This document shows positions 1-64,000 of a stretch of 64,000 nt of DNA, one piece after another; positions within the stretch are counted from its first letter, which is position 1, and each line of letters begins with the position of its first letter. The DNA comes from Adineta ricciae (lineage: Eukaryota; Rotifera; Eurotatoria; Adinetida; Adinetidae), in assembly GCA_905250025.1 (NCBI GenBank), contig CAJNOJ010000313.1:1-64000 (forward strand). The letters are read 5' to 3'. Under the pieces are notes generated by a model that was not told the origin of the DNA, did not search any database, and worked only from the letters and a program-made list of their open reading frames with translations. A program made the translations under genes and the position numbers.

Positions 1-2
1 AA

Positions 3-566
3 GCATTATCACCGAGTGCATATTTAGTATGTTTGGGATTTGGACTACAAAATGGTATGTGTACGACGTATTCAGGTGCTGTTATTCGTACGACACATGT
101 AACAGGAACAATGACAGACATTGGACTTATTCTTGGACAAGCTGTTTTTCACAAGCGAACTCGTAAAAACTTGTGGAAATTAAAAATCTTAGTACCTCTA
201 TACTTATCTTTTCTGTTTGGTGCTATTGTTGGTTGGTTCGCTCATGAATGGTTACATGATAAAGCGATATTAATACCCTGTGCAATTGTGGGATGTTTAG
301 GTTTAGGACATATTACTTACTGTCGAATGATTTCCAATCTTCCTATTGAAAAAATACAAAAGAAGAATGAAGAATTATATAGTTCTGCAAAATTCTCTGC
401 TGCTGTGTCCGATGTTGTTGTAAAGACGAGTAGTATATCAGATATACAATCAAATGAAGTTGATGATGATGATGATCTAATAGGACAAAACACGACAATT
501 TCACTGATTACACATAATGATTCTGCACAAGTTAAACAGCAGGATCAACCGATGTTTTTCGTATAG
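3..566 (+). CDS. DUF1275/YoaK-family membrane protein, 3' part
   Basis: The frame is open from base 3 to the stop at 566; the 5' part lies outside the window. The protein contains the family segment FGLQN followed by TTYSGA and RTTHVTGTMTDIG, then two or three hydrophobic segments and a hydrophilic, Asp-rich C-terminal tail. DUF1275 (UPF0700) proteins are six-TM proteins common in bacteria, with unknown substrate. A near-identical copy lies at 13218-13808 on the other strand; the visible difference in the tail is the number of Asp codons in a (GAT)n run (five here, three there). The long cytoplasmic-type tail is not a usual bacterial feature. Bacterial origin is inference from the family's distribution. 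Confidence 0.8.
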   Translation, partial: ALSPSAYLVCLGFGLQNGMCTTYSGAVIRTTHVTGTMTDIGLILGQAVFHKRTRKNLWKLKILVPLYLSFLFGAIVGWFAHEWLHDKAILIPCAIVGCLGLGHITYCRMISNLPIEKIQKKNEELYSSAKFSAAVSDVVVKTSSISDIQSNEVDDDDDLIGQNTTISLITHNDSAQVKQQDQPMFFV

Positions 567-635
567 TTTTCGTAGTTGATTGTTCAAAATATACGAGTTT
601 TTCTTAGTAATCTTCAAATAAAATCCAGCTGGTAT

Positions 636-869
636 CTAAATAAAGCACTCTTCTCTAACCTGGAAAAGTCTTTTCTTTATAAAATTATTCAAAGTTATGT
701 GCAGTAATAGAACATCTGAATAATACATATTCCTATCACAAATTCTTTCAACATACCTTTCTTTTCTACCACAAAATTTATTAATGCGAATGTCACACAC
801 AGAACTCCAAAATTTTATCTTTGATGCGCGTATCCGTTGGTTCTTAACCAGTTTAATATAAAAAGTCAT
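636..869 (-). CDS. Hypothetical 77-aa ORF conserved in both arms
   Basis: A short, basic, Cys-containing ORF lying tail-to-tail with the DUF1275 gene. The mirror copy (12915-13148) keeps the same length with only a few substitutions (for example Asn to Asp and Ser to Leu), although the two copies are recent enough that this says little about selection. No domain is recognisable. It may be chance coding capacity in AT-rich DNA, or the 3' exon of a gene whose remainder I cannot see. Confidence 0.2.
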   Translation of the reverse strand: MTFYIKLVKNQRIRASKIKFWSSVCDIRINKFCGRKERYVERICDRNMYYSDVLLLHITLNNFIKKRLFQVREECFI

Positions 870-1094
870 CGTTCTTCAGCATGTTTGTGCAAATACTTGA
901 TAAGGTTCGTACGTGTGTTAATCGAAACAAATTGAAGCACGAAAAGGAGGTCTGATGACAGCACATCGGACATCTTTTGAAATAAGAAGTTCCTCTGCAC
1001 ATTCATTTTTTTGACATACTAAACATGAGAGTTATGTTATTTCTACCCTAGATAAACTAACTCTTAGATAATTACTAGTTGAGTGTATCAATCG

Positions 1095-1263
1095 TCGTCT
1101 TCCTAATGGCGCCTATGAGTGTAGAATTGAGGGTAATGATGATGATGGTGAATTGTCAGCTGTTCTTTTAAATCTTATGTCTAAGGGTCTTACTTACCCT
1201 GGCTCGGACGCTGCCTCTGCATCTCGCTTCCGAACTGGTACGAAAAATGACTGGACATTTTGA
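1095..1263 (+). pseudogene. Orphan coding tail, mirrored at 10254-10450
   Basis: Reads as the C-terminal end of a protein: RLPNGAYECRIEGNDDDGE, then a stretch ending TGTKNDWTF and a stop. The right-arm copy (10254-10536, minus) has the same end preceded by about 35 more residues. The left copy starts at the breakpoint where the right arm carries extra sequence, so its 5' part has been deleted. The composition looks like real protein, but no family is recognised. Confidence 0.35.
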
Positions 1264-1269
1264 ATGCAC

Positions 1270-2645
1270 CAAGCATTATATTCGATAGTTGATGGTGATA
1301 CTTCTCTTGATGAAGTTACGTTTTAGCAATACAAACACTTTTTCTGCTGAACTTCTTTATTCTTACAGAGTTTTTCAAGAAATAAATGTTTTTACAAGAA
1401 CGCATATGAACTTTATGGACGAAATCATCGATTTTTAGCAGCTCGTGCTTGACTCACTGATTATTCCGACGCTAACATATCTTTTCTACTTCGTTTAATC
1501 AAAAACACGAAATGTTGAAGTTGATATTTAAATGTATATAGAATTAAATTGAATGAGAATGAACCTTCAATAGAAATAACACTTAAAAACAGATTTCTAT
1601 TTTTTAATAAACTTTATCAATAATAAGACAGAAAAGCAAATTTTCATCGTGTAAAACATAATTAAACCCAACAGAAAACAATTACGATGTTCATTTCAAC
1701 CTATTCGAGTCAGAATGTCGATAAGTATCATTAAAATATTATCCTTGGAACCAATGTTGAAATCACACTAGGCAGTAGAAGAGCGAATCTGGCCGGATTT
1801 TGCTGTACATTTGAACGGTCATAAGAGTAACCTGGTGAAGATATTTGTCCAGAATTAAAAGAGCTCGTTATACCTTAGTTGAAGTTATGCCTAACCGCAA
1901 GCTGAACATACGCCTAAGTGATTTTGTCCTGAAACACTGGAATACATATGATTTAATATACAGTGTTGATCTTCGATGATACCTGAGCATGATCATAAAC
2001 AACATGTTTCCCCACAGATTGTTAATGATGAAAGTCTCGATAGTCTCCAGAAGTTTTTTTTTGAATTGTTTGAATAAAGAGTTTCATGCTGAATAAAGAA
2101 ATAATAAAAAGAATGAAAATACACAACTAACAACAAATATAAACCAACTGTGGATTGGAAACATTTTCCATAATTCTGTTTAGAGAAGACTTTTGGTGAA
2201 TCATTTCACGAAAGAATGAATCTTGAAATCATCTGTTCTAATGACAAAACATTTTTGCACACTCGTATTGATTTGATTTAATTGACAAAAACAACAGAAA
2301 TGATAGATTTTATTATCACTGCTCTACCAATGCCAATTCAAAGAAGAGTACTGTCACTATCATCTTTCATCTAATACTCAAATAGACTGGATTTCGTCTC
2401 TTTCATACTTCAGACAGAAGTTTATCTAGGAGAGAGATGACCAACTCACAAATTGAATATACATCAACTATCGCTCGTGGAACTAAACCATCTATCTTCA
2501 TCGAGATCCACGCTTGAGCTCATTGATGAAGCACACACATATGCACTGCTATTCTATTTCTATAGCAGATTTTCGAATCTCACATTTGGAATATTCCCAT
2601 ACTTATCTTTATGGTATTTTTTCTTTTCTGTTCGCCGTTCTGACG
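1270..2645. other. Left-arm stretch without a convincing gene
   Basis: AT-rich sequence mirrored in the right arm except at 1985-2260, which is unrelated to the corresponding 9325-9560. Only short ORFs without recognisable domains are present (for example 2453-2650). No RNA gene was recognised. Confidence 0.5.
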
Positions 2646-3293
2646 AATGAGTATTGCACCATATGAAATTCGTTGCAATATAACACACTGCTCCATTCGG
2701 ATTCTATACGGAGGTCCGAAAGTGATGGTTTATCATTCATCAACAAAAGAGAAATTTGAAATAATGACACCTAACATCACCATCACTACTCATGACCTCT
2801 TTTTCTTATTCATTCAAACTACATTTTTTATCGAACAACCACAAAGAGCGATCTTTCTATGCAGGATCGAAATGTGATCCTCATTTGTTTGCTGATTTCT
2901 GCAATATTTAGATTCAAGATGCATACTCTTTTCAATAACTTAGTGCTATTCGCATTCTCCTCAACCAACAGTTGATTTTGAAATATTCTACTGTAGAATT
3001 CTCTTTGTCTGATGATTATTTCTTTTCTTGGTAATGTCGAGATGCAGTAATTGCACCATTTGTAGAAAGAGTCTGTTGATTTCTGCATGCGCTTGTAGCA
3101 AATACCTACATTGAAAATGAATAATTCCTTTTTTTTCTTCTTTTTTTCCTTCAAATGTGATTCGTTTGTTTCTTGCCTCATACTAGTTAGATTCTTATCT
3201 AGATAACAAATACTGTGCTTTTTCCTTTACTTTCCTCTTTTCGTATATAAATAGACATTCATACATTGGTTTTTAGAGCATATTACGAGTTTT

Positions 3294-3820
3294 ATGGCAA
3301 CTAACAAATGTATTGTACATTGTTGTGAGCATGTATCGGAATTTGAAACTGCTATTAATCAGCTCCGCGGCGAAAACACGTTCTCGGATGATGTTTTTCA
3401 AGAGTTATCAACACTATGTTGTTCTTGTGACGGAAAGGAAGGTAAATTTAAGCATTCACTCAGATTTTTCATGATTGGAATCGCCGTTCTTAGAACTGAA
3501 ACCGATCAATCTTGAAATTATCCGTCAAATGTGTGAAGACATCAAGTGGTCATTATCTACTGTCACTAAATATGGATCCTCATCAAACATGAACAAGTTT
3601 GTTAAACTATTCCAGTTAAGAATTAAATGACCATCATCTGAATGTGTTTAGAGTTTTATTGACGAAAGAAGAGCATAGTACAGATCATGAAGAAACGTCC
3701 CATTCAACTCCAGTGACACACGATGAGAACACAGATGATGAATCCATACCATCCGATATACTCGATCCTATCGATGAATTCATGAAAAGTATGTTTACTC
3801 GTATAGTATCAGAAGTATAG
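3294..3820 (+). CDS. Cys-rich small protein (CCSCDGK domain), three exons
   Basis: Predicted join is 3294-3441, 3494-3596, 3652-3820, giving 139 aa with consistent phases. The introns are 52 and 55 nt with GT and TAG borders. Exon 1 encodes a domain of about 50 residues that begins CIVHCCEH and ends CCSCDGK; its Cys/His spacing suggests metal binding, but I do not recognise the family. Exons 2-3 encode a mixed, then acidic Ser/Thr-rich tail. The gene next door (3869-4997) starts with the same domain, so the two are tandem paralogues with different C-termini. A TATA-like tatataaat lies about 50 nt upstream of the start codon. Function unknown. Confidence 0.6.
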
Positions 3821-3868
3821 CATGATATGGTCATAGAGACATATTCAAGGAATCGTTAGACAATCGTT

Positions 3869-4997
3869 GTGAAGATGAACATTGACGTGTTATATATTTT
3901 AGCCATAGAAACGTTCCAAGTAATAACAGTAACTGACGGATGTATTGTGCATAATTGCAAGTACCGATCGAAATTTAATCATGCTGTTAATATAATTCAA
4001 CGTTCAAATAAGTTTAACAATCGTGTTTACCATGAATTGCCAAAACGATGTTGTTCGTGTGATGGAAAAATCGGTAAGTATCCAATTGATGAGTATTTTT
4101 GATAGGCCTGCTCTTATGTTAGGTTTGAATGTGATCGATCTCAATGTATTGGTGAACAAATGCGATGAAATTGTGTTGGATAAAACACATCAATCACCGG
4201 ACGCCTTCTTCCGTATTGTTAAACTTTCGTTCGAAGCGGAAACGTCTTCTCAAGAACGTCGCGCAAGAATTTCTCGTCTTATCGGAAAAAGAGGCTGCAA
4301 TTTTGATGCTCTACGAAATAAATACCAGGTTCACATTCACATTATCGACACCTCGTCCAACAAAGCACTTGTTAACAAGAGCATCAATGTCAAAAACAAG
4401 GATGACATAGAAGAAATAGTTCCCAATGACGAACTTCGCGTGTTAATTCGAAGCAAATCAAAATTGACGACAGATGCAACCCTAATCGATGAGCTCGAAC
4501 AAGAAATCAATGAAAGATGGGAAGAAGCAAGTGAATTTCGATTTATTCAAAGAGAATTTACCTTTGATGACAAAGATCAATTTCAATTCGTGTGTCTTCC
4601 ATTCAAATTGACGCTCTTACTGAAAGAAAGTCGTCGATTAATGAGCCGTTTTATTAGAGAGAAAGGCGAATATCTACGTAAGTTAGAAGATCAATACAAT
4701 ATTCGCTTACATATCATCAAAAACGAAAATTTCAATTACAAATATTTTCAAAAAATCGTCGAAGTACAAAATGGAAACGCTTCGGAAAATTTCTATTTGT
4801 TCATCACCAAGAAAATCCGATCGAGTACAAATGAAATTCCTATTGATGAAGTCAAGAAACAAATAATCGAACAATGGGAACACAATGCCCAAGATTGTAA
4901 TTCTAAACCATGGTCAAAAACAAGATTTCGATCAAAGTCGTCGATCATGATGAAGTCGTACAACCAACGGCGATATAAAAGAATTCACCGCAAATAG
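3869..4997 (+). CDS. Cys-rich N-domain plus two KH-like RNA-binding domains
   Basis: Predicted join is 3869-4073, 4123-4997, about 359 aa; the 49-nt intron (GTAAG...TTAG) restores a phase-1 Gly codon. The N-terminal part repeats the domain of the upstream gene (CIVHNCKY ... CCSCDGK). The second exon encodes two KH-like units: the first has a good GxxG loop (SRLIGKRGCNFDALRNKYQV), the second a weakened one (SRFIREKGEYLRKLEDQYNI). The tail is Arg/Lys/Ser-rich. KH folds bind single-stranded RNA or DNA. The start is uncertain: residues before the Cys-rich domain are hydrophobic, and a tttag just inside could be a splice acceptor. Confidence 0.6.
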
Positions 4998-5168
4998 AAG
5001 ATACAAACTGCTGAACGAGGAACATTGATTAGAGATTGCTTTTTATTCCAGAAATAAATCGTTTTATGCTATGCAGTAACAGTTTTACTTCTTACAAACT
5101 TTCAACTCTCGACATTCAATATCAATTAGGAGATACCGAAAGTTGCGAAATCGATAACACACTTACAT

Positions 5169-5392
5169 TTACAACGGCTTTTTGAAGCGCGGCTTACCGG
5201 AAGCGACTGTACTACTAGCGCTACCTACAATCTGAAAACGAAAGTAAGGATGAGCATGCGATTTCAATTCTTCGTTTTTCAAACATAAGATTTAATTCCA
5301 CAATATACTTTTCTATTGATTAATTGTTTATCGTACCGAAAATCCAAGGATTGATCGGAGGGAAATCTCATTGGTTGTTTGAATGCACTCAT
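5169..5392 (-). CDS. Possible small protein ending in GKPRFKKPL
   Basis: A coding-looking final exon ends in GKPRFKKPL and a stop at 5169-5171, preceded by a pyrimidine-rich acceptor. A possible first exon at 5336-5392 (MSAFKQPMRFPSDQ) has a GT donor. The join keeps frame only if the acceptor is the downstream TAG, which gives a protein of about 40 aa; an upstream ATG near 5474 would lengthen it. It would be divergent from the PARP-finger gene at 5500. No family recognised; weak call. Confidence 0.2.
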
Positions 5393-5499
5393 TGGTCTGG
5401 AAGACGGTTGAAGGACAAAATTGACAAATATTAGTCTTATTTCACTAAAACTCTTCTCTCCAGATAGTTTCATCTGTTCCACCGAGTAAAATACTTTAA

Positions 5500-6246
5500 A
5501 TGGCTTCAAAGACTACTGCAGATGATAGTGATGAAAGTATTACAATTTCTTTTGGTTGTGATTATGCCAAGAGCAGCAATGCAAAGTGTCATGGCAAATC
5601 TTGTGAAAATGAGATTTCAAAGGGAACACTTCGTTTATCTCGTTTAATTCGTAATCCATTCATACCCCAATCTTCGACACGTGAAGAACAATTGATGCCT
5701 GTTTATTATCATGTTCCGTGTATGATCAATTACTTGCGAACAGGAAACGAAAAGAAGAAACGTATTACCGACGTGACGAATGATCTGCAAGGTTTTACTG
5801 ATTTGAAGAAGAAAGATCAAGATCGATTGAAGAAATTGTTCAATTACGAAGAAAAACTCCAAGGCAATCTTTCCGAAACTTCCTCAACCGCTAATACAAC
5901 TTATCTGGAACATGATGAACAAAAAAAATATTGGCAAATTTCTATTGAAAACAGGTCAACAAAAACCAAATATGGTTTACTAAACGAACCCGACTCCGAT
6001 GCAATCATTCTGTATAAAGAATTCTCGAATCAATCTGAAGCGAAAACGTATTACCAAACAAAGATTAAAGAAAAACTCAAAGGTGGTTATACATTGAAAA
6101 AGCAAACTGGTGATACAACGAATACTGACAACTTGATTGGAATAAAGCGAAAACGAGCCTCAACACCTGCAAAGCGAACAAAAAAGCAAGCGACAATCGC
6201 GACACGAAAACAACCAACAAGATCTGCTTCGATGCGAAAGAAATAA
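5500..6246 (+). CDS. PARP-type zinc finger plus WGR-like protein, no catalytic domain
   Basis: Single-exon protein of 248 aa. Residues about 20-90 fit a PARP-type zinc finger: YAKSSNAKCHGKSC near the start and YYHVPC near the end supply the CxxxxC...HxxC ligands. Residues about 140-200 resemble a WGR domain (KKYWQISIEN ... KYGLL ... FSNQSEAKTYY) but lack the Trp-Gly-Arg signature. The tail is a Lys/Arg-rich, nuclear-localisation-like segment. PARP fingers recognise DNA breaks; here there is no ADP-ribosyltransferase domain, so it may act as a DNA-break or PARP-associated binding protein (inference). Confidence 0.75.
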   Translation: MASKTTADDSDESITISFGCDYAKSSNAKCHGKSCENEISKGTLRLSRLIRNPFIPQSSTREEQLMPVYYHVPCMINYLRTGNEKKKRITDVTNDLQGFTDLKKKDQDRLKKLFNYEEKLQGNLSETSSTANTTYLEHDEQKKYWQISIENRSTKTKYGLLNEPDSDAIILYKEFSNQSEAKTYYQTKIKEKLKGGYTLKKQTGDTTNTDNLIGIKRKRASTPAKRTKKQATIATRKQPTRSASMRKK

Positions 6247-6375
6247 ATGAACTCTGTTTTAGAAAAAAGAAAACTTGTTTTGTATATTTTGAATTATTTA
6301 TTGTGATTTTAGGTTTGTCGTTGTATCAATTATTGAAAAATAGATTCGATTAGATATTTCGCGAAACATTACAAA

Positions 6376-7322
6376 TTACGTTGATTGAGAACCCTTCCAG
6401 ATGATAACTTTCAATTGTGGAATCGAAGTTATCATAGCGACACTGAGTCCTACCATCGATGTACCTATTGATAAACATGTAACACGAAACGTTAATGGAT
6501 GTTCATCACCAGTAATGAACATTATGATCATTAAGATGAGCGTTGGAATACCCAGAAATAAAAGAAAGCCAACGAGAATGAATATCCCTCGAATGGCATT
6601 TAGATCTCGTTTTTGTCTTCGTTTTATACGAATTGGTTGATTGGACTGTTGACGAATGTAAATCGTTATGCGAACATAGATCAACGATAATGAAATAACA
6701 GGAATACCATAAACGCTCAAGAATATCCAGAGATAACCTCGAACGTTCGAAATTGGCACAAAACAAAAATGATCATTCCGTAAATAAATGATATCGTTCC
6801 AAATATAAATAGGTAGCAGAAGTATTGAAGCAAAAATGGCCTCTATAGGGACGATGAGAATGTATAAATTCGAATTTTGCAAACATTTATATTGCGGATA
6901 AACAATACGGCAAAGACGAAAGAAAGCCTAGATGAAAAAAAAACAAGCCTACTTCGAATCTTTTTAAACGAAAAATCATTCATTACTTGATTGGTAAATG
7001 AAAGATATAAAACACAAAGACTAACAGCATATATGTATCCGATAAAAACGCATCCCATGGTATCGAATTCAATATGATAGATATCACCTAATGCGGATCG
7101 AAGAAGGAATATAAAAAATAAAAGCATGTAGATCAAACAAGACAGGTAAATATTTATCGAGAGAATAAGTATAACTCGATCGTCTTGTTCGATTCGATTA
7201 TAAGATAAATGAAACATAATCAAAACCAAAACGATCGATGTTAATAAACATGCGAAGATGATTTCACCAATTGACAGTGAGGTGAGAAGAAATCCAATGA
7301 ACTGATGCTCCTCACCAAGCAT
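6376..7322 (-). CDS. Rhodopsin-like 7TM receptor
   Basis: Predicted join is 7322-6987, 6927-6376, 295 aa, with a 59-nt phase-0 intron. Seven hydrophobic segments are visible. The intron falls just after TM3, and the next exon begins AFFRLCRIVYPQY, in the place of the DRY motif (the Asp is replaced). A basic third intracellular loop (RIKRRQKRDLNAIRG) precedes TM6. Divergent receptors of this kind are expanded in rotifers. The ligand cannot be inferred. Length is typical of short class A receptors. Confidence 0.75.
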
Positions 7323-8462
7323 TACTTCTAAAAAGAAATGTCACGAGTTTCAGATGCTTCTTTTCAAGGCTAATCTTCGTGAATAGAATTGATAATTTGT
7401 GAAGAGAAGAAAAAGAATGGCATGATTAATAATAAATTTCTTCTGTTCAGGTTTCACGGTCCATGAAGTGAAGAATAAAGTTGACTAGCTAAGCTGATTA
7501 TGTCATATGCAAGAAGAATGAAAGAGCACATTTTCATTCCATTAATAGATGGAGTAGATTGATGAATATTGATTGATTTTTGAGATAATAATCAGAAAGA
7601 CAACCAGGTCTTTGTCTAACTTTGCAATCATTTTCGTTAGATAATCTACTCCGACACTTCGTAATCATAAACCGTAAAACATCTGTACATATCTTATATT
7701 TTATTTTGTTATGAGCGTATTTATAGGACTATGATATGAAAGGATTATTATCTTGCGAAATATGTTCCGTCACGTTCAGCTTAAAGGTACTCAACTGTAA
7801 GGTTTAATCGTTTTTAATCTAAAGGTGTTTTTAAAAACAATTTAGTCGAGCGTATTGCATGCATTAAAGTTAAGGTATGCATGTTTTTATCGCTCTACTT
7901 GTCCTTTGATGCTTTAATTCGAGAAATGTTGTGACGTGAGTCCATCAGAAAAAACAACAACATAGTTTTTCAGACATTTCACGAATCCTCTTTTATCCGC
8001 CAAACTATTAAGACGCATGGCAATATGTCAAGTCAAGACATTAGGAGAAAGTTTTAAGTGAAAGCTATTAAATTGAATAATACAACAAATAGATGACGAT
8101 TGCATCGGATTGCAAATGTCAAACCATTTGACTAAATACAAGAGATTATAAGCAAAGTCCGTTAACTTTAGCATAACATCTTTCTTTTCGTTGAGATATA
8201 GGAAATATAGGACGGCTGCGACGGATGCAGAAAGAATCTTCACTAGTAGTAGGTATTTTTCAATTTTGAAAAGACTATCCATCTTCTGATCGGAATACCT
8301 AAAAACATCATTGGAAAATGTGATTTCACAGTAAAGCTGTTTAACAGCAGTTTAAATTTCGATTCATTAATTCTCACGAGAATATATGATACATTTGTTA
8401 GTTCTCACCAGAATCGTAATGTGCATCGAAATCAACACGAGAATGTCTATTTATGCACAAGG
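7323..8462. other. Gene-poor spacer before right arm
   Basis: About 1.1 kb of AT-rich sequence with no convincing gene. An 84-aa minus-strand ORF (8028-8282) with one hydrophobic segment exists, but there is no support for it beyond length. This is the edge of the unique centre of the inverted repeat. Confidence 0.4.
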
Positions 8463-9239
8463 CAAAGGAATTATTCATTTTCAATGTAGGTATTTGCTAC
8501 AAGCGCATGCAGAAATCAACAGACTCTTTCTACAAATGGTGCAATTACTGCATCTCGACATTACCAAGAAAAGGAATAATCATCAGACAAAGAGAATTCT
8601 ACAGTAGAATATTTCAAAATCAACTGTTGGTTGAGGAGAATGCGAATAGTACTAAGTTATTGAAAAGAGTATGCATGTCGAATCTAAATATTGCAGAAAT
8701 CAGCAAACAAATGAGGATCACATTTCGATCCTGCATAGAAAGATCGCTCTTTGTGGTTGTTCAATAAAAAATGTAGTTTGAATGAATAAGAAAAAGAGGT
8801 CATGAGTAGTGATGGTGATGTTAGGTGTCATTATTTCAAATCTCTCTTTTGTTGATGAATGATAAACCATCACTTTCGGACCTCCGTATAGAATCCGAAT
8901 GCAACAGTATGTTATATTGCAACGAATTTGACATGGTGCAATACTCATTCGTCAGAACGGCGAACAGAAAAGAAAAAATACCATAAAGATAAGTATGGGA
9001 ATATTCCAAGTATGAGATCTGAAAATCTGCTATGAAATTAGAATAGCAGTATGTGCTTCATCAATGAGCTCAAGCGTGGATCTCGATGAAGATAGATGGT
9101 TTAGTTCCACGAGCGATAGTTGATGTATATTCAATCTGTGAGTTGGTCATCTCTCTCCTAGATAAACTTCTGTCTGAAGTATGAAAGAGACGAAATCCAG
9201 TCTAGTGAGTATCAGATGAAAGATGATAGTGACACTATT

Positions 9240-10253
9240 CTTCTTTGAATTGGCATTGGTAGAGCAGTGATAATAAAATCTATCATTTCTGTTGTTTTTG
9301 TCAATTAAATCAAATCAATACTCGCCGACAATTATCTGAATATCGCTTTTTGAATCAAAATCTTGTGGTTATAAAACATTTATTACTCTTCAAAAGTATT
9401 TTTCTCATTGGAATAAAAGATTTTCAAATCTTTTCTTTCTTGAAATAGTTCATTTGAGAGTGTTTTTTTAATATATCACGAGTTTTCTGTAAATAAAATT
9501 GTCAAGAATACTTCTAATCAACATTTCACTTATATTTCTAACAGATCCATCTTCATAAGTTATCATCGAAGATCAACACTGTATATTAAAGCATATGTAT
9601 TCCAGTGTTTCAGGACAAAATAGCTCAGGTATGTGTTTAGCTTGCGGTTAGGCACAACCTCAACTAAGGTATAACGAGCTCTTTTAATTCTGGACAAATA
9701 TCTTCACCAGGTTACTCTTATGATCGTTCAAATGTACAGCAAAATCCGGCCAGATTCGCTCTTCTACTGCCTAGTGTGATTTCAACATTGGTTCCAAGGA
9801 TAATATTTTAATGATACTTATCGACATTCTGACTCGAATAGGTTGAAATGAATATCGTAATTGTTTTCTGTTGAGTTAAATTATGTTTTACACGATGAAA
9901 ATTTGCTTTTCTGTCTTATTATTGATAAAATTTATTAAAAAATAGAAATCTGTTTTTAAGTGTTATTTCTATTGAAGGTTCATTCTCATTCAATTTAATT
10001 CTATATACATTTAAATATCAACTTCAACATTTCGTGTTTTTGATTAAACGAAGTAGAAAAGATTTGTTAGCGTCGGAATAATCAGTGAGTCAAGCACGAG
10101 CTGCTAAAAATCGATGATTTCGTCCATAAAGTTCATATGCGTTCTTGTAAAAACATTTATTTCTTGAAAAACTCTGTAAGAATAAAGAAGTTCAGCAGAA
10201 AAAGTGTTTGTATTGCTAAAACGTAACTTCATCAAGAGAAGTATCACCATCAA
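9240..10253. other. Right-arm stretch without a gene
   Basis: AT-rich sequence, mirrored in the left arm except 9325-9560. I see no ORF with recognisable content and no structural RNA. Confidence 0.5.
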
Positions 10254-10536
10254 CTATCGAATATAATGCTTGGTGCATTCAAAATGTCCAGTCATTTTTC
10301 GTACCAGTTCGGAAGCGAGATGCAGAGGCAGCGTCCGAGCCAGGGTAAGTAAGACCCTTAGACATAAGATCCAAAAGAACAGCTGACAATTCACCATCAT
10401 CATCATTACCTTCAATTCTACACTCGTAGTCGCCATTAGGAAGCCGACGGCTGATGTCGATTTTACCTTTGGGTTCATTGGACTGCGGCAAAGATATGGA
10501 TATTTCTTGCGCGTCTTTTCCTGAAAGAATATTCAC
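10254..10536 (-). pseudogene. Orphan coding tail (right-arm copy)
   Basis: An 85-aa open frame ending TGTKNDWTF. It has the coding-like content RRLPNGDYECRIEGNDDDGE and is about 35 residues longer at the 5' side than the left-arm copy. It could be the last exon of a gene whose upstream exons are lost. No family recognised. Confidence 0.3.
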
Positions 10537-11570
10537 TAGTTTAAAATTGAAGATTACCAGTATTGTAAGAATTATCTATTTCACTTAGTTTAGCAGTGTT
10601 CAATTTTCCTCACGAAACTGCATAGATTCTTTTCCTATCTCATGACTTAAACTGATATGAGAAGGATTTAGATGCTTTCTTTCAAAGTTAGAATCTTGTT
10701 CACAACCGAGAGTATTTATGCACACACAGTATATTCATAATTTGTATCTGATAGGAATGGTTAGAATATATCAAAATGAAGCGAATCTATGAATGTTGCA
10801 ATAATATTGCAGCAATTATTGACAGTCAAACACAAAAATATACCTTAGTATATGAGCAATGAAGGTATATTGACTTTTTTGTTGAACATTACGACAACAA
10901 GTGATCATCTCGTTTCTTAAACTGATATATATTTCTTTGACGAGAAAATTATACACTCAACTAGTACTCGACAAACGGCATCGCTAGTCAACGGTTCATC
11001 TAATCTATTAGACAGACCGAAAGCAAATTTCGTATTCTTTTGTTTAGAAAATCAAGAGTTTGGCAGAATTTACGCGACATATTGGACTTAACCTAACATT
11101 ACCAGTAGCAATCCTTTGCACAATCTGTTACACTAGAACACATTGATCCTCGCCAAGTTCTACAGATATGAACGCACAAACTAACGAGAATACGCAAAAT
11201 CCACTATTATTCCTCAAAGTGTCAAGGTGAACACGTGTTTATCACTGGAAAAATTTGGTTACCTCAAAACTATCACGCTGTCATGTGCGACTTAGTTGGA
11301 GGTGAGGAAGTTTCTCAGTAATAGATAATGTTAATACGAAAATGATTATTCGAGGAAAAATACCGGTTGTAATCAGGTTACAACATTTTTCGCAAATCGC
11401 TACATGAAGTTTTGAACAAGATGGATAAGCCGAAAGTAGAAATCATTTCGAATGGAATAGGTTATATAGAAGAGTAGACTAGAGCCTAAAAAAAGCGTTG
11501 AACTTTATACTGACTGGGATGCACTTTAATGTATTAGAATTTCATATTCAAGTAAGTTATTGAGTTGCTC

Positions 11571-12710
11571 TTATGCAAAAGGGAGAAAAATCTTAATAAA
11601 CATTTGGATCAGGTTGAAGATGATAGTAAAATATGTTGGCTTACGGGTATGCATCTGCTGCAGCTTCAGAAATATCCAATGTCGAGTTTTTCGCTCATCT
11701 GACTCAACAAAATCGACTGTGAAACAGACACCAGGAGATAATAATTCCTCTTCTTCATCTGGAAATTGTGAGAATGGTTGCAGATCCACAGTAAAAGCAT
11801 GCTGAACCTCCATGATAAACAAAGTGTTGCCATACGTCTCTGCAACTTCTCGATTTCTACTGCATGAAGTAAATGCTGGAAAGGAACGATTTGGTCTACG
11901 ACTCTGTAAGCAATCATCCTTGAAAAACGATATTGTCTCTTCTGTTAATTGAGCTCCACGATATAGTATCGTCTTAGGTTTAACTGAATTGTAATTCGAT
12001 GGGCTATCCCATAAGAGTAAACTAAATGGACCCAATGTACCGATTTTACTACGCCAAATGTGTTCGTGACCGGCACTTCCTATTAATCGCATCGTTTCAT
12101 TCAACTTCATGTATAAAAAACTGGTCAAAGAGTAAATATAAGCACAACGCTCCCACACTGTATGCATATCTGCTTCTTTTTTCTTTAACAATAATTCTGC
12201 TATTTTCTCACCTTCAATTTGTTTTCCAAGTAATTTACCTTCTTCAACAATGCCTTGAGCAGCCATCTCCACCAACACGGAGATAATCCTGTTGTCTTTT
12301 GATGGTAATTGTTGTGGTGTAATATTTAAAAATTTCACTGTTTCCTTTATGAATGGTGAAATCCAACCATATGTTCCAGTAAATGGACGTTTAGGATCAA
12401 TAGGAACGAAGGCGAATCGATCTTCCCGAACAGAATAATCGTCTTTGTCGCGTATTACTCGTTTAACAGGGCGTTGCTTCTTTCCATCAGTATTCGAAAT
12501 TTGAAGATTGCAATGAAAATCAATATGATAATCGTCAAGCATCGCGTGCGTTTTATTTGATGCAAATGCTTCTTCAATAATTATATTTTCCACATCAGAA
12601 TATACAATCCATTCCACGATCAATGACTTTGCAAATGGGTTTTTATTCGAATTCCACATCCATTGAACACATGTAGACGACGTACCTGACGAGCCCGTCG
12701 AGCACGCCAT
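11571..12710 (-). CDS. WWE domain + NAD-arginine ADP-ribosyltransferase (ART)
   Basis: Single exon, 379 aa. The N-terminal part (about 14-105) fits a WWE domain: VQWMWNSN, then VEWIVYSD, IIEEAF, and YHIDFHCNLQISN followed by a RPVKR turn. The C-terminal half carries the R-S-ExE signature of arginine-type ADP-ribosyltransferases: LYRGAQL, FPAFTSCSRN, and DEEEELLSPG, where the Glu pair precedes the Ser-Pro-Gly. These enzymes move ADP-ribose from NAD to protein residues; WWE domains often bind poly(ADP-ribose) chains. There is no signal peptide, so it is probably intracellular. The gene is absent from the left arm, with the breakpoint only about 4 nt upstream of the start codon. Confidence 0.85.
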   Translation of the reverse strand: MACSTGSSGTSSTCVQWMWNSNKNPFAKSLIVEWIVYSDVENIIIEEAFASNKTHAMLDDYHIDFHCNLQISNTDGKKQRPVKRVIRDKDDYSVREDRFAFVPIDPKRPFTGTYGWISPFIKETVKFLNITPQQLPSKDNRIISVLVEMAAQGIVEEGKLLGKQIEGEKIAELLLKKKEADMHTVWERCAYIYSLTSFLYMKLNETMRLIGSAGHEHIWRSKIGTLGPFSLLLWDSPSNYNSVKPKTILYRGAQLTEETISFFKDDCLQSRRPNRSFPAFTSCSRNREVAETYGNTLFIMEVQHAFTVDLQPFSQFPDEEEELLSPGVCFTVDFVESDERKTRHWIFLKLQQMHTRKPTYFTIIFNLIQMFIKIFLPFA

Positions 12711-12914
12711 ATGTATCTAAGAGTTAGTTTATCTAGGGTAGAAATAACATAACTCTCATGTTTAGTATGTCAAAAAAATGAATGTGCAGAAGAACTTCTT
12801 ATTTCAAAAGATGTCCGATGTGCTGTCATCAGACATCCTTTTCGTGCTTCAATTTGTTTCGATTAACACACGTACGAACCTTATCAAGTATTTGCACAAA
12901 CATGCTGAAGAACG

Positions 12915-13148
12915 ATGACTTTTTATATTAAACTGGTTAAGAGACAACGGATACGCGCATCAAAGATAAAATTTTGGAGTTCTGTGTGTGACATTCGCAT
13001 TGATAAATTTTGTGGTAGAAAAGAAAGGTATGTTGAAAGAATTTGTGATAGGAATATGTATTATTTAGATGTTCTATTACTGCACATAACTTTGAATAAT
13101 TTTATAAAGAAAAGACTTTTCCAGGTTAGAGAAGAGTGCTTTATTTAG
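12915..13148 (+). CDS. Hypothetical 77-aa ORF (right-arm copy)
   Basis: Mirror of 636-869 with the same length and a few substitutions. It lies tail-to-tail with the DUF1275 gene. Basic, with several Cys; no recognised domain. Low confidence that it is translated. Confidence 0.2.
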   Translation: MTFYIKLVKRQRIRASKIKFWSSVCDIRIDKFCGRKERYVERICDRNMYYLDVLLLHITLNNFIKKRLFQVREECFI

Positions 13149-13217
13149 ATACCAGCTGGATTTTATTTGAAGATTACTAAGAAAAACTCGTATATTTTGA
13201 ACAATCAACTACGAAAA

Positions 13218-13808
13218 CTATACGAAAAACATCGGTTGATCCTGCTGTTTAACTTGTGCAGAATCATTATGTGTAATCAGTGAAACTGTCGTGTTTTGTC
13301 CTATTAGATCATCATCAACTTCATTTGATTGTATATCTGATATACTACTCGTCTTTACAACAACATCGGACACAGTAGCAGAGAATTTTGCAGAACTATA
13401 TAATTCTTCATTCTTCTTTTGTATTTTTTCAATATGAAGATTGGAAATCATTCGACAGTAAGTAATATGTCCTAAACCTAAACATCCCACAATTGCACAC
13501 GGTATTAATATCGCTTTATCATGTAACCATTCATGAGCGAACCAACCAACAACAGCACCAAACAGGAAAGATAAGTATAGAGGTACTAAGATTTTTAATT
13601 TCCACAAGTTTTTACGAGTTCGCTTGTGAAAAACAGCTTGTCCAAGAATAAGTCCGATGTCTGTCATTGTTCCTGTTACATGTGTCGTACGAATAACAGC
13701 ACCTGAATACGTCGTACACATACCATTTTGTAGTCCAAATCCCAAACATACTAAATATGCACTCGGTGATAATGCTTCCCAATGAGAATTCAATGAAATA
13801 TGAACATT
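13218..13808 (-). CDS. DUF1275/YoaK-family membrane protein, 3' exon
   Basis: The exon opens at 13808 after a TTTTTAG acceptor and runs 196 codons to the stop at 13218. It contains the second half of the DUF1275 fold (LGFGLQN, RTTHVTGTMTDIG, several TM segments) and the hydrophilic tail. The upstream part is not convincing: a hydrophobic segment at about 13830-13865 is in a usable frame, but an N at 13822 sits inside the putative intron, so the 5' half may be missing from the assembly. Same gene as 3-566. Confidence 0.75.
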   Translation of the reverse strand, partial: NVHISLNSHWEALSPSAYLVCLGFGLQNGMCTTYSGAVIRTTHVTGTMTDIGLILGQAVFHKRTRKNLWKLKILVPLYLSFLFGAVVGWFAHEWLHDKAILIPCAIVGCLGLGHITYCRMISNLHIEKIQKKNEELYSSAKFSATVSDVVVKTSSISDIQSNEVDDDLIGQNTTVSLITHNDSAQVKQQDQPMFFV

Positions 13809-13821
13809 CTAAAAAGAGAAT

Positions 13822-13822
13822 N
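13822..13822. other. Assembly join (single N)
   Basis: A single N in the presumed intron or 5' region of the DUF1275 gene. Other Ns in this window mark joins with lost or duplicated sequence, so the 5' half of this gene may be missing here. Confidence 0.6.
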
Positions 13823-13969
13823 AAACTATTTACAAGGATTATAGAAGCTGCTAAAACATCTAGACTCACTGTTCAGGACATAGTGGAACATCATTTTCAG
13901 CTACTGTAAATGTAGCATAATATTGATTCGATTGCATATTATTGCTAAAGATTTATTAAAAATAACAAC

Positions 13970-14911
13970 TCAAAATATTGTTTCAACAAGAAGTGGAATG
14001 TCGTATAATTTATCTACTTGAACACCAACACATTGAGTAGATTCAGTAAGAGGACTCGTCAAACGTCGTACATGACACGCTAAGCTACCTTGGACATGAA
14101 CTAAAAATTGAATAGGAATATTGCTCAGTGGTGTCTTTTGAAGTTGAATCAATGAAATTTTTAATCTAGATCGACATACAGTGTACATTCAGTTCATACA
14201 CTCTTTATTTTCTTACCATAACTGCAGCGATGTACCAATCAGATGACTCACTACCAGTGATAAGTAGTGTAAGATTGGATAAGATAAATGTTCCTTTTGG
14301 TAATGAGTCTGGTGGACATACACCGGTACATTCTGCTGAACCTTTATCAAATCGACAACGAACTTCATCATTATCGGCATCGATTGTTGGTATAACAATT
14401 GCTTGTTGAATATTCACTGGCACATAGACGGGAGAAATCAATGGAGATGCTGGTGGTGTGTTATACTTCGCGTTGAACTTATTGGTAAAGTCAATCGTCG
14501 CCAACTCGAAGCAGAGTGCGCAACCGCGTAAAGTATGAATTTGCTGCGAGATCAATCTCATTCGAAACTTGACCGACAGTTATGTCAAGAGGTATAGAGT
14601 AACCTATACAACAAGGAGTGACTACGATCGATGTATAATTATAAGATGTGTTGCAGTGTCTGACGCACTGAAGTCGAACGCCACTTACACTCTCTGAGCA
14701 GATTTCGATTGTGTACCAACCATACTATAGCATTACAAGCTGCTTCAGTACGAGTATAAATATATGTCTGAGTAAGCATAACAGTCACAGTGGATTGAGA
14801 AGTATTGACAACTTTGTACGTTATTGTGTCAGCCTTGAAATGTTCTCCAGCTATGGAAGAAAACTGAATGAGATAAGTGAAGAAAAAGTATCGAAAGGCT
14901 TTGCTCTTCAT
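13970..14911 (-). CDS. Secreted metazoan-type extracellular protein (possibly disrupted)
   Basis: The first exon encodes a signal peptide (MKSKAFRYFFFTYLIQFSSIAG) followed by a beta-rich segment (YKVVNTSQSTVTVMLTQTY). Later exons contain the pattern DNDEVRCRF ... CTGVCPP ... WYIAAVMV and then TPLSNIPIQFLVHV, which I recall from uncharacterised animal extracellular proteins. The exon from about 14640 reads CCIGYSIPLDITVGQVSNEI and then leaves frame near 14500 before LATIDFTNKFNAKYN. That break could be a sequencing indel, a missed intron, or real decay. The 3' end is uncertain. Function unknown. Confidence 0.5.
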
Positions 14912-15132
14912 TGTTTGACAACTGAAGTGAATTTACTCGGTTTTATATAGTAGCAAAAAATGTTTTCACAAGTTATCCAATACTAAACAAAATTATTAAT
15001 TTTTTCCGAAGAAATAATATTTACTCGTTTCAATAAAGTCTTAGTAAAATGTGCACAAATACAAAAGAACTCTTCAATCACCCAATATTGACTTCGTAAT
15101 GCAAAACAACTACAACGACTGGATTCAGTAGG

Positions 15133-16254
15133 TTATTTAATAGTTTGCTCTGCAATTTGTTTAGCATTTGAGCAAATCGAACAGTCTCGGAGATTTTGTT
15201 CATTTGGAAATCCTACAGTATAATATCCTCCATCGAACATAGACAAATTGAATTGACTCCAATTATGAAATGTTGATTCATTCAAATTTGTCTTTTTCAT
15301 TAAATATTGAACCCAAGTATTAACAAGTAAACATGCTCCAGATACACAAACACCAATCCAACTACCGACTGTTCTCGTTGGAAATGTTCGATCTTTTGGT
15401 ATAAAACCAATCGATTGATGTTTTTGTATTGATTCGGGAAGAAGAAATCGAAGCACCTTTTTTTGGTAGAGAGGCATAAACAATGTTGATAATTGACTTG
15501 GTGAAGGTTGATTTAGATTTAATTCATTGAGAACTTCGTTTATGAACAATTCAGATTGTTCACCTGAGATGAAACACATGTCTCTGAGAAATAATTGAAT
15601 ATCATCTGTATTTTCCAAATCTTTAGCCGAGAATTTAAATGAATCATTTGTAGAATTATGGCATGCCCAACATGAATCATTCGATAAACCAGAAAATAAA
15701 TTTATTTCAATATTATTCGCATACGTTGACCCGGCTACATACAAAATACTCAACGATTTACACAACGAATTGACAGCATGGTCAAATACTGCCCCATAAT
15801 CAATATTGTTAAATATAACCGTACATTTCTTCGCAATATCAACAACAGACGACCAATTGAGCACAGCATCCACATGATAATAATAGATATTTGTTCTTAA
15901 ATTATGCATTTCTTTCAAATGTTTCGCCGCAACTTCTACTTTGGATTGACCAACATCTAATCGGCTAAATAATATCTGGCGATTCAAATTTGATGCATCA
16001 ATTATATCCCGATCAAGTAAATATATAGTATCGACACCTAATCTTACTAGAGACATTGCAATGCTACTGCCAATTCCGCCAACACCTAAGACAAAAGCAT
16101 GCTGTTGTTCAATTAATGTTTGATCGAAATTTTTCATAACTCGTTGTCGATCGAATACATCTCCATGTATTTCGACGGGCGGTTGTTCTCCATCGGATAT
16201 CACCGAGTTTAAATTGTACTTATGCGTTGCATTAACTTCTACTTCATCGGACAT
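15133..16254 (-). CDS. ThiF/MoeB/E1-like adenylating enzyme
   Basis: Single exon, 373 aa. The nucleotide-binding region is clear: AFVLGVGGIGSSIAMSLVRLG, then LLDRDIIDASNLNRQILF and, near residue 150, the TVIFNNIDYG region expected of the Rossmann fold. Two Cys pairs (CWACH near 215, CSIC near 360) could bind zinc as in MoeB and UBA5. The family activates the C-terminus of ubiquitin-like proteins or sulfur carriers as an adenylate. No conserved catalytic-Cys motif is obvious, and it does not look like a clear orthologue of UBA5 or MOCS3. A single-exon gene in an intron-rich setting may reflect transfer or retroposition (inference). Confidence 0.75.
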   Translation of the reverse strand: MSDEVEVNATHKYNLNSVISDGEQPPVEIHGDVFDRQRVMKNFDQTLIEQQHAFVLGVGGIGSSIAMSLVRLGVDTIYLLDRDIIDASNLNRQILFSRLDVGQSKVEVAAKHLKEMHNLRTNIYYYHVDAVLNWSSVVDIAKKCTVIFNNIDYGAVFDHAVNSLCKSLSILYVAGSTYANNIEINLFSGLSNDSCWACHNSTNDSFKFSAKDLENTDDIQLFLRDMCFISGEQSELFINEVLNELNLNQPSPSQLSTLFMPLYQKKVLRFLLPESIQKHQSIGFIPKDRTFPTRTVGSWIGVCVSGACLLVNTWVQYLMKKTNLNESTFHNWSQFNLSMFDGGYYTVGFPNEQNLRDCSICSNAKQIAEQTIK

Positions 16255-16484
16255 TTTTGAAAACTGTCAGACGACAAACTGAAAGGTGTGAATACGTAAA
16301 AACACGTGTGTGTTTTGTGTGAAATTTTGATTACCAATGAAAAGAAAAAACCTTTTTAGTCAGGTGAAAAATTTCAAAACGCGACAATATTTGATTTTAA
16401 TGCTATTTTATGATGCTAAAATAAAGCATATTTTCGATTATGACAAAAAAAACAAATATCCTAAAAAACACAAATTTCAACAAA

Positions 16485-17183
16485 TTAAACATCTGTTTCG
16501 CTATTATATCTCATTATTTCTGGCAGAAGAGAGTCGCGTTTTTTTCCTCTTGCTTGCATCCAAAACTGTGGTACGAAGCCAAGAAGATAAAGAAATGGTG
16601 ATGCCGCAGCGATATATTCCGGAATTCCTTCTTTGCTTATTAACCAATAAACAAACGCGATAATAAGTATCAAGCTGCATATGAAAAACCAGATTGGCCA
16701 AATCACATTCGAGTGTTGTGGAGCATTCGATCGTTGGATAAATAGATATAAAACAAGCATTGTTTGAAAAAAACAATACGAAGAAATAAGACCAAACATT
16801 CCGAATGCGCCTGTTAGATGTATTGCAACGTTACTTTCTATACTAAAAGCTGCCATGAGAAGCATGAAAATACAGGCAAGTAATGCCAAAGCGTGGATGA
16901 CGGATACGATGGCTCGGTGGACAAGATATTGTGATTGGAAGAGAAATTGGAGTCTGCCAAGAGTAATAATCAAGAATTGAGGTGCTAAGAGTGTAAATCC
17001 ACCAACAAAATAGTAATATGCTTCTCCTGTTCCAAGTTGAGAGATTTGAGGATATTTTTCGCCTTTTGGTGCATTATTTGGAACATTGATGCATACGATT
17101 AAAGTTGTGATAAATGTAAGAATTGCAGTGAATGGTAGAATAATTAGAGACCAAAACCAAATCAACGGTCCAATTCTTGCCAT
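16485..17183 (-). CDS. Frag1/DRAM/Sfk1-family membrane protein
   Basis: A 232-aa single-exon protein with about six hydrophobic segments. It has the family layout: an N-terminal TM, a short loop with YPQISQLGTGEAYYY (the P-x-IS-x-x-G hallmark), then five more TM segments and a short hydrophilic tail. Members include DRAM/TMEM150 (lysosomal and plasma membrane) and PGAP2/Frag1 (GPI-anchor remodelling). I cannot place it in a subgroup. It is separated by about 230 bp from the ThiF-like gene on the same strand. Confidence 0.7.
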   Translation of the reverse strand: MARIGPLIWFWSLIILPFTAILTFITTLIVCINVPNNAPKGEKYPQISQLGTGEAYYYFVGGFTLLAPQFLIITLGRLQFLFQSQYLVHRAIVSVIHALALLACIFMLLMAAFSIESNVAIHLTGAFGMFGLISSYCFFQTMLVLYLFIQRSNAPQHSNVIWPIWFFICSLILIIAFVYWLISKEGIPEYIAAASPFLYLLGFVPQFWMQARGKKRDSLLPEIMRYNSETDV

Positions 17184-17534
17184 TGGAAAAAAATTCTCTT
17201 TTGACTGTCAAATAGTTTCTTTGTTTGTTGCGCGCCTGTTGCTTTTTGTATGTGTTTATTTATATAGCGAAATGAAAATGATGATAGAATGATGTCATGT
17301 TTAGTTTTTTTTTATCAATTTACCTGTTTGAAAAAAAAAGGAGTGAAATAGAGATAAAGCCGTGACACAACTATGACTAGTTTCGCTGTTTTGATCTCTG
17401 GGAACAAGTTTTCAGACACTCCCGTCATGTTTCTTTGGAAATATATGTAATAATCAAATAGTTTAATGTACTTTTTTTTCACGAATATCGATCAGAACAA
17501 ACAGAAAAATTGATCATAAAAATAAACTTGGTAA

Positions 17535-19270
17535 TTACGGTTCATCGTCCAAGAGCATATACTCGACAGATTCATTGCTAGCCGCTGAGATTGTTTCACC
17601 GTTTAGTTTTCCTGCAAACAAAACAGAGTAGAGCAAAAGAACATCACGAATTTCATCACTTACGTTTTCCATCTACTTGTTGATTCGAACAGACAATCGA
17701 ATTTTGTAGTTCACATTCCGCTCCAATCGTCGAGCGAGAACATAAGATCGAATTTTGTAAAGTAACTCTACGAAATCAAGCAAAATTCGAATGATGAAAT
17801 GTATTTGCATTTTACCCTTCTTTAACATGAACATGATCCAAAAGAACGCAATTGATAATCTTGCATTTATCTTCAATTCGACAATTCTTTCCAATAATCG
17901 TTCGTATAATCTTTGTCTTCTTTCCTATTTCGTAAGCATCGCCAACAATACAATCGTTTCCAATCTACAAATACCAAATAGATTTTCGTATATCAACCAA
18001 ATGAACTTTTACTTGAACTTGTTCAATGCGATCTTTAAATAGAATATCTTCATTCGTATACGATGAAATTAATGCTGCAGCCTTAGAGAAAAATAGATTA
18101 ATGAGTAAGAAAGTTTCTTTCTGTTGAGCATTACATGTCGATTGGCTTCTAAATACGCGATGACATGTTTCACACGAAATAGTTGTGTTTCATCTGTAAC
18201 GTAATAGCATCCACCTCGAACTTGTTTATCATCACAATCGTATTGCTCTAAGATTCTTGATAAATCTCCATGATCATCCATGTCCATTGCTATAAGAAAT
18301 TCAGTCAATCAAAACAAACGTCAAGAAAATTTCAACAAACTTTTCTGTCGCATCATCGTTCGTTGGTTATTTGCCTGATCAACAAGATCTTCAAGTGGTT
18401 TATCAGTGACAATTTGTCGAATTAGTTTTGGAAGAAATTCTTTTCGAAAGGATGAGAATGAAGAACGATTGCCGATGTCAAGACAGGATTTTTTGATTAA
18501 ATAGATGTGAGCATCAACTAAATCAGTGCGAATAGTTGTTCGCGGATGACTAGCAAATAAGAATGTAGACATTGTAAATCAACAATTTGTCTTACTTGAT
18601 GAGAATCGCTTGTCTCAAAGGAAAAACTTGTTCTAAATCCGCTTTCAGCTGAATTGATGTGATTGTATTCGTCGATTGATCAACGGTATAATACTCAAGT
18701 TCTGGAAGGACAAATTTGCAAAAAAATTCTCTAAGAAAATCTTCTACCTGGAGTAAACTTCATCTTTTGTCCAGGTTGAGCTACTGGTTCTTTTCCCGTA
18801 GACGATGTTGTTGCTTTAAGTAATAGCATGCAGAGCGATGCGTCTCTCACACGGAACATATTGACCAACGGCGTCAGATTAACTTTTCCGAAAAGATCAC
18901 ATGTTATCAAACAAATCGATTCAGTTCGAATACGGGAATAACATGAACGAAGAACATCTAATGTTCCTAATTCATCAGGTGCTTGCTGTTGATCTTCACC
19001 ACCACTAGTCGATTCATGATGTTGTCGATAAGTGACGAGTTCATAGGTTATATTTAATGTTGAAAGATAACTATCGAGCACTTGTCGATATTGTCCCGAG
19101 GTTAAAATCAATAGTGGTGATGAAGCAAGCGCTGGATGGGATTGAATAATTTGAAGTGTATACCAAATCAATGGACGATTGGCTATCGGTAGAAGAGATT
19201 TTGGAAGAGATGAATCGGGTATGACACGATTATTACCACCGGCATATAATACTACGGTAAATTCTTTCAT
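17535..19270 (-). CDS. EIF2B3: Translation initiation factor eIF2B subunit gamma
   Basis: Multi-exon minus-strand gene. The first exon (from 19270) gives MKEFTVVLYAGGNN, then LPKSLLPIANRPLIWYTL, the sugar-nucleotidyltransferase-like start of eIF2B gamma, followed by LGTLDVLRSCYSRI and LITCDLFGKVNL. Later exons carry the linker (RTDLVDAHIYLIKK; VRGGCYYVTDETQLFRVKHVIAYLEANRHV) and the left-handed beta-helix repeats (IGNDCIVGDAYEIGKKTKI; IGKNCRIEDKCKI). It ends at 17535. eIF2B is the guanine nucleotide exchange factor for eIF2. The GG pair of the N-terminal motif is kept; gamma subunits are catalytically silent pyrophosphorylase relatives. The gene looks intact. Confidence 0.9.
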
Positions 19271-19950
19271 TTTTATATGTATCTTGAAAAGATCAAAAAT
19301 ATTTTCAAATGATCAGAGTTTATCTTGCTGAGAATATTGTTGCATGCAATGCATGATGCAAGATTATGATGTCAATACTGTCTTCATTTTAATATTGACC
19401 AAGTTAAGAAAGGTCTAAGATTTCAAAGTCAGATGAAAAGATAATTTGTTAAGTAATTTATTGATTATTTTAAGTTTTTTGTTTGAAAATAGTGGAAGAG
19501 AATATATCAAATAAATCCATGAAGAATAGAATTGAATAGATTAACGTGCTGCAGATGACTCATCCTTTGTCTTAATTGGATAAATACTATATTAGCTATT
19601 GAATACATTTTACAGTTCAATTTTCATAAGATCTCTTCATTTTCATCTATTTTTCTCATCATGTGTTCGTTGTCTTTTATTTTTCTGGACCAAAAAGATG
19701 TCGCTCATACTCAGTTTTTGCCACGGAATGTCGTCTAGATGAGAATTTTGAATACATTGATTTTACTATACACTGAGCATTTACTATTCCGAATTTTCAT
19801 TCAGATTCACATTTATTTTCGTACATTTTTTTAATGTCAAGGACTACTAACTACGCTCATGATCATATTAATCACTGCCGACGTTACGCATCGATGAAGT
19901 TCTTCATAGAAGAAACGATTGGCGATCGTTGATTAACGATATTTTTCTCA
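19271..19950. other. Intergenic region between divergent genes
   Basis: AT-rich, with no ORF of note. It lies between the starts of EIF2B3 (minus) and the SLC46-like gene (plus), so it should contain both promoters. No specific site can be named. Confidence 0.5.
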
Positions 19951-21630
19951 ATGGAATCAACAATTGATTCAGAACCCAGCCGTTGGCGTTGGTTTTCCTT
20001 ACGGAATCGTATAAAGTTGAATTTGTTTCATATATCTGCGATATTATGTCTGCAAACGCTTTGCTATTGCGTTGTTACATCTATTGACACATACATTAGT
20101 TTGCTGCCAAGTAAAAATAATACTGTATCGTATGGTCAAGATATTAATGGGACATGTTCTCAAATTGACAATGAAACTTCAGTTGAAGAATCCGATCAGA
20201 GCGTTACCTATGAGAGAAATATTGCGAATAGTATTCCCGCAATTGTTATGACTTATGCACTAGCTATTTTCATGCCGTTTGTTGGTAAACGATTCGTACT
20301 TCTCTTGTGCATGCTGGGCATTTGGATACAAATAATCATTGCTCTAGTGATAGTTTATTTGAATCTAAGTGTGTATTGGTGGTATTTCAATGGTTTTGTG
20401 TTGGGTCTATTTGGTGGTGCTGGTATTATTGGTGAGTAATTGATTGTATCAAATAAATAGCTGTTTACTTTGGAGATTTCTTAGATTTTGTGACTTATTT
20501 AATTATTGTCGATATTACAACTAAGGAGAATCGTTCAGTATGGTTCGTTCAATTGTATGCTATGAGAAAAGGATTTGAAGCAATAATTACTTTTGCCATA
20601 TTTTGTTTTGTTGAACGTCATGGCTACATTCCATTATTTTGGTGTGGTTTTGTTCTACAAGCTATAGCCATTATTGCCACTTGGCTGTTTTACGACTTAT
20701 CTCTTTATAATCATACAAATCTACGTGGATATCATCAAATAGGTTTGAATTTTGATATAATTACCATATTCTACGGAAATCGTCGTCCAACGGCGCAAAA
20801 AGTTACCGTGTTATTGACCATCATCGCTTACTGCTTTTATTCGTTTATCCATTCCATGTCGTCGACATTTCTTTTTGCGCTTGCACATTATCCAATTTGC
20901 TGGTCGGAAATGTTAATCAATATCTACAAACTAGTCAAAGGTATCAGTCTAGCGGTATTCAGTACTCTTGGATATCATCTATTGGCTTGGTTAACAAAAT
21001 CCAATGATGAACTCATTTGTGCTATTGGTTATATCTTCTCACTATTTGCATCTCTTTGGTTAATATTTGCCCAATATAGCTGGCAAGTGTTCAGCACTAG
21101 TGTAATATATGCATTGACGAATTTTCAAAGTCCATTGACTTTATCAATTTTGGCAGCATGGCTGAAACCGTGTGAAATTAACATTGCATTCATCTTTATT
21201 ATTGTTATCAATCAATTAATTACGTCATTTGGTGATCCATTTTTTCAAAACATCTATATGAAAACTTCAAAGCAACATACGGCTACAGTTTTGTATATAA
21301 ACGCTGCATTGTGTGTTATTCCGTTGATACTTAACATGTAGGGAAAATTTCTGATGAACACATTAATAACAAGATTCCTTCATTTTGTTGTATAGCTGCA
21401 TTCATATAGTTAAACGTCGTACATTGCAACGGCCATCAGAGATTACTGATGAGAGAACTTCTTTGTTGGCGAATGTAAACGGAAACGAAAATTCATCTCA
21501 AACAACAGACGACGCTCCATCACCAATCTCTGTTACTCTGTTCAGTATTGGTAATCTCAGTTTTATCATTAATATTGGATCTGCGCCACAGCCTAATACT
21601 GAAACAAATCAGAGCGTTGTAGATGCTTAG
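19951..21630 (+). CDS. SLC46-like major facilitator transporter
   Basis: Three exons, about 19951-20431, 20485-21338, 21394-21630. The first junction is Gly-Ile-Ile-|-Asp-Phe-Val; the second reads LLN-Ile-Cys-Ile-His with a GT donor right after AACAT. The protein has about twelve hydrophobic segments. TM1 is followed by a large glycosylation-prone loop (SKNNTVSYGQDINGTC, DNETS), and a KENRSVWFV motif follows TM4. This fits the SLC46 family (proton-coupled folate/haem carrier relatives). The C-terminal tail is hydrophilic with a dileucine-type motif (ERTSLLAN). Substrate unknown. Confidence 0.75.
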
Positions 21631-21827
21631 TTCGTGTTATGTATATATATATAAAGACCAACGACTTACTTAAAAGCAAAGAAAAATATCTTTTGTTTTT
21701 ATTTCAAAGAAAATCATCAAGTAATCTTATGAAGCTAAAATCTTTGTTCTTAACTTTGACATAGAACTAAACACACACACGAACGTAAAGGAATAAAACT
21801 ACTAGTCATGATTGTTTTGAATTCTTT

Positions 21828-23141
21828 TTAAATTAAGAATGGAATGATCGATTTACGCTGTTTTGGATATTTGTCAGCAAATTCCTTCTTGTAAGCACGA
21901 TGTTTTCCGAGTGCCCAAAGGGTCATTTGTCCTGCTCCAGCAATGGCAAATAAAAATGCAGTTAATGTTTGTGTCATTAACGAAAAACCTAACCATGAAC
22001 CAATTTCATACGTATAATTTGGACATGAAACGAAATTAAATAATTGTGTGAAGGGATTTGTCTTGTTTGGATATGGAATACGACGTTCAGTTGTACCAGG
22101 TGGACGAAGATCACGAAGAAGTAAATGGATTGACAAATTACCGAGCTCACTCAACTAGAATCCATGATTTTGATCTTATTCTGATGAAAAATGAATCAAC
22201 TTACGAGGAAAATAGCTAAGCCTAAATATATTTGTGCATAGCCGAACGATGGTGGAGTGTATTTTGGATGATTGACGAAGTATGAAACAAATGCAGTAAA
22301 TCCCCAATAATAACTGCAATTCTAAAAGACATAGCGAAATGGCAACGATGAAGGAGAGTGAGAAAAAAAATGTTTACTTTGAACAAATTGAATATTGGCA
22401 TGGTTGCATGCGAAAATCGATGCACGAATATTGTTTCTAAAATACGTTTAGCGTAGTGGAATGTCCAACAGGCTGCACCCAAACTAATTTATCAATCAAA
22501 TAAAGATCGAAAGAGAAAAATAGTAGTTTTACTAACTGAGCTGCTAAATGTATTGGCTTCGAACTTGCTGCTGAACCGTAAATAATGCTTGGGCGAATGT
22601 AAAATAATAGATAGATGACCAATGGACCCGCGTATTCAGCCATAAACACCGTGCTCCATCCAATTTGCGGTCCCAAGTCTTTGAAATAGATTTTACCGGT
22701 TTTATCGACATTCAATTCAGAAAGTTTCTGCGAATCTTTGACCGATTTTCCAGCTACATATAAACGTTTATGAAAAGAAATCAAAGACTTTCCTCTACTT
22801 ACTCGCTTCAGCTCGATAGGATTGACGATCAGGATAAAGTTTGGGTTCTGAAATGCAATTGCTTTTGGCTTGTGTAAGAAATTCATAGAGAGAAAAACTT
22901 ACTTAGTTGAGCAACTTGCTTTTTTAATTCAGCAATTGTTGCATTCGCTGAAATCTTTCAACGAACATATTCGATCTAGATTTTGTCTTGATGAAGTAGA
23001 ATAACTTACATTTTCAATTGTTGTGACCACGCCATTTCCACGTGCCTTGAGTACCTCAAGCTAGACAGCGAGAAATGAAATGAATGTTCATGTGGAAATG
23101 TTTCGTACTCGAAAACCATTGCTTGCCGATTTTGAAGCCAT
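21828..23141 (-). CDS. TECR: Very-long-chain enoyl-CoA reductase
   Basis: Multi-exon gene starting at 23141 ([11 protein letters not shown]) and ending at 21828. The middle exons give [21 protein letters not shown] and [11 protein letters not shown], then [20 protein letters not shown]. The last exon gives the steroid-5-alpha-reductase-type C-terminus: [37 protein letters not shown], and the end [17 protein letters not shown] reduces trans-2-enoyl-CoA in the endoplasmic-reticulum fatty-acid elongation cycle. The expected His and Tyr-Glu residues of the C-terminal domain are present. The usual ubiquitin-like N-terminal domain is present but short, with a coiled segment ([13 protein letters not shown]) before it. 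Confidence 0.88.
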
Positions 23142-23535
23142 TTCCTTTGCAAATATCAAAACTATGGAGTTTGAAACAAATGAATAGACTTCTACTAGTC
23201 TTCAGAGTCAGAAAATGACTCATTATTAGCAACTATTTGATAAATATATTTGATATGTTTTTACAAAGTTTTCTCTTCGATTGCGTACAATTTTCCTACT
23301 TATATTTCCGATCGAAGATTTACTTTTATCGTATTTTATTTTTATCAGTGTAAAAGATGTCGCCACTATACAACATAGGAATATCTCTCCAGTAGTAGTC
23401 GCACCTTCTTTGTACGTAGTCCGCTAGGTCCGAACTGACCAAGTTTCATATTCTATTTTCTATCTCCAAATATCTTTCTATGGCAACTCAAGTGAGTGAT
23501 TGTTATCTTGCAGTTTGGAGTAGTTAGAGATATGA
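23142..23535. other. Intergenic region
   Basis: Nothing recognised. It contains the likely TECR promoter and the start of the dehalogenase remnant's 5' flank. Confidence 0.4.
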
Positions 23536-23854
23536 ATGAAGAAGAAATCAATGCGTCTTTTTTCAAATGAAAAATATCAAGCCGGTGCTTCAGTATTTCA
23601 ATTATTAGTAACAACTACTGCGGACAATCCATCATCAGAATATAATTGTCAAATATGGCAAAATCTGAATAATTTTAATCGCCCATTTCTTACTCTATTT
23701 TCAGATTCAGATTCAACTACTAATGGTCTTGATAAAGTAATACAATCCATGATACCCGATACTAGCACACCCAACAATTACTCAAACTGAACATTTCGTA
23801 CAAGAAGATAAATCACATGAAATTGTCGAACACTTAATAAAAGTTATTAGCTAA
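23536..23854 (+). pseudogene. Haloalkane-dehalogenase-like C-terminal remnant
   Basis: The frame contains IWQNLNNFNRPFLTLFSDSD, the strand that carries an acidic residue in haloalkane dehalogenases of the alpha/beta-hydrolase fold (family: W..L..F.KPFL..FSD.DP). After ...IPDTSTP the frame shifts: TEHFVQEDKSHEIVEHL, which carries the catalytic-His segment (GHF.QED in the family, here EHFVQED), lies in another frame up to a stop at 23854. The nucleophile domain and the rest of the N-terminus are missing. The family is mainly bacterial, so this may be a decayed transferred gene (inference). Confidence 0.6.
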
Positions 23855-24075
23855 TCCTTTAATACCTGCACGATTATAATATCAATATATTTTCCACACG
23901 TGAATCGATTCAAACATTTTATATACTAAAAGAACAGGTTATCATTACAGTCAGAACTATATAACAAAATAAATGTTGTCTTTGATCTTATAATAGAAAG
24001 AAAGTTGTTATATAAAAACATCACTTTTTCGACGAACATTTACTCTCGATGAAATAGTAAGAAAAAGAAAAGAAC

Positions 24076-25949
24076 TTACAAAAATTCATTGGAAAAAAGA
24101 ATTCGAAGTGGAAAGTTTCTCTTTGAATTATCAGGAATTGTTGATGTAATAATAGTCGGTCGTACTTTTATGCTGATAAACGTTTTCCAAAATGATGTAT
24201 CGAAAACTATTTCATCAATCCATATTTTCATCCAATTACATTCGGATCTGAAAGTATTTACTACTGGATATTCTAATGGATTACTACTAAATTGCTTTGT
24301 GAAATCGTTCAATCGATGAAAATAACATTCTGGAATTCGAGAACTTAGACAACGTAGATTCAATAGATAGTTCTTCAGTAATGGAATCGATTCTAAATCT
24401 ATTGAGTTGATTATCAAGTGTTCAAGATTTGGAAAATATTTACAGATAAGAGTGATGTCTTTCTGTTTGAATCCATGTGACATATTAGATAGTCTGTCAA
24501 AAGGAATATTTTCGACAATCATCAACTGATCAAAACCAATCCTGAGATTTTCAAGATTAATCAGATGTCGAAGAAGCACATTCATGGCAAGAATTTGTTG
24601 ATCACTCAAGAAAATTACGAGTTCGATCACTTTTGAACAATTGACGCATATGTTAATGTTCATTGTGTTAATGATAAACTTAGACAATACACTGTGAGAT
24701 ATGTCACATTTTTTAAATAATTTTGTTGTGATGGTATATAAGGAAAAGAAGAATCACACAGACGTGCGATAGTACTCAAATAATGACGCGTATGTTGTGA
24801 GGTAGTCCACCAATTACTGACTGCGAGATGGTTTAGATCAGTTCGAAAGACATCACTACCACTATCACATATGACATCAATTATTTCTTCGTTATGACTT
24901 GTTCGTTCATGATTAATAATGATAATAGTAAAGTTTCTGTTTGTCATCCAAAATGAACTGTCGAACAAAATGCAAGTTTAGTTTGTGGATCAACTCTTTC
25001 ACAATATGAATGACGTCTTATATCTATGGTGAGAGTGAAATTGTTCAATTGAAGTATTGATGTTGTAATCAATCTTTGTCATGCATTGGGTTGCAAGATC
25101 AGAGCAATTCCATTTACTGTTAGACGATGTAGATTTAGTGTACACTGGAAATATTGTATATAAGTACATTGAATGTAGTTCTATACTGAATGTACAAGAA
25201 AAGATTTTAAAGTTTGAGCATCGATGTAAATGGAAGAATCAATTCTTGTTTGAGTGGATATCGACAGAGAAATAGATTTGAATGATCATTAATCACGATA
25301 TTGAGATATTTGAGATGAGGCATGTATTTTGAGAAAGACATGAGAATATGCCAATCACACTGTAGGACTGTTATAGTTAACGATTCAATGTTTAATAAAG
25401 TCGATACTGACGATTTTCATCATGTATAAAGGACGAGAAAAAGTAATTGAAAGCTGTCTCAATGTTGTAAGAGTGAATATTGTTGACAAAACTGTTTGCC
25501 ATGAAGGAAATAATGCACTTTTGGTCATTTTAAGTGATAAAATTTCAATTGGAACATCAATCAATGACAGGAGAGCATTTTTAACAAGCTGTGAATGAAT
25601 AGTTTGGCCAGTACAATGTAAATAGAATGATCGAAGGTTCTTGAAAGCTGTAAATGATGAAAAATGCTTGAAGAACATGTCAATTTGACCAGGTGCAGCA
25701 TGTTCAGACCATATTAATCATGCTATTTTGTGCTGATAATTAGGAATGTGTCGAAGATTAGAAACGAAAATCATGTAATCGACAAGCAATAAAGTTAAAG
25801 GTCAATCGTTGAGTTTGGTAGAGCAATGCATCAAAACGTTTGTTGAGTTGATGCAAGAAATTACGGAGAATATCGGTTCCATTGATATAGTTTTCAAAAA
25901 GATCAAGTAAGATTTCATTTGGAAGTGATTCAAATTTTGAGGGTGACAT
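24076..25949 (-). pseudogene. F-box / leucine-rich-repeat-like gene, apparently decayed
   Basis: It starts at 25949 with an F-box (FESLPNEILLDLFENYIN) of the type common in rotifers, followed by weak LRR-like segments (LRSFYLHC, LTTLRQLSITF, FPNLEHLIINSIDLESIPLLKNYL). The coding sequence is spread over at least four open frames (25758-25949, 25385-25678, 24660-24968, 24076-24687). The last two overlap in different frames at 24660-24687 (YLTVYCLS versus MSKFIINTMN), with no room for an intron, which implies a frameshift. F-box proteins recruit substrates to SCF ubiquitin ligases. It could still be functional if the shifts are sequencing errors. Confidence 0.6.
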
Positions 25950-27232
25950 TTAATGTTATGTTGTCACATGTAATGAATAGTTGAAATGAAATGTTTTTTC
26001 TTTCTTTTTGTTTATGCATACAAATACAAGCAAGATAGGATAGATATCCGTTTGAATTTTAAACTTCGAATAAAATTTGTCATATAAAGCACAGTTTCCA
26101 TTAGTATTGATAAAAAATTACAATGCAGGTTTTACTTATGGAAAGTATGTCTGTAGAACATCGTTTCGAAATGGTAACAGCAGCCAAAAACTAAGATGAG
26201 TTACTATTGAAAAAGAAAAGTAAAGTTCCATGTGACGAATTTTCGATGCCGTAATTAACAACAGTCCATTGTAATATATTGAGTAAATTAGTATAATTCC
26301 AGCCATTTTTTGTACGGAAATCATGTTCAATGGAATATTAAATCATTTTGTATCTCAATGGTTACATTATCTGAATAATGTGTTGTGTATGTGGCAGATC
26401 AATTAAATCACCAAATGATGAAATGATCTGTAGACACAAAAGTAGATAAAGATGATAGCCAATAGGGATTAAATAGGTCAACGAACAAGTCAACTAGTGC
26501 ATCCGTTGAATTTTTCATCTAATCAGGAAAACAATCTATACGTTGCTGCCAATGGAAACCATCGAGCACTGAAGTTCAATATCGCTCTCAATTGAAATAC
26601 GTATCAATATAAAATAATAAGAACCGCTAAACATCGCTTTGAAAGTGAGAGCAAAGAGTAGAGTGTCCTCAATACAGCTCATAGCATCACTCTTATCCTC
26701 AGGATATATTATCTTGATCGGTTCGAGTGCACCGGAAAGAACAATAAACGTATCGTTTTTTAGATTAAAATGAAACATTTCCATTATATTCTACAGGTGA
26801 ATTCAGTCGACTTGTCCTGTCTTTTACTGTTCAATACTTCCCACGAAATCTGTTTCTACTGATCCTTTTACTGATGTGAAAAATGTTTTTCTCTTACACT
26901 CTTAGAAAAACATAATCGATAAGGTAGAGAAGGAGAGCATTTTAAAGAAACTGTCTAAACTTTTGCTTTACTAACGTCTAAAATGAATAGAAACCGTCTG
27001 TGATTGATGGTGACAACAAAACAAGTAACTGAATTGAAAAAACTACCGAAAACACAATCGCTTTGTTGCATTGGAAGAATGTTAAAAAAAACAAAAAGAA
27101 AACAAAACGCCCTGCACTTTGAAAACGATTTTGTCTTTCCTGCAAATACAATCGAAATTTTTAATTTATTTCTCATCTATAAGTTTAATAGAAACAAATA
27201 TTCAATCATTTCTTGAATTCCACTGATCTGAC
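25950..27232. other. Gene-poor stretch
   Basis: About 1.3 kb. Only short ORFs with weak content occur (26136-26330, 26536-26784, 26955-27176, all minus). They do not form a convincing gene and no domain is recognised. Confidence 0.4.
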
Positions 27233-27989
27233 ATGAACAAATCTTCGTCTTCAAAAACAACTTCGCAAACTGCACCAAAGCAATTGGAGATTCAAAAACA
27301 AAATCCACAAAAATCTAAGTTTGTTCTCGTATGTAACTCATATTGTTCATTGACTCCATGAATAAGTAGATGTACTGTCTCACGATGTGTATGCATTCAG
27401 TTGATATTTCTATTAGCTCTCGTTCTATTAGCAGCGATCATTATTCCTGTCATTGTTATTGTACTCGGTAATTTTCGAAAAATCTTCTAATGTTTTATAT
27501 TTTCTTTTCTTTGTTTTTCAGATAATACGGGAAGTAATTGTAAGTAATTTAATTGAGATATTCTTTTGTAATGATATTATTGTTCTAGCGTGTGCGAAAA
27601 CATATTCTGATAGTTTTACATCTGGTGTAACTGCAACAACTCAATGCACAAGTTGGAGAAGTTTTACAACTGGCTTAACTTGTACAACGTATTCCAAAAT
27701 GCGTATTTATGGTTCGAACGATCCAACGGGTGTAACAATAACAGATGTATCTACCGTAACTGCACTTGCTGTGGCTTTGAGATACAATACAACATTGATT
27801 GCTCGTTATAATGGAATTAATTGGAGAGTCGGACCGGACTGGTCGGGTTATGAAATAACTTCTACAGGAGGGCACACTTGTAGTACAGGTTATACAGTCA
27901 GACCATGCGCAGGGAATCTTCATTGGGGAGGAATCGCAGGTGCCACATGCAGTCCACCATCACAAACTCTATCGATTTCTTTTGAATGA
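27233..27989 (+). CDS. Type II membrane protein with Cys-rich ectodomain
   Basis: It starts at 27233 (MNKSSSSKTTSQT). Exon 1 ends at 27328 and exon 2 starts at 27401 with the only TM segment (LIFLLALVLLAAIIIPVIVI). A tiny exon (DNTGSN) and the last exon (from about 27590) follow. The ectodomain of about 130 aa reads YSDSFTSG, WRSFTTGL, MRIYGSNDPTGVTITD, WRVGPDW, and ends VRPCAGNLHWGG ... C ... Q. This pattern recurs in rotifer and other invertebrate proteins, but its function is unknown. Spaced Cys suggest an extracellular disulfide-bonded fold. Likely intact. Confidence 0.65.
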
Positions 27990-28428
27990 ACTGATAAAGT
28001 TCTTAAAAGAGAAATAAAATTTGCTAAAAACCATTGATGAGCTAATAAAGTAGATAACATTGTCATTATCTGTAATGCTTCCTGAAAAAGACTCATATCG
28101 TATAGTGAATATATGTCGGTTTGAATATTTGATCTGAACTGTCATGAACTTTGATTACGAACAATCAGTTAAATGAATTCATATGTAAATGTTATTTGTC
28201 AACTCTAATCTGATCACGATTTTGAGAACAGAGCAATTGATCTCCATGATCCTTTTATTGATCAGATACCGTAGGTAGGACAGATAAATCTTTGCAGATT
28301 TTATGTCGGGATTCGCCAATTTTATATAGAACTTTTTAGGTTGAGAACAAAGTGCTCAAATTGTATACGAAATGTCTTCTCCATACGAATGTTACGGAGA
28401 AAGATTTAAGAAATCACTCTTCTATTCA
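27990..28428. other. Intergenic region
   Basis: AT-rich; contains the 3' end of the type II membrane gene (AATAAA at about 28013) and nothing else recognised. Confidence 0.4.
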
Positions 28429-28779
28429 TTAAACCATATTTAATATTTTAAAAGAAAGCAAAGAAATATTTTTGTCTTTTAAACTTTCAGTGAAAGTTAC
28501 TTGTTTATCTATAGGTACTCGGCACTCTATTTTACGAAAACTATAATAGAATATGTTCCACATTCCAATTACACATAATTCACTGACGATGCGGAAAATT
28601 GGACGATTCAATGGCATGATCAAATTGATAATCGAAAGTAAATAAGATTCTCCCCAATCGCAAATAACTGTTGAAAAAATCAAGATCATTTGTTTCAATA
28701 GAGAAATATCCCTTCGACTTAATTTCATCGTTTGATAATCAATTTTGAGGTCGAACACGACGAGTAGAAGCTCGAACAT
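28429..28779 (-). pseudogene. 7TM receptor C-terminal fragment
   Basis: A 116-aa ORF with a basic start (RRDISLLKQMILIF) and two hydrophobic segments resembling TM6 and TM7 of rotifer rhodopsin-like receptors. No upstream TM1-TM5 is seen within the 250 bp to the next gene. It is either a truncated receptor remnant or the end of a gene with a long intron. Confidence 0.4.
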
Positions 28780-29034
28780 GCTGAAAGATAACGATATTTA
28801 AAAAAATAAAAAGAGCCAATCGATGTGAAGCAAACACATCGTTTGTTCATGCTAGCTTCATATCGATAAAGTTTTTCGCATTAGTTATTTTTCATAATAA
28901 AAATACGTAAACTAACGAGAAATTTGTACCGATTTTATTTGAGATCACATACTAAATAGGTACTTTTTTTGAAAGCAAATGGTCACTCGGAACATATTAT
29001 CATCATTTAAGAAAAATAAAAATGAAATTTAGAT

Positions 29035-32000
29035 TTATTTCAAACCTGATTGTCGTCGTTGATAAACAATCAAGTATGTCGGTAGAGCTGAACAAGCATC
29101 TTCGTTGGATAGATAAAGAAAACTATTGTCATTGTCATATTTGATAAATTCTACAACGAATAAATAATGTTTTCCATCGGTGCACCGACGAGTTCCATAT
29201 AAGTGACTATTCAAAGCGTCGCGAGTTAAACAAATTGATCTAGTTGAACAATTTCCCAAATTATCACCTAAAGAAATACAATTTAACAAGTCGAACAAAT
29301 GAAAATGAACACAACCATAGTGTGAAGCATTCGTAGAATGTAAACCGTAGTGAACAATTGATTGAACAGATGCAAATGAACAACCGTGGAAATAAATATT
29401 TGTTCTTTCGCTTTTCTTGTGCATATAATGTAGATATAACGGATAGTTTTCAATGGCTTCGATCTAATTCATGATATCAAAGCAAATCATTTCATTTTCA
29501 GAGAAATTTCTTTTCTTACTCGATCAATTTGCCAATCCGACATTGACATCGTTTGTTGAAAAATATGAATACATTCCAAAGTTTCATACGATGATTTTGA
29601 TATTTCCTTTGTACGAATCTTTAATGGTGAAGAAGACCATGACGGTGGAATTCGAATTTTGGAATCTACGCGTACAATTTCAATTGTACAATGAAAATTC
29701 GGTATTTCTACTTACCATCTAACGGTTTTTTCACAAGAAAAGCATTTCGTCTGGTTTTTGTCGGTCGTACTTGTAATTTGCTGAAATCGATGTCAAAAAT
29801 GGATTGTTCATTATCTTGAATTCTCATCTAAATGAAAATTCATTTTTTCTGACGTTTAATGTACAAAAGAAGCCAACAAACCATTGCTTCTCCAGCTGCA
29901 AATGCTTCGTCAATTTTCAACGAAATATAAGAATTAAATTGTTTTTCTTCGGACTTTTCTCCCATTTCAGTAAATACATAACTATACTGATGAGCACCTT
30001 TCCCAGGACATAAATTGAAAAAACATTGTAGACGTGATTCACGATCACCGCGAAGTGTCAGTTTTTTCGACGAACAATCCACACGTGGAAATACATTGTG
30101 AGACAAACAAATGTCAATTAAAGAATCTACCTGAGAGGATAATTTCGATTCGACTAAGTTAAGATCAAACACTTGTTCATCTATTAACTTTTCTAATGAT
30201 TCGACCAGTAACTGACGATGTTCATTGATGTTTTGCAATGCAGATAATGTGAGGATTCGTTTACCTGGAACACGGATCAGTTTTTAAGGGATTCTTCGCG
30301 TATTTTGAAACTTACTTTGTACATCTCGTTTAAATACTCGTCGTTTTACTTCAGACGTCGTTTTTGCCTTTCTTTCATTCGATGTTGAAGGAATTTGTGC
30401 ACAAAGACTATTAAGATATTGTCGAAAAATCTATCGAAATACGGAGGTTTTTCGAAAAATAGTTACAACAAATCGATGAATTACTTGATAACATCCATCT
30501 TCTTCTATTCTGTCACTTTTTGGATAAACAACAAATATGACATTCATTTGATACTGATGTAAACGTTCACTTGCTGCGCCAATCAGTGCTTCACAAACAA
30601 AGAGTGGATCAAGATTAAGTTCTCCAGTACCAATCTATGAAGAAGATGTTGTTTAAAATTGCAAAGATGAATGACAATGAAAAGTATCATACAGGAGGAA
30701 ATGAAACCGTTTTAACATTGCGATCATGTGCTTTGTCGATCGACCAGGTGACTAATTCTGACAACGACTAAAATAATCAATAAGAATAAAAAGATTTCGA
30801 ATTCGATCGACAAGTTTCAAGAACCTTGAGACTGTTTACTATGTTTTCTCGATCAATTTCGGTTTTCCACGGAACGAGAAGAATTTTTTCTGCTTTAGTC
30901 AAACCTCCGTCTACAAGTAATGCATCGTCGCTACAATAACGTTCTTTGTATTGTTTTTGAACAGTTGGACCAGCGCGACGAAGAACACTTTCTCGTAAAT
31001 TATTCGACGTGCTAATACAAATCATCATATCAACCTGATAACAAACATCTATTTAAGCTTCAATTTCGTATTACAGCTTATTCTTACTTGAACTTCACTT
31101 ATATCACCAGATACAACATTTATCGAAGAACCAGTTGATCTAATGTGAAATATACCATCAGACGAAATTTGCGAATTTGAATATTCATCGGTTTCTGCTG
31201 CCGCCTATAAAATACAACTTTTTCATTTGACCAATTGATTACAAAACAGGTGTCTTACACTTCTATTAGATGTTGTCGATGATTCTGTCTCGATTACTTC
31301 AATATTTACTAAACAAATCAATCTGTTTGCAACTAACTATGTAAATCTAATGATTCTACTTACATTGGATTTTAATTGGCTCAGAAAAGATTGCATAATG
31401 AGATTGATCTATATTATCAGTCAAAATTTTGAAAACTAAATGAAATTATGTTTCGAATTACTTTGTTGGAAAAGATTTTCAGCTGCTGATGAACGAATCA
31501 AAAGTGCTAAATCTTCTTTAATCTTTACAAGATCAATGTTCAAAGTTGGAGGTATAATTGAATGTAATTGTTTTTCAATTTCTTTTCCTTGTTCAATATT
31601 TTGTGATCGACAACAACCCGATGGTAGATAACGAATAATTTCACATTGATCTTTATCGACAATCTGTTTTCTACCGGGACCAAGAAGATAACATAACTGA
31701 AATATTCGACACATATTTCACTTCAACAATCGACTTGTCTCACATACATGCTGATCAGAAAATTGCTTTTTAAACGTGTAAACAATTGGACTTGGTGATT
31801 TTGGTGTTGTTGGTGAAATAGAACTTGTTTCTTTATTTCGAAGTGAATTGTCTCTAATAACAAAACGTGGTCGAGATTTTGTGTCTTGTTGATCTGGTGA
31901 TGACATCATGTCCGGAGAATCTAGAAGTTAATCTCCAATTTCTTATGAACACTCTTAGTGAAAAAAGCGTACGATAGTCGGATGATAATGAAGAGTCATC

Positions 32001-33317
32001 GCAATGATTTTGACACTTCGCTTGGTTCTTTTGTTTTTGTTCTGTTCTCGATAGTACATATCGTGGAAATGAATTATCGGTGTGATTTGCAGGTTGACTC
32101 GAGTTTAATGTGACTGATTCGGGTGTGGAACGCATTGAACTTGTTGGAGAATTGATTTGATTCGTTGATGAATGCAATGTCTGCTCGTTTGTTTTCGAAT
32201 TGAGACGAGTTGAAAAAATGAACTTCTTTTCACCATTTGAAGATGGTAAGGAAGGTGGATTTGGAGGTACAGTTGAAGTTTGTCTGCCGCGGCCGCGTCC
32301 AAATGGTTGCGGAGCAGGATTTTCTTCCAGATTTCTCAATTGATTTGAAAATCTTCGAGTTATTATGGATGGAGCCTGAAAAAAGCCTTGTTTAAATGAC
32401 AGTTGCATAAATCGAAATACTTTTGTTATCGTTGATTGAACTTTTTGATCAAGATCTTCGTCTGTTTTCTGCTTAGCTGGCGTTGCATCTAAAATTCGAT
32501 TCGAACTGAGTGGATCAGGTGTTATTTTATTTAGAACTAATGCAGTTGATGCATGATGACTTCTGATGATATCTTCTATCATTGATGTTACTAAAATCCC
32601 AAATTAAATACAATTTTGCTTGCGAAAAAGTAACATGTTCATGAAATACCTTCATTGTCCTCAAATATGAATTCTATGGTATAAGAATTGACGCGTTTTT
32701 GTTCTGACAGCAAAGATTTATGATCACCCAACCATTCATCAATCAGCTCATCTGTTATTGGTTGTTTGTCTACGGATTGTACGAAGAACTTCGGCTGCTT
32801 TGTCGACAATAATGAAAGTCGAATAAGACGCGAAATAAACTGATAGATTTGTTCGTCAGTTGACGACATACCGTACTGCTCCAAGACCATTTGATTGTGT
32901 TTTGTCATTAAAGAATGTGCATGCGAACATTTTCCGTTGGATTGAAATTGTACACACGATTTATTTAATATATAATCTTCGCATAGATGAAGTTGTCTGC
33001 AAGTTGTTGAATGACATGAATCAGCTTCAGTTTGATCAATTGGACAAAGATAAAGCTGAAATAAAGAAGAATTTTAGTGAGTGAACTATTTGAATTGAGT
33101 TCATGGTTACATTATTTTGAAAGTGAAGTTTGGTTTTATCATTGGATAAATAAGAAATTGCATCGATTGAATGCTGTTGTAGAAGATCGAGAATTACTTT
33201 CGGTGGTAGTGCAAAACATTTCAGCAAATCTTCGTTAATTGTAAGTTCTAATGGTTTTCCGCCTGAATGACATTGTTCGAATAGAGTCAGAATTTGTTCT
33301 AATTTCTCTAAACCCAT
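29035..33317 (-). CDS. CCCH zinc finger-macro-WWE-PARP catalytic protein
   Basis: Multi-exon gene starting at 33317 (MGLEKLEQILTLFEQ, winged-helix-like). Exon 2 carries a CCCH finger: CEDYILNKSC, VQFQSNGKCSHAH, in the layout of ZAP/PARP12-type fingers. A long Ser/Thr/Pro-rich linker with FGRGRGR follows (31.7-32.6 kb). A macro domain then covers about 30.5-31.2 kb (INVVSGDI, DDALLVDGGLTKAEKILLVP, FPPIGTGELN). A WWE-like segment (HQYSYVFTEMGEKSEEKQF ... IDFSKLQVRPTKTRR) and a PARP catalytic domain (NPLYLHYM-like start, IYFHGCSFASVQSIVHYGLH, LFVVEFIKY, ALPTYLIVYQ) complete it. His of the H-Y-E triad is present; the usual Glu is not, so it is probably mono-ADP-ribosylating or inactive. Confidence 0.75.
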
Positions 33318-33863
33318 TGATTCGCTTTGAAATCTATCAAAATATTAAATTATTTTTTTTAAAATTCCCAGTGACAGAACAATCGGCTAATACGTTTTGT
33401 GTGAAGTATTTTTAGACCAATGAAGATCTTTTTGTTGGCAATCAACATTTCAGTGGCTTACAATCTTCAATTAATTTCGTGAATAATGAATTATTCTACA
33501 AAAAATCAAATGAATAACTTCGCAATGTATATTTTCTTTCACATTGCTTTTCTTTTAGAGGGCGCCACACATTGTGATGTCGTCTACAAACAAAGATCGA
33601 TATATCTTAGCGATTCTATTTTTGGATTTCAAATCCTCTGTGGATGTACTAGAGTCTACACGAGTGCAAATTGAATTCAATGGAAAAACTAATAACAGCA
33701 TCTATTTTTGGGTCGATTTATCAGCAGAGTGAAGACGGTCACCTGCTGCTAAAGGTGCATACAATATAATAGAGGATGAGAAAAATGAGTGCTGACTGCG
33801 TGCCTATAAATTGCAAAAATAAGGTGTTCATTTTATGTCTAAGTAATATTTTGTGAGACTCTG
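33318..33863. other. Intergenic region
   Basis: No gene recognised. It lies between the divergent PARP gene (minus) and the secreted-protein gene (plus) and so holds both promoters. Confidence 0.4.
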
Positions 33864-35114
33864 ATGATGAAATACTTACAAATCAGTCTATTCATTACTA
33901 TTGTGGTGGTTGCGGAGATTTGTTGTGAAGATAAACGAACTGGCCCATGTCCTGGAATCCCATTAGATTCATGCGAATGCTTTCAACATTTACTAGATGA
34001 CAATATAGAAATTAGCAATATGACAGATATTGTCTCGCGTAATTGGGCAATTAGTCTCTGGTATCAGGATATTAGTCATTCATTTCAAAAATTACTGCAT
34101 ACTGCTCCTGACAGCACACCTGGTCTTCCTTCTGTTGGCATATGGCCAACAATAGGTGCTTGGGCATCAAATGCTGTGGGATTTAGTATTCGCCAACAGC
34201 CAGTTCCTGAGTTATGGTCGTATATTATACGGGATTTACCACATTGGACGCAAGAAATCTTATCGAAAATTCCGTTCACTCTCATCAATACGTTATTTAA
34301 GGACATTCTGCAACATACATCAGTGGCGCTTGGTGCCGGAAATATATTTGTATTTCGAGAAATTGCCGTTGCCTATGCTCACTATGGGTTAGCGTTCTGC
34401 GCTGACAAAACGAGACCAAGTGATGCGAAAATGAATGATTTTGTCAAGAACTATATATGTTCTGATGGTCAATGCGATTTAGCCAAAGCAATGTGGGCGT
34501 TATTCGAAGCACATTACGCGCCTGAATCTATGACGTTTAGCGAACGAGATCAACTATTACTTGTACAAGGTATGTATGCTGGATTGGCAGAACAAACGCA
34601 TTTGCAACCGTTTATCAATGCGTCTCTTCCTGGGTACACAACAAATTGGTGTCGCCTATGGCCGAGTAAAAATACGACACAATGCCAGGATTTTCTTAAC
34701 ACTGTCGTCACCAAGATTATGGTACATTTATTCATTGGTAAACATCGCTTGTTATCTGATCACGATATACCTAAAGGAATACACAATGGTTCGAACTTCT
34801 CGCCTTTTTTGAGCACATTGTCATTGCCTCAAGCTCATGATCTCATGTTGAAAATGCTGAATTCGACAACATTAGGATTGGATCATACAGCTGCAAATGA
34901 TTGGAATAGTTTAGCACAACGCATGCGTTTCGTTTCACCACTTTTCTGGGTATTTCTCGATCATGAAGATGTCAACTGTTACCTATTTTCCGCTGAACAA
35001 GAACTTCTTATTCGAGCGAATCGATCGCAATCAATGGATCCGCACTCATGGCTGAAAATATGCGATAAAGATTGTTGTGCCGATAATGGACGATGGAATG
35101 GCGAGAATAATTAA
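33864..35114 (+). CDS. Secreted 416-aa protein, unknown, single exon
   Basis: One uninterrupted frame with a signal peptide (MKYLQISLFITIVVVAEICC). The body is Trp-rich and Cys-containing: ISLWYQDISHSF, PTIGAWASNAVGFSIRQ, then helical segments, LTFSERDQLLLVQGMY-like and a C-terminal KICDKDCC. NGS and NAS-type glycosylation sites occur. Its overall look (a TWAS-like AWASNAVGFSIR segment) recalls uncharacterised bacterial proteins, so a transferred origin is possible, but I cannot name a family. Normal start context, stop at 35112-35114, AATAAA shortly after. Confidence 0.6.
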   Translation: MMKYLQISLFITIVVVAEICCEDKRTGPCPGIPLDSCECFQHLLDDNIEISNMTDIVSRNWAISLWYQDISHSFQKLLHTAPDSTPGLPSVGIWPTIGAWASNAVGFSIRQQPVPELWSYIIRDLPHWTQEILSKIPFTLINTLFKDILQHTSVALGAGNIFVFREIAVAYAHYGLAFCADKTRPSDAKMNDFVKNYICSDGQCDLAKAMWALFEAHYAPESMTFSERDQLLLVQGMYAGLAEQTHLQPFINASLPGYTTNWCRLWPSKNTTQCQDFLNTVVTKIMVHLFIGKHRLLSDHDIPKGIHNGSNFSPFLSTLSLPQAHDLMLKMLNSTTLGLDHTAANDWNSLAQRMRFVSPLFWVFLDHEDVNCYLFSAEQELLIRANRSQSMDPHSWLKICDKDCCADNGRWNGENN

Positions 35115-35911
35115 AAATGATTGTACACGAATTTCATTCAATTTGAATAAAAAAGAGCATCAATTCAGCTAATAAGATGAGTAGATGACGCTTTTTCTGC
35201 TGAGTTGTTTATTGGTTAGGCATTCAACTAATGAATAGATGACGTATTGTCATTCATTTCTTCTTGTATGAGTAGAGTACATAGAGAACTCAATAAGGTT
35301 TGCTTTTTCTTCACTTATCGGTGGCAGTTTGTCTGACAAAAACAATCACTTTCAGGGTAATTACCACTTTCATATGTAGAAAAACTATCTTCTCAAATGT
35401 TCACCGAGCACACGATTATCTTTACTGAAATTTTTCTTTTCTTCGCTTACCGATGCAAATTTCGAGTTATTTAAGTATCATTCGAAGTGCATTCATCCTT
35501 GTATTTTTGTTTCTCATTGGAAAAATAGGATATTGATCGACGGGTTGACACATTCGATATGAAAACAAAACATACACTTTTTGACTATCACATGATTAAT
35601 TATTTTCAATGATATATATAAAAAGAAAAAATATGTTTGATTAGACGAGCGTGTTGGGTAAGATAGATAAATACTGAAATTCTGATGCATATTTTTCAGT
35701 AGAATGCGAACGAAAATAGTAATATCCTTGAAGTGTATGCCGATACAAACTAGTATACTTATTATTGAAGGAGAAGAACATTATTTTGATGAAATTTTGT
35801 CCAAATAATACTTTCGTAAGCTGAATATTCGAAAATGAGTTTCTCTGCTTTTAGATTGGTCGACAAACGGTTCAATTGGATTGAATCTAAAAGAAATACT
35901 ATCTTTCGTCA
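35115..35911. other. Intergenic region
   Basis: About 800 bp, AT-rich, with no ORF or RNA gene recognised. It includes the putative promoter of the NTPDase gene. Confidence 0.4.
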
Positions 35912-36354
35912 ATGTCTACAGTTGCCACTGCCAGTTCATATTTTGAAGAGCAATCAGTCGAACCTCAAATTCGTCATCGATTAGTCAAACCAGTTGAAAA
36001 CAAGATGATACCATTATTCACTCGTCGTTACACATCGTCACGTAGTTTCTACTCAATTCGAAATCTTTTATTTATTCTGATCTTCATAACCTTTGTATTT
36101 ATCCTATACTCATCTCTATCATTATCTCCGTTACTTCGTTTTCTCGATCCGTATTCTTATGTATTAGTGATAGACGCAGGTTCCACTGGAACGCGTATTC
36201 ATGTTTATAAATTTCGTGCAGCGACTGACAATGAGAATGGTGATACATTTGTGCTAAAGAATGAAGTGTTCAAGGAACGTAAACCCGGTTTATCATCATT
36301 TGCTGATCAAGTCGATGGAGCTGAAGATCAAATTGATGAATTATTAAAAATTGC
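35912..36354 (+). CDS. NTPDase (GDA1/CD39 family), 5' exon only
   Basis: It encodes a cytoplasmic tail, one TM segment (FYSIRNLLFILIFITFVFIL) and the first apyrase-conserved region (YVLVIDAGSTGTRIHVYKF), the phosphate-binding loop of the actin/ASKHA fold. It then stops at an N (36355). Downstream sequence belongs to another gene, so the other four apyrase regions are missing from this assembly. Ecto- or Golgi-NTPDases hydrolyse nucleoside di- and triphosphates. Truncation is most likely an assembly join. Confidence 0.8.
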
Positions 36355-36355
36355 N
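36355..36355. other. Assembly join between two unrelated genes
   Basis: A single N. On its left the reading frame is NTPDase; on its right is a splice acceptor (ctgcag) and a DsbA-type exon. The missing interval contains the NTPDase 3' part and the DsbA 5' exon. Confidence 0.8.
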
Positions 36356-36969
36356 CTGCAGCTTGGTGTTACGTTGGCAAACGTCGTTTGGAGAAAGCAC
36401 TGTCTCAAATTGACTCGTCACGTGTTAATGTTTCAGTATCATGGCATGCTTATGAATTAGATCATGGTTTACCTCGAGATGGTTCACTTCTCAAGATGGA
36501 TCGTTATAAACAAAAGTTTGGTGAAGCACGTATTAAACAAATGTTACCAACAATGATGGAAACAGGAAAACAAGAAGGAATTCAATTTTCATTTGGTGGA
36601 AAAATTGGCTCCACTTTTGATTCACATCGTCTTCTTTATTATGTTAAACAACAAGAGAATGGTGAACAGAAACAGAATGCTTTGATCAATGTTTTATTTC
36701 GTGCTTATTTCGAACAAGAACAAGATCTAGCTGACCATCAGGTTTTAATCAAAGCGGCTGAAGAAATTGGACAAGATGGAAATCAAGTAAAACAGTTTCT
36801 TCAATCGGATCAATATAAAAAAGAAATTCAAGATGAAATCAATCACAGTCAACAAGAGGGAATTTCCGGTGTTCCACATTTCGTTATCAATGACAAAGTC
36901 GAACTGAGTGGTGCACAAGATCCTCAGCAATTTCTTCAAGCTTTTCGAAAAGCTGGCATTGCTTTTTAA
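36356..36969 (+). CDS. DsbA-family (FrnE-like) thioredoxin-fold protein, 3' exon
   Basis: After a ctgcag acceptor the exon encodes WCYVGKRRLEKAL, the second half of the CPWCYVG active-site region of FrnE/2-hydroxychromene-2-carboxylate-isomerase-like DsbA proteins. It continues with YELDHGLPRDGSLL, LINVLFRAYFEQEQDLAD, and the cis-Pro loop SGVPHFVIND, ending at 36969. The 5' exon with the first Cys-Pro lies beyond the N. These proteins are oxidoreductase-like, and many are bacterial. A decayed copy is at 45675-46105. Confidence 0.8.
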
Positions 36970-37057
36970 TGAACAATTTCTATTTTTCATATTCATCTAT
37001 CTTTAAAACCAGAATAATAAAAATAATAACTAAAATTGAGTCATTTTCGGGTACTGG

Positions 37058-37339
37058 GACCCAGGTCGAACAATCCGGCCCGGAACCGACCAGTTCCAGG
37101 ACCTTCCGCGGATTTCATGGAAGCAGTATTCCGGCGATCGGATCCTTTCATCAGATTTAAAAGGTTTCATCCGGAACCAGCAAGAACCCACCATAACCGA
37201 TAGTCGGATACGGTTACCGGTTCCTTCGGTAGGATTCCGAGTACTTTCTCGTGGTTTCCAGCGCGGAACCTATGAATATCCTGCGGGTTTTCGCCGGAAA
37301 TAAGCGGAATACTGCTTCCAGGAACGATCGTCCTGGGGA
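37058..37339. mobile_element. MITE-like element, CCCAGGTCGAAC family, copy 1
   Basis: It begins GACCCAGGTCGAACAATCC and ends with the imperfect inverted copy (rc of the end: CCCCAGGACGATCG). It is GC-rich compared with its surroundings and full of GGAACC / GGATTCC words. It follows directly after a remnant of the WARS1 3' end. No coding capacity. Confidence 0.55.
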
Positions 37340-38263
37340 CAACGTAGATAACATCTAAAGATCATGCATCGTCCATAATTCCATTACGACGAAGTGTCGA
37401 AACTTATGAACTTCCTGAATAAAATACTCAATTTGATTAGATATGTGCTTGATAACTGAGTAGAAGAAATTTATTCATATATTTCAATGGTACATTTTAA
37501 TATTCTGTCGAACTCTAACTTCGTGTTCGATAATCTTTCAATACTAGAGATTGATGTCTTTGTATCAGTGATGAAAGGTTCTTCTACTATTCTCCAGCCT
37601 AAGCTGAATGGAAGTTTTTCAAATCATCTTCAGTTAGCAATAAATTTTCAGCTTAGTTTCAAAAATTCGACAATAGATGCGATTATGGAATCGGTGGATC
37701 CGAGAATGAACCGTAAGCAGAATCCCATTCATAAGATTATTGCGTACCTTTAGAAACGTTCAATTCCTGATTCATCAAAGTATTTGAATCTCTGACGAAA
37801 CTAAAAACAATCCAACAGGATCAACCAAAGAAACACATCACAGAATATTTCAGACCTTCTTGGTTACAACTCGAACACTTTTGATTGAAATCTACATTCA
37901 AGAATCATTTCGCCGAGTTACTTCTATTCATATTTTTACCAACTCGACGAGATCATTTGTTTTTCTTTCAAAGTGCGTAGGAAAATTAACACGACAAATA
38001 AATGAGTTTATTCTTAATAACCGATGAGAATTGACAAGGAAAAGAGAAAACAGAATGTCTATTCCATGTCATCTTGTCCATGTGTATCATTGAAGTATGT
38101 TCCATCTTGAAGGTGATAAGTTTGATTATTAAATTTCTGTTTAAATCAATGATGAACTTGTTTCATTGGTACCAGTATCCGATGCATGCGCCGCCATTGA
38201 TGGTTGAACTTGGATTTTCTCCGAAGCTTTCAGACGAACACCTGGCGCAAGCATGAAATGCCC
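37340..38263. other. Non-coding stretch between repeats
   Basis: Only a weak 88-aa plus-strand ORF (37487-37753) without recognisable domain. Probably decayed sequence. Confidence 0.35.
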
Positions 38264-38411
38264 TACCTAGGTCGAACAATCCCATACTCGGATCCAATAT
38301 AGAATTTTATCAGATCCTACAGGAATTCGACGGATCCGATGAAATCCTGGTGACGGAATCGCATTGGATTCCGACGGTGTCGGATCCAGCATGGGATTTT
38401 TTTACCTGGGT
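38264..38411. mobile_element. MITE-like element, CCCAGGTCGAAC family, copy 2
   Basis: A short element of about 148 bp. Left end is CTACCTAGGTCGAACAATCCC; right end in reverse is ATACCCAGGT followed by ATCCCATGC. The internal words GGATCCAATATAGAATTTTA and AGGAATTCGACGG also occur in copy 3 in inverted orientation. Confidence 0.55.
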
Positions 38412-38464
38412 ATATCGGAAAAAAAACGATTCACATATAACATTTTGTAGTTAATATCACTTAC

Positions 38465-38579
38465 GACTGATTGTTTCACTAAGCAATTTATTTATTTCGT
38501 TGTGAAAAGATTGCAATTCGTGATCACGCTTAATGGCAGTTCGTTCAGTAACAGCGGAACATAGTTGTAATTCCCTTTT
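38465..38579 (-). pseudogene. Orphan coiled-coil-like exon
   Basis: An open exon with good acceptor (ctttctttcag) and donor (gtaagt), encoding KRELQLCSAVTERTAIKRD then helical residues. It resembles part of the gene at 41937-42581 (CSLVAERTAQHRDK), so both may be fragments of one fast-evolving family. No neighbouring exons were found. Confidence 0.3.
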
Positions 38580-38722
38580 CTGAAAGAAAGGGTTATAGCG
38601 TCATAAATACAGTGATGAACAAATGCATAAAGTTTGTTTGTTTGTTTGCATAATCCAATCAGATTGCAGCATATTATGAATCAATGAAATTTATCTATAG
38701 TCATCAAAGATTGACCACTGAT

Positions 38723-38883
38723 AAGGTAAACGAGGCCGAGGATTTCGAATCCGGTGTCAGTTTCTCGAAATTTCAATTTGCTAATTAGCTAATTACTAAT
38801 TAAGCAATGAAAATTTTCTTTGTTGTCGAATAAGGGTCAACCGGAGGGTAATCGAGGTCGAGGAACTCGAATCGGATGTTAGG
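38723..38883 (+). repeat. Pair of diverged direct repeats
   Basis: Two units of about 40 bp at 38723-38762 and 38845-38883 share GGTAA-CGAGG-CGAGGA-TCGAATC-G-TGT. They are separated by about 80 bp of AT-rich sequence. Confidence 0.4.
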
Positions 38884-39100
38884 TTTGTCATGAACACTTT
38901 CTGACCCGTTTTTTGCGACAAAGGCTCAATTTTTTAGACGATAATGTTTTAAATGGCAATATGTAGAACAAAATGTAATAGCTGACTAACGTCCGATCGC
39001 TGGATCTCCATAGTCACAAGCATATTAATGAGATCACACACTTTCAGAAACATCTATACTATACGAATATCATCTGATGCCAGTTATTCACAAGTAACAG

Positions 39101-40312
39101 TCATCCTTTGGATTCGCTGGCCCTTTTCTGAAAGACTTTTCCGGATACTGAACACATTCAGAGACTTCGAAAGAGAAAATACGCACTGCGATTGCTACTG
39201 GTGCTCAACTGAATCATGGCACTATGTCACACACTAGAATGAATAGGATGCAGAAGTCTTTTTAGGAATCAGACCGATTAGCCATTTGTCAGTGGATAAT
39301 TCTCCAGCACTAACTATATTGACTGAAAAATTCATCGCTCAACGGCTAATCAGACGGCCACTCACGGCCAACCATTGACCTTTGTCATCTGTTTTTCAAT
39401 TTTCACATCACGCGCATGGAAATTTTTCATAAATGCTTTACTAAGTCACTCATAGACGGATGATATACAGTAGACTTCTTGAAAAGTTTGAACATTCGCC
39501 TGTGTCTTCCAGCGATAAACCGATTCTTTTCTCTTCTGTCAACAAAATGATACTTTGTCGAATATTTTCATTGAGGAATATCCATTCGTCAAATCCCTTT
39601 CAAAATTATCTGAAGCCTGGCAAGGTTATTCTAAGTGTACACTTTAGGATTAATCTACCAACATTTAAACGCCTAGTCGTTCGTCGACCTCCCTCCGGTC
39701 GGTCACTCACGGCTAGCCGTTACCATGCTGTCTCTGTTATTCCTTTCGCCTTCGATCGACTTTCAAACTGAACGATTGGGTTTTCTTTTATTGTCGCTTC
39801 GCCAGTCATGATCTTCTATTCATTCGACTACCCAAAGAAACTAGATAAGAAAGTCTTATTATATGATTTGCTTCGAAACGAACATCTTTCATAGAGCTGT
39901 ATNTCATTCTGTTGAAAGCAGAGAAAAGAGTCAATTTCTTGCTAAAAGAGACAGGCTAATGTGTAGAATTTTCATGCGAGTAATGTAAAAATAGAACAAC
40001 AGATGAAAAGGTGAATGGCTGGTCGTGAGTGGCCGACTGAAGGGAGGTTGACGAGCGACTAGCCATTGAGGGATGGGGTTTCCAGTCAACACAGTTACTT
40101 CTCGAGGATGACTCATTGATAAATGGCTAATCGGTTCGGTTCCTGAAAAAGAACAATCTCTGTCTTCTATTGACTCTAGTGTGTGACATAGTGGCATGGA
40201 TCAGTTGGGGACTGGTAGCAATCGCAGCGCCTAAGTTGTCTTTCAAAGTATTTGAATGTGGTCAGCACTGGGAAAATTCTTCCAGAAAAGGGTCACCGAA
40301 TCCAAAGGATGA
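39101..40312. mobile_element. Foldback element with long imperfect inverted repeats
   Basis: The ends are TCATCCTTTGGATTCG and its inverse. Arms of about 360 bp (39101-39460 and about 39940-40312) match in reverse complement with clear divergence. The shared words include TGCGATTGCTACC-GT and CACTATGTCACACACTAGA. A third copy of the CACTCACGGC motif occurs at about 39700. One N is inside (39903). No transposase is seen. It ends 9 bp before the F-box fragment copy. Confidence 0.6.
39903..39903. other. Assembly join (single N)
   Basis: A single N inside the foldback element. Its internal length is therefore not reliable. Confidence 0.6.
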
Positions 40313-40320
40313 GCGCTACT

Positions 40321-40577
40321 TGTATGATAATATCCTTGATCATATGCCACAATTAAACAAATTTACTTTTAATATAATAGTGAAGAATACTAATACTCAT
40401 TTGTCATCATATGAAGATATTCAACTTAATTTTGTTAGAAAGAAATATAGACGAGTTAATTCACATGTCGAAATTTTCTCAAACGAAAGTCATACTTATT
40501 CTCGTCTACCTGAATTTTATAGTCGATGTCATATCTATTCACTTCCATATCAATTTCAAACTTATGTTGACTTGGAG
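40321..40577 (+). pseudogene. F-box gene fragment (copy of part of 43621-45246)
   Basis: It encodes MPQLNKFTFNI, SSYEDIQLNFVRKKY and HIYSLPYQFQTYVDL, matching 44568-44820 nearly base for base but lacking a 12-nt stretch. The F-box and the 3' end are absent, so it is a fragment. It runs straight into a foldback MITE at 40583. Confidence 0.85.
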
Positions 40578-40582
40578 CAGTC

Positions 40583-40822
40583 ATCCTATTCCGCAATGTT
40601 GAACATTTGGGAATCAGTTCCGCCTACGGAATCAATTCCTACGATTCCGGAATTTCGTCCTTACACAAGTTCAATGAATTCCAGAATTGCATACTTGCTT
40701 AAGTAGGACTTGCCAGTATAGCCGAGGATCGACTGAATTTCGTTTACGGAATTCCGGAATCGTAGGAAGTGATTCCGTGTGCGGAACTGATTCCCAAATG
40801 TGCAACATTGCGGAATAGGATG
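40583..40822. mobile_element. Foldback MITE at a deletion junction
   Basis: Terminal inverted repeats CATCCTATTCCGCAATGTTG / CAACATTGCGGAATAGGATG are perfect for 20 bp and continue imperfectly. The interior is rich in GGAATTCC-type words. About 240 bp, no ORF of its own. It sits exactly between the F-box fragment and the WARS1 fragment. Confidence 0.75.
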
Positions 40823-40835
40823 TATTCGCGTCTTT

Positions 40836-41364
40836 GTTGAATCAAAACCACATGCAATGATATCTTTTGCATTTTCATATGCATATCGATTGGCATCCTC
40901 AATTGTTATGTCTTTCCAGAGAAACTTTTCATCGTCAGTCATCTGAATGACCAATGGAACATCAAACACATCTTGTAACCATCTATAGAAATCATCATTA
41001 GAGTCTCTGTTTGTTCATAGTGGCGTTTTCTTCTTACTTGGTCATGATGAATGGAATTAAATGACCAAGATGCATGGCTTCGGATGATGGACCACGACCA
41101 GTGTATAAGAAGAATGGTTTCTTCTGTTCATAAGCATTGAGAATCAACTCGAGATCTCTAGAAGGAAAGAGAGGAAAAGATGATGATGAAAAAGAGCAAA
41201 AGTTTTGAAATGAACCTGTGTGAGAAGAAGATGCCTCGTCGAATGAAATAATGAACTGGTCTTTTGATGATTGATTCGATACGTGCAATTAATTCAGGTG
41301 AAATCTTTGATGAACCAAAACGACCTTCGATTAACCAAAAAAAATCGATTTCATTGAAGAATTG
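40836..41364 (-). pseudogene. Tryptophanyl-tRNA synthetase gene fragment
   Basis: A near-identical copy of 47198-47720. It covers the exon with [19 protein letters not shown] and the next with [17 protein letters not shown] and [10 protein letters not shown]. The remaining exons are missing, so it cannot make a synthetase. The copy ends abruptly on both sides. Confidence 0.85.
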
Positions 41365-41936
41365 TCGAATCGAAAGATAGAGCCGGATCGGTAGTTTTCA
41401 TTCTTTCTCTTTTCTTTTGATTCGACTTTGCACAGAAGAAAAGTCGTAGTCAACCTATCTACTTTCTTCGTTTATTTCGTGTTGTTTTCTATCTTTCTCT
41501 TTCTGTTGTATGGAAAACGTCGAAGGGAGATGTAACAGGAGAGAAAGAGAAAGTGAAAACCATCGCCTATTTTAACTTGATATCAGTATCTACATGTCTA
41601 TTATTGGTCACGGACGACAACACGAAATTCGTTCAAACAATGATAGCAACAAAAGGCAACGTACCCAGATTATTGTGGCTCGGTTGGTTCCGACCGATTA
41701 AGTTCGCTTTCAGACGACTTCCTTGCTGCCGGAAGTTCAAACGAAGTTTCCGGTTACTTCCTGACCATTTCCTAAAGACTTTGAGCTGGAAACAGTCAGG
41801 AATTGACCGGACATCTCCTGTAAATTTCCGACCGAAACCAACTCAAGTTCAAACGGATCTAATCACCGGAATGATCGACCTGAGTATGTATAAAATCGTT
41901 TTCTTTCGAGAAATCTTTGATTTTGTTGAAATTTAG
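41365..41936. other. Repeat-like stretch
   Basis: It contains a GC-richer block (about 41662-41870) that begins TACCCAGATTATTGTGGC and has GGTTCC/CCGGAA words. The block resembles the CCCAGG MITE family, but no matching far end is found. The 127-aa ORF over it is not a credible protein. Confidence 0.35.
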
Positions 41937-42581
41937 GTTCAAGCATTATCACAAGTCGAATGTGAACAAAAAACTAAACGAGATAAAGCTTCAGGCAGTG
42001 TTGACGATCAGTGTGAAACTAGCACGAAGGAGCTACCACGAAGCAACTGTGTGTAAGCTAAAAACTTTTTTTCCAAAGTTTGTCCGGTTCATAAAGCCTA
42101 ATCGATTCGATTCAGAATTTAATTCTGCATCGAGTGGTGGTATTTTTATTCACCGGACAAACATTGGAAAAAAGTTTTTAGCTTACACACAGTTGCTTCG
42201 TGGTAGCTCCTTCGTGCTAGCTTCACACTAATCAGTTGACGCGGCAGAACAAAATGGAGAATCACTTGCAATCATCAAAAACCTAAAACGAAAAGCGAAA
42301 GACCAAGAATTTAAATTCGTTGTGTGCAGTTTAGTGGCTGAACGGACAGCACAACACCGTGATAAGCCATTCTTAGCAGCTCGTAAAAAATTGAAGGTAG
42401 TGGCAGACAACGTGACCAAAGGTGAATTCAATTGAAAACAAAATTTTTTGTTAATATTAACTGTATTTATTTCAATATAGAAAAAGATGCACATTCATTT
42501 ACCAGTGGTCTTGATTTCGCACGAAAACAAAGAAAAGCCAACGAAGATGACGTTGGTAGCGGCGAAACAGTGCAAGAATGA
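41937..42581 (+). pseudogene. Charged hypothetical protein gene, exon interrupted by a MITE
   Basis: An exon opens at 41937 after a TTTAG acceptor and reads VQALSQVECEQKTKRDKASG to 42005. The MITE at 42006-42234 interrupts it, and the same frame resumes at 42241 (AAEQNGESLAIIKNLK, CSLVAERTAQHRDK) to a donor at 42421. A last exon (42481-42581) ends TVQE and a stop. Phases agree through the intron. The protein is Lys/Glu-rich and probably helical; family unknown. Upstream exons were not found. With the MITE present the frame is broken unless the element is spliced out. Confidence 0.6.
42006..42234. mobile_element. 229-bp MITE with 6-bp target duplication
   Basis: Terminal inverted repeats of about 80 bp (GATCAGTGTGAAACTAGCAC on the left, TGATTAGTGTGAAGCTAGC on the right) are almost identical. 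GTTGAC flanks both sides (42000-42005 and 42235-42240) as the target duplication. The interior is AT-rich with no ORF. The high arm similarity suggests a recent insertion. Confidence 0.85.
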
Positions 42582-42678
42582 TGATGGAAATGGCAAAGAT
42601 TAGATAATGTGATGCTTTTCTTTCTTTTCTTTGCCTATTTCTAATAAACAATAATATCAATCAGTGATTTATGTATCT

Positions 42679-42935
42679 TCCCAGGTCAACAAATCCGATG
42701 CTGGATCCGATCGGATTCCTGGAAACGGAATTGCATTGGCGCCCGACTAGGAGAATTCCGTCGGTTGTTGCAAATTTTATGAGCTATCTTTTTAGCTGTT
42801 CTATGATGACCCTTAGAAAATCCAGGAAATCCATGTTTCGGAACCGACATGGGATCCTATCGGAGCCGTCGAATTCCTGTAGAATCTGATAAAACCCTAT
42901 ATTGGATCGGAGTACGGGATTGTTCGACTTGGGTT
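42679..42935. mobile_element. MITE-like element, CCCAGGTCGAAC family, copy 3
   Basis: It starts CCCAGGTCAACAAATCC and ends, in reverse, CCCAAGTCGAACAATCCC. The right half matches copy 2 inverted (GATCCAATATAGGGTTTTA, AGGAATTCGACGG). Non-coding. Confidence 0.6.
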
Positions 42936-43620
42936 GTCGATTTGCTAAAAAGCAATATTTAGAAGAAATGATGATTGAACGTACAACTATCTTTTCATTA
43001 AAACTATCAGTGAATTAATATCAAAGCTTTCCGATATATAAATTTCTAATCTTGCCATAACGCAAATTTCTATTCTGATTACAATATTTTTCACCTCGTC
43101 GAATATTAAAATCATTTCTTCAATTATAAATTCAATCGGATTTCATAGTTATTGTCAGACGAATCCGGTAGATTTTCAAAGACATAATATAACAGATCGC
43201 TAAAAGCGGTCCTAAACTTTGCAACGACTGACCAGAATTTGTCCAACAGAATCCAGCACAGTTACTCTCATCTTCAATCTCACCCACACCCCTACGAAGC
43301 TATAATTTTGGTTTTTTACCTCCAAGGAAAAAATAACCAGAGCTTAATGCTTCTCAGATGTGCATCTTTCGCTGAAATTCATCCTCATCTTCTTCCTACC
43401 AAACTAGACATCTAATATCCTTCGTGCATATTCATATACATACATATGATGACAAGGTCATCGAGAAAAAAAAGAACGTTTCACAAAAAGAAAAATCAGG
43501 TCCATGATTCAATATAGAATATAGCTAAATATTTTATATTTCATTGTTCTCTTCGACGGCAATGATGAGTAGGAATTTTGCATATATAAATGACCATCAG
43601 TATACGAAATAGATAACAAA
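42936..43620. other. Intergenic region
   Basis: AT-rich, no gene recognised; upstream region of the F-box gene, with a tatata element near 43580. Confidence 0.4.
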
Positions 43621-45246
43621 ATGACGGACATCTCCATTAATAATCTCCATGTACTTGATTTGCCTGATGAAGTTTTATTAATTATAATGAAAAGACTCAG
43701 CATGGTCAATGTTTTGTATTCACTCGTGGGTGTTTGTAAACGACTTGATCAATTAGTATTTGATACAAATTGTACTCATCATCTTGATATGACATCTATG
43801 ACGATGAGATCATTTTATGATCGTACTTATTCAATAGAAGATCGAATACTTTCAAGGAACTTTCAAAAAATTGTACCTCGAATTTGTCATCAAGTAAATA
43901 AACTTACAATTGAACCAAACACAGTACAACGTGTTCTTCAAACTGCTAGTTATCTCAAACTTTACTCAATATCATTCATGAATTTTCCACAAGAAGAATT
44001 TGTCGATCATTTACGTAGTAAGTCATTTACTTTTCGTTTTTCGACTTAAAAAAACACGAATTACTCTTGCTATTTCTTTATCTATAAATAAAAGATAATA
44101 CAATCCTTCGCGAACTTCTTACTAATCAAGTTACATGTCTTTTAATCGATATTAAACATGAAACAATATCACAGCAGCCTCCTGAAATACTTGGAATCAT
44201 AGTTGCTTATGTTATATATCTATGCAAATCATTAGTGAAGTTAGATTATTGTCAACATTGTTTATATACGTGGACCAAATAAATCCATTCGGACTTGTAA
44301 ATAGTACGGTTAGTGTCATTATTAGTTATTTTGTCGTATGTAAAATAGCTAATAAAGTTAATAGTTCAACATATTTTCACTGTTTATAGACAAAGCTTCT
44401 GAAATTAAAACGTTTCTCTCTCATCTCCTATTCTCGTACAAGTTATTATGATGATCTAATTATTCCATTACTTCAACGAATGATAAATGTCGAAGAATTG
44501 ATCTTATTTCTATCAGTTATAAGAACAAACACAAATTACATTGATGGTGCCGAATTACATGACAATGTCCTTAACGATATGCCACAATTAAACAAATTTA
44601 CTTTTAATATAGATACAAACATAGTGAAGAATACTAATATTGATTTATCATCATATGAAGATATTCAACTTAGTTTTGTTAGAAAGAAATATGGACGAGT
44701 TAATTCACATGTCGAAATTTTCTCAAACGAAAGTCATACTTATTCTCGTCTACCTGAATTTTATAGTCGATGTCATATCTATTCACTTCCATATCAATTT
44801 CAAACTTATGTTGACTTGAATAATTCTTTTCAAGGTGGGACGTTCAATACGGTTCAATCTCTATTTATGACAGATTTAAATCCATTTGAATATAATTTCT
44901 TTCAAATTATTTCTCATAGTTTTCCTTATTTGAAAAGCTTGTATATAACGAATGATCAACCGCAAAAAGGCAAACAACAATCGAAAACATCAATTACATT
45001 TCCTTGTCTTATTTAGCTCAATCTTGATTGTGCTCATGTAGATTATGCTAAACAATTTCTCGTTGATGAATATATTCATCTACCTTGTTTACTCAATCTT
45101 TCTATTGGATATGGATCACTTACACTGGTTACAAATGATTTTACTAATGATTCGACGCGTTTCATCTGTAATAAATTAACCTCACTTCAAATAAATGAGC
45201 CATTTGTTCCTCCGAAACATTTTTATGAATACTTTCCTCTATTATA
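43621..45246 (+). pseudogene. F-box protein gene with disabling mutations
   Basis: Exon 1 encodes a clean F-box (HVLDLPDEVLLIIMKRLSMV) and LVGVCKRLDQLVFDT. Exon 2 begins after an intron at about 43999-44095 (NTILRELLTNQVTCLLIDIK). It reaches a stop at CLYTWTK near 44280, after which the frame used by the next exon would require a shift. The last exon (from about 44390) contains MPQLNKFTFNIDTN and runs to an in-frame TAG after FPCLI (about 45014). Clear coding sequence continues beyond (LNLDCAHVDYAKQFLVDEY ... PKHFYEYFPLL) to 45246. Two independent lesions suggest a pseudogene. A related fragment is at 40321-40577. Confidence 0.7.
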
Positions 45247-45674
45247 AAATACTATCATTTCAATAAAATGAATTCTTTGGAGAAAATTACGGGAGAAACG
45301 AGATCTTAAAAATCTGATGAAACACAGAATAGTTAAAATCATATTGTATAATTTTACGTATTTTCGTTTATAAGATCCTTTTGTTTCATACACATCTTAA
45401 TTGAACTCTCAAAACGTTTAACATATGAAGAATATCGATGAATTTAATATGAACAATTATAGATGATTCCTTGGATTCATCAAAACATACATAATATGTA
45501 TCAAATTAATGTGAATAGACAATATAGTTTTCTTTTCAATTGAGATTTGGTGTCAACACATTGTTAAAATCTATTAGGACTGAAATTGAAACTTGATGTT
45601 ACGAATGATAAAATCCCTCGTGAATAGAATTGATAATGAATAAAAAAAAAGATGTTCTCCTATTTGTTTCTCTA
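45247..45674. other. Intergenic region
   Basis: AT-rich, with nothing recognised between the F-box pseudogene and the FrnE-like pseudogene. Confidence 0.4.
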
Positions 45675-46105
45675 TAGTTTGGTGTTATGTTCGCAAATGT
45701 CTTTTAGAGAAAACATTGTCTCAAATTGACTCGCCACGTGTTAATGTTTCAATATCATGGCATGCTTATTAATTAGATCATGGTTTATCTCGAGATGTGT
45801 TCACTTCTCAAAATGGATCATTATAAACAAATGTTACCAACAATGATGGAAACAGGAAGGAATTCAATTTTCATTTGGTGGAAAAATTGGCTCAACATTT
45901 GATTCACATCGTCTTCGTTATTATGTTAAACAACAAGGGAATGGTGAACAGAAACAGAATGCTTTGATCAATGTTTTATTTTGAAAAAGAACAAGATCTA
46001 GCTGATCATCAAGTTTTAAGCAAAGGGACTGAAGAAATTGAATCAAACTGAAATCAAATGAAATGATTTCTTCAAGCTTTTCGAAAAACCGGCGTTACTA
46101 TTTAA
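45675..46105 (+). pseudogene. Decayed FrnE-like gene
   Basis: Similar to 36362-36969 along its length but with an in-frame stop (CATGCTTATTAATTAG replaces His-Ala-Tyr-Glu-Leu), several small deletions and loss of the cis-Pro segment. The end (AFRKTGVTI-stop) is kept. It lies about 90 bp from the 3' end of WARS1. Confidence 0.85.
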
Positions 46106-46195
46106 TTGCAGTGAATACTTTTCAGTGAGATTTTCCGAGAAAGTTTTATTTCCCCCTCCCCCTTTTGATATATGTTTAAAACCATAATAATAAAA

Positions 46196-47861
46196 TTAAT
46201 AACGGAAATTGAGTTGTCTTGGTGTCATAAACTGACGAACAACATCCAATGTTATCTCTTTTCGACGTTCTTGATGTTTAGCAACTAAACCTTGTAAAAC
46301 TTCGATTAAGATCTTTTTCAATTCACCAGTTAATAATTTTCCTGATGAATAATCCTAAACGAGAGCAAATCATCAGATGTTGAAGATCGAATAAAAAAAG
46401 AACATTTACTTGACGAATTTGTTCAAGTCGTTCATCATCTTCCATGAAATATCGAAGATATTGATATGAAACATCAACGTCACAATCACCACCTTTAGCT
46501 CGATGTTCTTCGATTGTTTCTTTTCCGCCACTGAACGCATGTTTATTAACCTGAAGAAGAAAGAAAAATGATGAAAGATCGAAAGAGATTTCTATGACAA
46601 AAAAGTTACTTTGTCTTTGACTTGTTTCGGTGTGTCAGTGAGAAAAATAGCTGAATTTGTATCCGATGCAGCCATTTTCGATTTGGCACCTTGAAGTGCA
46701 GGAAAAAACGTTGAATGCATCAATGCTGGTTTGGGAAAGTTCAAACGTGGTGCAACATCACGAGTCATACGAAAATATGGATCCTATCCGAAAACATAAC
46801 ACAAGTTCTGTTCCATTTTAATCTTCTTACTTGATCAATAGCGCATGGAATCAAACAAGCAAATTCTTGTTTCAATTTTTCACCGAATATAAATGGAAAT
46901 GATGAACTAACACTGGGTGCAGCTTGAATTGCAGGAAAAGCAATCTTTCCAATACAATCACTTTCAGTAAAACCAAAAATGCCTATTATTAATCGAAAAT
47001 GACATCATGATCATCAGTTTTTCGAAGTTTACCTTTCACTTGATTGAATGTGACACTCTTTTGAATTCGACAAATGTTACGATAGAAGTTTGGACATTGA
47101 CTAATTTGTAAAAGAGACGAGAGGTAATGAAACTAATGAGTTGATGAAATAACTTACGCCATAAAATCAAAATCGGAGAAAATAAATGTCTTTGTGGGAT
47201 CAAAACCACATGCAATGATATCTTTTGCATTTTCATATGCATATCGATTGGCATCCTCAATTGTTATGTCTTTCCAGAGAAACTTCTCATCGTCAGTCAT
47301 TTGAATGACCAATGGAACATCAAACACATCTTGTAACCATCTATAGAAATCATCATTAGAGTCTCTGTTTGTTCATAGTGACGTTTTCTTCTTACTTGGT
47401 CATGATGAATGGAATTAAATGACCAAGATGCATGGCTTCGGATGATGGACCACGACCAGTGTATAAGAAGAATGGTTTCTTCTGTTCATAAGCATTGAGA
47501 ATCAACTCGAGATCTCTAGAAGGAAAGAGAAGAAAAGATGATGATGAAAAAGAGCAAAAGTTTTGAAATGAACCTGTGTGAGAAGAAGATGCCTCGTCGA
47601 ATGAAATAATGAACTGGTCTTTTGATGATTGATTCGATACGTGCAATTAATTCAGGTGAAATCTTTGATGAACCAAAACGACCTTCGATTAACCAAAAAA
47701 AATCGATTTCATTGAAGAATTATAGAATTGATTAACTTACGAATCAACTTATCATAATCAATTCCTTTGTCAGAGGTACTTGCCACATTCCATGGATCAA
47801 CGATGTCTTCAACTTCTTCGGTTGTGTTTTGAATTGCTTCTTCTGCGACTGGAAAAGACAT
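46196..47861 (-). CDS. WARS1: Cytoplasmic tryptophanyl-tRNA synthetase
   Basis: Multi-exon gene. Start at 47861 ([12 protein letters not shown], then [10 protein letters not shown] and GIDYDKLI), next [15 protein letters not shown] and [13 protein letters not shown]. The class I signature region follows as [20 protein letters not shown] (TGRGPSS-x-x-x-HxGH; HIGH equivalent HLGH), then [20 protein letters not shown] and [13 protein letters not shown]. Later exons give the KMSAS-like region ([16 protein letters not shown] ... [21 protein letters not shown] in place of KMSASD). The C-terminus ends [15 protein letters not shown] at 46196. It charges tRNA-Trp. No WHEP domain is seen. It looks intact. 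Confidence 0.88.
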
Positions 47862-48568
47862 TCTGAAATTAAGTTAAAACATTCCGTTAGATTCTTTCTC
47901 ATTTTATAGTCCGTCGATTGCATCAAACATCTGTCATCAGAAAAAGGATCTTGCATCAGATTAGTTTAAACAGCAAATGAGAATGAGGTGTGTATTTCGA
48001 GTTGATACTGATTGGTGATCTACGTATCCCGTAATACGACGGTGAAACGTTTTTCATTCATTGAATTCTGCAAAACAAGACATCTGTTTTGGTTTACCTG
48101 AATAATAATCTGGCGGGTGGATTACATGTATATTAATTCGACCGAAATTTATAGATTATTTAAACTCGATAGATGTCACTAGAGGGCTATTATAAGAAGA
48201 GACGATGAGCGCACAAATCTCGAGTTGAAAAACGAAAAAGTTTGTCGCCCATTAATGTGTGTCAATGATTTCTATTTTCTATGTAAAACTGATAAGATAT
48301 GCATACAAAGTCGAACCACTAGCTAAGCAGAGATTAAGGTGGTCGCAACCGTCTAGACATTTTCGTTATGTATTTCAAATGTACATGATCAATGAAAATA
48401 GATGTGCAGCTAATTGATAAATTCCACAGCATATGCATAACAGAACGGTGTTTTTAAGTATCATCAAAATATTTAGATTTGTCTCCAAATATTCGCTACA
48501 GTTTATTTATGGAGATTTCTCGATTAGATTATTTATAAAAATGTAGAAAAACTATCTAAACGCTTAAT
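47862..48568. other. Intergenic region
   Basis: About 700 bp without a recognised gene, between the WARS1 start and the 3' end of the RdRP-helicase gene. A 70-aa ORF (47744-47956) is only an extension of the WARS1 first exon. Confidence 0.5.
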
Positions 48569-51500
48569 TTATCTCCGTCGTCGATTGGAATTTCGATATT
48601 GTGCTTGATGATTTGAAGAAGGTTGCTGTACATTGACTTGCTTTGATAAACAATTTTGGATAAATTGATCTGCATTGATATTTGGTACACTTTCAATCCA
48701 TTGTTTCCAAAGAGAATTTGACATCAGGGTTTTTCTATTTCCGAAAACGATCATTGCTCGTTTTGCTCGCGTTAAAAGCACATTCATTCGTTGTTCGCTG
48801 GTTAAAAATCCAATCTCGTTCTCGTCATTTGATCGCACTAATGAAATGAGAATGATCTCCTTTTCCCGTCCTTGAAAGCCATCAACTGTTCGAACTTCGA
48901 CACCTTTCGGAGTCGTGTTCAATAGTTTTTCAGCTATCTCCTTGACTTGTTTTGTATACGGTGTAATCACCCCAATATCCATTCTAAAGAGAGAAACGAC
49001 AATCGTTTATGAAATTCGTATAGGAGTATCCCTTACGGAGATAAATCTGGTTTCTGTGAAGGTAATAGTGTTTGAATTGTCTGGCAAACCATCTCCACTT
49101 CTCGTTTATTATAGATATTTGACCCCTGAAGTGTCTCAGAGCCTTGATCAACATCAACAAACATCAATGGAACCTTTGGATCAATAAATTGGATTTCTTT
49201 TGGCGTCGGTCTATCTTCAGGTGTAACACCACTTCGTAGGAGATTCTTATAAAACATACGCGATGGAAAATCGATCAATCTCGGGTGCATTCGGTATTGG
49301 GTGTTTAACATGATCGAGCTAATACGAACATTTTCTAACAAACGTTGGAAGAATGATCGTTCTAATAATTGTTTTGCTGCAGTCATTTTGATAATAGGTG
49401 GTAGCTAAAACAAATCATTCAGTTGTCTTAAATATTCAGAGGAAGAAGTGTACTAACTTGCTTTTGATCACCGACAAGAACAATTTGATCGGTAATTCGT
49501 ACTAATGAAATGAGAATATTTGGTTCAGTAATTTGAGATGCTTCGTCAATCAAAATGAATGGAAATTTCAACGATGGTTCTAAGATTCCAACACCGGAGC
49601 AAGTCATACATAGAATCTGACAGTTCGACAAAACTTCGCGGATTTCTTTCGGTCGTGGTGGACCAAATAAAGATTTGGATGGAAGATTTGGATTTGATTT
49701 TTGCTTTTCACGTCGAATCAATTCAATCTGCCGAGGCATTGTATATTCCTAAACGAAAAGGATCTATTCGAAATGTTCAACGTCGGATGAGGAATCCTCA
49801 CGTGAAGATCCGGAGCCACGGTTCGCGGTTCTCCATATCGAACTAGTCGATACTGGTATTTAATCAATCGTCGCGTTAGATTATCAACTGCTTGGTGTGT
49901 TTCAGCACAAACTAAAATCGGTTGGTTGTCTTGTGCAAAATTTCTCAACCATAGATGAATGATCCATGCTGATGTTTCTGTTTTTCCAGTTCCTGGCGGT
50001 CCTTGAATCAATGTTAAACGATTTTCAAGTGCATTTTCAATCGCCTGTCGTTGGCTGTCGTTCAAATTTGCTTGTTTGTATTCATTATCATTATGGAACT
50101 GATCTTCGAGTTTCTTCACCTTTTCTTCGGCATAGTTTTTCAATTGATCACTGTTGAGATCATCAGATAAATTCAACAATGGTTTAATGATTAAATAATC
50201 TTGATTATCAATGAGTTTTTCAAATGCGTCAATTGATCGATTCAATGTGACGAAGTTCGGTAAGCGTTCCAAACGGAAGAGTTTTTGACGATTTAAATAA
50301 TTGTTATTCGTTAACGAACTGGGAAAATATGGGAATTTGATTTGCAAAATTGGATGAATACTTAAAATAATTCCAAATGATTGATAAAATAAACGTAATG
50401 GTGGTTTTTCATCAGTTCGATTCTGTTTGCCGAGATAATCATTCAACTCTTCTTGATCGATCAATGCAATTGAATCACCGATATTGAAATGATGCGAAGG
50501 AATTTTTTCATAATGATATTCTTCGAATTGAAATATCGCCTCGTTATTTTCTTCAACGTTACTTTCGTCGTCATTCTAAAATGAAATCAAAGTGGTTCAG
50601 ATAAATGTGTGAATTCGATTCGCGAGGAGGTCGAGTTTGACGTACGTTCGTCTGTGTGTCCTCTTCATCGTTTTTCTTCTTTATGAATTTTGCTCGTAAA
50701 TTGAGAATCGTTTCGCCATTTCGAATCAAAATCTCTGGTTTTAATCGAATTCTTCTATCGATTTCGTCGAGATCGTAAACCGTTGTTCGAACAATCATCG
50801 ATAAAAACTGTTTTATATAGTCGATTATCGCAGGTGAATGTTGCTCTTGGTTCGACATGGAAAGATTTAATAGACTGTCGAGAAATTTCAAACAAATGTC
50901 CGAGTCCTTCGTCATTAGACACGAACGAATNGTTTCGCCATTTCGAATCAAAATCTCTGGTTTTAATCGAATTCTTCTATCGATTTCGTCGAGATCGTAA
51001 ACCGTTGTTCGAACAATCATCGATAAAAACTGTTTTATATAGTCGATTATCGCAGGTGAATGTTGCTCTTGGTTCGACATGGAAAGATTTAATAGACTGT
51101 CGAGAAATTTCAAACAAATGTCCGAGTCCTTCGTCATTAGACACGAACGAATTAAATCAATCAGTTGTTTCAATGTTAATTGAATATTTGTTAGAGAAGA
51201 AATTTCTGAAAGATAATTTAAGGACACGTCATCTGTGTTGTAATTGTTTCCTAATAATATGGATAAGTATAAATGGTAGATGAATTCGTTGTTGATCGAG
51301 TAAAAATGATCGATGTCGTGAAAATTCTCTTTGAACAAACGTTGCAATATTCTTCCTAAGTACGGAATGTACGATGGTTGACTTTTATCTTTGAGTTTTG
51401 AGTTCAGTTTTTTCGTTGATTGAAAGAGCTGATTGAAAATCTTTGCATTTTTGTTTTCAATATGAATGAAGGAAATGATTAAATCGTGAAACCAACTTTC

Positions 51501-54500
51501 ATCGATAGATAATCGATGAATCGAACCATTCAACATCGAGTGAATCTCTCGGAAAAAATAATTGAGAATTTCCTCATTGATCATTTCCATATCCACATGA
51601 TTATCCTTTAAATAATTCCATATTTTACACAGATATTCCGTGTCATGAACTGACATGAAACTTTTCAATAAGTTCTCCGCATTTTCCAATGAAATCTTTT
51701 CAAATTCTGTTTGAAATTCTTTTCGTTTCTCTTCCATTCGCTTTTGTTCATTCTTATATTTTTCTTCTTCGTCTTTATCTCTATAAGCAAGATGTGAATG
51801 TGCAATGCGAAAGAATCGATCGAGAACGTGTAACTTACTGTTCGGTCAGATATTCAACGTATTCGTAATTTTCAACTCGCGGATTGAAATAGTTCTGTGT
51901 AAAATATTCTTCGTCATAATAACTGATGATTGGATAATAACTCGACGAGATTTGTTGATCGTTTGATAAGACAAAGATTTCGAAATAATGAAATTCATGC
52001 CGATTGACTTTCGGATGTTGACGTTCGCGTAAAATATTTCGATCGAATCGAGTTAAATCCACACTAATTATCTTATTTTCTTTATTTGTGTCATACATGA
52101 AAACAATAAATGAATTGCGGGGATCGTTTTGATAAATTTGTAGACGATCTTCGCTTATTTTAATGAAATAATCATTATCGAAAAGAAATTTTCTTCGAAT
52201 TGAATACAATTTTGATTCCAGATATGCATAACAAAGTCCTAAAAACAATCTTTTGTTTTTATCTTAAATGTGAACGAGAAAAAAAGGTTTTACCTGCTCG
52301 AATTTGCCATAAAGTCGATGATTGATTTGAATTTATTTGTTCAGTTACTAGAGAAAGGGCATTTTGGTAAATATCCAAAACTAATGTAAGGGTATCATTA
52401 ATTGAAATACAAATTAACGTTCTTTCATGTGAAGAATTCTGTTTTAAAACATAAATCATCGGTTGAAATGTTTGTTCATATTCAATTTGAGATTCCATTT
52501 GAAATAATTTCGGAGATGTGTAGAATAATCTCCATGATAATGATGTTTGAGACAAATGATACTTGTCGATCAGGTCATTCGATAGAATTTTCGATTTATT
52601 CAAGATTGAGTAGAGATATAATCGAGGAATTTTCAAAGACAGTTCAATGTCTTGTTTTTGTTTCATTGTTAGTTGACTGAAATCGAACAAATAAATGAAA
52701 GTTCGAAGAAGTTCATCGGAGTCTTCCTGCTCATTAATCCACTTTATTGTTGAAACGATCAACTCATATTCATTCAACGATTGAGTATTGTTGTAAGTTA
52801 ATAATGATGGACATCGCCGTTCATAGAAGATGTTCAATAATGTAGTCTTGGATAGACCTGTATATCGATTTTCAGTAAGTAATTTCGTTTGAAATTCATC
52901 ACGAAATTTCTTCGCATTATTCAACATTTTCATCCAAACATATTCTTCTCCTTCAGCTGTGTTGCTTCCTAAATGAACCTTCGATGTTCAATGAGACATT
53001 CGGAATTAGGTCGGTACCTGCGGTGGTTGTATTCGATGATTCTTCGCTTCTTGGCGGTTTTAATTCGGCTGGAACGCGAATCTTTTGTCCAGTTTTCGGC
53101 GCATCGACCGCTTGAGAAAACAATTCCGCTAATCTCCGACATTGTATGGATTGCACTCCTAAACGATTTGCCCAGTAATTGTAATACTTATCAATTAAGC
53201 CCGATTGATTGTTTTTCTGCGCACTAGCGAACTGAGCTATGCGATCTTTTCTTTCGATCAACGCTGATTCCTGCGCTTTTGCAGTTGAACTATAGTCCAT
53301 TGGCTTATTGATCTTTTTCGGAATTAGATCGTTGTCCCAACAAATCAAATACTTGTCGCCATCTAAATCACTTCCAGCCTGACGAAAGCGATCTGCACAT
53401 TGATTAAATCGGAAGAAAATTGCAGACTTACGATTTCGTTCGGACGCGGACGAGCGCCGTTTGTTGAGAAAACGACCACATCGTAGAGATGTTCCAATTG
53501 TTTGTATGAGGTTAATTTTAGAACGAGAATGTCCCCTAGATGATAACTGGGAGATTTGGCCACGAAACAAATTTTCGAATCGAGCATCAGTTGTCGTCCG
53601 TTGAACGTCGGACGAAAATAAACTTCATCGGGCTTTAAAATTCCGTCTAAAGATGAAATCAAGCAGTGGATTGAAGAGAAAATAAAAGGGAAACGAACAT
53701 GGATCACAAACTCCAAAGGCTAAACGCGATTTTGTTATGGGAATTTTCAATTTCTCCACCGATTCCAACGCCTTTTTCTGCATTGATTGCACTTGTGTTT
53801 GAACAACTTCGATATTATTCGCCAACAAATGATGAACTAAATCGATTCGATCGAAATAAAGGCAATACTTCAAAGCGATATTCATATCATCACACATATG
53901 AACAATATCTCGGAAGGATTCTTCTTGTTTCTTGAGAAATATTTCATCTGGAATGTTCAATCCAGACAGAAGAATGATGAATTGTTTGATAAGAAAGCCA
54001 AGTCTCGGTCCGGAGTATCCATCATCGCACACGCATAAACAAGTACTTATCGTTCCGGTGAATTTCTTCATCGATGGACGAACTCGAATGGCATCGTCAT
54101 TATCGTCATCATTGATCATCAGAACACCTGAATTCTCGTTTTCGAAAAGAAGGTTTAGGAGAAAATCGATTGCAATTACCTTTATAACCTTGATAACGAA
54201 TTTGAAATGCGCAGGGACACGGATTTTCTTCGTGGGAGTTATCTTCATCTATTGTCAACATTGGTTTTTTGAAACCAGATAAATACGGAACGATTTCCTT
54301 TGCTAATTTTCGACCAATAATTCCACAACTAGAATATAATTTCAGGAAGACTTTTCTTTGTGTGAAAAAAATGCGAATTTACCCATCAGTGAAAGTGTAT
54401 CCATTTCTTTCGACATCATCGATATCGACAACATGATCCGATTCGATGTGAATTGATGGTGTACAACTTGAAAATAAAAGTCCAATTCGAGCAACACGTT

Positions 54501-55734
54501 TGCTTAAATTCTTGATCTTCTGAAAATCTCCATTATCATTAAGTATTTTTTCTATTTCATCGATTGGTCCAGCATATAAATAACAAGATCGACTTTTTAG
54601 TTGACTGTTGCTATGACCAATAAAATGATAGATTTCATCATTGATTCGAACTACATTGGATAAAACCTGCTCAACAAATTCATTATCCAATTTTTGGTCA
54701 AAAGCAATAGAGAGAAATTTATTTTTTGAACACGATGGATCGTATTTTTCTACTAAACGATTCGCATCATATTTCTCATAGCTAATTCGAAGATTTTGTT
54801 TATCTAAGATCCCAATGTAACGTATACAACTCGAATCTTTCGGTTTGTCCAAGTGGAATGGCAAACATAGCGGGATTGACATTCCGGACGATGACCAATG
54901 AAATCGACCATTGATATGTTCATGAATAANAGAGAGAAATTTATTTTTTGAACACGATGGATCGTATTTTTCTACTAAACGATTCGCATCATATTTCTCA
55001 TAGCTAATTCGAAGATTTTGTTTATCTAAGATCCCAATGTAACGTATACAACTCGAATCTTTCGGTTTGTCCAAGTGGAATGGCAAACATAGCGGGATTG
55101 ACATTCCGGACGATGACCAATGAAATCGACCATTGATATGTTCATGAATAAATTCAACACGCTTGGTCATATCAAGATCAGCTATGACGAAGTACGGTAA
55201 CTGCGCTTGCTGGTACCAATATTCTAAAACTTGAGTATACTCAACTTGTTCTCGATAGCTCGGTACGATTCTCATTCCATCATTTTGTGCTTGTAGTTCT
55301 TCTTGTGGTTGTACGATAAATATCAAACCAAGTCGACATTGATCAATCAAGTGTTGAAACGTTGGGGCGTCGAAAATTCTTTGTGCACTTTGCTTATCGT
55401 TAAGATAGAGATTAACATATGCTAAGGCATCGAAACCAGATCGATCCGATAAGTAATTAGATTCTTTGTGTTTATCAAAGTAAGATACTTGTTCCTTAAT
55501 AATCTGTTCCTGTGTTCTGCAAAATGCATTCGAATTCTTTGTTTGAATATAGTGTTGCAAATCTTTCCCAGTCAGTTTCAATCGATTAAGAACAGTACGT
55601 GCAACTTCTTGAATACGCTGAAATTTCTTATATTTCAACTTTTTATCTTGACTGAAACGTTGTATACACTCGTCGACTAATGTGGATTTACCAACCGATG
55701 ATGCCCCTGATATAATCACATGAATTGGAGACAT
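48569..55734 (-). CDS. P-loop NTPase-RNA-dependent RNA polymerase-UPF1-like helicase fusion
   Basis: Predicted exons, 5' to 3': 55734-54383, 54328-54180, 54127-53699, 53646-53432, 53378-53018, 52968-52294, 52238-51839, 51780-50646, 50575-49802, 49748-49458, 49404-49037, 48983-48569. Every junction keeps frame. Without two 222-nt join artefacts (N at 54930 and 50931) this gives 2,039 aa. Residues 1-200: AAA_28/Ttd14-like P-loop NTPase (SGASSVGKST, YLSDRSGFDALAY). About 280-900: cellular RdRP (IGHSNSQLKSRSC, VARIGLLFSSC, FTDGCGIIG, FQIRYQGYKGVLM, FGVCDPYGILKPDEVYF), active site AGSDLDGDKY at about 642-651. From about 1500: SF1 helicase with GPPGTGKT (about 1616), FILIDEASQ, GDQKQLPP, QYRMHP, VRTVDGFQGREKE, VLLTRAKR. 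Likely role: making dsRNA in RNA silencing (inference). Confidence 0.85.
50710..51152. repeat. 221-bp exact direct repeat around N at 50931 (assembly overlap)
   Basis: 50710-50930 and 50932-51152 are identical and separated only by an N, inside exon 8 of the RdRP-helicase gene. The protein repeats from IRSCLMTKDSD to ILIRNGE. Because 221+1 is a multiple of three the frame survives. Best read as two contig ends that overlap and were not merged. Confidence 0.9.
54709..55151. repeat. 221-bp exact direct repeat around N at 54930 (assembly overlap)
   Basis: 54709-54929 and 54931-55151 appear identical across an N inside exon 1. The repeated protein runs from IHEHINGRFHW to KNKFLS. It has the same length as the repeat at 50710-51152 and starts with the same word (AGAGAGAAATTT) that follows the N at 57644. 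Confidence 0.9.
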
Positions 55735-56617
55735 TGATTCTAAATAGAAAGAATAAATTCACTAGCTTTGGTTTTGCTACGGGTCTTATGTTCTGGTAAT
55801 AACAAAAAAATCTGAGAGGTATTCTATTCTACAAAGTATACATAAAGTTAATCAAGAACGAATCTTAAGACCCACTGGATTAAGCTGTAGCGACATTTTT
55901 CGATCCATTTCCTTGTTTTTTTTTGTCTTCCTCTCATCTATATCTTTTTTTCCGTATATGCGACCTCGTCGTTCTTTTTCTTATATATGTGATCATTGAT
56001 TGGAGAAAATAAAAAGCGCAACGCCATCAAAGTTGACAACAACTATATGCGCTGCTCGATAGGACTGACAGTTGAAATTATATATTTGAGATGAAATTTT
56101 GCATCCAAGGTAGACTAAGTTTCTATATTTTTCCCAGTAAAAAACTTGAGTCGATAAACTAAGCAAATTTTAAATAAGAAATGAATGAAAGATAGAGACA
56201 AAGTTTTCAATAAGTTAAATCTTACTAAAAAAAAATTCAAAACATACTTAGTAAAAGCCTCCGATGAGTGAAATGGAAAGACTCGTTTTATGGCTTTTCT
56301 ATTTGAGTAAGGTAACACGCTTCTTTGTTTGTATTGAATAAATAAGCAGAGAGAGAGAGAGAATAAGTGTCACTTGTTTTCGTTCTACATATATATAGAT
56401 ATGCAGGATGACTCATCACATTCCTTTAATAAGGCTTGTGAGTATTATGAAATTCTTTTGGGAAAAAACCCAGTGATGCTATTGAACCAACAGTAAGACT
56501 TCAGCATGACCCTGATCGTGTGAAAGACCTATGATGCACGAAAGAAAAGAAAAATATGGTCTGTTTCTTCTTTAGAACGACAGATAACATGAATTTATTG
56601 ATTCAAATAGAAAACCT
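55735..56617. repeat. Intergenic region, copy A of tandem duplication
   Basis: The region between RdRP exon 1 and the P450 copy A stop. It is nearly identical to 58449-59360 apart from small indels and substitutions. It includes a (GA)n run near 56350 and a TATATATAG stretch. It probably contains the RdRP promoter. Confidence 0.8.
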
Positions 56618-57643
56618 CTATGTAGATCGCTTTTCGATAGACATGTATCCAGGATCTGTTGGTTGTTGTGCAATATCCCAGCGTGTTTGTAGTTCTTCTA
56701 AAGTTTTTGTTCCATTAGCGCGTTTAAATGAATAGTTCAAGATCAATTTTGCGATGATAACTTCCATTTCAACTTTCGCCAACCATCTACCAACGCATTC
56801 TTTTGGTCCAATCCCGAATGGAAGGAAAACATTCTTTTCCGAGTTTGTATTCGACAAATCTTTATCTTCAACATTGATTAAATCAAATTCATCCGGCTTT
56901 GAAAAGTCTTTCGATTTTCGGTGCATATCAACCAGATTAATGATGATATTTGTACCTTTTTCAATGGGAATGTCGTTATAAATATCGTCTTGGATCGCAC
57001 ATCTCATAATAACAGGACCAACGGGTTTAAATCGCATAGATTCTTTTAGACCATTGATGAGAATTGTATGAGAGTCTTGTTTTAGTTCTTTTAATAAATT
57101 CTTCTCTAAATCTTCTCGATCCGAAAGTGCGAGAAGAAAGTAAAACATAGTAACCGATGATGTATCCGTTCCAGCGATAAGCATTTCCAGAACACATTGA
57201 TTCATCTCCTGTTTTGTGATTTGATTTTCCTCGAGAGCGTGAAATAATGAATTGATAAATAAACAATTTTGACTTGGATCTCTTTGCGAAATGATTTCTT
57301 TGACCACTTCATTCAAGTCTTTCACTGACTGTTCATGTTTTGCCGTTAAATGATGTTTATAGAATTCCATCGGTTTCAATAGAAAATATTCCCAGGCTTT
57401 AAAATATTGAACAATCGAATTAACATAATGTTTTGTTTTCTCAATTGGAATTGATCCAACAGGTAAATCAAGAAACAAATGACATGTTATTGTAAATGTC
57501 ATTGCACGTAAAAGATCCATTGTATCAACAACATTCGCTTGAATCTCAAATTGATTCAAATGTTTTAACACGTAATCAACAGCATCATTGGAAATATATT
57601 TCGCATCATCTAATATTTTACTATTTAAAGATTTTTGAAAGAA
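56618..57643 (-). CDS. Cytochrome P450, 3' part (copy A)
   Basis: 342 codons ending at 56618. It is the C-terminal two thirds of the P450 also present complete at 59361-60842. It carries the I-helix AGTDTSS, the ESMR of ExxR, and the haem loop FGIGPKECVGR. It is cut at its 5' side by the N at 57644, so the N-terminus is missing here. It differs from the other copy by a few residues (for example EITSQRD versus EIILQRD), so it is a real second copy or allele. Confidence 0.85.
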   Translation of the reverse strand, partial: FFQKSLNSKILDDAKYISNDAVDYVLKHLNQFEIQANVVDTMDLLRAMTFTITCHLFLDLPVGSIPIEKTKHYVNSIVQYFKAWEYFLLKPMEFYKHHLTAKHEQSVKDLNEVVKEIISQRDPSQNCLFINSLFHALEENQITKQEMNQCVLEMLIAGTDTSSVTMFYFLLALSDREDLEKNLLKELKQDSHTILINGLKESMRFKPVGPVIMRCAIQDDIYNDIPIEKGTNIIINLVDMHRKSKDFSKPDEFDLINVEDKDLSNTNSEKNVFLPFGIGPKECVGRWLAKVEMEVIIAKLILNYSFKRANGTKTLEELQTRWDIAQQPTDPGYMSIEKRST

Positions 57644-57644
57644 N
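57644..57644. other. Assembly join: P450 copy A to RdRP copy B
   Basis: The N joins the middle of a P450 exon to the middle of an RdRP exon, both on the minus strand. The missing interval must contain the rest of RdRP copy B and the start of P450 copy A. The sequence beyond the N begins with the same AGAGAGAAATTT word as the joins in RdRP copy A, as expected for a node end in a repeat-broken assembly graph. Confidence 0.85.
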
Positions 57645-58448
57645 AGAGAGAAATTTATTTTTTGAACACGATGGATCGTATTTTTCTACTAAACGATTCG
57701 CATCATATTTCTCATAGCTAATTCGAAGATTTTGTTTATCTAAGATCCCAATGTAACGTATACAATTCGAATCTTTCGGTTTGTCCAAGTGGAATGGCAA
57801 ACATAGCGGAATTGACATTCCGGACGATGACCAATGAAATCGACCATTGATATGTTCATGAATAAATTCAACGCGTTTAGTCATATCAAGATCAGCTATG
57901 ACGAAGTACGGTAACTGCGCTTTCTGGTACCAATCTTGCAAAAATTGAGTATACTCAACTTGTTCTCGATAGCTCGGTACGATTCTCATTCCATCATTTT
58001 GTGCTTGTAGTTCTTCTTGTGGTTGTACGATAAATATCAAACCAAGTCGACACTGATCAATCAAGTGTTGAAACGTTGGGGCGTCGAAAATTCTTTGTAC
58101 ACTTTGCTCATCGTTAAAATAAAGATGAACATATGCTAAGGCATCGAAACCAGATCGATCCGATAAGTAATTAGATTCTTTGTGTTTATCAAAGTAAGAT
58201 ACTTGTTCCTTAATAATCTGTTCCTGCGTTCTGCAAAATGCATTCGAATTCTTTGTTTGGATATAGTGTTGCAAATCTTTCCCAGTCAGTTTCAATCGAT
58301 TAAGAACAGTACGTGCCACTTCTTGAATACGCTGAAATTTCTTGTATTTCAACTTTTTATCTTGACTGAAACGTTGTATACATTCGTCGACTAATGTAGA
58401 TTTACCAACCGATGATGCCCCTGATATAATCACATGAATTGGAGACAT
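57645..58448 (-). CDS. P-loop NTPase-RdRP gene, 5' part (copy B)
   Basis: 268 codons from MSPIHVIISGASSVGKST. About 97% like the start of the gene at 55734, with scattered substitutions (for example YVHLYFND versus YVNLYLND; QFLQDWYQKA versus QVLEYWYQQA). It ends at the N within the start of the RdRP region (NKFLS). A second copy therefore exists with the same NTPase-to-RdRP transition, which supports the fusion as real. Confidence 0.85.
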
Positions 58449-59360
58449 TGGTTCTAAATAGAAAGAATAAATTCACAAACTTTGGTTTTGCTACGGGTCT
58501 TATGTTCTGGGAATAACAAAAAAATCTGAAAGATATTCTATTCTACAAAATATACATAAAGGTAATCAAGAACAAATCTTAAAACCCACCGGATGAAGCT
58601 GTAGCGACATTTTTCGATCCATTTCCTTGTTCTTTTTTGTCTTCCTGTCATCTGTATCTTTTTTTTCGTATATGCGACCTCGTCCTTCTTTTTCTTATAT
58701 ATGTGATCATTGATTGGAGAAAATAAAAAGCGCAATGCCATCAAAGTTGACAACAACTATATGCGCTGCTCGATAGGACTGACAGTTGAAATTATATATT
58801 TGAGATGAAATTTTGCATCCAAGGTAGACTAATTTTCTATATTTTTCTCAGTACAAAAATTGAGTCGATAAACTAAGCAAATTTTAAATAAGAAATGAAT
58901 GAAAGTTAGAGGAAATATTCGATATGATGACAAAGTTTTCAATAAGTTAAATCTTACTAAAAAAAAAAATTTCAAAACCTACTTAGTAAAAGCCTCCGAT
59001 GAGTGAAATAGAAAGACTCGTTCTATGGCTTTTATATTTGAGTAAGGTAACACGCTTCTTTGCTTGTATTGAATAAATAAGCAGAGAGAGAGAGAGAGAA
59101 TAAGTGTCACTTGTTTTCGTTCTATATATATATATGCACAATGACTCATCACAGTCCTTTAACAGGATTTGTGAGTACTGTGAAATTCTTTTGGGAAAAA
59201 ACCCAGTGATGCTATTGAACCAACAGTAAGACTTCAGCATGGTCCTAATCGTGTGAGAGACCTATGATGCACGTAAGAAAAGAAAAATATATGTAAATAT
59301 GGTCTGTTTCCTCTTTAGAATGACAAGTAACATGAATGTATCGATTCAAACAGAAAATCT
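58449..59360. repeat. Intergenic region, copy B of tandem duplication
   Basis: Near-identical to 55735-56617, with a longer (GA)n run and small indels (a 20-bp insertion near 58915). It links RdRP copy B to the complete P450. Confidence 0.8.
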
Positions 59361-60842
59361 CTATATAGATCGCTTTTCGATAGACATGTATCCAGGATCT
59401 GTTGGTTGTTGTGCAATATCCCAGCGTGTTTGTAGCTCTTCTAAAGTTTTTGTTCCATTAGCACGTTTAAATGAATAGTTTAAGATCAATTTTGCAATGA
59501 TAGCTTCCATTTCAACCTTCGCCAACCATCTACCAACGCATTCTTTCGGTCCAATCCCAAATGGAAGGAAAACATTCTTTTCCGAGTTTGTATTTGACAA
59601 ATCTTTATCTTCAACATTGATTAAATCAAATTCATCCGGCTTTGAAAAGTCTTTTGATTTTCGGTGCATATCAACCAGGTTAATAATGATATTTGTACCT
59701 TTTTCAATGGGAATGTCGTTATAAATATCGTCTTGGATCGCACATCTCATAATAACAGGACCAACAGGTTTAAATCGCATAGATTCTTTTAGACCATTGA
59801 TGAGAATTGTATGAGAGTCTTGTTTTAATTCTTTTAATAAATTCTTCTCTAAATCTTCTCGATCCGAAAGTGCGAGAAGAAAGTAAAACATTGTAACCGA
59901 TGATGTATCTGTTCCCGCGATAAGCATTTCCAGAACACATTGATTCATCTCCTGTTTTGTGATTTGATTTTCCTTGAGAGCTTGAAATAATGAATTGATA
60001 AATAAACAATTTTGACTTGGATCTCTTTGCAAAATGATTTCTTTGACCACTTCATTCAAGTTTTTCACCGACTGTTCATGTTTTGCCGTTAAATGATGTT
60101 TATAGAATTCCGTCGGTTTCAATAGAAAATATTCCCAGGCTTTAAAATATTGAACAATCGAATTGACATAATGTTTTGTTTTCTCAATTGGAATTGATCC
60201 AACAGGTAAATCAAGAAACAAATGACATGTTATTGTAAATGTCATTGCACGTAAAAGATCCATTGTATCAACAACATTCGCTTGAATCTCAAATTGATTC
60301 AAATGTTTTAACACGTAATCAACAGCATCATTGGAAATATATTTCGCATCATCTAATATTTTACTATTTAAAGATTTTTGAAAGAAATTCGCACGTTGGT
60401 ATTTCCATCGTTGAACATTTCGATTCCAAATAATTCCTCGATGTTCCATTCCTAAATATGCTAAACCTAATTGATTTCCAAATCTTAATGTATAGTTTTT
60501 TCCATTTCGCCGCAAGATATAATCAGCGAAATCAGCATTGGATATGATTATTGTCGGTTGATTGAAAAGATTGATTTGAACAATATCGCCATATTTAGAT
60601 GTGTAATATTGGGATGCTAATGGAACAGTTAGTTCAACGTAGTGAAACGATTCGGGGAAGAAACGTTTCAACAGGTTTTTTCGACGGGTTTCATCGCGTA
60701 GTTTAAGAATGGAGAAAAAGAGAAAATTCGGGACAAATCGTTTCGGTTTTGGACCGGGAAATCTTTTCTTTTCAGTTGAATAGCGTAATAACACATAAAT
60801 TGTACTGAAAAATATAATAATTAATATACCGGTAGTCAACAT
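59361..60842 (-). CDS. Cytochrome P450, complete
   Basis: Single exon, 493 aa. It begins with an ER-anchor TM (ILIIIFFSTIYVLL) and a Pro-rich hinge (RFPGPKPKRF). It has a WxxxR-like C-helix (WKYQRANFF), I-helix LIAGTDTSSVT, ExxR (KESMRFKP), a PERF-type segment (KPDEFDL), and the haem loop FLPFGIGPKECVGR with the Cys ligand. All landmarks of a membrane-bound monooxygenase are present. The lack of introns is unusual for an animal microsomal P450. Substrate unknown. Confidence 0.9.
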   Translation of the reverse strand: MLTTGILIIIFFSTIYVLLRYSTEKKRFPGPKPKRFVPNFLFFSILKLRDETRRKNLLKRFFPESFHYVELTVPLASQYYTSKYGDIVQINLFNQPTIIISNADFADYILRRNGKNYTLRFGNQLGLAYLGMEHRGIIWNRNVQRWKYQRANFFQKSLNSKILDDAKYISNDAVDYVLKHLNQFEIQANVVDTMDLLRAMTFTITCHLFLDLPVGSIPIEKTKHYVNSIVQYFKAWEYFLLKPTEFYKHHLTAKHEQSVKNLNEVVKEIILQRDPSQNCLFINSLFQALKENQITKQEMNQCVLEMLIAGTDTSSVTMFYFLLALSDREDLEKNLLKELKQDSHTILINGLKESMRFKPVGPVIMRCAIQDDIYNDIPIEKGTNIIINLVDMHRKSKDFSKPDEFDLINVEDKDLSNTNSEKNVFLPFGIGPKECVGRWLAKVEMEAIIAKLILNYSFKRANGTKTLEELQTRWDIAQQPTDPGYMSIEKRSI

Positions 60843-61655
60843 CGATTAGATGTATCGAATATTGATGGAGAGTTCGTTGAAAAGCGGACACTTGTGATAT
60901 TCTTTCCCAGTCAATTTTTCTTATCTCTGCAAATCTTTATTTTCTTTTCTTTTTTCATCACTCCGACTCTTGAGTGATAAACTATATTTTTATTTTATTC
61001 TCTCACTGTCTGGGCAAAACAGAAAATCTTCTCACCTATGTTTTAAAAACAGCTCGTAGAAAGACGTCTACAGTGAGGTCAAACTATATTTTGCAAATTG
61101 CGATTTGTAACCTCAATTTTTTTCCACTGGGAAAATCCAATGACTTTAGACATGACCTAAGGTAAATATAGAGCATTATAGTTTAGATGAGCCATTGCAC
61201 GAGATGCATTTGTATACGATTCATTGGATCTTGCAGATAAGAAATGATATATTTCGTCGAGGAAGCTCACTACAGAGTATTGTATATTCTTGGGCAACTG
61301 TTTCATGACATGACCGTCTCTCTGTTTCACACAAATTCTCTCAATGTATGGTTTTAATCGTCTTACACGTTTTTCAGTTCTCGAAGTTTGTTAGCCATGC
61401 ACAATTCCACACTTTCAACTAACACACAATTGCTGTTGAAGAATGAAAGCATTTCTGGCAGCGCACAAGTTCTAGCACTTTGTCATTGTCTTTACAATAA
61501 AATCATTCGATTTATTAACGCTGGGATATTTTTTTATTCGTCTCTACGATTGTGTTCGATGGTTAATAAGTCTAATTATGCCATCATCTATAAAACACTT
61601 TCTTTATTTTACAAGAAAAAATCAGAAAGCATAATTTCTTTTCGAATATATTTCT
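60843..61655. other. Intergenic region
   Basis: About 800 bp; two short plus-strand ORFs (60974-61165 and 61388-61672) have no recognisable content. It holds the promoter region of the P450. Confidence 0.4.
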
Positions 61656-63095
61656 CTATGGAAAAAATGTGAATACATCGGTACTGTTTTCATAATTCAC
61701 TTGACATGCTTTCGAGAAATCATCATGCAAATCATCTCGATTTTTGATATAATCCATAAATTGTGTTAGAGGACAACTCGCACCTGGTCCTTTCTCACAT
61801 CCAGGTAGAGGCTGCGGTGCAGAATTGACAAGAATTCGAATGAATTTTCCATTGTACGAACTCGATGCGCATTGTAACCGTTCTAATGCAATATGTCCAA
61901 GAAATGGAACAAATTGACTCGATCTCCATGCTCGTCGATAGTTAATACGATCCAATGGAAATGTTGGATTTTCATTTGAATCATTATACAGATCTAATGC
62001 TGTTAAAACTAACGGTAACATCTCTCGATGAACGACATTGATGTAAAGATTTTGATTGGTGGTAACTGTCTCGTTGAGAAGTTCACTTGATGCGACCACC
62101 CACGGCATTCCGAGACTTGCCGATAGATAGCTTCCATATCCAAATGAATAATAATATTTGATATCGAAATAATACTCAAACGAAAGCCATTCATCCGATG
62201 TAAAAATTTGACAAAATGGTGAAGATCCACGAATGACAGTTTCATAGCCACACAGCTCTTGCATTGCTAAAATATCATTGGCTGAGAATTGAAACCCAGA
62301 TATTCGATTATTCAATCGAGTGATGATTGATGAAGTATAATGTTCGAGCCAGATATTGGCTTGTTCAGAACCCGATGAAATATTAAACTTAGAACAAGTT
62401 TTTGTTGGTGATAATGTATTTGCACCTTGATTCTTTTCTTCGTTGATCAATGAAACATCATCGACTGTTTTTTCTTTACCAGATAAGCCTGAGAGAATCG
62501 ATGAAGCACTTTGTTTGGTTCGATTCGATGATGACGCCCATATTTTGAATGATGCATCAAGGTTGTCAGGGATTATATTTCGGTAGCGGTATGCCAATTG
62601 TGTTCCAAGATGAAAAGCTTCGAGACGGCCTGATTTGGTCAATTTTTCTAATTGTTCATTCGGATCCGATATGGGCGAATTCCAGCTTTGTAAGAAAGCG
62701 AATTCTTGAGATCGAGAAAAATCAATTTGGCTCAAGGAAGACTGGAAACGTTTTAGAAATGGATCAATTGTATGTTCGTAATCATAATCATTTGCATAGA
62801 TTGAACCATGGCGAACTAAATAAACTACTTTATCCACTGTACAACCAATTGGAAGGCCAGGATTCAGTTCGTTTGTATCAGATTCAAAATAAGGCGATAT
62901 TGCCGTTAAATGATGAAGTATATTGAACTTGTACGAGTTATAAGATGCATCAGCAGTTAAAATTGGGGAATTAAATAAACTATTGGCATTTCCTTCTACT
63001 AAAAGCAAGAATAGAAGCATCCATCGAAGGTTACCATATCGGATCATTTGTAATAAGTTGAATAAGCAAAGACTATTTATATTGATATTATACAA
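61656..63095 (-). CDS. Histidine acid phosphatase, fungal-phytase-like
   Basis: Single exon, 479 aa, with a signal-like hydrophobic start (LRWMLLFLLLVEGNA, after an internal Met). The active-site region is VVYLVRHGSIYAND, matching RHGxRxPT of clade-2 histidine phosphatases but with Ser and Asn in place of the usual second Arg and Pro-Thr. Further landmarks are LTKSGRLEAFHLGTQLAYRY, then LCGYETVIRGSSPFCQIFTSD-type segments typical of phytases and GYGSYLSASLG. In place of the C-terminal HD is VVHREMLPL. It may hydrolyse phosphomonoesters such as inositol phosphates. The altered residues cast doubt on normal activity. Fungal-type similarity and no introns suggest transfer (inference). Confidence 0.75.
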   Translation of the reverse strand: MYNININSLCLFNLLQMIRYGNLRWMLLFLLLVEGNANSLFNSPILTADASYNSYKFNILHHLTAISPYFESDTNELNPGLPIGCTVDKVVYLVRHGSIYANDYDYEHTIDPFLKRFQSSLSQIDFSRSQEFAFLQSWNSPISDPNEQLEKLTKSGRLEAFHLGTQLAYRYRNIIPDNLDASFKIWASSSNRTKQSASSILSGLSGKEKTVDDVSLINEEKNQGANTLSPTKTCSKFNISSGSEQANIWLEHYTSSIITRLNNRISGFQFSANDILAMQELCGYETVIRGSSPFCQIFTSDEWLSFEYYFDIKYYYSFGYGSYLSASLGMPWVVASSELLNETVTTNQNLYINVVHREMLPLVLTALDLYNDSNENPTFPLDRINYRRAWRSSQFVPFLGHIALERLQCASSSYNGKFIRILVNSAPQPLPGCEKGPGASCPLTQFMDYIKNRDDLHDDFSKACQVNYENSTDVFTFFP

Positions 63096-63459
63096 TCAAA
63101 CGTATTGAAATGGATATTTTTGAATTTTTATAATAAGATTATTTATGTATGCAAATGATTTGCATTATTACGTATAACATTTAATGGTGCATACAAATCT
63201 CCTTGATTGTACTTCTTAAACTAAGATTTTTTACTCATCTCTCTCGCACGAATATTGTAAATTTACTATCGATTTGGTGAACAAAATCCGTTCGACTATT
63301 TACTTTAACATTTGATCCAAGGAAAACGAGCGGTTCGAAGGGATATGTAGAAGGATTTTAATAGAATATTTTTATTCGCTATATCTTTGATCGAACTAAG
63401 TTATAAAATATGTAATAAAAAAGAAAGAAAGTATTTCAAAATATCTCTGATGGTTTTTT
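63096..63459. other. Intergenic region
   Basis: AT-rich; nothing recognised between the phosphatase start and the transporter stop. Confidence 0.4.
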
Positions 63460-64000
63460 TCAAAGCGAATCATCGTGTTGTGTTACGCTTCGATATTCCT
63501 TTGTAGTTGGTAGTTCCATGGTAATATTCTGTTCACTTTTGGATTTTTTCGTTAGATATAAATACCAATAGAGTCCTCCAACAAAACCTCCTCCACCAAT
63601 TATATTTCCAAAAGTAACGGGTAATAAAACACATAAAATATATCTTCCAATCGAAACATCTGCGCCAAGTAGCATTCCCATTTGAACTGTAAACATATTT
63701 GCAATGGAATGTTCATATCCAACTGCAACAAAAAGCAAAATAGGTAAATAGATTGCAACAATTTTGGAATTCAAATCTCGTGCACTTGTGCATAAACAGT
63801 ATGCAAGACAAACAAGCCAATTCCCACCAATACCTCGTAAAAACATTTCATACCATTCTGTATATCCTTTTATTTCAGTGTATTTTATCGAAAATGAACG
63901 ATAAGGATCATATCGGAGAAGACCTGCATAATAAACTAATACAAATTGAAAGAATAAACAACCAACAAAATTTCCGACATATGATATTGACCAGGATTTG
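63460..64000 (-). CDS. Formate/nitrite transporter (FNT family), C-terminal part
   Basis: The frame is open from the window end to the stop at 63460. The part seen has SISYVGNFVGCLFFQF, then RGIGGNWLVCLAYCLCTSA, LPILLFVAVGYEHSIANMF and LLPVTFGNIIGGGGFVGGLYW. These are the signature segments of FocA/NirC channels (GNWLVCLA and the G-x-EH-x-x-ANM region with the central gating His). The protein sits in the membrane and moves small monovalent anions. A Lys/Ser-rich tail follows. FNTs are common in bacteria and protists and rare in animals, so transfer is possible (inference). No intron in the seen part. Confidence 0.85.
   Translation of the reverse strand, partial: KSWSISYVGNFVGCLFFQFVLVYYAGLLRYDPYRSFSIKYTEIKGYTEWYEMFLRGIGGNWLVCLAYCLCTSARDLNSKIVAIYLPILLFVAVGYEHSIANMFTVQMGMLLGADVSIGRYILCVLLPVTFGNIIGGGGFVGGLYWYLYLTKKSKSEQNITMELPTTKEYRSVTQHDDSL

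Follow-up and report, generated by a model that had tools for sequence, protein, structure and literature searches.

A minus-strand gene in the 64,000-nucleotide stretch of Adineta ricciae DNA analyzed here (the window) encodes a predicted protein in which a NadR-like P-loop domain is followed by a cellular RNA-dependent RNA polymerase (RdRP) and a UPF1-type SF1 helicase. This protein is probably the kinase-bearing form of an ancient opisthokont RdRP-helicase family and would copy RNA into double-stranded RNA (dsRNA) for silencing. The analysis established the domain order, the intact catalytic motifs, the existence of relatives with the same order, and, in the RdRP tree, a position set apart by a supported branch. 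The role in silencing is proposed because a fungal relative lacking the kinase domain is reported to act in exonic siRNA production.

Gene structure and assembly context

The gene runs from 55734 to 48569 and, with two assembly repeats removed, specifies 2,039 aa in 12 exons. The exon model confirms the single minus-strand gene of 12 exons and about 2,039 aa, free of internal stops, that was described in the initial annotation. The 11 introns are short, as described there, and all GT-AG, but measure 49-70 nt rather than about 52-72 nt. The spliced frame ends at the gene stop at 48569, and keeping any single intron results in an early stop (11 of 11).

55734-54383, 54328-54180, 54127-53699, 53646-53432, 53378-53018, 52968-52294, minus strand: exons 1-6 (exon model)
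52238-51839, 51780-50646, 50575-49802, 49748-49458, 49404-49037, 48983-48569, minus strand: exons 7-12 (exon model)
55165..55719, minus strand: NadR-like P-loop kinase domain, aa 6-190 (Pfam, alignment, motifs)
55710-55681 (SGASSVGKST), 55449-55441 (SDR), 55284-55270 (lid NDGMR), minus strand: kinase-domain motifs (motif search)
53055..54987, minus strand: cellular RdRP catalytic region, aa 250-749 (exonic parts), with DLDGD at 53369-53355 (Pfam, motif)
51780..53024, minus strand: C-terminal extension of the RdRP, aa 760-1120 (blastp match in part of the relatives)
50069..51779, minus strand: linker and pre-helicase region, aa 1121-1593 (blastp matches only in bdelloids)
48731..50068, minus strand: SF1 UPF1-type helicase, aa 1594-1986, with GPPGTGKT at 50002-49979 (AAA_11, AAA_12)
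48502..48507, minus strand: AATAAA (TTTATT on the plus strand), possible poly(A) signal 62 nt beyond the stop
54709..55151, unstranded: exact 221-bp repeat flanking a single N at 54930, contig-overlap artifact within exon 1
50710..51152, unstranded: exact 221-bp repeat flanking a single N at 50931, contig-overlap artifact within exon 8
57645..60386, minus strand: second copy of 54931-57643, 95% identical, including a second kinase-domain start at 58448

Support for the junctions comes from predicted proteins, not from transcripts. Those at aa 377, 427, 570, and 641 lie within blocks that align well with A. steineri and Rotaria proteins, and the other 7 of the 11 are crossed without a gap by the A. 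ricciae protein P0002. At the aa 762 and 1424 junctions, other species vary in length. The AATAAA beyond the stop is a common word and by itself no proof of a poly(A) signal: it also occurs on the gene strand within coding exons (e.g., at 52081 and 52332), and the window holds 168 copies against 148 expected, a count reached by 6 of 100 shuffles. Given this near-chance frequency and the copies inside exons, such words are no sign of an internal gene end. A scan of 50400-52300 for bacterial-type promoters and terminators, which has little meaning in an animal, returned 5 and 1 versus 7.8 and 1.1 in shuffles. A megablast search of 48569-50569 against plasmids gave no match, as expected for a eukaryotic gene.

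The length of 2,039 aa is obtained only by removing one copy of each 221-bp repeat. Read literally, both repeats included and with one unread base per N, the gene specifies 2,187 aa; the initial annotation gave the shorter figure without mention of the repeats. Assemblers that work with k-mers leave contig ends overlapping by a constant length without mismatches, and we therefore infer that each repeat is a single stretch written twice. P0002 matches aa 668-2039 with 96% identity and no gap; it carries one copy, so the repeat at 50931 is absent from the gene. At the first join (54930), the A. ricciae protein P0121 is 100% identical to aa 1-270, reaching two residues beyond the join, and A. steineri and Rotaria proteins continue through it further than P0121. 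The near-identity of these A. ricciae proteins would by itself assign the window to that species or a close relative.

The 5' end of the gene is present a second time at 57645-58448, within the second arm (57645-60386) of the duplicated region. Both arms stop precisely at Ns, the final 221 bases of the first arm (54931-57643) close the second arm without any change, and a P450 gene that is truncated in the first arm is complete in the second. These three features disfavor a true tandem duplication. Most likely, the second arm is the other haplotype, placed in tandem by the assembler, and the kinase-domain start at 58448 is thus probably not a second gene. However, the arm starts diverge from base 122 onward, which speaks against the haplotype reading and leaves the second arm without the full 221-base overlap.

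Several further features were seen elsewhere in the window. Inverted copies of three long stretches of 1-3131 lie at 13777-8464 (96-98% identity), together with a weaker one (73%). The resulting inverted repeats (1-3398 and 8301-13777) resemble a palindrome close to the N at 13822 and may likewise stem from the assembly or from haplotypes. At 35891-36969, the start of a CD39-type nucleoside phosphatase runs into an N at 36355, directly after which a DSBA-like thioredoxin reading frame begins (E 3.1e-35); the two pieces may have been scaffolded together in error. A 544-bp direct repeat (40830-41373 and 47188-47731) is 98% identical between its copies. A reading frame at 11571-12716 carries WWE and NAD:arginine ADP-ribosyltransferase domains, and a piece resembling class I tRNA synthetases (W and Y) lies on the minus strand at 46592-46783, near the 3' end of the gene.

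Polymerase, helicase, and kinase-like domains

All four Pfam families proposed in the initial annotation (AAA_28, RdRP PF05183, and AAA_11/AAA_12) were matched, and its four motifs were found as described. The RdRP match covers aa 250-749 (E 9.4e-113; 378.3 bits versus a cut-off of 23.8). AGSDLDGDKY occupies aa 642-651, within which the catalytic DxDGD motif is intact as DLDGD (aa 645-649), and the domain has the RDR/QDE-1 polymerase fold. Plant RDR2 and Neurospora QDE-1 share this fold and the catalytic motif but differ in their N-terminal part, and the model aligns to plant RDR2 (7roz) only from RDR2 residue 276. To our knowledge, neither protein has a helicase or kinase domain.

In the helicase, AAA_11 starts at aa 1594 (E 1.9e-38) and AAA_12 covers aa 1793-1986 (E 1.1e-60), with GPPGTGKT at aa 1616-1623 and VLLTRAKR at aa 1970-1977. 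Its top PDB matches are UPF1/NAM7. The N-terminal zinc-binding CH domain of UPF1 had no Pfam match in the protein at E up to 1.

What had been annotated as an N-terminal NTPase can be narrowed to a P-loop kinase fold of the NadR/thymidylate-kinase type (AAA_28 at aa 6-190, E 1.2e-14). Alignment to NadR, with motif places taken from the accessible text of PMC7221760, places a Walker A (SGASSVGKST, aa 9-18) and a lid (DDG.R in NadR) in this domain, and SDR stands where the L. lactis NadR-type protein has its Walker B DTD. Of the 325 positions of the NadR profile, only 165-324, the kinase half, are matched. Unlike the ribosylnicotinamide kinase NadR, which has DTD and an NMN adenylyltransferase domain, the protein has SDR and gave no Pfam match to that domain beside the kinase. 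Likewise, no Pfam match was obtained for a CYTH domain after the P-loop domain, the layout described for TTD14 in the portion of the literature available on it.

When only the kinase part was used as the query, in a search restricted to shared words and lengths, 14 proteins matched, and the organisms named among them are all bdelloid. Outside the named bdelloids, the kinase part of the three-domain relatives is 23-33% identical to that of the window protein.

Relatives and descent

A search with the full-length protein returned 555 relatives, of which the best 120 were examined by placing segments of the window protein with blastp. Kinase, RdRP, and both helicase halves occur in this order in 26 of these 120, and RdRP followed by both helicase halves in another 92, including P0002, whose model starts late. 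Rotaria socialis P0003 has the kinase, the RdRP, and the first helicase half, and the partial R. sordida record P0004 has the kinase and RdRP only (one protein each). No alternative domain order was found among the best 120. The distance from the RdRP core to the helicase has a median of 707.5 aa in the 92 two-domain proteins and is mostly 677-781 aa in 27 kinase-bearing ones, with extremes of 519 and 868; the length of the aa 1121-1593 region is approximately preserved across the RdRP-helicase family.

The named three-domain proteins are predicted proteins of Adineta steineri, the sponges Ephydatia muelleri and Dysidea avara, and the hydrozoan Hydractinia symbiolongicarpus. Among other rotifers, the order is complete in A. 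steineri, and the Rotaria records are cut short. The named two-domain proteins are mostly fungal, joined by Dendronephthya (soft coral) and Bradysia (fly), and a further search added a kinase-less form from the crinoid Anneissia. Many relatives from that search, which may be incomplete models, have this RdRP type without a helicase segment and count against a universal RdRP-helicase link. Ten of them (P0138, P0139, P0141, P0144, P0151, P0153, P0162, P0163, P0165, and P0174; 800-1,010 aa) group with Dendronephthya and Anneissia.

The initial annotation knew of no single protein with this order and a UPF1-type helicase. The three-domain proteins above contradict this, and an RdRP followed by a UPF1-type helicase is common in fungi and already published for Fusarium RdRp5. 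According to the accessible text of PMC11237814 and PMC4515635, Fusarium graminearum RdRp5 (FGSG_09076) has an RdRP followed by a helicase and shares in exonic siRNA biogenesis, and its deletion lowers ascospore discharge to 47.6% of wild type. This protein (P0061, 1,721 aa) has RdRP and AAA_11/AAA_12 in one chain and shares the window protein's side of the supported branch in the RdRP tree; it differs in lacking the N-terminal kinase domain, and its RdRP core is 37% identical. The amphioxus RdRP BL02069 is given with AAA_12 in a 2019 figure legend (PMC6396948, Fig. 1), with no kinase domain in the accessible description.

PMC11237814 was the only paper in the literature searched to combine PF05183 with PF13087, and none there combined PF05183 with PF13521. 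No report of the kinase-bearing form was found in that literature, which mostly excludes subscription papers, and the word "helicase" is absent from the accessible main text of the paper on bdelloid RdRP expansion (PMC7943196). The kinase-bearing form thus appears to be a conserved variant of a known RdRP-helicase family, so far unreported in the literature searched.

The RdRP-core tree comprised 85 rows (the window protein and 84 of 252 proteins, chosen to spread groups), with classic RDRs as the outgroup. A branch with SH-aLRT 98 separates all helicase-fused rows from plant RDRs, from RDR1-like proteins of animals, and from the bdelloid RdRPs P0244 and P0245. Fourteen of the 85 rows lack a helicase segment yet share the fused side, so the helicase is not universal or some models are short. 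P0241 (Trametes, beside Cubamyces), initially labeled classic, also falls on the helicase-fused side, inside which the deepest forks are open. Path lengths of RdRP and helicase correlate across 48 proteins (r 0.95, shared descent uncontrolled). In the unrooted helicase tree, the Gigaspora pair P0034 and P0035 joins the animal rows at a fork of 99, unlike in the RdRP tree. On the whole, a single fusion long inherited as a unit would suit these data, which do not prove it. Separately, the two-domain insect record P0040 (Bradysia odoriphaga) groups with fungal-side rows in both trees; transfer, contamination, or an unsampled animal line are possible explanations.

Acquisition of the gene by bdelloids through horizontal transfer, instead of retention from early animals, is conceivable but rather unlikely. 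Bdelloids often take up foreign genes, according to the accessible parts of PMC7943196, and the family is patchy among the named animals of the best 120 of 555 relatives. However, the bdelloid rows are not nested within fungal rows, and a clade of bdelloids with sponges and the hydrozoan was not rejected (p-AU 0.638; likelihood 5.3 higher), for a group that was named after the tree had been seen and to which four rows showing no kinase segment had been added (P0018, P0032, P0057, and P0136).

Proposed function

By analogy with the fungal relative, the polymerase would use single-stranded RNA as a template, and the dsRNA made from it would supply small-RNA silencing. UPF1 moves 5'-3'. If the tethered motor does the same, it may strip proteins from the template; alternatively, it may unwind structure ahead, on the strand opposite the template read 3'-5' by the polymerase, or act before loading. 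Given the two opposite directions, the best arrangement on a structured template would be for the motor to precede the polymerase along the opposite strand, or to work before loading. The all-in-one dsRNA synthesis machine suggested by the initial annotation remains plausible, with RdRP and UPF1-type helicase in one polypeptide, but the domain order is not unique.

In fission yeast, the RDRC complex (Rdp1-Hrr1-Cid12) brings together a separate RdRP, helicase, and nucleotidyltransferase, whereas RdRP and helicase form one predicted chain in the window protein. A Dictyostelium RdRP carries a helicase in the same chain; it is of the Dicer type (SF2), in contrast to the C-terminal SF1 AAA_11/AAA_12 helicase found here. 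Hrr1 is required in RNAi heterochromatin, as stated in the accessible text of PMC11237814.

A role outside RNAi, in RNA surveillance (UPF1-like and linked to nonsense-mediated decay [NMD]) or in making or sensing antiviral dsRNA, is unlikely. Among solved structures the helicase is closest to UPF1, and in the accessible text of PMC11237814 Fusarium RdRp5 deletion enriches ribosome-biogenesis genes among the changed genes, and NMD is brought up by the authors; the accessible text of PMC6396948 likewise suggests a function other than RNAi for amphioxus RdRPs, one of which has AAA_12. However, the UPF1 CH domain was not detected by Pfam at E up to 1, and bdelloids have expanded RdRP and Argonaute sets, for which the authors speculate on defense against transposons (PMC7943196, accessible parts).

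The kinase domain would be expected from its sequence to bind ATP or GTP. Most likely it would either act on a small nucleoside or nucleotide or gate the polymerase by nucleotide state, both weaker suggestions than the copying role. It is distinctly improbable that the domain is a dead structural remnant. In the model, it would occupy the place of RDR2 residues 1-275 and could merely substitute for the N-terminal part of plant RDRs. However, its catalytic-type residues are preserved from sponge to rotifer, and between the two haplotype arms, 22 of 268 codons differ, 13 of them silently (dN/dS 0.17), which on these small numbers indicates purifying selection. Finally, that two or three adjacent genes were misread or misassembled as one is very improbable: the single Ns with repeats lie inside exons 1 and 8 and the gene is known here from predictions, but P0002 spans RdRP to helicase, P0001 (A. 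steineri) and P0003 (Rotaria) span all the parts they hold, P0004 and P0135 span kinase to RdRP, and sponges and Hydractinia share the order at a similar RdRP-helicase distance.

A bolder and tentative proposal, which we consider doubtful, is that an active nucleoside or nucleotide kinase has replaced the usual N-terminal part and feeds or gates RNA copying, with a UPF1-type motor beside the polymerase. If so, gating might respond, for example, to nucleotide or NAD-metabolite levels, and the protein would be a metazoan kinase-polymerase-helicase RNA replicase, retained since early animals and still running in asexual bdelloids, in which motor and polymerase cooperate much like the separate polymerase and helicase of coronaviruses.

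In the usual view of silencing, RNA is copied by an RdRP that separate helicases assist; here, the two lie in one chain. This chain recurs with a kinase-fold module in bdelloids, sponges, and a hydrozoan, and without it in a crinoid, a soft coral, and fungi. Such recurrence suggests a long-standing RdRP lineage alongside the classic RDRs. Polymerase and helicase come as a fixed pair, open to purification, and the question arises of what use a NadR-like kinase is to an RNA polymerase. The finding may also help to sort the large set of bdelloid RdRPs.
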